NCBI RefSeq assembly: GCF_026151205.1
Contig: NC_087082.1
Location: 20,546,494 to 20,610,493 of the forward strand
Origin: Bolinopsis microptera
Taxonomy: Eukaryota > Ctenophora > Tentaculata > Lobata > Bolinopsidae
Direction: 5' to 3'
DNA: 64,000 bases
Positions 1-64,000 of this stretch are shown one piece after another. The first letter of the stretch is position 1. Every line of letters begins with the position of its first letter. Made by a program: the position numbers and the translations under genes. Below the pieces are notes generated by a model. That model was not told where the DNA came from, made no database searches, and saw only the letters and a list, made by a program, of their open reading frames with translations.

Positions 1-1868
1 AGCACAGAAATGACGCTTTCATGTTAAAAAATGCGATTTTCCCTATTTTACCTGTATAAGAAACGCTATAAAAATGGGCGTGGCATGTGTGGACCATATC
101 CGGAACACTAGAGTCAAAAAAAATTTTTTGGTCGTTCCTGACCCTATAGAGCAACTAATAAAATATGATTTCTAATTATTTGAACAACTTTTGGTAAAAT
201 GAACCACTTTATTACGGATATAAAATTTATATCCGTAATAAAGTAATAAGCAACGAACAAATCTTAAGCACCTCCTAAGCCTTACCATATACGCATTAAA
301 TTTATAGTCCTGGCAGGACATTGAATCCCTGGACCCAGCTAGCTGCACGAGCTTAAGATAGGCCACATAAATCATAAGCTAACCAGGCAAATTATTAGTT
401 TATTGGCGGTCATCCTGGCATGAGGACCAGTCACCAGTAGCCATAATATAAATTCTATCCGCCACAAGCTCGTGCCTTGTATCGGTCATCCTCTTATTCA
501 TCATGATCCAATCCTGATCTCCTCCTCTTCACCAACTGAACTCTACATCAGGTTATGTACCCTTTCTTTATTTTATATCCACGCCTAATCAGCTCAAAGA
601 GAATGCTTTTAAGCAAACTAAATACCTTGGTCAATGATCATCACGTCACCTAGCATTTTAGCTAACTTATAACCCAAGCTCTTAAAAGGCAGCCCTTACA
701 ACTGGGTATCGGGTGTAGAACTATCCCTTTACATTTAAGCTTCGAACTCAAAAAAACATTTATTTCCCATTTCATCTATCACCGCGAAGATTGACAAAAC
801 CTCACCACTCCACTACCTCTCACTGGTTCGAGCAACCGCAGGAGAACTTTTATCAGATTGACAGAAACTTCGACACCATCTCCCCTCCTAACAGTATCAA
901 TGAAATATCGAGTCTGTCCCCTCCCTGGAGGATCTATACAGCTTCTTCGAGACCTCAGTCCTCAGCAAGCACCATCTGAACTGCAATTTAATTGCAGTGC
1001 CCAATGCAGTTATACTATATGATATATGCAGCTGAAGGGCGAAATGGGCCAACCTGTTTTGCCTCATCTGGCCCTTTCGTTTCGGTGACTAGGGAATCTA
1101 GTATTTCCCACGCAGTTTTGAATATTTGATTGGAACCAGCTTTGTTTTACAGTTAATTTGTACTCAGTATTATACCATACATATAAGAATAGTTATATAC
1201 CTAAATCTGCTATATAAAACCATAATAACTCTAAAAATGCTACACTGCACAAAAATATGGACCTGGAAGTAAGACTTAATTACTTTACAGATCTTTAATA
1301 CAAAATCAAAACAAAATTCTAGAAGACTGACATTCTTGTTTTGAAAGACGAATGTGCTTTAGAAGCTTAACAAAAAATTAAAATCTAGCGAGCCCACGAA
1401 TCCATAAATCCAAACAAAACTCTGTCTTACACAGGCACCCAATTCAGCCCCCCCCCCCCCCTTTTTTTTTTTAATTTTTGGGTGACTCAATCAGCTTAAA
1501 TCCAAAAATTGCAACTGAACACCAGGTTATATCACAACTGTACCGAAATCGTAAAAACGAACAACTGAACCCAACGATCGGATTGTCAGTTTCTCCTTCT
1601 TCGCAGGGGACAGTGGTCATTATCACTATAGGATAGGATCATACCATTGTAATTTTAGAGCGTTGAGCCCAGTGCTTTCCCGAAAATATTAAGAAGTGGA
1701 GAAAAACGTTAAACTTCGTTTTCCTGCCGCATTTGTGAATCGTGTATTTTTGTTTGGTATGAAGGCGATAATCTGGCAATAAACTAGTTAGACGGCATCA
1801 ACAGCTCATTTGATCACAATACTAAACGCCGACGGCAGAAGCTTTGTTTTTGACTACAAGGCCTTGTA
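1..1868. other. No recognisable gene
   Basis: AT-rich sequence with frequent stops in all frames. The short open frames here have no recognisable domain or splice context. A homopolymer C run followed by a T run lies near 1,448-1,472. I see nothing else to annotate. Given the indel-rich quality of the first 31 kb, real exons could be hidden by frameshifts. Confidence 0.5.
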
Positions 1869-2183
1869 ATGATTCTCCTTAAACCTGATTTGGCAATGGA
1901 AGCCCTGAACGTGGCTATGACAGAATGTCGAACAGGAAAGGATGGAGATTCAAACAAAGGATCCTTGCCCTCGAGACCTCAGCATCAGGAGCTTCTTTGG
2001 CCAATTGAAGGTGATAGGACCAAAAAACTAGTCGGAATACCACAGGAGGAAGCCTTTGTGTACAACTTTGCGAATATAGCAGTTTACTATTACATGAAAA
2101 AGAAGCATATTCTGATGATAACCTTGATGAAAAATGTGTCAACAGTAAAGAGATACATAGACGATGGAGCGGGTTTTTTTTGA
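1869..2183 (+). pseudogene. Possible reverse-transcriptase fragment (YIDDGAG motif)
   Basis: A 104-codon open frame that ends in a YIDDGAGFF-like block close to the catalytic YxDD motif of reverse transcriptases. It is preceded by the block VYNFANIAVYYYM, which has the look of a retroelement core. A T homopolymer follows directly and the frame stops there. The frame is also closed just upstream, although coding-like sequence continues in another frame around 1,830-1,865. I infer a broken retroelement piece of unknown clade. The motif is seen directly; the family assignment is a guess, and a chance match in a noisy region is possible. Confidence 0.35.
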
Positions 2184-5100
2184 TGAACAGAAGTGTCGCC
2201 CCCCCCCAAAATAATAGGTATTTTTTAATTTCAGAATTTATTCTAATTCAACATCGAGACTAGTAGTGTATAGTCCTTAATATAGATGAGTTTCAGCAAC
2301 GAAGATCCCGAGTATTCCTCGCAGTTAAACGACCGGGGGTAGATTTAGTCCGGGCCTGGAAGTCCAAATTTGCCGGCCTGGGAATTGGCCCGTTCTGGAA
2401 TTTGGCCGGGCCGGGGGGCCGGGGCCGGGGGCCGTGAATATTATAAATCCACGGCCAAGTTTTATAGAACTTTTCTGGACTTAGGTCTGAACTTATTTTA
2501 CATGACAATATAATGTACGGAATCAATTGAACAGTCTTTAAAGGTAATTAGATTTCATATATATTTTGGTAAAAAATAATTCTGTTAGCTGAAACAGTAA
2601 ATAGGAAACTGTTCGAGGACTTATCTAACTTTGGGATCCACCCACACTTAACCAATAAACCAATGTCTACAGCAGCCTCATCTATTCCAATGTGTCCGTC
2701 TTCCGCCGTATCATCAATGACAATGATGGTTTACTGGTTTAGACCCTAAGAAATCGACGAGCTGAAAGAGTGCTTTTTCGAACTCAAACTATCCGAAAAA
2801 GATGATCAACAACATCTCTTCGCAGGTGAAAATATTCGAACGTATCTCCCCACCTGCTTCCCCACACCTCTAAACATTTCTATATTAGTTTCCTATGTCC
2901 CCTGATAACACAATACGTCTTATCTCCACCTTCGGAGGTTGACGCGGCAACTGAATAGAACATAATTGAAAAGTTTTGAGTCCACCATAGAGACTTCTCC
3001 GAGTTTTCGTCTAACCTCTAACACGACACGACAAGTACAACGTAGACCTTCTCAGCAAAGGATAGAAACACCGGCAAAAGACTATTCATTATGTTGAAAT
3101 ATCGAGGCGCATCTTTCGGAGAAGACTCCTCAACCCACAATTGCACGCAGAGAATAACACATTAACAAAAAACAGAAACCAGGCACCAGAGAAAATGTAA
3201 GTGGTTTTTTGCCATGATAGGAAGTCTTATTGTATTATAAATGGAGTCAAGAGTAAGACAAGCTCCAGGGACCTGTTCTAGCTACAACATTATTCTATAT
3301 ATTCATTTTTAAATTATGTCCATCTCCTTTCTGCTAGTTGGACGTACCATTAGGACCTTTGGCATGAAAGAGTAACCGAACTTAGAGCTATAATATATTT
3401 GAAAATTCATAATCATTAAAATATATAAATCCAGCTTACAATTCAGCCATGCAAATTACAATGACATATTTTGATTCCTAAATGATGAACTGGTACTGCA
3501 ATATAAGTTGCTTAATGTTTTGGCCGATGAGACAACTCAGCGAGAAAAATAAACTTGTTTATATAATAATATAATTCGGCTGAACCAACACATAGCAGAG
3601 CCACATTAACGTGGGGCCGTCCTACAAATTTGAATGACAAACATTAACAGGGAAGAATTCAAACATATAACATAAATTAATTATAAGGATATGTCATTAC
3701 AATTCCGCACAACTGATAAAGAAAAAAGAAAGGGACAAGCAATAGGAAAATTGGACGACAGAATTGTAACCAACAAAAACAAATTCTGAAGTACTCATAA
3801 GACTGATGAGCTTATCTGGCCAGACTGTATCGGCAGCCCAGAGTACTTGGATAAGTTTGCCTTAAAGTAGAAATCACGCTCTGACTGCCGGATACATACC
3901 GGTGAGACAATTCCATTTCGAGCAAGATCTATGAAAAAAGCTATTTCGGAAGGCATCCGAATCAGGGCACAGTGGTACTCATGTAAGTTGAAGTAATCCC
4001 GACATATCAATATTTGAGCATTGTACCTAGAGTATCGGGGTGCCCTCTGGACGGCATAGGAATATATATGTAGGAGTGAAACTGTAATTATGCTATCACT
4101 ATATTTATAGAAAGGTCATAAGATCGTTAGAAATAAACTTCTGTTTAACAGGGAGAAATATTTAGTTTCGTTTGCACTGTAGCAAGTTTTATCTCATTAT
4201 AACTATTATAAATTATTGAAAACCCTTCCTTAAAACTGAGTGGATGATTTTTTATCTGATGACAGTGACACTATAGTTTTAGCAGCTCACCTTATAGAAC
4301 TCACATAACCTTTCCAATAGACCGATTTTGATGCTTCTTATTATGTTTTTTATCCCTAAAGAATTCATGTCTTAGTAAATTTAGACGTAACGAACATCTA
4401 CGTTATACAAAAACTCAGAACGTTGAAACATATCGATTACTTCATGTGATCCCTTTTGGTTGTGCCACTTTTATTTGAAAATAAAACGTTTGATAATGGT
4501 CCTTAAATTATTTCACCCTTAATGCAGGGATAGTAATTTTTCTACTGCGTTTATGCCTCACAACCCCCATACCCGAGTGCTTTCCATTCCCTTTTCAAGT
4601 ATTGACTTCTTTATATTTACCTAACAGTCCTTTAGTTTTAATTATAATTTTCCTTGATTTAATTGGAGTATTAACCTTATCTTTATTAGGTCTAAAGATG
4701 TCCGAAAAATGTTGAACTGTGTGGAACTATTGATTTTTTTGAAGGCGATAATCCTTGTAGAGAGAACTATCCAATATCCACTATGTCAGTCACCCTGAGG
4801 TAGAAGGAGTCAAAGTATCCTCCTCGTGGTATACCCCCATAAGGGCACTAGCCAAGTACAGTGGTTCAGGTTAATATGCTCAAGTTAATTGCATTCATAT
4901 GACTTGACTCGGTCTCGTGTCTTTGAGCTTTGGGAGGGCCTGCCATTGTTTCAGATCTCAGCCATGGGTCGGATCACGATGCCTTGAGGGAGCAGTGGAA
5001 ACGTATCCTTTTTCGGCACGCTTCGTGAACACTTAAGCTTGTTAGATCAGTATCTCGCAATCGAAAGCACCCGAGAAACCTTGTTCATTCCTATAAGTCC

Positions 5101-5245
5101 GCTTGTTATACAGATCGAGCTCAATAACAAAGAAAGAGAGCATGGTGGTCACTAACGGAATCATGATTGCCTCCAAAAAGTACATCGACTTGGAGCTCAA
5201 CTATACAACTACTTCTTGACACAGAACCTGTTCCCATCCCCTTCC
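2184..5245. other. No recognisable gene; one GC-rich patch
   Basis: Mostly AT-rich sequence without a supported gene. Positions about 2,335-2,450 are a GC-rich patch of repeated GGCCGGG and GGGCC words, unlike the surroundings, which could be the subterminal part of a DNA transposon or a simple repeat. A 71-codon minus-strand frame at 3,795-4,010 is open but has no motif I recognise and no clear splice signals, so I do not call it. Confidence 0.45.
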
Positions 5246-5459
5246 CTGTACCATGTCCCTGTCCCTGTCACTGTCCCTGTGCCCAGTCCCCTGGTCCTGT
5301 CCCCTGTCCGGCTGTCCTGTCCCTGTCCCCCTGTCCCTGTCCTGTCCCCTGTCCCCTGGCCCTGTCCCTGTCCCTGTCCCTGTCCTTTCCCTGTCCCCTG
5401 ACCCTGTCCCTGTCCCTGTCCCTGTCCGTTTGTTGGGTTTTTTTTTCTGTCCCCCTGTC

Positions 5460-5498
<39 letters not shown>

Positions 5499-5502
5499 CT
5501 GT

Positions 5503-5534
<32 letters not shown>

Positions 5535-5535
5535 A
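5246..5535 (+). repeat. (CCCTGT)n hexanucleotide microsatellite
   Basis: About 290 bp of CCTGTC-type hexamers with interruptions, including a T homopolymer near 5,440. A 6-bp unit keeps several frames open on both strands, giving Pro/Val/Ser-Leu or Thr-Gly/Asp-Arg runs. These overlapping frames are by-products of the repeat and are not genes. Confidence 0.9.
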
Positions 5536-5782
5536 TGAAACATGAACAAAATTTATTTTCCAGAAAACTTTGAAAATTTTCTAAAAATTTTAGAAACCTA
5601 AGTTTGAAGTTGAAAAGTGGCCCTTTTTGGCCCCTGCCCAAATTTAATGGGCGGAGAGGGGCGATGGCCCAAACCCTGCCCCCTTCGCGTTCTTACCCCC
5701 GCGTTATATCTAATATTAATCTAAGTACGTATATCCTAATCTATAAGTATTATTATATATTAAAATGGTTTAACTTGTCGGT

Positions 5783-5830
5783 CGGGCCCTCTAGAAAAAC
5801 TCGAAGATCGATTTGTAGAGTGGATTTAGC
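5783..5830 (+). repeat. Dispersed repeat fragment also found in the palindrome arms
   Basis: A GGGCCCTCTAGAA..CTCGAAGATCGA..TTTGTA..GTG.ATTTAG block. It recurs in the same orientation at about 19,845-19,893 and inverted at about 26,140-26,190. The three copies differ by small indels. It is probably the edge of a dispersed transposable element, but I cannot identify the family. Confidence 0.5.
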
Positions 5831-6194
5831 ACGTACTACTACTACATTATAAAACTTTAAGAATTAGAATCCTGAAGATTCCGAATTCAATAACGGTCAA
5901 ACTCTAATTAAAAACAAAAAAAACCGTCGGATAATTTTAAAGTTATACACAGTATGACTTAAGCAACAACATTTTTGTCCTGGAATGATGAACTAACAAA
6001 GTGAGTAACACTAATACTGATAACTTAATAATAGATCTGTAGAAGGTACAAAAATGTGTTAGATGACAAACTCTAATCTCATTTCATAACTGGTTTAGAA
6101 TGTGATTCATGTGCTAGTCACACGTAGACAACTATTGTTTTACATCTCCAGTATTTATACCTAACGTCAGGAGTCTGTTAAGTCTAAAAATAAT

Positions 6195-7812
6195 AATGAG
6201 TGTGATGATCTAACAAAGAATATTGAAGCTGGGGACTGTTGATTATAGTTGTAACATCTCGACTTAAGTGCATCGTTGATACCATTGACCACACAGCTTC
6301 TGAAAAAGCTTATGAAAGACTATGGAATTACGAAGTGCACTGCAATGGAGTAAAGTTCCCTATACCTTGAGAAGAGGACACTTCTGTGTGAAGATTGACG
6401 ATACTCTTTCTACTTTCTTGAGCTTTTGTTTGGAAGTTCCCCAGGGATCACTCTTGGGCCTATTCGTTTTTTTCCCATACCTCTATATCAAAGCTCTCCA
6501 AAAAATTGCTGCCCAAATATGGTCTGATATACAGCTATATGCAGGATTATTCCCAACTGTAGCATCACGTTCAACCAAACGTGTGGTAACAGTTACTGAC
6601 GTCCAAGACAGGCCAAACAAATGTCTTGGCTAGGATCAAACATGGATGTGAACAATACATGAACCTGAATGAAACAAGACAGAAACTACTGGTGTTAGGA
6701 AAGAGCGTGTACTAAAAAAGTGTGAACGCAGTGTCAGACAAATGCAATTCGGAAGCACTGAAATTCTACCTACTGAGTGCAAAGGAACAGCTGGAAGAGT
6801 CTAGGTGTCAAATTTGTTTAAACTTGAAACAGGAAAGACAAAATAAAAAATTGGAAAGGAAATGTAAGCTGGACAATGATGAACTTAAGAACTATTGGTC
6901 GTTACTGGTTGAAGGCATAAAATTGATGTTGGTGAAACAACTGGTTATATCTTAAATTAGATTACTGGTAATTCCTGTACATGAATCTACCCAAGACCAG
7001 ATTAAACAAACTTAGATCCACCCTTAATGGGGCAGTTCGTTTCATCTATAACATAGAATACAGAACCACGACTTGGTTCCCTTTCTATAAAAGAGGCCCA
7101 CATACTCCCTATAGACCGAGACGAATCTTCTTAAAGGTTTGTCTTTTAAAAACCACATATCATACACGGTACGCACCTGATAACCTAAAAGCCATTACTA
7201 GATGTGGCTGTATGGATACAGAGCTTTCAAACACCATGACCCAGGTCGAAAAGATCTGGTGAACCCCATCTCATGTTAAGGACCAAAGATAACAGGTCAA
7301 AGTTGAGGACAGACTTTCTCAAGCCATGCACCGATATGCTTGGAACTCTCTTCCAAAGATGTTGAGATGTATGTCCTGATACCAACTGCTTCAAGCGAAA
7401 TGTTAAAGAATCCATTTATATAATCAGTTTTTGATGTTTTTTCTTCCCATTTTCTTCACTTGCAAGACACATTGGCTTTTTATTTTTACTGGCACTCCAT
7501 TTTTATTCTGATCTCTACCTTTCTACGGATCTTCTCTCTTTTATTTGTTGATCATGTCACTGTATTATCATATATAATACCTAACACCGTATTGTTGGTT
7601 TCTGCTTCTTCTAGTTTAGTGTGTGTTTACAATAAAAGTTGTTTTAAATTTTGTCTTAAGCCTTTTTGAGTTATACTTTGTTCATTTTACAACATTTGCT
7701 CACATTACACACGGTCAGCCGCGCTGACATGGTTAAACCTCTTCCATTGTGTTGTTAGGTTAATCTATGAGCGGGATATAAATACCGTCATTTCATTTCA
7801 TTTTCATTTCAT
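6195..7812 (+). mobile_element. 5'-truncated, frame-broken copy of the L2/CR1-like non-LTR retrotransposon
   Basis: The sequence matches the 3' third of the intact element at 37,984-42,865, in opposite orientation. It runs from just before RT motif A (sequence for FDTIDH near 6,270), through the PQGSLLG region near 6,440 and the YADD region near 6,540, to the shared 3' UTR. It ends in the same GAGCGGGATATAAATAC block and TTTCA-type tail near 7,765-7,812. The beginning is 5' truncated, as is usual for such elements. It has frequent one-base insertions and deletions but few substitutions against the intact copy, so no frame is open for long. The broken frames at 6,322-6,633, 6,722-6,955 and 6,981-7,262 are pieces of it. 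The indel-only divergence suggests sequence error more than age. Confidence 0.88.
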
Positions 7813-10235
7813 AACTTAATAACTTAACGTTAACTTAATACTAAACATTAATCTTAAATTTAACTGCAAAACATCGACTGGCGAACCATTTCTATCAGGA
7901 AATTTGCTAAATCTTCGAAATAAAATACGACTCGGCGACTCGAAACGGTCTCACTGCGTCGCGCGAGAGGCGACGCGAATTGACCAAGCCGCGCTCACTC
8001 TCACGATCGGCTAGCGAAAACGGATTCGTCTCACGTCTGATAGCGAGTATATTAACCCCTAATCTTCTTCTTCTTCGTATGGGGCTGTGGTCAATATCAC
8101 TAATGCCATGCTGGTGCTTTTAGATTTGACTTTGATTGCTCATTGCCATTATTGTCGCCTGGCTATCGCAGTTATGATGAGTTGTCTACTTTTGGTTCCA
8201 GATTAACGTAGTAATTTTTTGCCGCTGTGGCCTACGGCAAACCCGCTAAACACTATCAGCCCGATTTACGAGGTGTTTTTATTACCAGCGTACCTATATC
8301 AGTTTACAACTAGCACAGTATAATTTATTAAACTAATTTGAAAAATGTCGAGCAGTCGCAATGGTTGCCATTTTATTTTCTTATTAAATAAAATCTCGCT
8401 GGTTTCTAAGTCTGCTCCTTAATAAACCACTTGTCTAGTAACGAATTTACGAATTAAAATTATATCGTTAGTCCGCCGGAAACATGCACCAACATCTAAC
8501 ATTGTGGCAACAGTCCCATCTTAACTTTGAAAGATCGTGATTAAACACCCAACATTTTCTCGTAAAATGTAGATACGGTTATACATCATGTAATGGTTTT
8601 GAGATACCAAATGAGCATAAGAAGAAAGTGACTGACGGTAGGTGGAATAAAAAGAATAACATTAAAATTAAGTGCCATCAACAAATGGATTATGGAAGAG
8701 TTTTAACCAGTCACTAAGGACACCCATCCGAGGATACCTAAAAACCTAAAATAACTAAAAACGTAGAAAATCCATCGGAAGCTCGCTGTTTCATTGTCTT
8801 AATATCTTTAAATGAGGATTTTGTTGTACTAGAAGTTGGAAAGGAACCCTCCGCAACTGCATCTCTTTGCAGTGGTTACCGGTGACCGCAACTGAACCTA
8901 GTTCTCACGCAGTTAACAGGCACCCGATCAGCTTAATTGGGTACCAATCAAGCTTTCCCAAAAAACATCCTGGTCAACGGAAAAAGTGTTAAAATTTGCA
9001 AAATCATTTTGTGTCCATAATGGTGCTATTTTTTGAAACGGGATGAAACTCCAGGATTTTGGTGTGCAATTCCCTAACGCTTTACTTTCTGCCACCTTTT
9101 GTTTATCGATTTATGGCTAAATCTGGTGGATAAAATTGAAACAGACCAATCCCTTCAGGTGGCCTTTAAAAATCTTAATTCCACTAAACTCCTAAAATAT
9201 GAATTAGACTTAAAATAATCGTTATAACTTAACAATTTCATAAGAAGGGCTGCGATTCTAAAGGGGTTAAATTTGGTGTACATATTTATGTTGACTGATA
9301 TTGTTAGCTAACATCAATTTACTGGTCTTAAAAGGATGCAAAGGGGCAATATTATATCTATGCATCAACTATTAATTACAAGATCAAGATAAAAGCCTAT
9401 TTTTGGTGGATATCAGTCAATTATAATTAGTTAAACACGTAAATGGTACCAAAATATCCAATAAAAACGACATCATCATGATTGGAAACATTTAAAAAGA
9501 TGAATTATAGGATGATTGAACCTTTTTTGTGTAAGGTCTTTATGGAATATGAACATTCAGCCAATTTGTGATAATTAACTCAAAAATACTTAAAATAACG
9601 ACCATGGAATATTTTGATATCCATCAATATTGGGCCTTGAAAGTCTGGCTTGAGCTTATCACATTTGTGCTGAACAAGAAAACGATATCAAAACAAACCT
9701 AAGATCAGTGTAAGATTTCATAATGAGCAAATCTAAGGCCATAAATAGTGGATAAAAAAAGCAAATTTAACACGTTAGAGTGGCTTTAACCCCCAAAACG
9801 GCTCTAAAGGCTGAAAGGAGACAGTTTGTTAAGTTCCGTATGAAACAAAATCCATTCGTTATTGTAAGTATCCCAGGCCCGGAGCTATATACGCAGATGT
9901 GGGGTTAGCGCGGCAGCCATATTAAAACATTCTCGCTTTCCCGCACAGCATAAGCCACATAGATCCCAGACAGAACTTACAGTTATTTTTCAGCCCTGCT
10001 TTAAGTCGGCTTCCTTCTTTTGTACTGGATTTTTTCGGCAACCCCGCACGGTGAACTGGTAAATGTTGCGACATTGCACCAGTCCCCGCGAGCGCCCACG
10101 AATGTCTCATTAAGAACATTCCCCAGTGCAAACCCCAATTACCAGCATATTAAGAAAGCGACTTGAGCCTGATGCAAATTCACCTAGCCAATCAGATCAC
10201 GCTAACAGCCCTCCGGAACTAGTCCCAGAAACACG
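7813..10235. other. No recognisable gene
   Basis: AT-rich sequence with only short frames. A purine/pyrimidine-mixed minus frame at 9,922-10,131 (69 codons) has no recognisable domain. Nothing else is supported. Frameshifts from poor base quality may hide coding sequence. Confidence 0.45.
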
Positions 10236-10614
10236 TTGAACACCAGAAATTTCGATTTGAAAAGTTATGACAAACTAAAATTCCTGGGAACAGGCAAGCT
10301 TCAATGTTTGGAAATATTTACACTTGAGATGCCGCAAATTGGTGCCTCGACGTGCCGCAGTGCCCCAAATGTTGTCCCCAAAATGCCACAAAGTGGTGCG
10401 TCAAAGTGCCTCAGGGCCTCAAGAGTGGTGCCATCATGGCCTCAAGAGCAGGGACAAACGGATTTTCGCGGATATTTTTGTGGGCCAAAAATCGCGATAC
10501 GCAAATTAATACCGGCATTAATATTAAACTCAACATAAAATTTGTTCGCGAATATTGGGGAAAAATCGCGATTACCGTACATACCGCGAATTTCCTTTCA
10601 GCTTTTAGTGTACA
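10236..10614 (+). repeat. Short CCTCAA-type repeat followed by a TCGCGAAT-rich patch
   Basis: Positions about 10,330-10,450 contain irregular copies of the GTGCCTCA / CAAAGTGGTGCC words that form the arrays at 16,276-16,640 and 29,330-29,690. Positions about 10,455-10,605 contain TCGCGAT and ATTCGCG words in both orientations. That is the look of a small non-autonomous DNA element, but I could not define its ends. Confidence 0.45.
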
Positions 10615-11390
10615 AATAAGGTTGGCTAACCAGAACAGTTCCCTCCCGGGGCGTACCGTGAATACGTCTGCCTGCTCACAAAGTACGGTAACGAAGTGGC
10701 CGTACACGTGTAATTAAACTGAACAAGGGATACGATAGAGAAGTGGTCCGTACACGGTACTAAGAAATACACTGGCACGATCTTGAAAGTATCGTACGCG
10801 GTACTTAAAGAAATATATACGGGTTACAATATCGAAGTCTCGTACACAAATACCTGCAAATCTCTAGTTCCGAGCTATGCAATTTTCACTTAACTCTTAC
10901 CCGGCTACTGACGTGCCGTAAACTTTTAAAAGATCGAATGACTTGATCGTGTCCCTAAGTTAGCGAGAACAAAGGAAACAGGTATTCGAATCATAAAGTC
11001 CTCGAAGAGCAATATATTATATTATCAAATCTACAAAACAATCGACTCGTCGCCACGGTTACAGCGTTTTTTCGGGCGTGGTAAATTTATAAACTTCACC
11101 CCAGCAAGCCACCTCGAAAAACTGTTGTAACGGGGGCAGATGAGAAATAAACGCACTCTGCGTTGCCGGCAACCACGTGCCCCCGTCTGTCCAAAAAAAA
11201 CAACCTACCGAACTACCCTTACTACCCCACGTGTCCTCCAAAATATCCTTTAAACAATAACAACTAAATCTAAAACTAATCTAACACTAGTCCTAACGGT
11301 TTTTTTATTCACTTAACTGCAATATCCTACACTAAAATATGACTACGTTATAAACTGACTCAACCTGCCTACATATTACCAACTATTATT
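10615..11390 (+). repeat. 0.75-kb dispersed repeat, copy A
   Basis: Begins AATAAGGTTGGC..CCAGAACAGT..CCCGGGGCGTACC and ends near GTTATAAACTG..CCTGCCTACATATT. The same block recurs directly at 15,495-16,275 and inverted at 29,695-30,450. Copies differ mostly by one-base indels. Homology starts and stops abruptly at both ends, which defines it as a repeat unit. It codes for nothing I can recognise. A solo LTR or a non-autonomous element is possible, but I see no target duplication or terminal repeat that decides it. Confidence 0.7.
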
Positions 11391-12608
11391 CCCCCGGGAA
11401 AATTTAATCGATTTCGTCATATACTCCAGGAGTAATGACAAAATTCGACTAAATCCCCCCCCCCCCCCCCCCCCCCCCTAACTACCTAAAATCCTAAAAA
11501 TACTAAAACCTACACTACTAACAAATATTTTTAAAAAACACGTATAAACCCTCAACGTGACTAACACTAACCCCTAAAAAATCCACTTGCTAACCGCACG
11601 TGTCAACTCCATACACCAATCAAAAAAAAATACGCACATATACAAAATGCCCGTAACAAACAAATATATCCCCGTGATAACCAGCAACGTGATCATAGAT
11701 CACAATCAAAAAAATTCCTGATATAATAATAAATTCACGTGTGTTCCCTACACGTCATACAAACATAAACTTTTACAAATATATATACACACTTGCTACC
11801 CCTCTATTCACTCCTAAATTGTCCTAACTGTCCTTTCCAAAATGGCCCTCCTGCTGTCTCTGCTCTGTTCTCTGATGTATCTTGACTGATGTAGATTCGA
11901 CAGATGATGTTGTCTCCGCCCTCTCCACTATTGTTGTCCATCACCACCGATTCTCTACTAGTACTCCTTAATTATCAGCCCACTACTCCACTACTAACTA
12001 ACTTATCTAAAATGCTCAGTACGCGTTAGCAGAACATACCTTATACTAAAATGCTCCGCACGCGATAGCAACGAACATTACTTACTACAATGTTCAGCAA
12101 CGGCGATATAGCAACTCTCACACACTCCAGGGTAGCAATCCCTTCAAAATAAAAAAACTCAGACATCACTCAACCATATCAACCGATATTAAGGACACCA
12201 GGCGAACCTTAGCACGGCGGAAGATAAGAAATGCAACGATGACCACCTTCCACAGTTCCAGGTAGTCTGCAAAACATACAAATCGTCGTATCTGCCCGAG
12301 CAACAGTTATTAACTGCATCCATGACCAGGACAATCCTCTAAAAACCAAGTAAACATTTCCTTCAACTCCGCCCTTTCAAAAACAACACTAATCTTCGAC
12401 ACCGGTCTATATTAAATCCGGCCTCTTTAACTGACTCTATTTCTTAGAGAACGTACACCATGATGGCTACAGGGTACTCTGTTTTCCATCAGGTGAGAAG
12501 CTAGTGTATTGTTGCTCTCTCCCCCAGCTCATCAGGACTTAAACTATCCGCCTATCCCCGGGATGTATGTTCCTCAACCCCTCTGCTTTCCACCCGGTGT
12601 GTAGAAAT
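11391..12608. other. No recognisable gene; poly-C run
   Basis: Low-complexity, C/A/T-rich sequence. An uninterrupted run of 24 C lies at 11,455-11,478. No supported gene. Confidence 0.5.
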
Positions 12609-12990
12609 ATCTAAAGGGATTCACTAACGGAAGAAGCGTTGTGATCACGTGTAACATTACTAAGGAATCATCTAACGGAAAGAAGCGTTGTGATCGACGA
12701 GTAACAATACTAGAGGATTCACTAACGGAAGAAGCATTGGTGACACGTGAAACAGTACTGAAGGATTCACTAACGGCATGAAGCGTTGTGATCACGTGTA
12801 ACAGTACCAGAGGAATCACTAACGGAATAAGCGTTGTGATCACGGTGTAAATACTGAAGAGGATTTCACTACGTCTGAAGCGTTGTGATCACGTGTAACA
12901 TTACTGAAGTATCACTAACGGCTGAAGCGGTTATAATCCACATTCTACGTTACTAATACTATCTAACTCACCTAATGGCGAAGCGTTGTG
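12609..12990 (+). repeat. 48-bp minisatellite, about 8 copies
   Basis: Tandem units built around CACTAACGGAAGAAGCGTTG followed by TGATCACGTGTAACA.TACT. Units are 47-50 bp and differ by small indels and substitutions. The outer units are the most diverged. The 89-codon minus frame at 12,574-12,843 is a product of the repeat. Confidence 0.85.
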
Positions 12991-14279
12991 ACTCAGAATG
13001 GTATTGACAACCAACAGTCCCTGGTAAACATCCTCTCCTCCAGATCTCTCCATCTAGACTGACCTCTGTCTGGCACGATGCTTCCGGCAAAACTCCTTCT
13101 GAATGGAACTCTGCTTCGTCTGTCCTCCTCAGCATTAGACATTGTCGACTTTATCCTGTTCATCCCGTGACTCTCAAACTACTAATTCTGAGTCCAACTT
13201 TCACCACAGAACTTTTCTGCCTGACCCCGTTTCTCCTGAGCTTGTCTATCAATCGCAGTCCCTCTAACACCATATCGTGAACCTCTGATCCTCTAGCACG
13301 CCGTGTATAAATTTCCTTACCGCCTACAGTTTCAATAGTGCGACGATCTGTCTGCGGATGCGTTATTGGCGTCATCAGTAGAGTTTACAACACTTATCGG
13401 GACCAATCTTTATCAGGTGCAACAACTGCATGAGTGAATGAAAATGCCCGTGCCCCGATACCTTCTTGTACTGTGGCTTCATCACACCTTTGAAATTCAC
13501 CTCCTTTCGCCTGCACTTTCCACAGATGTATTGCACCGTGTTTTTTGTAAGGAATGTACTGTGACTCTGCACATCTCACTTTTATCTGCTCCTTTACATC
13601 TTCCGGCTTCTCCTGAACGGCACATCATCTCCGTTTTATGCAGAACCAATCTGCACTTGTGTATGAATCCTGCTCACTCATTCGATCTCAAGAAAGCATC
13701 CACCAATCCGGAGACGTCTGTGTCTAACAGACCAGTATGACCACGAAAGTGTGCACAAACTTATTTCCAGCCAAAAAAAAAAAAAAAAAGAAAAAAACCA
13801 CCACCACTTCCATCTCTAACTCTCCTCTGATATGTATCGTGTCCTGAAAAATGACTTCAAGGTCATGTCACACGGTCGGATCCCGCTCTCTAGTCATCCT
13901 CCTCTCACAAAACCCGTGAGACAACCATACTCACAGCCGACCTGCTGTCAACAAAAAGGTAGGCTGGCCACTCCTCTGTGCAACTTACTCCCCAGCCACC
14001 AAGATGTGTTTTCCACTCACCGCATTCACCTCCTTCTTCTTCCCAATGATTTTAAGTTGCGACTGACGGGAAATGAATTTTTGTCCAGGTCGCACGCATG
14101 CCGTTTAATTGTCTCTCGCACACCATTCTGTTCATTCACGTGGGTCTGTACTTGCCCATCCTCGTATTCTCCCAGATTGCCCCTCTTTTGACGTACCACA
14201 ATCTCTGAATGTGTCCCTCCACCGTGACAATTTATAACAAAGTCAATGCCTGCGACTCTCGTCCTCTACACGCAACCGT
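12991..14279. other. Unassigned, pyrimidine-rich plus strand
   Basis: The plus strand is C/T-rich and the complementary strand purine-rich, a bias that continues into the left palindrome arm up to about 15,450. Several short minus frames (13,160-13,375; 13,375-13,579) overlap in different frames, as expected if one coding region were broken by indels; one contains CGKC. I do not recognise a family. An A-rich homopolymer stretch lies at about 13,772-13,796. Confidence 0.35.
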
Positions 14280-15494
14280 CCACTGCGCCCCTCTACTCGC
14301 ACCTCTACTGCACCTCGCTACTCGCTCAAACCGGACTCACTCTACTCCAACTCACACTGCAACATGCCCTTTACCTCCACACAGCTGGCACACAATGTTT
14401 CTCCCAACACCGAGTCAGCCTTGTGACCCCCCTCTTCCCACACATCTGACATTCATTCTCATCCTCTTCTCTCACCTTGCCCGCAACACCATAAGTAGGG
14501 TGCCCGGAATTCCAGTGAATTTATTGGATCACTGTCCAAGCTCCTCCTCTACTGCCTTGGATATGAGTTCCTCCTGTACAGCTAAACGGAAAATCACACA
14601 CTATCAAAATCCACTGTCTCCGTGTTCAATCTGAAGAGCCGACTTTTAATAGCATGGTCTTTTCACGCCCTGTTAACACACATTGGATACCTACAACTCA
14701 CTCTCTCCACAGCTCTCGGTAGAGTCTTTCAGCAGTATCCTGTATTTTCTCTCTGCGACTGCTCCACGCTCTCCAACAAACTTTCTGCTTCATCTTATGG
14801 AAACTTAGTCCCCCCCATTATTCTGCATCAATAGCGGGATATAAGTTCTCTTTTCACCCGGCACTAATCAGCAATCTTCACGTCACCTCTCCATCACTCG
14901 ACAGCCGGATGTTCTACACTTTTTGAACTTGTGCATCGTCTCATCTGATTTGGCAAGCACAAGTCGAGATGTCCTTTACCTCCGCATAAACAGGACCCAC
15001 TGCTCGAATCTCTGCAGAAATGTACAGAAGTCATCATTTTTTCCTGACCTCGGGGGGCCTTACATTCATCGTGTACTCACCCTTATCTCTCTCTGTATTT
15101 TCCGGTTCGAGATTATCGCTCTCAGTCGTCCTCGCTCTTTCTTGGAAATAATTCCTCTCTTTCTCTCCATCTTTACATCATTGTTCCCTCATCAATCCCT
15201 CTCGCTCAAGCTCTGCTTCTTTCTTCTCTCCACCTGATCATATCTCTCTTCCAACTCTCATCACTCAGCTTCAAACACGTCCTACTCTTCTCGCTCAAAT
15301 CAAACAAACGCCACTTGCTCTCTTTTAAATATCTCCGTCTCTTTACCACTTGTGTCCCAAGACTTCATTTCCCAAGTTCACCTCCACAATCAGATCCACA
15401 ATCCGTTTTCCTCCTCAACTAGTTCCTTCATCATCCTGCTCCAAGTTTGTGGAGTCCAGACATAGTAACAACTTCCTAGGTTCTCCAGAAGAGT

Positions 15495-16199
15495 GTAAAA
15501 TAAGGGTGGCACCATAACATCCTCCCGGGGCGTACCGATGGTAAACACTGCCTGCTCACAAAGGTACGGTAACGAATGGCGTACACTGTAATTAAACTGT
15601 TACAAGGGTAAGATAGAGAAGTTTCGTAACACGGTACTTTAAGAAATACACGCACGATCTTGAAGATATCGTACGCGGTACTTTTAAAGAACTATACGGT
15701 TACAATATCGAAGTCTCGTACACAATACCTCAAATCTCTAGCTCTCAACTCTGCAATTTCACTTTAACTCTTTCAGGCTACCGAGTGCCGTAAAACTTTA
15801 AAAGATCGAATGACTTGATCGAGTCCTAAGTTAGGTGAGGAACAAAGAAACAGGGTTATCGAATAATAATTCTCGAAGGCGAAATATATGACTAATGATC
15901 AATATACCAAGACTACGACTCGTCGGCCACGTCAGCGTTTTCCGGCGGTGGGATAATTGTATAAACTTCACCCAGCAAGCCACTCGAAAAACTGGTTGTA
16001 ACGGGTGCAAGATGAAGAATAAACCGCACTGCGTTGCACGGCAACACGTGCCCCGCCGTCTGGTCCAATAATACAACCCACCTAACTACCCTGACAACCA
16101 CGTGTCCTCCAAAAATCATCCTTAATCTATAACACTAATCTAATCTAATTCTAACACTAGTCCTAACTGTTTTTTATCACTTAACTGCAATTTCCAAAC

Positions 16200-16232
<33 letters not shown>

Positions 16233-16275
16233 AAAAAAAATAACACGTTAAAACTGCTGCTACCAGCCTACATAT
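15495..16275 (+). repeat. 0.75-kb dispersed repeat, copy B (left arm)
   Basis: Direct copy of 10,615-11,390, with the same CCTCCCGGGGCGTACC block near its start. It carries an extra A homopolymer at about 16,201-16,240. Copy C in the right arm is its inverted partner. Confidence 0.75.
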
Positions 16276-16640
16276 TTTACACTACTTTTCCCTGCCTCAA
16301 AGTGCTGCCTCAAGTGCCTCAAAGAACTGCTCAAGTGCCTCAGGGCCTCCAAGTGCTGCCTCAAGTGCCTAATGTGCTGCCTCAAGGTGACTCAGGGCCT
16401 CAAAGTGCTGCTCAAGTGCCTCAAAGTGCTGCCTCAAGTGCCCTCATGGCGCCTCAAAGTGCTGCCCAAGTGCATCAAAGTACTGGCCTCAAGTGCCTCA
16501 GGGCCTCAAAGTGCTGCCTCAATGCCTCAGGGCCTCAAAGGTTCTAGCCTCAAGTACTCAAAGTGCTGCTCACTTGCCTCAAAGGTACTGGCTCAAGTCC
16601 TCAGGGCCTCAAAGTACGCCTCAATTGCCTCAGTGGCCTC
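16276..16640 (+). repeat. CCTCAAAGTGCTG tandem array (left arm)
   Basis: Irregular tandem copies of words such as CTCAAAGTGCTGCCTCAAG and CCTCAGGGCCTCAAAG, with unit lengths of roughly 9-31 bp. Three overlapping forward frames here are open only because of the repeat. It sits directly after the 0.75-kb repeat in this arm. Confidence 0.8.
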
Positions 16641-17659
16641 AATACGTAACAAGGTTGTCTCATTTTAATGAACATTTTGAAATTGATTCATCGGAAGTTC
16701 GGTCCTTAACGTTATCAATCGTACAATTCTGGAAATAATCATAAATTAAACATTTTTAGCACCGTTCTCGTAGGGTAAATATCTTTAGTTCAAAAGTAAT
16801 TCAAATCTAATTTACCGTATCCTAACCGTTTTCATAAAAGACATGCTGAACCCTCCATTCAATAGAACCTGAGTGGAGTTTGGGTTATAACACTAGAGAT
16901 ACGATGATTTAACTTGTAGAAGAATTCAATAAACATGTGTTAATCGTCCGTCAGCTGAATGTGATGTGGTGGACAAGCTTATATGTGGATTGGAGTGGTG
17001 TCAGGGATGGAGGTGGGGCAGGTAAGGTGGAAGTTAAAAATTACAGTACAATTGTCAATAAAAAATTAGTCTTCTGTTGAGGTGAAAAGGAAAGCAGAGG
17101 TCCTGGACTGTTAAGGATTTGGCAAATTAGGAAGAATGGGGTCCAGAGAGAGCTACATTTGGTGTGCGCGGTCTGTTCTGTTCAAGGACTGGTTGCGTAT
17201 TTGTTATAGCTGCAAGTTTCTGTGAGGTCAAGTAGGGAGCGTGAGTGAGGGATTTTGAGGACTTTCGATGTAGTTCCAGGGATGGTGTGGCCGAGGTGGT
17301 CAGGGCATATGTGCAAGGGGGCTGGATTTGACTTGCTGTGGATTCGTCGATGGCGTTGTTGATTCTTTTGTTTTTTTTTTTTTTTTTTAAGAGAGGCTGG
17401 GCCCAAGAATAGCCCACGCGAGGATAGTCAATAGAGATCTCTGCCTACCTCTGGGGGTGGTGCAACCTTGGAAGGTTTCCGGTGGAAATCAGAGTGATTG
17501 GTGTAGGATGTGTCAGATGATATAAGAGGCACAATGATACGCTTAAAATGCCACTTGGTTGGAAAAGTAAAACGAGACGAGAATCATATTTGATAGTAAC
17601 TTAAGTCACCCCGGTCTGATCGCAGCCCCTTTGTTCCCCCCTTTTTTATTTCCGCACAA

Positions 17660-18180
17660 TTAAGCGTTTTGTGCGTTTTGCGAAATTGACATTGTGGTGA
17701 TGTGTTGTTTGTCGAATATGTCAAAGAAAGAGAGGTATAACCTGGAAATATTGACCTCTAATTTGGGCAATAGCTGGAACACTGTCCAAGGAATTTGAGA
17801 CACAGTTTCCTCTCGCGTCCGGCCGCACATAGGACAAGCACAGTTGTTTGATATCAAATGTGTGAAGGTGTTTGTTTAAAGCCGCAGTGACAACCCGTGA
17901 TGAGGTGAACTGCAGTTCTGTAGAGTCTTGTCTGTTTTTGCTGAGTGTAGTGTTTATGTTTTCGATGATATTGGCAGGCTTGTGGCCGAGTGTCAGTTTT
18001 GGTGTGTCTGGGTACCGTCCATGTTTAACAAGTTTCCTGATTCAGATCTGTTTGACTTTGTTGTCGATTTGACGCTTTGGATGTAGGAATTGTGGAAATT
18101 GGCCACTTTAAAGTGTTCACTGGTTTACCAAGCTTGGCAGCTCATCCTGCTTTTTTCGTTCCCCCACAAAGTTGTTGATT
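17660..18180 (-). pseudogene. RNase H-type retroelement C-terminal remnant (left arm)
   Basis: Read on the minus strand across several one-base frameshifts, the sequence gives blocks typical of the tail of RNase H-bearing non-LTR polyproteins. These are a KADELAKL-like block, RVVT..LNKHLHT, ETVSQ and VPAIAQIRGQYFQ, ending near 17,660. Such tails follow the RT and RNase H domains in I/Jockey-type elements. The right arm holds the same region at 27,850-28,370. No single frame is intact in either arm. Recognition is by eye and the clade is not fixed. Confidence 0.5.
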
Positions 18181-18890
18181 CTGTAACATCCGTTCGTGTT
18201 CTTTCCTGCGGCGGGTTTTGGGGGACCAAGGGTCAGTAGGTCTGTCCTGCGTACTTGGAGGACACTGTGAGCAGGAAATTTCGTATATGTAGTTGAGTGA
18301 GGGTGAGTAGGGGGTGGGTCTTCGTTTTGGTGAAGGAGGGTGTGCGGAGGGAGGACAGAGGAGAGGTGACTTTGAATGTCGTGTTGTTCGATATCTTGAG
18401 ATGGAATTCGATAGGGAGGGATGGAAAGGAAGAGAAACACTAAGGGCATGTTCACGGGTCTGTCGGTTGAAGAGGCATAGGGATGGTGGCGATAGGTTGG
18501 TGAATTTCCGTTGTACTTTCGTCCACATGATGGTGGTGATGGCGGTGAGGAGCGAAGCCGTTCTGGAGCAAACAGTCCGCACTGTCTGGATTCGTCGTCA
18601 AGGTTGTTTGGGTGAGCAATGTTGTGGCCCTTCTGGTCAGTGATCGGATGACTGCGTTCTTAGATGAGTTGGTGGTGCAGGAGGAGTACTTGGTGTAGAG
18701 GTTGTGTGGGTGGTTTTTCTGTATACTGGATGTGGATTTGTCAGAGGTGGATGAGAACGTCAAGGGAAGGTATGTTCCGTCTGTAGAGGGATGATCCTTG
18801 GTACAAGTTGAGGTCTTCATAAGGGAGTTAAGGATGTAAGGAAGGATTCTGCGTGGTTTCTTCTCTGAAAGATCCAGTCCGTCGTCCACG
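18180..18890 (-). pseudogene. Penelope-like element remnant with GIY-YIG motif (left arm)
   Basis: Minus-strand reading across frameshifts gives an order typical of the C-terminal part of Penelope-like elements. A YRK.THT block (just after the RT core in this family) comes first, then NAVIRSLTRRA, then a linker, then YEISCSQCP..YAGQT and KEHERML, which fits the GIY-YIG nuclease fold. The right-arm counterpart is 27,150-27,845. The region is broken by indels in both arms. What lies downstream looks like an RNase H element tail, so this may be a junction of two elements. Confidence 0.5.
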
Positions 18891-19844
18891 AAATGGAGTA
18901 AGTGTTCGGAGGGTCAGGACATGAAGGATAAAGCTAAGTGTCTCGATTTCAGCTAGGCGTATTTCAGCTAGTTCAACAATGAGGGTGGTTTCCCATTGTA
19001 CCACCTTCGCCTTGAGTAGAAAGGAGCCGTTGAATTCAAGGTATGAGTTGTCAAGGCCAATAGACTAAGTTATGTGATATCCAGACAACCAACGACTATC
19101 TCGGCATAACAAGAAGTCCGATGACTACTAGGACCGATTCTTGTACTTGTAGTGCGACAGTCCGACACTTACCCTACATGCGAAAACTTCCAAGCTTTGT
19201 TGGTACCTACTAGCACTAACCCGGAGGTTTATACACAAACACCGGCACGCTTAAGTATATTAAAATAACCCTCGGCTAAAGCACTCGAAGTTATTAATCA
19301 ATTTTTATTATGAAATATAATCCCTGCGCATGCGGAGTTAAGTTATGCGTGTTATAATTATCGCTTCACGCCCATAACATCTAAAATCAAATAACCGTCT
19401 AAATCCGTTTCAGCCTGGTCCCGGTGTTAAAAAAGCTCCGGAAATCAACCGGAATTTTCAAACCGTTCCAGAGATATACACGAGCACTGCAATGCCAATT
19501 ACGGATGATGAACAATCACTCTACACTCGACTGTCACGTGACCTTTATCAACCCGTCTCGAGCTGGCCCTTGGAACGACCATTCGCAACCCTACCCTCTT
19601 ATCAGTATATGATCATAAGCCCTAAGTCTAACCGTAACCAATCCCTTAACACAAGCATATGCTGAAACCCTAACCCTAACGAGAAATTATACTAACCTCC
19701 TTATTATACGGTCCATATCACGTGATCGAGACAGTTTTTCCCCAATAACCTTGTCAGGAGCATTTTAAACCCTATTTCATGGGGGTGATTCCGGAATCAG
19801 CTCCGAAAATACATTGAATTGAAGTTGGTTTTCAACTATCGGGG

Positions 19845-19893
19845 GCCCTTAGAACAATCTCGAAGATCGACTTGTAAAGTGATTTAGAATTGC
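19845..19893 (+). repeat. Dispersed repeat fragment (left arm copy)
   Basis: Second copy of the block described at 5,783-5,830, with the CTCGAAGATCGACTTGTA core. The inverted arm partner lies near 26,140-26,190. Confidence 0.5.
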
Positions 19894-21466
19894 TCGCTGT
19901 CAATACCAATGACCTAAGAAGAGTAGTTTCGAGTTGTTGTTATCTGGAATTTGAATTATGTAATACCGGGAGATGATCCGAGTTATATATATACTCATTA
20001 TTGAGTGTTACATTTCTGTCATTACTCTTTGTGCTCTCTGTGTTTTTCGTGAGGTAATTCTTTCGTGTTCTTTGATTATCATATTTACGTTGTAAAGATA
20101 GTAATAACTAAGTCGTGAGTTATATTAATACATATGTAAATAAGGTATTTATAAATAAATAAAGTTTCCGCTAAAACCCTAGGTACTTGGAGGGGGAATT
20201 ATGTAAAAACTTAAAGTGTATACGAAAAAGTTTTTTAGCACGAGCTATCAAATACCAAGTTATTGTGTAAATGTCTTCAGCTGGGATGATGTAGTTAAAG
20301 TAAAGCGTGATGGAGTGGTGTCAATGAATATGGTGTGTCACGTGCATGGGTGGGAGTGGAGAGGGTGAAAATGTTTATGTACTGATACTTGAATGGGTGG
20401 TACAACAGGGCCTCGTTACTATTCTTAAAGTTGTTTAGCTGACAAGTTTAATTGTGACTAAGTACTTAACATTTGCACTACAGTGATGATTGCATGACCA
20501 GAAGGAATCACAGTACGAGAGATACCGTGCGGAACGGATAGAGGCTATTTGAAACCTACTGTTCAACTGGAGACAAACATCCCCATCATGTTACCCAGAG
20601 CTCCTCAAACAAAAATATGTAGACCTTTACCCTGAAGATCACCCGATGTAGTTTGGAAAACGATAGAAACCAGCAACTCACTATGAAGCTGCAGGTAATT
20701 TGTTATACAGAAGCTTTAGAAATCCTGAATGGTGGAGATTTTATAGTTCTTCATAGTTTTTGAATATAATCATTACCAATATATCTGGGAGATTCAAACC
20801 ATGTTAAACGAAATGTAAAGCGTGCAAAAAGACAGCAACTAACCAAAGGATGGGCGAGTGCGATTTTGTAGATGAAGCACCAAACTACTATGTTATAATG
20901 GAAGTAAAGAATATGGTCATATAGGGACATCAGACCCTGGGTGTAACAACGATCGAAAATCGCAAGCATTGGGCAAAACGTTCCATAAAATGCACTGGAC
21001 CAGAGAACAGATGGTAGATTTTGTTAAAAGATTTCGAAACGGTTAACTATTTCTCCAGTTTACTGTTTATCCCAACTTTCAAAAAGCTTTCAAGAAAAAT
21101 ATTTCCCGATAAGCAGGGAAAACTTCATCAATAGTGTCAAAGAAGATTTAGAAGATTTTTAGTGATTGTGGAAAGACAATGTAAGTGATCTGGTCTTGAT
21201 TGAGCCTTTGCGTCAGGAGTTTCAGCGCCAAACTGAAGAATGTTAGGAACTTACTATTTGCTATTGGTGGCACAAGACAAGACCATTTGGATAAGTCCAA
21301 ATGTAGTTGTAGATAAGTGTATAGTGAAACATTACTGACAACGTGCGTTTCAGGACAATTTACCTTCAGAGCAATAACCCTGAAGTATGCCGATCACCCA
21401 CGATTGTCAAGGACTTTTGGAATAGACAACGTTGACTAAACAACAGTACGATTTGATAAATTCAAA

Positions 21467-21600
21467 TGAGAAGTTTTTGTGGATCAACGGAACCCGCGTG
21501 GAGCTTGGAAAACTGTTGTACTCTACTAAGATAACGCAACTAGCATTGTCTAGTTACGACAGCAAAATTGTGTTCTACTGATGAAACGAATATTATGATG
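21467..21600 (+). pseudogene. Broken P-loop (Walker A) coding fragment, left arm
   Basis: Neither arm alone is open, but each shows most of a GPAGxGKT-like Walker A motif followed by VVL, and then by a hydrophobic helix and strand. Each arm has a different single-base indel inside the motif, and both point to the same underlying reading. This is the pattern of a NTPase or helicase N-terminal P-loop. Surrounding frames (20,500-22,700) look coding-like in short pieces but I do not recognise a family. A transposon helicase or an NTPase domain protein are both possible. Confidence 0.35.
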
Positions 21601-24439
21601 ACACCATGAAAACCCAAAGCAACTTCATAAGCCGCTAGAAAAAGCGGTGTTTAAGAACGTTTATATTGTTTCTTGTGAAATGACGGAAAACACCTACTGA
21701 TGAAATCCTTTGTAAATTGATCTTTGTAGAATAAAGACCGATCTTATGACAATCAAGTCCTTCAAATAAAGCTGAGTGTTTTGATACAATAACTGAGGAT
21801 ATTGAAGAATATTGAGAATACAATGCTAATAAACGTTATAAGTTTTATCCAAGGGAAAAAGGAATTCACGGGGGTTTTTCGATGACGATATTCAAGTGAA
21901 GTTACAGCGGGATGTAGATGTAAAGCCAGAAACAGTGGATAGCCGACTTGATTTACTCAAACTTTGTTCGCAAATCAGTTTCTTTGTCACGTTGGATCTC
22001 ATGCGACATGCTACAAAACATTATGCATAAATGCTGACGAGGAGGAGGTATTTATTGTAAGACATAACCTAGACTAGCGGTTTTTATAACCGAACGAATA
22101 TCATTACACAGCTTGTAAGTCTAATCAAAGAACCTTGAGAAACACCCTGTGATTTGTCGAAATCATGGTCCAATAATTCCGAGAACATATCATTGAGCCG
22201 TGTAGCTTGTATCACCATTTAGATAAGATTTCGTTCGCCGTTTTTTTTTTTTTTTTAAACAAACCCCGGGCATTACAATACATGGAACCAAATCTATTAT
22301 ACAATGTTCTGGCCAAGTTTTATAAGGAACAATATATTCTATTTTATCAAGAATTTAATGAAATATGTTTTGATGATATAGATATAGTAGTGATGTGGTT
22401 ATACTTCACACTCTTTCTATACTAATATTACAGTCCAATAATTTTCTTAAATCCAATTTTGGATGATATTTTTTTCTTTCAAACTATCTACATATTCAAG
22501 AAATGTGATGTCAGTATATTCAAAGAATGGCCAGCAGTTATAGTATTGCAACCGTTATGTGATTTTCCCCGCTGAAAAACTGAGTGACAGGCCTGCGAAC
22601 GCGTTTCCATATGATTCCGAACAATTATATATGGCCATTCACGAGCACGAGTTAAGTGTACAGTAATAATGGGTTTTCCTTTTGAAATCGAATATTTTGA
22701 ATAATTAACATCGCATTGTAGTCTACTTGTAAGATCAAAGATTCTGTTAGAAGTAAATCAATCATTAACACTTCAAACTAAACAAGAATTTCGCCGGCGG
22801 TAATCCCCACGCACGATCCAATTTTCCTACCCATGTACTGTGTACCATGTATGGCATACATTCTTTTGAGTAAAGTGTGACTGAAAACTCATAGTGCACC
22901 TGGACTCTCTCATCTCCGCGTGCAGTATGGTATAGTTATATTATGAACAGAGTGCTGTGTAGACGTTCGTGCGCGGTGTAAAAATTAACCATTGTTATTT
23001 GACCAATGTTACACTGCACGAATCTCACTCGAGATCTCATCGCACTCAGCGCCGGTATTGAGGGGTGGGTAAAATATGGGTGCACTTTTTCCTGCGATAC
23101 ACACTTTTCACCAAAAGAATGAATGATGCGCAGAATGTTACAGTGCATGTATGTGCGGGAGCGCGGATTGATACTGTGCGTGTGGTTTAACCGTGCACAC
23201 TGCGGCGCTAACACCGAACATGGTCTACAGCAGTGGAAGAGTGTACATGTGGGATGAGTAAGTATAGCTAAGATCTTGAGCTTCAAAAGAATCTTTGATC
23301 TTAGCAGTAGACTAACACATGCTAGCGACATGGAAATTATTCAATAGGCTGTGTATCTTCAAAAGGAAACATATTACTGTACACTTAACCGTGCTCGGAC
23401 ATGGCCATAGATAATTGTTCTGAATCATATGAAAACGTTTTTGCCAGGCCTGTCAACTCAGTTTTTCAGGCGGAAAATCACATAACGGGTGCAATACATA
23501 ACTGCTGGCCATTCTTTTGAATATACTGACATCACCTTCTTGAATATGTATATTTGTTGAAAAAAAATATACCAAAATGGATTTAAGAAAATTATTGACT
23601 GTAATATCTAGTATAGAAAGAGTGTGAAGTTGACCCACATCACTACTATCTATCATATCATCAATGCATATTTCATTAAATTCTTTTGATAAAAAAAAGA
23701 ATATATAAGTTTCCTTATCAAAGCTTTGCAGAACATGTATAATAGATTTTGGTCCATGTATGTAATGCCCGTGTTTTGTAAAATGGCGAAATCATTTCTA
23801 AAATGTGATACAAGGCTAACACGGCTCAATGATATGTTCTCGAATTATTGACTATGAGTTCGACAAATCACAGGTGTTTTCTCAAGTTCTTGGATAGACT
23901 TACAAGCAGGTAAGATGAATAATTCGTCGTTAAAAAAACCCGCTAGTCCTAGAGTTATGTCTTAAGCAATAACCCCTCCTCGTCAGCATTATGCATAATG
24001 TTTTGTAGCATGTCCGCATGGGATCCAACGGTGACAAGAACGTGATTGCTCGAACAATGTTTTGAGTAAATCATGTCGCTATCCCTGATTCTGTCTTTAC
24101 GATCTAAATCCCGCGTAACTTCCAACTTGAATAGCGTCGAAAAACACGTGAATTCCTTTTCCTTGGAAGAAACTTATAAGCGTTTATTAGCATTGTATTC
24201 TTCAATATCTTCAATATCCTCAGATTTGTATCAAACCCCTCAGCGTTATTATGACGACTTGATTCAATAAGATATTCCTTATTCTACGAAAATATCATTA
24301 TACAAAGATTTCATCTAGTTTTCCGTCATTTCTACAAGAAAAATATAAAACGTACTTAACACCGGCATTTTCAAGCGGCTTCTGAAGATGCTTTGGTTTT
24401 CCATGGTGTCATCATCATTATACGTTTCACAGAATAACA

Positions 24440-24570
24440 CAAATTTTTGGCTGTCGTAACATGACAATGCTAGTTGCAGTATCTTAGCTGTAGTACAACA
24501 GTTTTAACCATCTCCAGCGGGTCCGTTGAACCACAAAACTTCTCATTTGAATTATCAAATCTTAACTGTT
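24440..24570 (-). pseudogene. Broken P-loop coding fragment, right arm copy
   Basis: Inverted partner of 21,467-21,600. On the minus strand it reads FNGPAGDG and then needs removal of one T to continue as KT. The downstream LQLALSCYDS block is shared with the left arm. The frames at 24,470-24,752 on either strand are fragments or shadows of this region. Confidence 0.35.
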
Positions 24571-27149
24571 GTTTAGAACAAGATGCTATTCCCAAATTCC
24601 TTGACAATCGTGGTGATGGAATAACTTCAGGGTGTATTGCTCCTGAATGTAAATTTTCCAGAACGCAGTGTCCGTTAATGTTCACTAACACTTACCTAAA
24701 CGACATTTGGACTTATCACAAATGGTCCTTGTCTGTGGCACCAAATAGCTAATAGAAGTTCCTAACAACTATCATGTTTGGCGCGAAACTCATGACGCAA
24801 AGGCTCATCCAAGACCAGATCACTTACAATTCTTTTCCACCAATCACATAAATCCTACTAAACTTCTTTGACGCTATGATGAAAGTTACCCTGCTTAATC
24901 GGGAAAATTTTTCTTGAAGATTTGAGATGAAATTTGGTGAGATAGGATGGGAGGAGGACATATCTCTCTATCTAGATAACATGTTAACCGTTTCGAAATC
25001 TTTTACAAATTCTACCATCTTGTTCCTCTGTTCCAGTGATTTCTGAACGTTTTGCCCCATGCTGCGATTTCGATCGGTTGTTACACCCAGGGTCCTGATT
25101 GAAATCCCAATATGACCCATATTTCTTTACTCCATTTAGTAGACGCTCGACTGATATGGTGCTATCCTACAAAATCGCACTCGCCAATCTTTGATATTGA
25201 ACGTGTCTTTTTGCACGCTTTACAGTTTTCGTTAACATGGTTTGAATCTCCAGATAATATTGGAAATGAGGTTTATTCAAAACTATGAAGTAACAATAAA
25301 TTCTCCACCATTTCAGATTTCTCTAAAGCTCTGTATACATTACCTCAGCTTCATAGTGTGAGTTGGCTGGTTTCTATCGTTTCAAACTACATTCCGGCTG
25401 ATCATTCAGGGTAAAGGTCTACATATTTTTGTTGAGGAGCTCTGGTAACATGATGGGATTTTTGTCTCCAGTGAACAGTAGTTTCAAATATCTCAATTCC
25501 GTTCCGCAGGTATGTTCTCGTACTGTGTTTCCTTCTGGTCAGAGCAATCCTCACTGGAGTGCAAATGTTAAGTTACTTTGGTCACAATTAACCTTGTCAG
25601 CTAATCAAATTAAGAATAGTAACCGATGCCCTGTTCTACACCCATCAAGTTTATCAGTACTTAAACATTTTCCACCCTCTCACTCCACCCTTGCACGTGA
25701 CACACCCACCTAATCATTGGACACCACTCCATCCCACCCTTTAACTTCACAACATCATCCCCAGCTGAAGACAATTTACACAATACACAGGTATTTTGAA
25801 AGCTCCTGCTAAAACAAACTTTTCGTATCACTTATAATTTTAAATAGCATACCCTCCAAGGTACATAGGGTTTTAGCGGAACTTTATTGTATTATAAATA
25901 CCTTAATTTACATAGTGTATTAATAACTACGAATTAGTTATTTACTAACTTTACAACGTAAGTAACTAATAACACGAAAGAAATATACCTCACGAAACAC
26001 AGAGAGCACAAAGAGAAATGACAGAAAAGTACACTCAATAATGATTAAATTATAACACGCTCATCTCCCGTATTACATAATCACATTCAGCACAACAACA
26101 GAACTACTCTTCTTCGATCATTGGTATTCAGGCGGAGCATTCTAAATCACTTTACAGTCGATTTCGGGATTGTTTCTAAGGGCCCCCGAGAGTAGAAACC
26201 AACTTCATTCAATGTAATTTCGGACGCTTTGATTCCAATCCCCCCCCATGACATAGTGTTAAAATGCTCCCCTGGAACAATATATTGCGAAAACAGTCTC
26301 ATCAAGTGATATGAACGTATAAGAGGTTATCATTTTTCCTCGGTTAGGGTTAGGGTTTCAGCATATGCTTTAGTTAAGATTGGTTAGGTACTAGTTATGA
26401 TTCAGATACTGATAAGAGGGTTAGGGATGCGAATGGTCGTCCAGGCAGCTCGAGAACGGTTTGAAAAGTCACGTGCAGTCGAGTGTAGGGTGATTGTTCA
26501 ACAACCGTATTGTCATGCGTAGCTCGTGGTATATCTCTGGACGGTTTTGAAATTTCCGTAGATTTCCCGGCAGCTTTTAAAACCGGACCAGGCTGAAACC
26601 AGATTTTAGACGGTTTATTTGATTTAATGTTATGGGCCCTGTGAGCCGCTAATTAGAACACCAGAACTTAACTCCGCAATGCGCAGGATTATATTACAGT
26701 ATAAAATTGATAATAATTCGCGTGTTTAGCACGAGGGTTATTTTAATTTAACTTAAAGCGTGCCGGTGTTTTGTGTTATAAACCCCTCCGGGTTATTGCT
26801 AGGACCATCAAATCTTGGAAGTTTTTCGCATTAGGGTAAGTGACGACAGTCGCACTACAGTACAAAATCGGTCTAGTAGTCCTCGGACTTCTTGGATACC
26901 TGCCGAGATAGGTCTGGTTTGTCAGGATATCACTTAACTTACGTCTATGCCTTGACCAAACTCATACCTTGAATTCAACGGCTCCCTATCTACACCCAAG
27001 AACGAAGGTGGTACAATGGGATCCCCCCTCATTGTTTGAACTAGCAGAAATCCGCCTTGCTGAATCGAGACCTTAGCTTTAATCCTCATGTCCTGTCCTC
27101 CGACACTACTCCCATTTCGTGACGACGGCCTTGGATCTTTCAGAGACAG

Positions 27150-27845
27150 AAACCATCGCCGAATCCTTCCTTACATTCCATAACTCCCTTACTGGAAGAA
27201 CCTCAACTTTCACCCAAGAACATCCTCGACAGACGAACTATACCCGTCCATGACGTTCTCATCCACCCTGACAAATCCACATCTTCTACAGAAAACCCAC
27301 CACAACCAACCCTACACCAAGTTACCCTCCTGCAATCCACCAACTACTAAGAACGCAGTGCATCCGATGCACTGACCAAAGGGCCCACAACATCTGCTCA
27401 CCCAACACCTTGACGACGAACTCCAGACAGTGCGACACGTTTGCCACCAGAACGGCTTCCCTCCTCACCGCACACCACCATCATGGACCAAGTACAAAGG
27501 AAATTTCACCAACCCCTCTCGCCCACCAATCCCTAGCCCTCATTCAACCGACAGACCCGTGAACATCCCTTAGTGATTCTCTTCCTTTGCCCAGTCCCTC
27601 CCTATCGAAACCCATCCTCCAAGATAACTGCGGACAACACCGACTCAAAGTCACCCACTCCTCTCTACCGTCCTCCGCAACCTCCTCACCAAAACGAAAC
27701 CACACCCCCTACTCTCCTCCACTCCCGAACACCATTTACGAATTTCTGCTCACAGTGTCCCCCCAAATACGCCGGAACAGACCTACAGACCCATGGTCCA
27801 CCGCTGAAAGAATCACGAACGATGTTACAGACTCAACACCTTTGT
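27150..27845 (+). pseudogene. Penelope-like element remnant (right arm)
   Basis: Inverted partner of 18,180-18,890, reading forward here. It shows SQCPPKYAG followed by a KESRTMLQ-type stretch, equivalent to the GIY-YIG block, within the frame open at 27,573-27,983. Upstream parts are in other frames. Confidence 0.5.
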
Positions 27846-27849
27846 GGGG

Positions 27850-28370
27850 GAACGAAAAAAGCAGATGAGCTGGCCAAGCTTTGTACAACCAGTGAATCCA
27901 CTTACAGTGTCCAATTCCACAATCTACATCAAGCGTCGAAAATCGACAACAAAGTCAACAGACTGAATCAGGAAACTTGGTAACTGACGGTCCCTGAAAC
28001 ACCAAACTGACACTCGCCACAAGCATGCCAAAATCATCAAAAACCTCAACACTACACTCAGCCAAAACAGACAAGATTCACAGAACTGCAGTTCACCTCA
28101 TCACGGGTCTACTGCCGGCTTAAACAAACACCTTCACACCATTTGCAATCAAACAACCATTGCTTGTCCTATGTCGGCGACTGGATAGGAAACTGTCTCA
28201 CATTCCTTGACAGTGTCCAGCTATTGCCCAAATTAGAGGTCAATTATTTCCAGGACTACTACCTCGTCTGTCTATGACATATTCGGACAACCAACACATC
28301 ACCACATTGTCAATTTCGCAAACCGCACCAAACGCTTAATTGTGCCGGAAGAGCTGGAATCAGACCGGGG
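27850..28370 (+). pseudogene. RNase H-type retroelement C-terminal remnant (right arm)
   Basis: Inverted partner of 17,660-18,180. KKADELAKL lies near 27,856-27,883. LNKHLHT, ACPM and AIAQIRGQ follow in shifting frames to about 28,250, then FANRTKRLIVPE near 28,315-28,350, a typical end of such polyproteins. Confidence 0.5.
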
Positions 28371-29329
28371 TGACTTAAAGTACTATCACATATGATTCTC
28401 GGTCTCGTTTACTTTTTCCAAACCCAGCTGCATTAAGCGTATCATTTGACCTCAATATGATCATCTTACACCATCCTCCACCAAGCACTCCTGATTTCAC
28501 CGCCAACCTTCCCAAGGTTGCCACACCCCAGAGGTAGGCAGAGCATCTCAATGCTATCCACTCTGGCTATCTTGCCCAGCCTCTCTAAAAAATCAAAAAA
28601 AAAAAAAAAAAGACTCCAACAACGCCATCGACGAATCCACAGACAGAATCAAATCAGCCCCTGCACGATCATGCTACCACCGGCCACACATCTCCGGGAA
28701 CAAAATCGAAGTCCTCAAATCCCTCACCTCACGCTCCCAACTGACCTCACAGACATGCAGCTTATTACAAAACGACAACCAAGCATGAACAGAAAGACCC
28801 GCACCAAATGTTGTTCTCTCGGGGACCCCATTCTTACCTAAATTGCCAAATTCCTTAAAGTCCAGACCATCTGGCATTTCCTTTCAACCTCAAACAGAAG
28901 ACTAATTTTTATTGACATTGTAACTGTAATTTTCCTTTCCCACCCATACCTGCCCCCCCCTCCAACCCTGACACCACTCAATCACATATAGCATAGTCCA
29001 CCACATCACATCAGCTGACACGATTAACACATTTTAATGAAATGCTTCAACAAGTTAAATCATCGTATCACTTTATATGTTCTAAGCCCAACTCCACTCA
29101 GTTCTATTGAATGGAGGGTTAGCAATGTCCTTTTATGTAAACCGGTTAGATACCGGTAAATTAGATTTTGAATCTTTTGAACTAAGATATTTAACCTACT
29201 AGACAGGTGGCTAAAAATGGTTTAATAATATGATTATATCCAGAATTGTACATTGATAAACGTTTAAGAACCGAACTTCGATGAATCAATGGCAAAAATG
29301 TTCATTAAAATGGAGACAACCCTTGTTAC

Positions 29330-29690
29330 GTATTGAGCAACTGAGGCACTTGATGCAGTACTTTGAGCCCTAGGAACTTGAGGCGTACTTTGAGGCACTT
29401 GAGGCAGCACTTTGAGGTACTTGAGGCAGCTACATTGAGGCCCTGAGGCACTTGAAGGCAGCACTTTGAGGCCTGAGGCACTGAGGCAGTACTTTGATGC
29501 ACATGAGGCAGCACTTTGAGGCCAGGAGCACTTGAGGCAGCCACTTTGAGGCCCTTGAGGCAGCACATTGAGGGCCCTGAGGGCGACTTGAGGCATCACT
29601 TTGAGGCCACTTGAGGCAGCACTTTGAGGCCCTGAGGCACTTGAGGCAGTACTTTGAGGCACATGAGGCAGCACTTTGAGGCAGACAAAA
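29330..29690 (-). repeat. CCTCAAAGTGCTG tandem array (right arm)
   Basis: Inverted partner of 16,276-16,640, seen as GCACTTTGAGGC and ACTTGAGGCAG words. It creates the minus-strand open frames at 29,264-29,674, which are not genes. Confidence 0.8.
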
Positions 29691-29694
29691 GTAT

Positions 29695-30450
29695 GTAATA
29701 TGAAGGCTGGAGTCAGCAGTTTATAACTTGTAGTCCCATATTTTAGTTAGGATATTGCAAGTTAAGTGAATAAAAAACCGTTTAGGACTAGTGTTAGATT
29801 AGATTAGATTAGGTTAAGATTAAGGATGATTTTGTAGACACGTGGAATCATGGGTAGTTAGGTAGGTGTATTCTTGGACAGACGGGGGCTCGGTGTTGCC
29901 GTGCAAAGCAGTGCGGTTTTATTTCTCATCTGCCCCGTTACAACCGTTTTTCGAGTGGCTTTCGTGTGAAGTTATAAAGTTACCACCGCCGAAAACCGCT
30001 GTAACGTGGCCGACGAGTGCTAGACTTGGGTATATTGAAAATATAATATATTTGCCTTCGAGGAATTATTAATCCTAATACCCAGTTTCCTTTGTTCTCA
30101 CCTACCTTAGGACTCGATCAGTCATTCATCTTTTAAAGGTATACTGCACACCTGTAGCCTGTAAGAGTTAAAGTGAAATTGCAGAGCTTGAGAGCTAGAG
30201 ATTTGCAGTATTCGTGTACGGATACCTTCGATATTGTACCCGTATATTTCTTTAAGTACCGCGTACGATAACTTCAAGATCGGTGCCCGTTTTCTTGAAG
30301 TACCGTGATATAGACACTTCATCTAAGGACCCTTGAACAGTTTAATTACACGTGTACGCCACTTCGTTACCGTACCTTGTGAGCAGGCAGAGTTTACCAT
30401 CGGTACCGCCCCGGGAGGACTGTTCTGGTGCCAACCTTATTACCTATCTG
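29695..30450 (-). repeat. 0.75-kb dispersed repeat, copy C (right arm)
   Basis: Inverted copy of 10,615-11,390 and 15,495-16,275. It retains the ACCAGAACAGT..GGTTGGC end, which matches copy A better than copy B does. Confidence 0.75.
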
Positions 30451-31642
30451 GAGAACCTAGGAAAGTGTGTACTATGTCCTGGACTCACAAAACATGAGCA
30501 GGAGATGAAGGAACTATTAGAGGAGGAAAAACGATTGTGGATCAGATTGTGGAGGTGAAATAGGAAATGAAGTCTTGGACACAAGTGATAAAGAGACGGG
30601 AGATAAAAGAGAGCAAAGTGAGTGTGTTTGATTTGAGCGAGAGAGAGTGGATTGTTTTGAGCAGAGTGAGAGAGTTTGGAGAGAGATAATGATCAGGTGG
30701 AGAGAAGAAGCAGAGCTTGAGGCGTGAGAGATTGATGAGGGAACAAATGTAAAGGATGGAGAGAACGAGCGACTTATTTCAAAAAAGAGCGAGGACAACT
30801 GAGAGCGATATCTGCACCCGGAAATACCGAGAGAGATAAGGAGAGTACACGATGAAAGTAAGGCGGGCCGAGACAGGAAAAATGATGACTTCTGTACATT
30901 TCTGCAGAGATCGTGCAGTGGGTCCTGTTATGCGGAGTAAAGGACAACTCGACTTGAGGGCTTGCAAATCAGATAGAAGACGATGCAAAGTTTCAAAAAG
31001 TGAAAGAACATCCGGCTGTCCGAGTGATGAGAGAGTGACGTGAAGAATGCTGATTAGTGAGGTGAAAAGAGAGCTATATCCCCTACTGATGCAAGAATAA
31101 TTAGGACAACGTTCCATAAGATGGAAGCAGGAATGTTGGAGAGCGTGGTGCAAGTTCGCAGAGAGAAAACAGGATACTGCTGAAAAGACTACCCGAGAGC
31201 TGTGGAGAGAGAGAGTGTATGTATCACTGTGTTGATACAGGGCGTGAAAGACCCTGCTAGTTAAAAGACGGCCCATCAGATCAACACGGAGACAGAGATT
31301 TTGATAGTGTGATCCGATTAGCTGTACAGGAAGGAACACATATCAAAGGCAGTAGAGGAGAGCCTTGACAGTGATCCAATAAATACACTGGAATTCCGGG
31401 CACCTACGTATTGTGTTGGCAGGCAAGGTGATAAAGGAGAGAGTGAGAATGACTGTCAGATGTTTGGGAAGAGGGTCACAAGGCGGACTCGTGTTGGAGC
31501 ACATTGTGTGCCAGCTGTGTGGAGGTAAAGGCATGTTTGCCAGTGTTTTGTTGGTGTAGAGTGAGTCCGGTTGAGCGGAGTAGCAGAGTGCGAGTAGAGG
31601 TGCGAGTAGAAGGGGAGTGGAGAGGCCCTTGCGCAAGGTTTT

Positions 31643-34600
31643 TTGCAGCAAGGTCTATCATCTTGCAGCAAGGTCTATCATCTTGCAGCAAGGTCTTATC
31701 CTTCTTGCAGCAAGGTCATATCATCATGCAGCAAGGTCTATCATCTTGCAGCAAGGTCTATCCTCTTGCAGCAAGGTCTATCATCTTGCAGCAAGGTCTA
31801 TCCTCTTGCAGCAAGGCCTATCATCTTGCAGCAAGGTCATCATCTTGCAGCAAGGTCTATCATCTTGCAGCAAGGTCTATCATCTTGCAGCAAGGTCTAT
31901 CATCTTGCAGCAAGGTCTATCATCTTGCAGCAAGGTCTATCATCTTGCAGCAAGGTCACATCTGCAGCAAGGCCATGCAGCAAGGTCTATCATCTTGCAG
32001 CAAGGTCTATCTTCTTGCAGCAAGGTCTATCACTGTGCAGCAGGTCTATCATCTTGCAGCAAGGTCTATCATCTTGCAGCAGGTCTATCCTCTTGCAGCA
32101 AGGTCTATCATCTTGCAGCAAGGTCTATCATCTTGCAGCAAGGTCTATCATCTTGCAGCAAGGTCTATCCCTCTTGCAGCAAGGTCTATCATCTTTGCAG
32201 CAAGGTCTATCATCTTGCAGCAAGGTCTATCATCTTGCAGCAAGGTCTATCATCTTGCAGCAAGGTCTATCATCTTGCAGCAAGGTCTATCATCTTGCAG
32301 CAAGGTCCTTGCAGCAGGTCTATCATCTTGCAGCAAGGTCTATCATCTTGCAGCAAGGTCTATCATCTTGCAGCAAGGTCTATCATCTTGCAGCAAGGTC
32401 TATCATCTTGCAGCAAGGTCTATCATCTTGCAGCAAGGTCTATCATCTTGCAGCAAGGTCTATCATCTTGCAGCAAGGTCTATCATCTTGCAGCAAGGTC
32501 TATCATCTTGCAGCAAGGTCTATCATCTTGCAGCAAGGTCTATCATCTTGCAGCAAGGTCTATCATCTTGCAGCAAGGTCTATCATCTTGCAGCAAGGTC
32601 TATCATCTTGCAGCAAGGTCTATCATCTTGCAGCAAGGTCTATCTTGCAGCAAGGTCTATCATCTTGCAGCAAGGTCTATCATCTTGCAGCAAGGTCTAT
32701 CATCTTGCAGCAAGGTCTATCATCTTGCAGCAAGGTCTATCATCTTGCAGCAAGGTCTATCATCTTGCAGCAAGGTCTATCATCTTGCAGCAAGGTCTAT
32801 CATCTTGCAGCAAGGTCTATCATCTTGCAGCAAGGTCTATCATCTTGCAGCAAGGTCTATCATCTTGCAGCAAGGTCTATCATCTTGCAGCAAGGTCTAT
32901 CATCTTGCAGCAAGGTCTATCATCTTGCAGCAAGGTCTATCATCTTGCAGCAAGGTCTATCATCTTGCAGCAAGGTCTATCATCTTGCAGCAAGGTCTAT
33001 CATCTTGCAGCAAGGTCTATCATCTTGCAGCAAGGTCTATCATCTTGCAGCAAGGTCTATCATCTTGCAGCAAGGTCTATCATCTTGCAGCAAGGTCTAT
33101 CATCTTGCAGCAAGGTCTATCATCTTGCAGCAAGGTCTATCATCTTGCAGCAAGGTCTATCATCTTGCAGCAAGGTCTATCATCTTGCAGCAAGGTCTAT
33201 CATCTTGCAGCAAGGTCTATCATCTTGCAGCAAGGTCTATCATCTTGCAGCAAGGTCTATCATCTTGCAGCAAGGTCTATCATCTTGCAGCAAGGTCTAT
33301 CATCTGCAGCAAGGTCTATCATCTTGCAGCAAGGTCTATCATCTTGCAGCAAGGTCTATCATCTTGCAGCAAGGTCTATCATCTTGCAGCAAGGTCTATC
33401 ATCTTGCAGCAAGGTCTATCATCTTGCAGCAAGGTCTATCATCTTGCAGCAAGGTCTATCATCTTGCAGCAAGGTCTATCATCTTGCAGCAAGGTCTATC
33501 ATCTTGCAGCAAGGTCTATCATCTTGCAGCAAGGTCTATCATCTTGCAGCAAGGTCTTGCAGCAAGGTCTATCATCTTGCAGCAAGGTCTATCATCTTGC
33601 AGCAAGGTCTATCATCTTGCAGCAAGGTCTATCATCTTGCAGCAAGGTCTATCCTCTTGCAGCAAGGTCTATCATCTTGCAGCAAGGTCTATCATCTTGC
33701 AGCAAGGTCTATCATCTTGCAGCAAGGTCTATCATCTTGCAGCAAGGTCTATCATCTTGCAGCAAGGTCTATCATCTTGCAGCAAGGTCTATCATCTTGC
33801 AGCAAGGTCTATCATCTTGCAGCAAGGTCTATCATCTTGCAGCAAGGTCTATCATCTTGCAGCAAGGTCTATCATCTTGCAGCAAGGTCTATCATCTTGC
33901 AGCAAGGTCTATCATCTTGCAGCAAGGTCTATCATCTTGCAGCAAGGCCTATCCTCTTGCAGCAAGGTCTATCATCTTGCAGCAAGGTCTATCATCTTGC
34001 AGCAAGGTCTATCATCTTGCAGCAAGGTCTATCATCTTGCAGCAAGGTCTATCATCTTGCAGCAAGGTCTATCATCTTGCAGCAAGGTCTATCATCTTGC
34101 AGCAAGGTCTATCATCTTGCAGCAAGGTCTATCATCTTGCAGCAAGGTCTATCATCTTGCAGCAAGGTCTATCATCTTGCAGCAAGGTCTATCATCTTGC
34201 AGCAAGGTCTATCATCTTGCAGCAAGGTCTATCATCTTGCAGCAAGGTCTATCATCTTGCAGCAAGGTCTATCCTCTTGCAGCAAGGTCTATCATCTTGC
34301 AGCAAGGCTCTTCATTGCAGCAAGGTCTATCATCTTGCAGCACGGCCTTGCAGCAAGGTCTATCATCTTGCAGCAAGGTCTATCATCTTGCAGCAAGGTC
34401 TATCATCTTGCAGCAAGGTCTATCATCTTGCAGCAAGGTCTTTCATCTTGCAGCAAGGCCTGGCAGCAAGGTCTATCATCTTGCAGCAAGGTCTATCATC
34501 TTGCAGCAAGGTCTTTCATCTTGCAGCAAGGTCTATCATCTTGCAGCAAGGTCTATCATCTTGCCGCACGGCCTATCCTCTTGCAGCAAGGTCTATCATC

Positions 34601-36206
34601 TTGCCAGCAAGGTCTATCTCTTGCAGCAAGGTCATCATCTTGCAGCAAGGTCTATCCTCTTGCAGCAGGTCTATCATCTTGCAGCAAGGTCTATCATCTT
34701 GCAGCAAGTCTATCATCTTGCAGCAAGGCCTTGCAGCAAGGTCTATCATCTTGCAGCAAGGTCTATCATCTTGCAGCAAGGCCTTCGCAGGCAAGGTCTA
34801 TCATCTTGCAGCAAGGGTCTATCATCTTGCAGCAAGGTCTATCATCTTGCAGCAAGGCCTTGCAGCAAGGTCTATCATCTTGCAGCAAGGTCTTGCAGCA
34901 AGGTCTATCATCTTGCACCAAGGTCTATCATCTTGCAGCAAGGTCTATCATCTTGCAGCAAGGCCTATCCTCTTGCAGCAAGGTCTATCATCTTGCAGCA
35001 AGGTCTATCATCTTGCAGCAAGGTCTATCATCTTGCAGCAAGGTCTATCATCTTGCAGCAAGGTCTATTATCTTGCAGCAAGGCCTTGCAGCAAGGTCTA
35101 TCATCTTGCAGCAAGGCCTTGCAGCAAGGTCTATCATCTTGCAGCAAGGTCTATCATCTTGCAGCAAGGTCTATCATCTTGCAGCAAGGTCTATCATCTT
35201 GCAGCAAGGTCTATCATCTTGCAGCAAGGTCTATCATCTTGCAGCAAGGTCTATCATCTTGCAGCAAGGTCTATCATCTTGCAGCAAGGTCTATCATCTT
35301 GCAGCAAGGTCTATCATCTTGCAGCAAAGTCTATCATCTTGCAGCAAGGTCTATCATCTTGCAGCAAGGTCTATCATCTTGCAGCAAGGTCTATCATCTT
35401 GCAGCAAGGCCTTGCAGCAAGGTCTATCATCTTGCAGCAAGGCCTTGCAGCAAGGTCTATCATCTTGCAGCAAGGTCTATCATCTTGCAGCAAGGTCTAT
35501 CATCTTGCAGCAAGGTCTATCATCTTGCAGCAAGGTCTATCATCTTGCAGCAAGGTCTATCATCTTGCAGCAAGGTCTATCATCTTGCAGCAAGGTCTAT
35601 CATCTTGCAGCAAGGCCTTGCAGCAAGGTCTATCATCTTGCAGCAAGGTATATCATCTTGCAGCAAGGTCTATCATCTTGCAGCAAGCTCTATCATCTTG
35701 CAGCAAGGTCTATCATCTTGCAGCAAGGTCTATCATCTTGCAGCAAGGCCTTGCAGCAAGGTCTATCATCTTGCAGCAAGGTCTATCATCTTGCAGCAAG
35801 GTCTATCATCTTGCAGCAAGGTCTATCATCTTGCAGCAAGGTCTATCATCTTGCAGCAAGGTCTATCATCTTGCAGCAAGGTCTATCATCTTGCAGCAAG
35901 GTCTATCATCTTGCAGCAAGGTCTATCATCTTGCAGCAAGGCCTTGCAGCAAGGTCTATCATCTTGCAGCAAGGTCTATCATCTTGCAGCAAGGTCTATC
36001 ATCTTGCAGCAAGGTCTATCATCTTGCAGCAAGGTCTATCATCTTGCAGCAAGGTCTATCATCTTGCAGCAAGGTCTATCATCTTGCAGCAAGGTCTATC
36101 ATCTTGCAGCAAGGTCTATCATCTTGCAGCAAGGCCTTGCAGCAAGGTCTATCATCTTGCAGCAAGGTCTATCATCTTGCAGCAAGGTCTATCATCTTGC
36201 AGCAAC
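31643..36206 (+). repeat. 20-bp satellite, about 225-230 units
   Basis: Unit TATCATCTTGCAGCAAGGTC. Each unit contains the perfect short palindrome CTTGCAGCAAG. Most units are identical. Irregular units cluster at the left edge (31,643-32,330) and near 34,290-34,920. A 13-bp short form (TTGCAGCAAGGCC, lacking 7 bp) recurs at least ten times, almost only right of 34,340. Because 20 is not a multiple of 3 and the unit contains no stop in any forward frame, three frames stay open for about 1,520-1,580 codons each; these are not proteins. The array lies 38 bp downstream (in gene sense) of hexosaminidase exon 10, so it is probably intronic. Confidence 0.95.
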
Positions 36207-36243
36207 TTCTATAAAGAGCACGAGTAATACAATATAAGCCAAC

Positions 36244-36374
36244 CTGTTGTCATACGACTTGACCAGAGGATAGCTTTAGGTTTGTCTTCGGATGTCACCT
36301 CTTTTAGCTGCTGGTACGCTCTCTGTTGGTAGTAATCCCACAGCTTCATAAAACCTCCTACATCACTACTCCAC
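36244..36374 (-). CDS. Hexosaminidase exon 10
   Basis: Acceptor ACAACAG|GTGGAG, chosen because it alone restores the phase 2 frame left by exon 9. Encodes WSSDVGGFMKLWDYYQQRA and AILWSSRMTT, the conserved segment after the catalytic strand. Donor probably ACAACAG|GTTGGC. It lies more than 6.5 kb from exon 9 because of the nested insertion. Confidence 0.85.
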
Positions 36375-39300
36375 CTGTTGTTGTATTGCTGGCCAAATAG
36401 CTTTACAAATAGTCGTTAACGTTCATTTTAGACAGTAATTGTCCATTGTTACTGTTAGTAGGACTAACCCGGGCCCCCCCAGCGTGCGCTACTTCGTAGC
36501 ACTTGCCACGGGCTAATATTTCGAAAAGAAAGCGGCGCGCGCTACTTCGAATAAATTTAGACGAGTAACATCCGTCAACCCAAATACCACGTTTATTTTT
36601 AGCGACGTTTGACCTAATATAGGTTATGTTGACTTCTGTTTAAGGGGAGATACACCAAAACCGTTTTTGCTCCGAACATCGATTTTATTTTATATTATTT
36701 TTAAATAGACAAAAAGAATAAGATTGTACACCTTCAAAAATTTTTAAAAATATTCCCTCATCGAGAAAAAAAATATTTTTCTTTTTCGAAAATTTTTAAA
36801 ATTTGGAGAAGTCTGTCACTGTAATACCGATAGTTCGGCCATTTAAAAAGTTTTTTGGCTGATTTTTTTACTGAACATTACTTACACTCCGTACTAGAAG
36901 CCATTGAAAGGATTATATAATTGAACAATAAATGACCAAGTTACAGACCGAACAAGGTGAAAAAAGAAAAATTGGGATTTTTGCCTACCACCAAAGTTGT
37001 ACATTTCACCAACCGCCCAGGTCATCAGATATCGCTTCAAAAATTCTTGTGAGTGTAGTTGATGATCATGGCAAGCTTTTTGGAACCGGATTTCCCTCAA
37101 TTTTGAGTTTTAAGCTATGCAATGTGGCCTCAAACGACTTAGTAAAATTCATCGTAAAAAAGGGCAAAAAAGGCAGATTTAAGGCTTAAAATGCCTATAA
37201 CTCAAAAAGTATCAGTTTTTTTGAAATAATTTTTACAGGATCGTAATCAGCTTGGTAAGACGAATCTTTTAGTACCAAATAGGTGCTTTTAGAAGACAAA
37301 TTGTCTTAAATAGTTTTCTAGCTCGAACACAAGGGTCCCCCCTTGTATAAATTTTGTACAAATTGTACACATTTTTTTACAAATTTTGTGGCTTTGAATA
37401 TTATAAATGTCGTACTAAAAGATTCGTCTTACCAAGCTGATTACGATCCTGTAAAAATTATTTCAAAAAAACTGATACTTTTTGAGTTATAGGCATTTTA
37501 AGCCTTAAATCTGCCTTTTTTGCCCTTTTTTACGATGAATTTTACTAAGTCGTTTGAGGCCACATTGCATAGCTTAAAACTCAAAATTGAGGGAAATCCG
37601 GTTCCAAAAAGCTTGCCATGATCATCAACTACACTCACAAGAATTTTTGAAGCGATATCTGATGACCTGGGCGGGTGGTGAAATGTACAACTTTGGTGGT
37701 AGGCAAAAATCCCAATTTTTCTTTTTTCACCTTGTTCGGTCTGTAACTTGGTCATTTATTGTTCAATTATATAATCCTTTCAATGGCTTCTAGTACGGAG
37801 TGTAAGTAATGTTCAGTAAAAAAATCAGCCAAAAAACTTTTTAAATGGCCGAACTATCGGTATTACAGTGACAGACTTCTCCAAATTTTAAAAATTTTCG
37901 AAAAAGAAAAATATTTTTTTTCTCGATGAGGGAATATTTTTAAAAATTTTTGAAGGTGTACAATCTTATTCTTTTTGTCTATTGAAATGAAATGAAATGA
38001 AATGAGGTATTTATATCCCGCTCATATGATTAACCAACAACACAAGGAAGAGGTTAACCATGTCAGAGCGGCTGACTGTGAGTAATGTGAGCAAATGTGT
38101 AAAATGAACAAAAGTATAACTCAAAAAGGCTTAAGACAAAATTAAAACATCTTTTATTGTAAACACCGCACTAAACTAAAAAGAAGCAGAAACCATACAA
38201 TACGTGTAGGTATTATAAATGATAATACAGTGACATGATCAACAAAAAAGAGAGACAGATCCTAGAAAGGTAGAGATCAAGACATAAAATGGAGTGCAGT
38301 AAAAAATAAAAGCCAATGTGTCTTGCAAAGTGAAGACAAATGGGAAGAAAAAACATCAAAACTGATTATATAAATGGTTCTTTAACATTCGCTTGAAGCA
38401 GTTGGTATCAGTAATACATCTCAACATCATTGGAAGAGAGTTCCATGCAATCGGTGCATGGCTTGAGAAACGTCTGTCATCAACTTTTGACCTTTTATTC
38501 TTTGGTACCTTTAACATGAGATGGTCAACAGATCTTTTCGACCTGGTCATGGTGTTTGAAAGTTCTGTATCCACTACAGCCACATCTAGTAATGCTTTTA
38601 GGTAATCAGGTGCAGTACCGTGAACTGATTTGTGGGTTAAAAGACAAACCTTAAAGAAGATTCGTTGGTCTATAGGGAGTATGTGGGCCTTCTTATAGAA
38701 GGGAACCAAGTCCGTGGTTCTGTCTTCTATGTTATAGATGAAACGAACTGCCCCATTAAGGGTGGATCTAAGTTTGTTTAATCTGGTCTTGGGTAGATTC
38801 ATGTACAGAGAATTACAGTAATCTAATTTAGATATAACCAGTTGTTTCACCAACATCAATTTAATGCCTTCATCCAGGTAACGACCAATAGTTCTTAAGT
38901 TCATCATTGTCCAGCTACATTTCCTTTTCACATTATTTATTTGTCTTTCCATGTTTAAAGTTTCATCAAATTTGACACCTAGACTCTTCCAGCTGTCTCC
39001 TTTGCACTCCGTAGGTAGAATTTCAGTGCTTCCGAATTGTAGTCTGACACTGAGTTCACACTTTTTTAGAACATGGCTCTTTCCTAACACCAGTAGTTCT
39101 GTCTTTGTTTCATTCAGTTTCATGTAATTGTTCACCATCCATGTTTTGATCTCTGCAAGACATTTGTTTGTCCTGTCTTGGACATCAGTGAACTGTACCA
39201 CACGGTTTGGTTGAAACGAGATGTACAGTTGGGAATCATCTGCATATAGCTGTATATCAAGACCATATTTGGCAGCAATTTTTTGGAGAGCTTTGATATA

Positions 39301-42300
39301 GAGGATGAAAAGAATAGGCCCCAAGAGTGATCCCTGGGGAACTCCAAACAAAAGCTCCAAGAAAGTAGAAAGATTATCGTCAATCTTCACACAGAAGTGT
39401 CTCTTCTCAAGGTAGGACTTTATCCATTGCAGTGCACTTCCAGTAATTCCATAGTCTTTCATAAGCTTTTCCAATAAGACTGTGTGGTCAATGGTATCAA
39501 ACGCTGCACTTAAGTCGAGAAGTACAACAATAACAACATTCCCAGCTTCAATTTCTTTGTTAAGATCATCACACATTCTTACAAGTAATGTTTCACAGCT
39601 GTGGTTAGGGCGGTATCCAGATTGGACGTCCGAGTAGAGGCTATGTGTCGTGAGATGGACGTTGAGCTGGTTAAGTACAGTTCTCTCTAGGATCTTGGAG
39701 AACGCAGAGAGGTTAGAGACTGGTCGATAGTTACTGAGAATATCAACATCAGCATTTTCCTTCTTCAAAGTCGGCTTGATGACTGCTTTCTTCATATCTG
39801 AGGGAAAGATTCCAGTCTTTAAGGATGAGTTCAAGACGTGGAGTAAAATAGGTGTCAGTTCAGCGACACAGTTTTTTAAGAGAAATGCTGGGATCGGATC
39901 CAAGCAGCAGAACTTGTTAGACATCTTCGATACCAGGTCTTTGAGTTCATCAGCTGTTATCTCAGAGAAATTATCAAAGATGAAGTCTTTATCAAGAACA
40001 GGATCTTTGTCTTTGTCTTTGTCTTTGTCTTTGTCTTTGTCTTTGTCTTTGTCTTTGTCTTTGTCTTTGTCTTTGTCTTTGTCTTTGTTTATATCTTTGT
40101 CTTTGTCTTTGTCTTTGTTTATATCTTTGTCTTTGTCTTTGTCTTTTTCTTTGTCTTTGTCTTTGTCTTTGTCTTTGTCTTTGTCTTTGTCTTTGTCTTT
40201 AACAGAATCTTTTCCTTCCTTCTCAATGGCTCGTCTGATGGTAGCAACCTTTTCAGCGAAAAAATCTTTAAAATCTTCTGATAGTTTAACAGGATCCTTG
40301 TAGTTTGGAAGGTTTTGGGTGTCATTTCCTAAAAGTCTGTTGACTTTTTTGTACAATGCTTTAGTATCCCCTGAAGAGGACCTAAGAGAGGTTTTGTGGT
40401 GAGCACATCTTTTAACAAACTCTACTCGGGAAAACTCATCTCTTAGCTTAACATAATCAGATCTCAAGTACTCAGATCTTTCACTGTCTATATAATCTAC
40501 TTTATCTTTTCTCCAGGCACGTTCCGCAGTTCTTCTTTTTCGCCTGAGAATACGAAGTTCTAGATCTAACCAGGGCATTGGCTTCTTGGTAATCTTCTTT
40601 TTTATGTAGGGACAATGTTTATCCATTAACTGAGTGAGTACGGTGTTGTAAAGGACGACAGCATCATTCGGAGACATATCTTTGGGGAAGTTTGTCAGTT
40701 TTGAAATTACAATATCTTCTTTAAACTGTTCTGTATCAATTAAATTAAAGTTTCTGTAGTTCATAAATTTAACGTCTTCTTTGGTCTTTGTCTTGATGTC
40801 TGCATCGAAGAGGACAAGGAAATGGTCAGATTTGGTTCTTGAGGGACGGATTTCAAATGAAGTCAGTTTTTCCTTGAAGGATCTATTAGTAACTACAAGA
40901 TCTAGGGTTCCACCTTGGTCATGGGTTGGCTCAAGAGGAACATGTTGATAAAGGTCATACTCCTCCAGGAGTTGGTAGAGCTTCTTTGGGTAGTGTTCTT
41001 CAGTCTTTTCCATGTGAAAGTTGAAATCTCCAGCGATAATAGGAAAACCAGGTTTGACTGTGAGGTCTTTAAGGTAGTCTTCAAATTCTTCTAGAAAGGC
41101 ACACTCCGTGTACCGAGCCTTCTTGGTATAAGGAGGCCGATACAAGTTCACAAGTCTCACAATATCTTGTTGAGATTGTAGCAGTGATTCCATCACTTGG
41201 AAGGATTTGTACTTCGTGACCTTACTATTACATTTTAACTGGAGGACATCACGAAATAGCATAGCTATACCTCCTCCTCCTCTATGTTTTCGTGGGTCCG
41301 AGAGTATATTCCAACCAAGGTCTTTGATCTCCATTATCTTAGCTGTGTTTCCATCACGAAAGAAAGTTTCTTGTACAAAACAGATGTCACAGTCAACTTC
41401 TTGAAGATGCTCTAAGACTCCGACTGTTTTGTTCACTAGGGATCTTACATTGAACGTTCCAATCCTTAAACTCTTCCTAGGCGTAGTTTGGTCTCCTTTG
41501 TCTTCTGTACGTACCAGTTTTTTGAACTCTCACATCCTGCTGTCCTATTCATGATTCCAATCCGTTCTCTTACATACGAGGGACATAGGTTGTCAGAGGC
41601 TTTATGGGTCTTTGCTGAGTTCTTCTCCGAGTGTTTACTACTTTTGGCGCAGTTAGAGCACTTTATCTTTGTGACAATATTTTCACTCTTGCTTCTACAG
41701 TCTTTTGACTTGTGGTTTCCTGCACAGAAGAAACATGTTGGGTCTTTATCTTTGGCTTTACAGTACAGGGAGTTAGCCATGTGACCAAATTCCTGGCAAT
41801 GATAACATTGGATGACATGAATTCGGTCTGTGACATGGTGTTCCCTAAGGTCAATGTGTACATAGTCTCTGTTTTGTCTGATTGACTGACGTACTGCTGC
41901 AGTGACACGGATGACAGCCGTTTTCTCTTTATCATCGAAGAAAACCACTTTAACCGCATCGTCTTTTTCAGAAGAGGACTTCAGTACTTCATTCTTTTCC
42001 AACAGTTTCTCTAGCAATGTATCCTTGTTTGTGATGTCAGAGGGAATATTTCGAATAGACAGTTTGGGGTCCAATTTCTTCCCTGGTTCGGACTTTGTCG
42101 ATACCTTGTATTTATCTTGACTTTTAAATACCGTCTCAGCTTTGTTAAGTTGATCCTTGGTACTGAACTTGAAAGTCGCAGTATTTCCGGACACTCTAAA
42201 ATTCTTCACTGGGTTTATTTTAAGGGAACCTTTCATTTCCTTTTCATCATCAATTGTGATAGGTTCTGCGTCTTCAGAGTCTGTGGTCTTTTTCTCAACT

Positions 42301-45300
42301 GTGAGTGTGTGTTTTTCTGCAAGCATAGTTTCTTCTTTTGCTTTCTTTTCTTTGGGTAGTGTTGCTACCACTGTATTCAATAAATCTGGTAGTATTGTGG
42401 GCAGTACTTCTGCTAGTACCTCTTTGAGCTGTGTCTTTATAATTTCCTTGAAATCTGGTGATTCCTGTTTAATAGGAGTTGTGGCTTGTTTTGTTCCTAA
42501 AACTTGTTGTGTTAGTTGGAGAGCATTTTTGGAGAAAGTGTACAAATCCTGGATAACAACAAACATCTCCATTTTTTTATTTGCAGACGTAAGTTCATCA
42601 AATATCGCTGATTGAATAGTTACCTTAATCTTATTGTCATTATCATCTTTCTTACCTTTAAACAAAAGTGTATTGCGGTTTATCTTTTCCAATTGTTCCT
42701 CCATCTTTTTCATGTCCAACTTCATCTTTTCCATGTCAAAAACCCTGCTAGAAAGATCAAGGACCGAAGGGACAAGTGACAAATTGTCAGTTCTTAAAAA
42801 AACTAAACAACTGTTTTGTAATAATTCGATACCTCAAATTATTTGTTATATAGTAGTGTTGAAAGTATTTAAAAATAATATAAAATAAAATCGATGTTCG
42901 GAGCAAAAACGGTTTTGGTGTATCTCCCCTTAATCTCGCTCATTTAGCTTACCCTTTGGACTCCATAAAGTCAATGATAGATGTCTCAGATTTCCAGCAA
43001 TCAAAATTAACTTCGTCTCCTCCCATGTGCAACCATTGGCTTGGGAACGAGTCTTTAAGGTCTTGGTATATATCCTGGAATGATGGTTGGAGGTAAAGAA
43101 CTGCTTTCTTTAATGAGGAAGAAATCTGCGAGTGTGATAAGCACCCTTAAACTCTTAAACAGTTTCCAAAATCTCAGTCCCCTCAGACTCAGAGTTTCGT
43201 GTAAAAATGCTGAATTCAAATTCTAACGAAATATTTATTCTAACGAAAACGACCTTTAAAACAGGGTACAGCTCCTCGTTAACTACATTCATCTGCCCAC
43301 AGGGCGGTTCCAAACAATAGTCAGTCCACGGTTCTTTACCAACACACACGACTAGATCACCTGGATATTGAGATTGGAAACTAGTTTATTTATTTAATTT
43401 CAACACTCCATAAAATATCTTATTTTTTATAACAAAATAACTTTAGTCCCTGGGATATTCCTACATTTTCCCTCACGGTATCCTCAACCTACCTTTCCCA
43501 GCAGCCTTGCCCCACTGCCATCCATATCCAGCATGTGCTGGGGCGTCTAGCTCCGGAACTATCCTAATACCCCGCTTCTGAAAACAGTACGTAAAAAACA
43601 TGTATCTCTCCTCACTGTGATTTGGTCAAATCGTGTTATAGATTAATTGTTACCCAAGGTTTACCACTTAAAGTTAACGAGTATGTTAAAATAACAGATC
43701 AAAGGAAACACCTCAGACATTAACCTTAGCATTGTTTATAACCTACCATGATAGTACCAAGACGCGCGCAGAGTTGGACTCGTTGCAAATTGACGGTCTA
43801 TTTGGAATATTTGGAACAAATATTTTACGAGTAACACCCGTAATTAACCTTAGCATAGGTGACGATATCCTTCACAGTTTCAGGAGTGTAAGTTTTATCA
43901 GGAAGATACGCCCCGTACTCTGACATCTTAGGGACTGTCTTACTGACAAAGGGGAAGCTGTGGCTGTCGGAGAGGTGCCAGTGCAGAGTGTTCATCTTAG
44001 CTGCTGCTAGACCGTCTAGAATCTTCCTGAACACATTGCAATTAGACCATCTAGTATCTTCCTGAACACATTGCAATCTTAGCTGCTGCTAGACTGTCTA
44101 GTATCTTCCTGAACACATTGCAATTAGACCATCTAGTATCTTCCTGAACACATTGCAATCTTAGCTGCTGCTAGACTGTCTAGTATCTTCCTGAACACAT
44201 TGCAATTAGACCATCTAGTATCTTCCTGAACACATTGCAATCTTAGCTGCTGCTAGACCATTAATGAACTTATTACTGTAGCTGCTGCTAGACCGTCTAG
44301 AATCTTCCTGAACACATTGCAATTAGACCATCTAGTATCTTCCTGAACACATTGCAATCTTAGCTGCTGCTAGACTGTCTAGTATCTTCCTGAACACATT
44401 GCAATTAGACCATCTAGTATCTTCCTGAACACATTGCAATCTTAGCTGCTGCTAGACTGTCTAGTATCTTCCTGAACACATTGCAATTAGACCATCTAGT
44501 ATCTTCCTGTATCTTCCTGAACGCATTGCAATCTTAGCTGCTGCTAGACCATTAATGAACTTATTACTGTAGCTGCTGCTAGACCATCTACAATCTTCCT
44601 GAACACATTGCAATTATCATCTTAGCTGCTGCTAGACCGTCTACAATCTTCCTGAACACATTGCAATCTTAGCTGCTGCTAGACCATCTAGAATCTTCCT
44701 GAACACATTGCAATGAAAAACTTATTACTGTGCTATACTGATACTTAATGAAATAGTCATGTAAATTGTTTATAGAATAGCTTTAGAGCTATCCCAATAA
44801 CCTGAACCATACAGCTGATAGACATAATTCTCACATTAACTAGGTAGAGTAGACTCTCAGTATATAGTATTAGTATATGTATAGTAAAGATGGAACCATG
44901 ATTGATAACCTACTTGATAACAGGAGTTGAAATGTAGTTCCTGCTGGTATCAAGTGACAGTCCTCGCCAGGGATAATAAGGACTGTCCACTATCTTTATA
45001 CTGTTAACTATGTAGGTCCTGTTGTCCACTGTGTCGGATAGAGCCAGCTGGGACAGTGTTTCAACTCCATGACGCGCTCCCTGGTGGAAATATGATTGGG
45101 AATCTCACCAGATCAACAAACAAGATCAATTCTATTTCTAAATGAAAATTTCATTTAATTTGTTGCACTGTTTTATACGTTTACTATTTTTACTAATAGT
45201 ACTAGTAGTATCAACAGCTCTTACAAAGTAAGAGGCAGCTTTGACTTTGGCGTCAACATTTCCTTGCTCGTCAGTAGAGACAGTAAGTTCGTAGCTCTCA

Positions 45301-46980
45301 TCCGCTGTATCCGTGAAGTCAGTCAAAGTACCGTTCTCAACATCGAACGAGAAGTTTAGCTGTGAATATATTTATAACATTATGATTAATTAGGGTTTGC
45401 TCAAATATTCTAGTGGTATTTTTTGGGATTTGCGAAATTAAAAACGCTCTCATGTGGCCGTGTTAATCGATAATTTGTTGCCAATATTGAAATAAATAAT
45501 ATAAGGTAGTTTAAATTTATTTTTGTCAAACTTTAAATGTTAAAAGAGAGGACACTATTTTGTAACGTTTACCTCAACATCTGCATCAGAGTGGGTGTAT
45601 TTTAATTTCAAATCTTCGACTAAATCGTCCAATTCTGATGCACCAACATTGTTTTGTGTATTCCCATTATATCTTGAGAATATATGGGTATTGAAACTGG
45701 AAGTTGATCACAAATTGGATATCGTTATGAAATTGAGAATTGTTCAGCTTCGTAATGACTACATAGCTAAATCACTCTACACTCGAACTTCAAGATCTTT
45801 CTGAAAGCCCCCCCCCCCCCACGGGTAAAACCCACCTGAATCATGACTCGATGCACTTTAATTCTACCCTGATTCGGGATTTTAAATCAGTATCACCCCC
45901 CGATCACTCGCTTCATTCATAAATTACTGATCAATCAGACAGGTAAGATTATACCGTTACTTATATAGTTATTGCAGGCCTCTCATATAACATTTTATTA
46001 TCAATACTAGTTGCACCCAAGTGTGACCCAACTGGCAAAGTTGCCTAAACAAATCCAGAAGCTCCTGTGTTACTGTTACTCACGAGAGATCCCTCATATT
46101 AACAGCTGAAGCTTGTCCGGAGTTCCCGGACACCTCTTTAGGACGCGGCCACAACACCCGGGTAGAGGGAGCACCTTTGTCTTCTTTGGCTGTTGAGACA
46201 CATTCCAACTTACACTTGGACGGGGGCGTGAAACTCTCGTCATCAACTGCGGATTAAATATTCTCATTACATTTCTCGTATAACTATATGTTCGTCCGGC
46301 CGGCGGCCAATACCATGCAGGTAATCTTCGTTTTATCAGTAGTTTTGTGTGCGCGTTGAATTATCTCTCTCTGGCTTTGTAGATTTTAATACATTGTTTG
46401 TACATTTTCTGTACACCGTGTACGAATACGATGCCTTTTCAGCTAGAGTGTAGAGAATGAACACTTAGATATGGTAGATGATGCAGCATTGCACTACTGG
46501 CACTGCTATTATTACTATTAGTATCATTAGTATTGGTAATGTAGTATTGCTAAAGTAGAAGTTCGATGCCATGAATTTCAATATGAATATCTTGAGGGTC
46601 ATGAATTGGAGGACTTCGCCGCTTCGACGCGCCGCGCAAACTATATAAACTTTAGCAGAGCAACGATCTGGAAGGGTTGACGTTGTCAATCAAGTCATGA
46701 AGTCAGAAGTCATCAGAAAGATACGATACTGAAAATCAAATGTACATTGTACAACTACAAACTGAAACACACTAGGTTTTAACTACCCTTACATTGATAT
46801 TGTAAAACATATGTACAAACATATTTAATAATGTATAATGTAGTACGTTACTATCCCGTTGCACTGACCTTTCAGTTGCCGAGTGCAAGCAGATGAGGTG
46901 GTGTTACATCTCCAAGTATAAGGAAAGTCCCCGCTAACAGAGGAGTGGAGGGTAAACAAAGAGAGGAGGATGGTTATCAT
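36244..46980 (-). CDS. Beta-N-acetylhexosaminidase, GH20, invertebrate type (10 exons seen, 3' end missing)
   Basis: The enzyme should remove terminal N-acetylhexosamine from chitin oligomers or glycans in a secreted or lysosomal setting. Ten exons read on the minus strand with GT..AG borders and matching phases: 46869-46980, 46084-46246, 45573-45672, 45225-45359, 44914-45080, 43849-44026, 43493-43577, 43254-43360, 42953-43107, 36244-36374. They total 1,333 nt (about 444 codons) against roughly 600 for the family, so the C-terminal part is missing. Seen motifs: signal peptide; W.C.....C.R typical of insect-type enzymes; LWPRP; PWRGL.LDTSR; HWHLSDSHSFP; ELDAPAHAG; and HMGGDEV with the catalytic Asp-Glu. 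The start ATG is preceded in frame by TGA (20 bases upstream). Frames are intact, unlike everything left of 31.6 kb. Intron 9 holds a 6.3-kb nested insertion; intron 5 an amplified splice acceptor; the next intron begins in the 20-bp satellite. Confidence 0.93.
37984..38004 (-). repeat. 3' tail of short repeats of the retrotransposon
   Basis: Four copies of TTTCA at the element's 3' end, seen on the plus strand as GAAAT repeats. The same tail closes the copy at 6,195-7,812. Simple-repeat tails instead of poly-A are typical of L2/CR1-like elements. Confidence 0.85.
38356..41469 (-). CDS. Retrotransposon ORF2: AP-type endonuclease and reverse transcriptase
   Basis: About 1,037 codons. Numbering from the GTG at 41,436: endonuclease residues about 1-225, with QETF (near 22), GDFNFH (near 138) and SDHFLV (near 206); a linker with a Lys-Asp run (412-478); RT about 500-760, with LLDLSAAFDTIDH (near 645), GVPQGSLLGP (near 690) and QLYADDSQLY (near 730); then a C-terminal region with no RNase H. 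The endonuclease normally begins with a RIGTFNVRSL-like strand, and this is present in frame just upstream of the GTG, overlapping the ORF1 stop. There is no ATG there, so translation probably uses reinitiation or frameshifting from ORF1. It nicks the target and primes cDNA synthesis. Confidence 0.93.
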   Translation of the reverse strand, partial: LRIGTFNVRSLVNKTVGVLEHLQEVDCDICFVQETFFRDGNTAKIMEIKDLGWNILSDPRKHRGGGGIAMLFRDVLQLKCNSKVTKYKSFQVMESLLQSQQDIVRLVNLYRPPYTKKARYTECAFLEEFEDYLKDLTVKPGFPIIAGDFNFHMEKTEEHYPKKLYQLLEEYDLYQHVPLEPTHDQGGTLDLVVTNRSFKEKLTSFEIRPSRTKSDHFLVLFDADIKTKTKEDVKFMNYRNFNLIDTEQFKEDIVISKLTNFPKDMSPNDAVVLYNTVLTQLMDKHCPYIKKKITKKPMPWLDLELRILRRKRRTAERAWRKDKVDYIDSERSEYLRSDYVKLRDEFSRVEFVKRCAHHKTSLRSSSGDTKALYKKVNRLLGNDTQNLPNYKDPVKLSEDFKDFFAEKVATIRRAIEKEGKDSVKDKDKDKDKDKDKDKDKEKDKDKDKDINKDKDKDKDINKDKDKDKDKDKDKDKDKDKDKDKDKDKDPVLDKDFIFDNFSEITADELKDLVSKMSNKFCCLDPIPAFLLKNCVAELTPILLHVLNSSLKTGIFPSDMKKAVIKPTLKKENADVDILSNYRPVSNLSAFSKILERTVLNQLNVHLTTHSLYSDVQSGYRPNHSCETLLVRMCDDLNKEIEAGNVVIVVLLDLSAAFDTIDHTVLLEKLMKDYGITGSALQWIKSYLEKRHFCVKIDDNLSTFLELLFGVPQGSLLGPILFILYIKALQKIAAKYGLDIQLYADDSQLYISFQPNRVVQFTDVQDRTNKCLAEIKTWMVNNYMKLNETKTELLVLGKSHVLKKCELSVRLQFGSTEILPTECKGDSWKSLGVKFDETLNMERQINNVKRKCSWTMMNLRTIGRYLDEGIKLMLVKQLVISKLDYCNSLYMNLPKTRLNKLRSTLNGAVRFIYNIEDRTTDLVPFYKKAHILPIDQRIFFKVCLLTHKSVHGTAPDYLKALLDVAVVDTELSNTMTRSKRSVDHLMLKVPKNKRSKVDDRRFSSHAPIAWNSLPMMLRCITDTNCFKRMLKNHLYNQF
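40003..40200 (-). repeat. In-frame (GACAAA)n hexamer repeat inside ORF2
   Basis: About 33 hexamers reading Lys-Asp on the minus strand, with two ATAAAC interruptions (Ile-Asn) and one Lys-Glu. It falls in the linker between endonuclease and RT and keeps frame. On the plus strand it creates a Ser-Leu frame (39,776-40,303) that is a shadow. Confidence 0.92.
41466..42782 (-). CDS. Retrotransposon ORF1: RNA-binding protein with zinc knuckles
   Basis: 438 codons. The N-terminus has a coiled-coil-like Met/Lys/Glu-rich segment (residues about 15-40, with MEKMKLDMKKMEEQLEKI). The middle is charged and low complexity around residues 165-190. The C-terminal third has CCHC-type knuckles: CYHCQEFGHMANSLYC, then CFFCAGNHKSKDC, and a third C..C..H-like group (CSNCAKSSKHSEK). 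ORF1 proteins of this kind coat the element RNA and act as chaperones. The start is the first ATG after the 5' leader. The frame ends 30 bp upstream of the first GTG of ORF2 and overlaps the beginning of the ORF2 endonuclease frame. Confidence 0.9.
   Translation of the reverse strand: MSLVPSVLDLSSRVFDMEKMKLDMKKMEEQLEKINRNTLLFKGKKDDNDNKIKVTIQSAIFDELTSANKKMEMFVVIQDLYTFSKNALQLTQQVLGTKQATTPIKQESPDFKEIIKTQLKEVLAEVLPTILPDLLNTVVATLPKEKKAKEETMLAEKHTLTVEKKTTDSEDAEPITIDDEKEMKGSLKINPVKNFRVSGNTATFKFSTKDQLNKAETVFKSQDKYKVSTKSEPGKKLDPKLSIRNIPSDITNKDTLLEKLLEKNEVLKSSSEKDDAVKVVFFDDKEKTAVIRVTAAVRQSIRQNRDYVHIDLREHHVTDRIHVIQCYHCQEFGHMANSLYCKAKDKDPTCFFCAGNHKSKDCRSKSENIVTKIKCSNCAKSSKHSEKNSAKTHKASDNLCPSYVRERIGIMNRTAGCESSKNWYVQKTKETKLRLGRV
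42953..43107 (-). CDS. Hexosaminidase exon 9 (catalytic HMGGDEV)
   Basis: Donor AAAGG|GTAAGC; acceptor most likely CATTAAAG|AAAGCA, although an alternative AG lies 4 bases on. Encodes WLHMGGDEVNFDCWKS with the catalytic Asp-Glu pair. The TTAA-flanked element begins only about 20 bp beyond the donor. Confidence 0.93.
43254..43360 (-). CDS. Hexosaminidase exon 8
   Basis: Acceptor ATATCCAG|GTGATC, donor TTAAAG|GTCGTT. Two cysteines (YCLEPPCGQMN) fit the disulfide loop before the catalytic strand in invertebrate GH20 enzymes. Ends in phase 0. Confidence 0.88.
43493..43577 (-). CDS. Hexosaminidase exon 7
   Basis: Acceptor GTTTTCAG|AAGCGG, donor GGGAAAG|GTAGGT. Encodes KRGIRIVPELDAPAHAGYGW, containing the conserved E.D.P.H block of the active site. 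Ends in phase 1. Confidence 0.93.
43849..44026 (-). CDS. Hexosaminidase exon 6
   Basis: Acceptor GTGTTCAG|GAAGATT, donor GCTAAG|GTTAAT. Encodes KILDGLAAAKMNTLHWHLSD and SHSFPF, a core barrel strand of GH20. The acceptor and the first ~30 bases are tandemly repeated upstream in intron 5 (44,027-44,715), so the exact 5' edge rests on phase and protein similarity. This copy is the only one that opens into the full exon. Confidence 0.9.
44001..44715 (-). repeat. Minisatellite made of the exon 6 splice acceptor (about 15 copies)
   Basis: On the minus strand two unit types alternate: a 47-bp unit with the acceptor TGTGTTCAG|GAAGAT plus exon 6 codons to GCAGCAGCTAAG, and a 35-bp unit that stops after GGTCTA. 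Together they make an 82-bp dimer. A larger block of about 280 bp ending in TAATGGTCTAGCAGC-like sequence is itself duplicated (44,001-44,280 and 44,281-44,570). The copy nearest exon 6 (44,001-44,046) is the functional border. The rest fills about 0.7 kb of intron 5. Confidence 0.93.
44914..45080 (-). CDS. Hexosaminidase exon 5
   Basis: Acceptor TTCCACCAG|GGAGCG, donor ATCAA|GTAGGT. Encodes GARHGVETLSQL, DSPYYPWRGLSLDTSRNYI: entry to the catalytic barrel. The Arg of PWRG is a conserved substrate-binding residue in GH20. Ends in phase 2. Confidence 0.92.
45225..45359 (-). CDS. Hexosaminidase exon 4
   Basis: Acceptor TTCACAG|CTAAAC, donor TACTTT|GTAAGA, 45 codons. Includes DESYELTV, matching the conserved DESYxL strand before the catalytic barrel. 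Confidence 0.9.
45573..45672 (-). CDS. Hexosaminidase exon 3
   Basis: Acceptor TCTCAAG|A, donor GTTGAG|GTAAAC. Codes for the polar stretch NNVGASELDDLVEDLKLKY in the N-terminal alpha/beta domain. Phase 2 in, phase 0 out. Confidence 0.85.
46084..46246 (-). CDS. Hexosaminidase exon 2
   Basis: Acceptor CCGCAG|TTGATG, donor CTCTC|GTGAGT. Encodes a CKLEC cysteine pair and VLWPRPKEVSG, the beginning of the conserved N-terminal domain of GH20. It ends in phase 2. Confidence 0.9.
46869..46980 (-). CDS. Hexosaminidase exon 1 (signal peptide, start codon)
   Basis: 37 codons plus one base, with donor AAAG|GTCAGT. A hydrophobic leader (MITILLSLFTLHSSVSG) is followed by the W-R-C ... C-T-R cysteine pair seen in invertebrate GH20 enzymes. 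It ends in phase 1, matching exon 2. Confidence 0.85.
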
Positions 46981-48338
46981 TGTTGGGTACGATCAGCTCA
47001 CAACGGCAAAACACCAAACATACATTCGGGGTCAAGTCTCTCCTAGTCTTCAAGTTACAATTCTGAGATCTTGAGATTTAATCTAAGAATTACTTATGTA
47101 ATTAACACCATATGTTACGCAGGTTGACCTACCTCAAATCCAATTTTGTAGGAGTCTTATAAAGTTATAACGAGAGCTAGATGATCGATTTTTGTCAGCA
47201 CAATTTGGTTAAATTAATCGCATCAGAGCTGGAGGACCAAAACTGGTATCAATGTGGAAGCACAGCTTTACAAATACAGGTCATCTAACGGCAGCACTTC
47301 AAGCTAGCTGGCGAGTGAGAAATTCTTGATTTTTGACATTTAATATATCATCATGGGGTGATGGAGTGAACTTTGACCAAACTCAAGATAAGCTGACTAA
47401 ACATTACCATTAAATTTACAACGTTATTTCATTACAACGGTATTTCATTTTCAGTCACCAAATATTTGTTTTGATTCACCGAGATGCTTTAAGATGACAA
47501 AACCGAAGAGAAAACACAGCGATTGACAAATAATGTTATTTTACAAAAGATATAGCCCAGAGAACAGAAAACCGTCCAATTAACTCTACAAATATAACAG
47601 CAAATATAAACACAAAGAGAAAACCACTACAGAGGCGTAAAAGATGAAAATGTTCGTGATTATTTTGCAATCGTCGTTTTCTTGCTCTCTACCAGTTCAC
47701 GTAGTGCGTTCTCGCTTTCCTTTAAGTTCTTGCTCAGGTATACCTTCTGATTCTGTAATGAAGAGTGTGAATAATCGTCAGTATTTCTGTTTTAAAAACA
47801 AAAATCGGCAGTATTTCTGTTTTAAAACAAAAAATCGGCAATTTTTCTGTTTTAGAACAATAAAATATCAAAAATTTGTTCATTAATCTTCATCAATAGA
47901 TTTCCTATTATAAATTTTTTTTGTGCAAAGATTTTTGGAACGGCATTTTGATCGGTTTTGTGGTAATTACGTTGTGTTTTACATTAAATCGGATGTATTT
48001 TCGGTTGGGACGAACATTTTTTAATGCGATTAAAGCTTTCTCTCAAATAATATTACTATAGCTTCCTCTCTGTGACCACGGGTTTTCTAGTCATATTATA
48101 TAAAATTATTTCGATGAAAGATTAAAATCCCTTCATACTATGTCAGGCTCGATACCACCAGGCACCACCTCTCGTAATGTTATGTTAACATTTAGATGAG
48201 GGCCAACCAAATAACGAAATATCAAGACAGTTACTTGTACTTTAACATGAAAATATCATCCTCTATTCCCTCCGAAGGTTGTAACATTTTCTTAAAATAT
48301 TGTAAACCTCAAAGTTAGCACCTGTACCATATTACTGA
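46981..48338. other. Upstream region of the hexosaminidase gene
   Basis: No additional exon is supported. The promoter should lie here on the minus strand, but I see no TATA box placed well enough to call. A three-copy 33-bp repeat lies at 47,777-47,862. The plus frame at 47,644-47,886 runs through that repeat and is not convincing. Confidence 0.4.
47777..47862 (+). repeat. 33-bp tandem repeat, three copies
   Basis: Units contain CAGTATTTCTGTTTTA followed by an A-rich stretch and ATCGG. The third copy is altered. Confidence 0.85.
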
Positions 48339-48377
48339 CAGTGGCGTAACGAAAGGCCCTGCTGACCCCGCTGTGCA

Positions 48378-48422
<45 letters not shown>

Positions 48423-48672
48423 TCTTAGGGGGGGGGGGGGGGGGGCGCCAAATCGTCGTTTGAATATGGGACAATTTCGAAAACTTAACTAAAGTACTGG
48501 CAAAACTGCGCGTTTTGCTCTAGATACACACTTTTTTAGAGATTTTACCGGCGTATTCTTTAAAATCACCTAATTTGTTCAATTTTAGGGAGGGGCACCA
48601 AAAGGGGAGGGGCGCCAACAGGGGGGCGCTTTTTTCGGCAGGGGGGCGCCAACAGGCAACGTTACGCCACTG
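48339..48672. mobile_element. hAT-type MITE, 334 bp
   Basis: Perfect 13-bp terminal inverted repeats (CAGTGGCGTAACG ... CGTTACGCCACTG) are flanked by the perfect 8-bp direct repeat ATTACTGA (48,331-48,338 and 48,673-48,680), the target duplication length of hAT elements. There is no transposase frame inside, so it is non-autonomous. The interior has G runs and repeated GGGGCGCC words. The proline-rich minus frame at 48,292-48,474 is the shadow of the G runs. Confidence 0.92.
48378..48445 (+). repeat. Long G homopolymers (40 G and 18 G)
   Basis: Runs of 40 G (48,378-48,417) and 18 G (48,428-48,445) separated by CGCCGTCTTA, within the hAT MITE. A third run of 18 G lies just outside at 48,751-48,768. 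They could form G-quadruplexes. Exact lengths are uncertain because homopolymers are poorly sequenced. Confidence 0.85.
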
Positions 48673-48680
48673 ATTACTGA

Positions 48681-49163
48681 TCATGTGTATTTACTGGCAT
48701 TGTTATTAATTTATTCCAGAGGCGTTCCATGAGGTGATTATAACAATATCGGGGGGGGGGGGGGGGGGACACCACCTCTCAGTTTATTATCGTTACTATT
48801 ATTAACTCATAATATTAATATTTAAGTTATACTCCTCTGCATTATTTCGTTATTTGTATGATTGTATGTTATACAATCATGTACTTCGATAGTACCTCAC
48901 ATGAATTTATCGACAGTTAACTCTCTTAACTCTCTTTCACTACGGCATTCTTAACTTTGTCACGCAGTAGTATCACATTTTCATTAGACACCTACATTTT
49001 GAGAATCATTTAATTTTCGAATGGAATTTTACCGAATTAAAACCTAGTGTGTGTGTTCCTGTTCGTTTTGTATGATTGTTATACAATCATGTTTTAAAAA
49101 AAGAAGAATTGAGTGCTTTAGATGCATCTAAGTACAGTATGACGCTATAATTGTAGTTGGCAC
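48681..49163. other. Non-coding; two matching short palindromes
   Basis: Contains an 18-G run (48,751-48,768) and two similar palindromes: GTATGATTGTATGTTATACAATCATG near 48,855 (given here only as halves TGATTGTA/TACAATCA) and a shorter one near 49,070. No gene is supported before the satellite starts. Confidence 0.5.
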
Positions 49164-52100
49164 TATTATTTCTAATCATCTATTATTTCTAATCATCTAT
49201 TGTTTCTAATCATCTATTGTTTCTAATCATCTATTGTTTCTAATCATCTATTATTTCTAATCATCTATTATTTCTAATCATCTATTATTTCTAATCATCT
49301 ATTATTTCTAATCATCTATTATTTCTAATCATCTATTATTTCTAATCATCTATTATTTCTAATCATCTATTGTTTCTAATCATCTATTATTTCTAATCAT
49401 CTATTATTTCTAATCATCTATTGTTTCTAATCATCTATTATTTCTAATCATCTATTATTTCTAATCATCTATTATTTCTAATCATCTATTGTTTCTAATC
49501 ATCTATTGTTTCTAATCATCTATTGTTTCTAATCATCTATTGTTTCTAATCATCTATTATTTCTAATCATCTATTATTTCTAATCATCTATTATTTCTAA
49601 TCATCTATTATTTCTAATCATCTATTATTTCTAATCATCTATTATTTCTAATCATCTATTATTTCTAATCATCTATTGTTTCTAATCATCTATTGTTTCT
49701 AATCATCTATTGTTTCTAATCATCTATTATTTCTAATCATCTATTGTTTCTAATCATCTATTGTTTCTAATCATCTATTATTTCTAATCATCTATTATTT
49801 CTAATCATCTATTATTTCTAATCATCTATTATTTCTAATCATCTATTATTTCTAATCATCTATTGTTTCTAATCATCTATTGTTTCTAATCATCTATTGT
49901 TTCTAATCATCTATTGTTTCTAATCATCTATTATTTCTAATCATCTATTGTTTCTAATCATCTATTATTTCTAATCATCTATTATTTCTAATCATCTATT
50001 ATTTCTAATCATCTATTATTTCTAATCATCTATTATTTCTAATCATCTATTGTTTCTAATCATCTATTGTTTCTAATCATCTATTGTTTCTAATCATCTA
50101 TTATTTCTAATCATCTATTATTTCTAATCATCTATTATTTCTAATCATCTATTATTTCTAATCATCTATTATTTCTAATCATCTATTATTTCTAATCATC
50201 TATTGTTTCTAATCATCTATTATTTCTAATCATCTATTATTTCTAATCATCTATTGTTTCTAATCATCTATTATTTCTAATCATCTATTATTTCTAATCA
50301 TCTATTGTTTCTAATCATCTATTGTTTCTAATCATCTATTATTTCTAATCATCTATTGTTTCTAATCATCTATTATTTCTAATCATCTATTATTTCTAAT
50401 CATCTATTATTTCTAATCATCTATTATTTCTAATCATCTATTGTTTCTAATCATCTATTATTTCTAATCATCTATTATTTCTAATCATCTATTGTTTCTA
50501 ATCATCTATTATTTCTAATCATCTATTGTTTCTAATCATCTATTGTTTCTAATCATCTATTATTTCTAATCATCTATTATTTCTAATCATCTATTGTTTC
50601 TAATCATCTATTATTTCTAATCATCTATTATTTCTAATCATCTATTATTTCTAATCATCTATTATTTCTAATCATCTATTGTTTCTAATCATCTATTGTT
50701 TCTAATCATCTATTGTTTCTAATCATCTATTATTTCTAATCATCTATTATTTCTAATCATCTATTATTTCTAATCATCTATTATTTCTAATCATCTATTA
50801 TTTCTAATCATCTATTGTTTCTAATCATCTATTATTTCTAATCATCTATTGTTTCTAATCATCTATTATTTCTAATCATCTATTATTTCTAATCATCTAT
50901 TATTTCTAATCATCTATTGTTTCTAATCATCTATTATTTCTAATCATCTATTATTTCTAATCATCTATTATTTCTAATCATCTATTATTTCTAATCATCT
51001 ATTATTTCTAATCATCTATTATTTCTAATCATCTATTATTTCTAATCATCTATTATTTCTAATCATCTATTATTTCTAATCATCTATTATTTCTAATCAT
51101 CTATTATTTCTAATCATCTATTATTTCTAATCATCTATTGTTTCTAATCATCTATTATTTCTAATCATCTATTATTTCTAATCATCTATTATTTCTAATC
51201 ATCTATTATTTCTAATCATCTATTATTTCTAATCATCTATTATTTCTAATCATCTATTGTTTCTAATCATCTATTATTTCTAATCATCTATTATTTCTAA
51301 TCATCTATTATTTCTAATCATCTATTATTTCTAATCATCTATTATTTCTAATCATCTATTATTTCTAATCATCTATTATTTCTAATCATCTATTATTTCT
51401 AATCATCTATTGTTTCTAATCATCTATTATTTCTAATCATCTATTATTTCTAATCATCTATTGTTTCTAATCATCTATTATTTCTAATCATCTATTGTTT
51501 CTAATCATCTATTGTTTCTAATCATCTATTATTTCTAATCATCTATTATTTCTAATCATCTATTGTTTCTAATCATCTATTATTTCTAATCATCTATTAT
51601 TTCTAATCATCTATTATTTCTAATCATCTATTGTTTCTAATCATCTATTATTTCTAATCATCTATTATTTCTAATCATCTATTGTTTCTAATCATCTATT
51701 ATTTCTAATCATCTATTATTTCTAATCATCTATTGTTTCTAATCATCTATTATTTCTAATCATCTATTGTTTCTAATCATCTATTATTTCTAATCATCTA
51801 TTATTTCTAATCATCTATTATTTCTAATCATCTATTGTTTCTAATCATCTATTATTTCTAATCATCTATTGTTTCTAATCATCTATTGTTTCTAATCATC
51901 TATTATTTCTAATCATCTATTGTTTCTAATCATCTATTGTTTCTAATCATCTATTATTTCTAATCATCTATTATTTCTAATCATCTATTGTTTCTAATCA
52001 TCTATTATTTCTAATCATCTATTATTTCTAATCATCTATTATTTCTAATCATCTATTATTTCTAATCATCTATTATTTCTAATCATCTATTGTTTCTAAT

Positions 52101-55100
52101 CATCTATTGTTTCTAATCATCTATTATTTCTAATCATCTATTGTTTCTAATCATCTATTATTTCTAATCATCTATTATTTCTAATCATCTATTATTTCTA
52201 ATCATCTATTATTTCTAATCATCTATTATTTCTAATCATCTATTATTTCTAATCATCTATTGTTTCTAATCATCTATTATTTCTAATCATCTATTGTTTC
52301 TAATCATCTATTATTTCTAATCATCTATTATTTCTAATCATCTATTGTTTCTAATCATCTATTATTTCTAATCATCTATTATTTCTAATCATCTATTGTT
52401 TCTAATCATCTATTATTTCTAATCATCTATTATTTCTAATCATCTATTATTTCTAATCATCTATTATTTCTAATCATCTATTATTTCTAATCATCTATTA
52501 TTTCTAATCATCTATTATTTCTAATCATCTATTATTTCTAATCATCTATTATTTCTAATCATCTATTGTTTCTAATCATCTATTATTTCTAATCATCTAT
52601 TATTTCTAATCATCTATTATTTCTAATCATCTATTATTTCTAATCATCTATTATTTCTAATCATCTATTGTTTCTAATCATCTATTATTTCTAATCATCT
52701 ATTATTTCTAATCATCTATTATTTCTAATCATCTATTATTTCTAATCATCTATTATTTCTAATCATCTATTATTTCTAATCATCTATTATTTCTAATCAT
52801 CTATTATTTCTAATCATCTATTATTTCTAATCATCTATTATTTCTAATCATCTATTATTTCTAATCATCTATTGTTTCTAATCATCTATTATTTCTAATC
52901 ATCTATTATTTCTAATCATCTATTGTTTCTAATCATCTATTATTTCTAATCATCTATTATTTCTAATCATCTATTATTTCTAATCATCTATTATTTCTAA
53001 TCATCTATTATTTCTAATCATCTATTGTTTCTAATCATCTATTATTTCTAATCATCTATTATTTCTAATCATCTATTATTTCTAATCATCTATTGTTTCT
53101 AATCATCTATTATTTCTAATCATCTATTATTTCTAATCATCTATTATTTCTAATCATCTATTGTTTCTAATCATCTATTATTTCTAATCATCTATTATTT
53201 CTAATCATCTATTATTTCTAATCATCTATTGTTTCTAATCATCTATTATTTCTAATCATCTATTGTTTCTAATCATCTATTGTTTCTAATCATCTATTAT
53301 TTCTAATCATCTATTATTTCTAATCATCTATTGTTTCTAATCATCTATTGTTTCTAATCATCTATTATTTCTAATCATCTATTATTTCTAATCATCTATT
53401 ATTTCTAATCATCTATTATTTCTAATCATCTATTATTTCTAATCATCTATTGTTTCTAATCATCTATTATTTCTAATCATCTATTATTTCTAATCATCTA
53501 TTATTTCTAATCATCTATTATTTCTAATCATCTATTGTTTCTAATCATCTATTATTTCTAATCATCTATTATTTCTAATCATCTATTATTTCTAATCATC
53601 TATTATTTCTAATCATCTATTATTTCTAATCATCTATTGTTTCTAATCATCTATTATTTCTAATCATCTATTATTTCTAATCATCTATTATTTCTAATCA
53701 TCTATTATTTCTAATCATCTATTATTTCTAATCATCTATTGTTTCTAATCATCTATTATTTCTAATCATCTATTATTTCTAATCATCTATTATTTCTAAT
53801 CATCTATTGTTTCTAATCATCTATTATTTCTAATCATCTATTATTTCTAATCATCTATTATTTCTAATCATCTATTATTTCTAATCATCTATTATTTCTA
53901 ATCATCTATTGTTTCTAATCATCTATTATTTCTAATCATCTATTATTTCTAATCATCTATTATTTCTAATCATCTATTATTTCTAATCATCTATTATTTC
54001 TAATCATCTATTATTTCTAATCATCTATTATTTCTAATCATCTATTATTTCTAATCATCTATTATTTCTAATCATCTATTATTTCTAATCATCTATTATT
54101 TCTAATCATCTATTATTTCTAATCATCTATTATTTCTAATCATCTATTATTTCTAATCATCTATTATTTCTAATCATCTATTGTTTCTAATCATCTATTA
54201 TTTCTAATCATCTATTATTTCTAATCATCTATTATTTCTAATCATCTATTATTTCTAATCATCTATTATTTCTAATCATCTATTATTTCTAATCATCTAT
54301 TATTTCTAATCATCTATTATTTCTAATCATCTATTATTTCTAATCATCTATTATTTCTAATCATCTATTATTTCTAATCATCTATTATTTCTAATCATCT
54401 ATTGTTTCTAATCATCTATTATTTCTAATCATCTATTATTTCTAATCATCTATTATTTCTAATCATCTATTATTTCTAATCATCTATTGTTTCTAATCAT
54501 CTATTATTTCTAATCATCTATTATTTCTAATCATCTATTATTTCTAATCATCTATTATTTCTAATCATCTATTATTTCTAATCATCTATTATTTCTAATC
54601 ATCTATTATTTCTAATCATCTATTATTTCTAATCATCTATTATTTCTAATCATCTATTATTTCTAATCATCTATTATTTCTAATCATCTATTATTTCTAA
54701 TCATCTATTATTTCTAATCATCTATTATTTCTAATCATCTATTGTTTCTAATCATCTATTATTTCTAATCATCTATTATTTCTAATCATCTATTATTTCT
54801 AATCATCTATTATTTCTAATCATCTATTATTTCTAATCATCTATTATTTCTAATCATCTATTATTTCTAATCATCTATTATTTCTAATCATCTATTGTTT
54901 CTAATCATCTATTATTTCTAATCATCTATTATTTCTAATCATCTATTATTTCTAATCATCTATTGTTTCTAATCATCTATTATTTCTAATCATCTATTAT
55001 TTCTAATCATCTATTATTTCTAATCATCTATTATTTCTAATCATCTATTGTTTCTAATCATCTATTATTTCTAATCATCTATTATTTCTAATCATCTATT

Positions 55101-58100
55101 GTTTCTAATCATCTATTATTTCTAATCATCTATTATTTCTAATCATCTATTATTTCTAATCATCTATTATTTCTAATCATCTATTATTTCTAATCATCTA
55201 TTGTTTCTAATCATCTATTATTTCTAATCATCTATTATTTCTAATCATCTATTATTTCTAATCATCTATTGTTTCTAATCATCTATTATTTCTAATCATC
55301 TATTATTTCTAATCATCTATTATTTCTAATCATCTATTGTTTCTAATCATCTATTATTTCTAATCATCTATTGTTTCTAATCATCTATTATTTCTAATCA
55401 TCTATTATTTCTAATCATCTATTGTTTCTAATCATCTATTATTTCTAATCATCTATTATTTCTAATCATCTATTGTTTCTAATCATCTATTATTTCTAAT
55501 CATCTATTATTTCTAATCATCTATTATTTCTAATCATCTATTATTTCTAATCATCTATTATTTCTAATCATCTATTATTTCTAATCATCTATTATTTCTA
55601 ATCATCTATTATTTCTAATCATCTATTATTTCTAATCATCTATTATTTCTAATCATCTATTATTTCTAATCATCTATTATTTCTAATCATCTATTATTTC
55701 TAATCATCTATTGTTTCTAATCATCTATTATTTCTAATCATCTATTATTTCTAATCATCTATTATTTCTAATCATCTATTATTTCTAATCATCTATTATT
55801 TCTAATCATCTATTATTTCTAATCATCTATTATTTCTAATCATCTATTATTTCTAATCATCTATTATTTCTAATCATCTATTATTTCTAATCATCTATTG
55901 TTTCTAATCATCTATTATTTCTAATCATCTATTATTTCTAATCATCTATTATTTCTAATCATCTATTATTTCTAATCATCTATTATTTCTAATCATCTAT
56001 TATTTCTAATCATCTATTATTTCTAATCATCTATTATTTCTAATCATCTATTGTTTCTAATCATCTATTATTTCTAATCATCTATTATTTCTAATCATCT
56101 ATTATTTCTAATCATCTATTGTTTCTAATCATCTATTATTTCTAATCATCTATTGTTTCTAATCATCTATTATTTCTAATCATCTATTATTTCTAATCAT
56201 CTATTATTTCTAATCATCTATTATTTCTAATCATCTATTATTTCTAATCATCTATTATTTCTAATCATCTATTGTTTCTAATCATCTATTATTTCTAATC
56301 ATCTATTGTTTCTAATCATCTATTATTTCTAATCATCTATTATTTCTAATCATCTATTATTTCTAATCATCTATTATTTCTAATCATCTATTATTTCTAA
56401 TCATCTATTATTTCTAATCATCTATTATTTCTAATCATCTATTGTTTCTAATCATCTATTATTTCTAATCATCTATTATTTCTAATCATCTATTATTTCT
56501 AATCATCTATTATTTCTAATCATCTATTATTTCTAATCATCTATTGTTTCTAATCATCTATTATTTCTAATCATCTATTATTTCTAATCATCTATTATTT
56601 CTAATCATCTATTGTTTCTAATCATCTATTATTTCTAATCATCTATTGTTTCTAATCATCTATTATTTCTAATCATCTATTATTTCTAATCATCTATTAT
56701 TTCTAATCATCTATTATTTCTAATCATCTATTATTTCTAATCATCTATTATTTCTAATCATCTATTATTTCTAATCATCTATTATTTCTAATCATCTATT
56801 GTTTCTAATCATCTATTATTTCTAATCATCTATTATTTCTAATCATCTATTATTTCTAATCATCTATTATTTCTAATCATCTATTATTTCTAATCATCTA
56901 TTGTTTCTAATCATCTATTATTTCTAATCATCTATTATTTCTAATCATCTATTATTTCTAATCATCTATTGTTTCTAATCATCTATTATTTCTAATCATC
57001 TATTATTTCTAATCATCTATTATTTCTAATCATCTATTATTTCTAATCATCTATTATTTCTAATCATCTATTATTTCTAATCATCTATTATTTCTAATCA
57101 TCTATTATTTCTAATCATCTATTATTTCTAATCATCTATTATTTCTAATCATCTATTATTTCTAATCATCTATTATTTCTAATCATCTATTGTTTCTAAT
57201 CATCTATTATTTCTAATCATCTATTGTTTCTAATCATCTATTATTTCTAATCATCTATTGTTTCTAATCATCTATTATTTCTAATCATCTATTATTTCTA
57301 ATCATCTATTATTTCTAATCATCTATTATTTCTAATCATCTATTATTTCTAATCATCTATTGTTTCTAATCATCTATTATTTCTAATCATCTATTATTTC
57401 TAATCATCTATTATTTCTAATCATCTATTATTTCTAATCATCTATTATTTCTAATCATCTATTATTTCTAATCATCTATTATTTCTAATCATCTATTATT
57501 TCTAATCATCTATTATTTCTAATCATCTATTATTTCTAATCATCTATTATTTCTAATCATCTATTATTTCTAATCATCTATTATTTCTAATCATCTATTA
57601 TTTCTAATCATCTATTATTTCTAATCATCTATTATTTCTAATCATCTATTATTTCTAATCATCTATTATTTCTAATCATCTATTATTTCTAATCATCTAT
57701 TGTTTCTAATCATCTATTATTTCTAATCATCTATTATTTCTAATCATCTATTATTTCTAATCATCTATTGTTTCTAATCATCTATTATTTCTAATCATCT
57801 ATTATTTCTAATCATCTATTATTTCTAATCATCTATTATTTCTAATCATCTATTATTTCTAATCATCTATTATTTCTAATCATCTATTATTTCTAATCAT
57901 CTATTATTTCTAATCATCTATTATTTCTAATCATCTATTATTTCTAATCATCTATTGTTTCTAATCATCTATTATTTCTAATCATCTATTATTTCTAATC
58001 ATCTATTATTTCTAATCATCTATTATTTCTAATCATCTATTATTTCTAATCATCTATTATTTCTAATCATCTATTATTTCTAATCATCTATTATTTCTAA

Positions 58101-61100
58101 TCATCTATTGTTTCTAATCATCTATTATTTCTAATCATCTATTATTTCTAATCATCTATTATTTCTAATCATCTATTATTTCTAATCATCTATTATTTCT
58201 AATCATCTATTGTTTCTAATCATCTATTATTTCTAATCATCTATTATTTCTAATCATCTATTATTTCTAATCATCTATTATTTCTAATCATCTATTATTT
58301 CTAATCATCTATTATTTCTAATCATCTATTATTTCTAATCATCTATTATTTCTAATCATCTATTGTTTCTAATCATCTATTATTTCTAATCATCTATTAT
58401 TTCTAATCATCTATTATTTCTAATCATCTATTGTTTCTAATCATCTATTATTTCTAATCATCTATTATTTCTAATCATCTATTATTTCTAATCATCTATT
58501 GTTTCTAATCATCTATTATTTCTAATCATCTATTGTTTCTAATCATCTATTATTTCTAATCATCTATTATTTCTAATCATCTATTATTTCTAATCATCTA
58601 TTGTTTCTAATCATCTATTATTTCTAATCATCTATTATTTCTAATCATCTATTGTTTCTAATCATCTATTATTTCTAATCATCTATTGTTTCTAATCATC
58701 TATTATTTCTAATCATCTATTATTTCTAATCATCTATTATTTCTAATCATCTATTGTTTCTAATCATCTATTATTTCTAATCATCTATTATTTCTAATCA
58801 TCTATTATTTCTAATCATCTATTATTTCTAATCATCTATTATTTCTAATCATCTATTATTTCTAATCATCTATTATTTCTAATCATCTATTATTTCTAAT
58901 CATCTATTATTTCTAATCATCTATTATTTCTAATCATCTATTATTTCTAATCATCTATTATTTCTAATCATCTATTATTTCTAATCATCTATTATTTCTA
59001 ATCATCTATTATTTCTAATCATCTATTATTTCTAATCATCTATTATTTCTAATCATCTATTATTTCTAATCATCTATTATTTCTAATCATCTATTATTTC
59101 TAATCATCTATTATTTCTAATCATCTATTATTTCTAATCATCTATTATTTCTAATCATCTATTATTTCTAATCATCGATTATTCTAATCATCTATTATTT
59201 CTAATCATCTATTATTTCTAATCATCTATTATTTCTAATCATCTATTATTTCTAATCATCTATTATTTCTAATCATCTATTGTTTCTAATCATCTATTAT
59301 TTCTAATCATCTATTGTTTCTAATCATCTATTGTTTCTAATCATCTATTATTTCTAATCATCTATTATTTCTAATCATCTATTATTTCTAATCATCGATT
59401 ATTTCTAATCATCTATTATTTCTAATCATCTATTATTTCTAATCATCTATTATTTCTAATCATCTATTATTTCTAATCATCTATTATTTCTAATCATCTA
59501 TTATTTCTAATCTCTATTATTTCTAATCATCTATTATTTCTAATCATCTATTATTTCTAATCATCTATTATTTCTAATCATCTATTATTTCTAATCATCG
59601 ATTATTTCTAATCATCTATTATTTCTAATCATCTATTATTTCTAATCATCTATTATTTCTAATCATCTATTATTTCTAATCATCTATTATTTCTAATCAT
59701 CTATTGTTTCTAATCATCTATTGTTTCTAATCATCTATTGTTTCTAATCATCTATTATTTCTAATCATCTATTATTTCTAATCATCTATTGTTTCTAATC
59801 ATCTATTATTTCTAATCATCTATTGTTTCTAATCATCTATTATTTCTAATCATCTATTATTTCTAATCATCTATTATTTCTAATCATCTATTATTTCTAA
59901 TCATCTATTATTTCTAATCATCTATTATTTCTAATCATCTATTATTTCTAATCATCTATTATTTCTAATCATCTATTGTTTCTAATCATCTATTATTTCT
60001 AATCATCTATTATTTCTAATCATCTATTATTTCTAATCATCTATTGTTTCTAATCATCTATTATTTCTAATCATCTATTATTTCTAATCATCTATTATTT
60101 CTAATCATCTATTGTTTCTAATCATCTATTGTTTCTAATCATCTATTATTTCTAATCATCTATTATTTCTAATCATCTATTATTTCTAATCATCTATTAT
60201 TTCTAATCATCTATTGTTTCTAATCATCTATTATTTCTAATCATCTATTATTTCTAATCATCTATTATTTCTAATCATCTATTGTTTCTAATCATCTATT
60301 ATTTCTAATCATCTATTATTTCTAATCATCTATTATTTCTAATCATCTATTATTTCTAATCATCTATTATTTCTAATCATCTATTATTTCTAATCATCTA
60401 TTATTTCTAATCATCTATTATTTCTAATCATCTATTATTTCTAATCATCTATTATTTCTAATCATCTATTGTTTCTAATCATCTATTATTTCTAATCATC
60501 TATTATTTCTAATCATCTATTATTTCTAATCATCTATTATTTCTAATCATCTATTATTTCTAATCATCTATTGTTTCTAATCATCTATTATTTCTAATCA
60601 TCTATTATTTCTAATCATCTATTGTTTCTAATCATCTATTATTTCTAATCATCTATTATTTCTAATCATCTATTGTTTCTAATCATCTATTATTTCTAAT
60701 CATCTATTATTTCTAATCATCTATTGTTTCTAATCATCTATTGTTTCTAATCATCTATTATTTCTAATCATCTATTGTTTCTAATCATCTATTATTTCTA
60801 ATCATCTATTATTTCTAATCATCTATTATTTCTAATCATCTATTATTTCTAATCATCTATTATTTCTAATCATCTATTGTTTCTAATCATCTATTATTTC
60901 TAATCATCTATTATTTCTAATCATCTATTATTTCTAATCATCTATTATTTCTAATCATCTATTATTTCTAATCATCTATTATTTCTAATCATCTATTATT
61001 TCTAATCATCTATTATTTCTAATCATCTATTATTTCTAATCATCTATTATTTCTAATCATCTATTATTTCTAATCATCTATTATTTCTAATCATCTATTG

Positions 61101-62761
61101 TTTCTAATCATCTATTATTTCTAATCATCTATTATTTCTAATCATCTATTGTTTCTAATCATCTATTATTTCTAATCATCTATTGTTTCTAATCATCTAT
61201 TATTTCTAATCATCTATTGTTTCTAATCATCTATTATTTCTAATCATCTATTGTTTCTAATCATCTATTGTTTCTAATCATCTATTATTTCTAATCATCT
61301 ATTATTTCTAATCATCTATTGTTTCTAATCATCTATTATTTCTAATCATCTATTATTTCTAATCATCTATTATTTCTAATCATCTATTGTTTCTAATCAT
61401 CTATTATTTCTAATCATCTATTATTTCTAATCATCTATTATTTCTAATCATCTATTATTTCTAATCATCTATTATTTCTAATCATCTATTATTTCTAATC
61501 ATCTATTATTTCTAATCATCTATTATTTCTAATCATCTATTATTTCTAATCATCTATTATTTCTAATCATCTATTATTTCTAATCATCTATTATTTCTAA
61601 TCATCTATTATTTCTAATCATCTATTATTTCTAATCATCGATTATTTCTAATCATCTATTATTTCTAATCATCTATTATTTCTAATCATCTATTATTTCT
61701 AATCATCTATTATTTCTAATCATCTATTATTTCTAATCATCTATTATTTCTAATCATCTATTATTTCTAATCATCTATTATTTCTAATCATCTATTATTT
61801 CTAATCATCGATTATTTCTAATCATCTATTATTTCTAATCATCTATTATTTCTAATCATCTATTATTTCTAATCATCTATTATTTCTAATCATCTATTAT
61901 TTCTAATCATCTATTGTTTCTAATCATCTATTATTTCTAATCATCTATTGTTTCTAATCATCTATTGTTTCTAATCATCTATTATTTCTAATCATCTATT
62001 ATTTCTAATCATCTATTATTTCTAATCATCGATTATTTCTAATCATCTATTATTTCTAATCATCTATTATTTCTAATCATCTATTATTTCTAATCATCTA
62101 TTATTTCTAATCATCTATTATTTCTAATCATCTATTATTTCTAATCATCTATTATTTCTAATCATCTATTATTTCTAATCATCTATTATTTCTAATCATC
62201 GATTATTTCTAATCATCTATTATTTCTAATCATCTATTATTTCTAATCATCTATTATTTCTAATCATCTATTATTTCTAATCATCTATTATTTCTAATCA
62301 TCTATTGTTTCTAATCATCTATTGTTTCTAATCATCTATTGTTTCTAATCATCTATTGTTTCTAATCATCTATTATTTCTAATCATCTATTATTTCTAAT
62401 CATCTATTATTTCTAATCATCTATTGTTTCTAATCATCTATTATTTCTAATCATCTATTGTTTCTAATCATCTATTATTTCTAATCATCTATTATTTCTA
62501 ATCATCTATTATTTCTAATCATCTATTATTTCTAATCATCTATTATTTCTAATCATCGATTATTTCTAATCATCTATTATTTCTAATCATCTATTATTTC
62601 TAATCATCTATTATTTCTAATCATCTATTATTTCTAATCATCTATTATTTCTAATCATCTATTATTTCTAATCATCTATTATTTCTAATCATCTATTATT
62701 TCTAATCATCTATTATTTCTAATCATCTATTATTTCTAATCATCTATTATTTCTAATCATC
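49164..62761 (+). repeat. 17-bp satellite, about 800 units
   Basis: Unit TATTATTTCTAATCATC. The span of 13,598 bp plus two single-base deletions (near 59,181 and 59,513) equals 800 x 17, so units stay in register throughout. Position 5 is A or G; G units are commonest at the left end and thin out to the right. Position 1 is G instead of T only in units at 59,177, 59,397, 59,600, 61,640, 61,810, 62,031, 62,201, 62,558 and at the final junction at 62,762. The plus strand is G-free apart from these variants. It lies between the hexosaminidase promoter region and the next exon. No coding frame. Confidence 0.97.
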
Positions 62762-63229
62762 GATTAGTTGTTTAAGATAATAATATCTGATATCAGAATT
62801 TATGAATTAAAATTAAGATGTCTTTGGAATTAAGGGCCCATACGCTAAATCTGTCCAGCCTAAATGACTTCACAGGAAGTTTGAGAACACTAATATCTGT
62901 AATCGAGCATTTCTTGATTTAAAATCATCTTTCGGAAAAGAAATTTATTTGATTGAGTTATAGCCTCTCCAAATATTTTGTTCCGAAAAATAATTTCAAA
63001 TCAGGATGCTCGATTACAGAAATTTATACAAAAATATTATTGATTGTTATGTTCCTGAAAATTTCCTGAAAATTTTCATATTCTAGAAATACAGCCTATT
63101 TGCCTCGGAATGATTTTATCCAACAGATGGCTGAAAAGTAAGGTTGTATAGATCTTGCTAGTATTTGCACGTAATATGTGAACGACCCCTTACATAATAT
63201 GAGAGTGTAACTACTGATTAAATACCAAC
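62762..63229. other. No recognisable gene
   Basis: AT-rich flank of the satellite, probably intron of the gene that owns the exon at 63,230-63,314. No motif seen. Confidence 0.5.
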
Positions 63230-63314
63230 CTCAAGTTTCTGGATAGATTCCCTGCTCATAGCAGCGCGGTCTTTGAGCTGCTCCAAGATAGTATCCTGTG
63301 TCTCCAACACAAAC
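63230..63314 (-). CDS. Single exon of an unidentified gene (coiled-coil-like)
   Basis: A minus-strand exon of 85 nt with acceptor TTCCCTCTAG|GTTTGTG and donor CTTGAG|GTTGGT. The only stop-free sensible frame gives 28 residues that begin FVLETQDTILEQLKDRAA and continue with polar, helical residues to QKLE. Phase 2 in, phase 0 out. The composition fits a coiled coil. I do not recognise the family. It could be upstream coding sequence of another gene, or, less likely, a chance splice pair. Confidence 0.5.
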
Positions 63315-64000
63315 CTAGAGGGAAAATCACTTTAAATAAATATGATGCTAAATTGTGATCTAACCGAAAAAAAACCTCAGTTAGAATTTAATAACGGTGG
63401 CATGATACAAGATAAGGATAGAGTCGCTGTGCATAAGGTTCATCCAGCAGTCCTGAAAGCTGAAGCCAGCCAAAAAAGTACCAACACGTAGATAAGTTGT
63501 TTCTCTCAACAGCTGGCAGGACGCAGACAAAAGTCCGTAATAGAATGGGCCCAAGTTGTTTGCGCAATAGTAGTCTTAAGGTACTTCTTGAGACTTTGAG
63601 AAAAGAAGGTTAATGATGAAACTTCACACTCGTGGTATCTTCTTGTGCCATGATGAGGCAGCTTTAATTGTACTATTGGACTTTAAAAACAGTCTGCAAG
63701 TACAACCATAACATTTGGGTCATGGCATGGACATGACTTTATTACACAAAATGGGACTTGAAGTTGAGCGCCATTTGCTTTTGGGAATCCCGATTTTCGG
63801 GAAATTCCCGGTTTTCGGGACTCCCGGGATTTTTGTTCGAGATTCCCGAATCCCGGGATTGATTTTTTTGATCGGGATTGACTTCAATACTTATACTGTG
63901 CATACATTCTAATTTCTATGCATTGTTTGACTATTGAGTATAGACGTAGTTGAATGCCGTTAATTTCTGTCTCTCTTAATTTTGAATTGATCTCGTGCCG
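63315..64000. other. Unassigned; CCCGGGATT-rich patch
   Basis: Positions about 63,786-63,870 carry repeated CCCGGGA, TTCCCG and TTTCGGGA words in both orientations, which looks like the subterminal part of a DNA transposon. A minus-strand stretch at about 63,405-63,560 is open over some 60 codons but I could not place splice sites or a family. The plus frame at 63,715-63,912 overlaps the CCCGGG patch and is not credible. Confidence 0.4.

Follow-up and report, generated by a model that had tools for sequence, protein, structure and literature searches.

Multiplied copies of an exon's own splice acceptor in a hexosaminidase-like gene of the ctenophore Bolinopsis microptera resemble the mirage minisatellites of amphioxus

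Minisatellites that duplicate an intron-exon boundary, known as mirages, have been described in the amphioxus Adh, globin, TnC, and PGBD5 genes (PMC3087553, PMC3902484), and in the papers found they figure as possibly peculiar to cephalochordates and as starting points for new introns. In the globin gene BflGb6, the repeated sequence comprises the 3' end of an intron and the 5' part of the exon that follows, and RT-PCR suggested that the gene is regularly spliced (PMC3087553); the length of the array varies, with 6 versus 3 units between haplotypes (PMC3087553, PMC3902484). The Adh, TnC, and PGBD5 mirages were described likewise, with regular splicing reported (PMC3902484). According to the account of Turri 1995 given in PMC4526556, the human gene IFI6 (6-16/G1P3) carries a splice-donor minisatellite, copies of which are used as donors. 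Our literature searches for VNTRs at splice acceptors and for examples in ctenophores found no direct precedent. Here, we describe an array of the mirage type in a 64,000-nucleotide stretch of ctenophore DNA (the window) and compare it with other arrays found by searching the assembly (264.65 Mb, with large contigs up to C13). The phenomenon is thus already named, and the array is one of several in this genome, apparently placing mirages in a new phylum.

The gene concerned, hexA, is a beta-hexosaminidase-like member of GH20 on the reverse strand of the window. Exons 1 to 4 (45225-46980) lie at approximately 46867-46980, 46083-46244, 45558-45695, and 45225-45359, the first two being assigned by reading only. 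Exon 5 (44914-45080, from sequence and homology, with an approximate 5' end) ends in phase 2 at 44914 (..ATC AA^GTAGGT, the caret marking the boundary), as the sequence-only reading had proposed. It is followed by the 887-bp intron 5 (44027-44913) and by exon 6 (KILDGLAAAKMNTLHWHLSDSHSFPF.., 43849-44026, from homology), which begins at the real acceptor (..TGTGTTCAG^G AAG ATT CTA). Exons 7 to 9 (42957-43580; approximately 43491-43577, 43254-43370, and 42957-43083) contain the motif HMGGDE, and exon 10 (GFMKLWDYYQQRAYQQLKEV..) lies at 36245-36355. Since exons 5 and 6, joined at the last acceptor, align gap-free with solved insect hexosaminidases, the exon-proximal copy was taken as the functional acceptor, and both this assignment and the gene model appear well supported. 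Domain profiles detected the GH20 catalytic domain (PF00728, E=1e-56, positions 1-190 of 348), and the nearest solved structures are insect-type hexosaminidases; the name "hexosaminidase gene" applies to the family and does not denote a proven function. Intron 9 contains a LINE insertion (38356-42833), which on reading is a reverse-strand non-LTR retrotransposon with a CCHC ORF1 and an endonuclease/reverse transcriptase ORF2; the latter includes an in-frame 6-bp repeat (40004-40200) coding a Lys-Asp run.

Intron 5 terminates in 15 copies of the acceptor TTGCAATGTGTTCAG^G, the functional one at 44026 and 14 upstream, confirming the sequence-only claim that an acceptor and exon start had been amplified within an intron of the same gene. 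A search with the motif TTGCAATG(T/C)GTTCAG^G returned 15 reverse-strand occurrences between 44026 and 44714, with first exon-side bases at 44026 (real), 44061, 44108, 44143, 44190, 44225, 44307, 44342, 44389, 44424, 44471, 44516, 44598, 44651, and 44698. The minisatellite itself (44027-44714, reverse strand), which makes up most of the 3' part of the intron, therefore comprises the 14 decoy acceptors and the intronic part of the real one; it adjoins the authentic boundary, its last unit joining real exon 6, and it is detected by TRF with a high score. From 5' to 3', the units measure 47, 53, 82, 45, 47, 35, 47, 35, 82, 35, 47, 35, 47, and 35 bp, so that the earlier description of 47- and 35-bp units was nearly right and omitted single units of 45 and 53 bp and two of 82 bp. 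Each unit spans the exon-intron boundary, with approximately 14 to 16 intron nucleotides and 19 to 33 exon nucleotides: the 35-bp units consist of about 16 intron and 19 exon bases, the 47-bp units hold about 33 exon bases, and the 82-bp units additionally include a segment similar to original intron sequence (CAGTAATAAGTTCATTAA). A longer stretch of exon (..CTAGCAGCAGCTA.., approximately 9 to 11 codons) is present in 8 of the 14 units, in agreement with the claim that about half of the copies carry the first ten codons. On the 5' side of the array, beyond its most distal copy, the native intron has the sequence CAGTAATAAGTTTTTCATTG. Fifteen near-identical units of 35 to 47 bp are not a chance arrangement.

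In its anatomy, the hexA array is a mirage. Like those of amphioxus (Adh3, the globins BflGb6 and BflGb9, troponin C, and PGBD5), it is a minisatellite-like tandem duplication of a boundary within the same gene; such arrays are of acceptor or donor type, and many of their copies keep AG or GT. BflGb6 resembles hexA in that the 3' end of an intron and the start of the next exon are duplicated. The units differ, being mainly 35 and 47 bp in hexA versus 150 to 160 bp in BflGb6 and 10 to 72 bp in Adh3, and copy number reaches 77 in a paralogue described below. Moreover, regular splicing is reported from amphioxus, whereas for hexA it is presumed, the coding constraint described below being an indirect indication. 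As far as IFI6 is portrayed in PMC4526556, it has in common with hexA a tandem repeat offering several splice sites at a single end of an exon; however, its repeat is a donor repeat whose downstream units are used to give protein isoforms, whereas in hexA splicing to an upstream acceptor would run into stops. Tandem duplication that leads to intron gain (e.g., PMC4974935, PMC2891723) likewise creates extra splice signals within a gene, although in hexA an existing intron grows and no new intron is seen.

The reading frames behind the decoys were determined by translating from each of them in the frame of exon 5. All 14 hexA decoys reach a stop after 15 to 34 codons, in line with the expectation of stops downstream of every upstream acceptor, and this includes the three whose distance from the real site is divisible by three; only the last acceptor opens into exon 6. 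With a stop no more than 34 codons behind each decoy, the array is not expected to yield ordinary protein isoforms. The intron-side cues, in turn, do not single out the site taken as real. Five decoys match the real acceptor in the branch-like motif CTAAT at -19 and in nearly all of the 40 bases before the site. The highest pyrimidine content of all belongs to the most distal copy (intron context AGTAATAAGTTTTTCATTGCAATGTGTTCAG, 44699-44738, reverse strand). Judged by these cues, the distal copy is no worse an acceptor than the last one, so that a proximal choice is not predictable from sequence, a point against the reading preferred below. The real acceptor thus seems to lack a simple distinguishing sequence cue, and since local sequence does not mark it, its position beside the full exon would have to.

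A genome search revealed a second gene copy, hexB, at C11:19668767-19672059 on the same contig, 0.92 Mb from hexA, in which the same intron holds 77 acceptor copies versus the 15 of hexA; of its decoys, all 76 reach a stop after 15 to 21 codons. The three most distal units (47, 53, and 82 bp) are identical and in the same order in the two arrays, which beyond these units diverge in unit order and number, the hexB array also containing higher-order blocks. Because the first three units are common and the rest differs, the array appears to be older than the split of the two genes, with independent turnover thereafter. The sequence-only statement that all copies keep AG^G held for 92 of 92 copies across both genes, although the search motif itself demands AG^G; no merged unit suggests a lost AG. 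Such retention says little about selection, since few substitutions occur anywhere in the homogenized units, and AG conservation was accordingly rejected as a sign of selection. Outside the arrays, the hexB flanks are 92 to 94% identical to hexA. Over the 356 codons shared in exons 3 to 10, which contain no stop or frameshift, 31 nucleotide differences were counted, of which 15 are synonymous, giving a dN of ∼0.02, a dS of ∼0.06, and a dN/dS of ∼0.3, all from small numbers. Small as these numbers are, they suggest that coding constraint persisted in at least one of the two lineages despite the arrays. In addition, glutamine-synthetase-like matches beside hexA and hexB are duplicated too (97.7% over 1.3 kb), which points to segmental duplication, a retained haplotype being the less likely alternative.

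Taken as a whole, the hexA array is probably a mirage minisatellite, that is, a tandem duplication tolerated as intron with the protein left unchanged through use of the proximal acceptor. It would have begun with a short tandem duplication, probably at 1 to 2 bp of microhomology, in which exon 6 material (..CTAAGAT or ..GGTCTA) became linked to the intron sequence ATTGCAATGTGTTCAG immediately preceding the exon. Unequal exchange or slippage would then have multiplied the units. None of the extra copies lies beyond the exon-proximal acceptor on its exon side, so that the array could be tolerated as intron, with spliced mRNA and protein unchanged whenever that acceptor is used. Splicing to an upstream copy would lead into the in-frame stops noted above, and the resulting transcripts would be noncoding and probably degraded by nonsense-mediated decay, so that selection would act only via the mis-spliced fraction. 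We infer that the hexA mirage is most likely tolerated and near-neutral. The same stops could be read as a function, the upstream acceptors capturing splicing as a decoy or poison array whose copy number sets expression through nonsense-mediated decay. The complete run of stops (14 of 14 decoys in hexA, 76 of 76 in hexB, and 15 of 15 in an AMP-binding gene described below) and the five hexA decoys with intron context near-identical to that of the real site would suit such a role; however, stops are expected anyway, as read-through in changing frames crosses the branch-like CTAA and further sequence rich in stops, the paralogues differ five-fold in copy number without sign of constraint, and the mirages of amphioxus reportedly leave splicing undisturbed (PMC3087553, PMC3902484). 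We therefore consider a regulatory decoy array improbable, and the sequence-only suggestion that the extra copies lower or tune expression finds no support in these data.

Somewhat less improbable, though still unlikely, is that hexA is a truncated or pseudogenized GH20 copy in which the array grew since splicing there was no longer selected. Such a history would not contradict the mirage label, but the question of how an acceptor is chosen in hexA would then fall away. Searches of the window, of the hexB region, and of the genome found no C-terminal GH20 exon for hexA or hexB, and together with the LINE in intron 9 this suggests that hexA may be truncated and that the catalytic activity of its predicted product is doubtful. 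Short divergent exons can, however, escape such searches; moreover, the 356 codons free of stops and frameshifts between the paralogues, the 15 synonymous changes among 31 with their low dN/dS, and the presence of similar arrays in other genes all speak against loss of selection. An origin of the copies in assembly was also weighed. Consensus assemblies can give wrong array lengths, and the joint duplication of hexB and the adjacent glutamine-synthetase-like matches is what a misplaced haplotype might produce. Yet an isolated expansion is unlikely, given that the array of the paralogue is longer and has diverged and that similar arrays occur in three unrelated genes. A repeat or second gene copy (retained haplotig) made in assembly is highly improbable, as the hexA and hexB arrays are unlike in substitutions and in the order of their units, the genes show a coding dS of ∼0.06 and a flank identity of 92 to 94%, and other contigs carry similarly built arrays of unrelated sequence; should the two genes be alleles, the array would still be real. 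Assembly alone was therefore rejected as the main account, and a tolerated mirage remains the reading that we prefer.

The three further genes carry independent, sequence-unrelated boundary arrays, two at acceptors (26 and 16 copies) and one at a donor (24 copies). A third GH20 gene, on C2 (C2:940137 onwards), which has C-terminal exons (KGWQKIYH.., IVGGETALWTEQ..), bears an acceptor mirage ahead of exon 12 at C2:945600-948440 (L022 8600-9901 plus L023 1-1540), with 26 copies of GCTAACATAG^TCGGTGGAGAAACAGCTC in composite units of 90, 112, and 134 bp that include a local GTTACTAG repeat. Its intron 5, homologous to the array-bearing intron of hexA, consists mostly of a 25-bp repeat starting right at the donor (L068 5922-6500 plus L022 1-3015). 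Two AMP-binding genes provide the other cases. The acceptor mirage L061 (C7:14162877-14163014 and downstream) holds 16 copies of CTAACTGTCAG^G(T/A)GGTATAATGATAGC, mostly 69 bp apart, and 15 of its 15 decoys reach a stop. In the acyl-CoA ligase-like gene L059 (C9:14209419-14209541, reverse strand), the exon end ..LGDTVPG with its GGTTAGT donor is repeated in 24 copies of 59-bp units, and a stop follows directly after the exon. A mechanical boundary-array test on 93 exon matches flagged hexA/hexB, the C2 gene, and L059 as true arrays; L059 and L061 emerged from 17 AMP-binding exon matches, the L061 array being spotted by eye, as its exon is not itself among the matches. No exon-copy arrays were found in myosin genes among 42 exon matches in five genes. 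An 8-bp array beside one myosin exon (L065) was flagged, but it looks like an HMM overrun into a repeat and not a mirage.

Boundary arrays are thus a recurrent class in this genome, as seen in a sample that was not random, and at least four independent mirages in a ctenophore genome would mean that the process is wider than cephalochordates. It is conceivable, though rather doubtful, that exon-boundary minisatellites form a common genome-wide class of introns in the ctenophore lineage, each such intron containing tens of near-identical splice sites, so that the splicing machinery would have to recognize the exon-proximal one reliably from its position or through exon definition and not from splice-site sequence. 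Near-identical acceptor or donor arrays are natural experiments on how the spliceosome chooses between equal sites, which are otherwise hard to set up, and this genome offers both acceptor and donor cases, with 15 to 77 copies, for studying splice-site choice.

Repeats of other kinds were also observed. Downstream of hexA exon 10, an array of 20-bp TTGCAGCAAGGTCTATCATC-type units (31643-36205) was considered as a donor mirage and rejected, since it does not match the exon 10 boundary; its hexB version (L024 3585-9868) is longer and more complex. A 17-bp satellite (CTATTATTTCTAATCAT) occupies 13.6 kb of the window (49163-62766) with ∼800 copies at 97% match. Alongside the intron-rich GH20 genes, the assembly contains single-exon GH20 genes with 408-aa open frames, clustered at C2:21804799-21899653 and C11:7432764, and many intronless genes.
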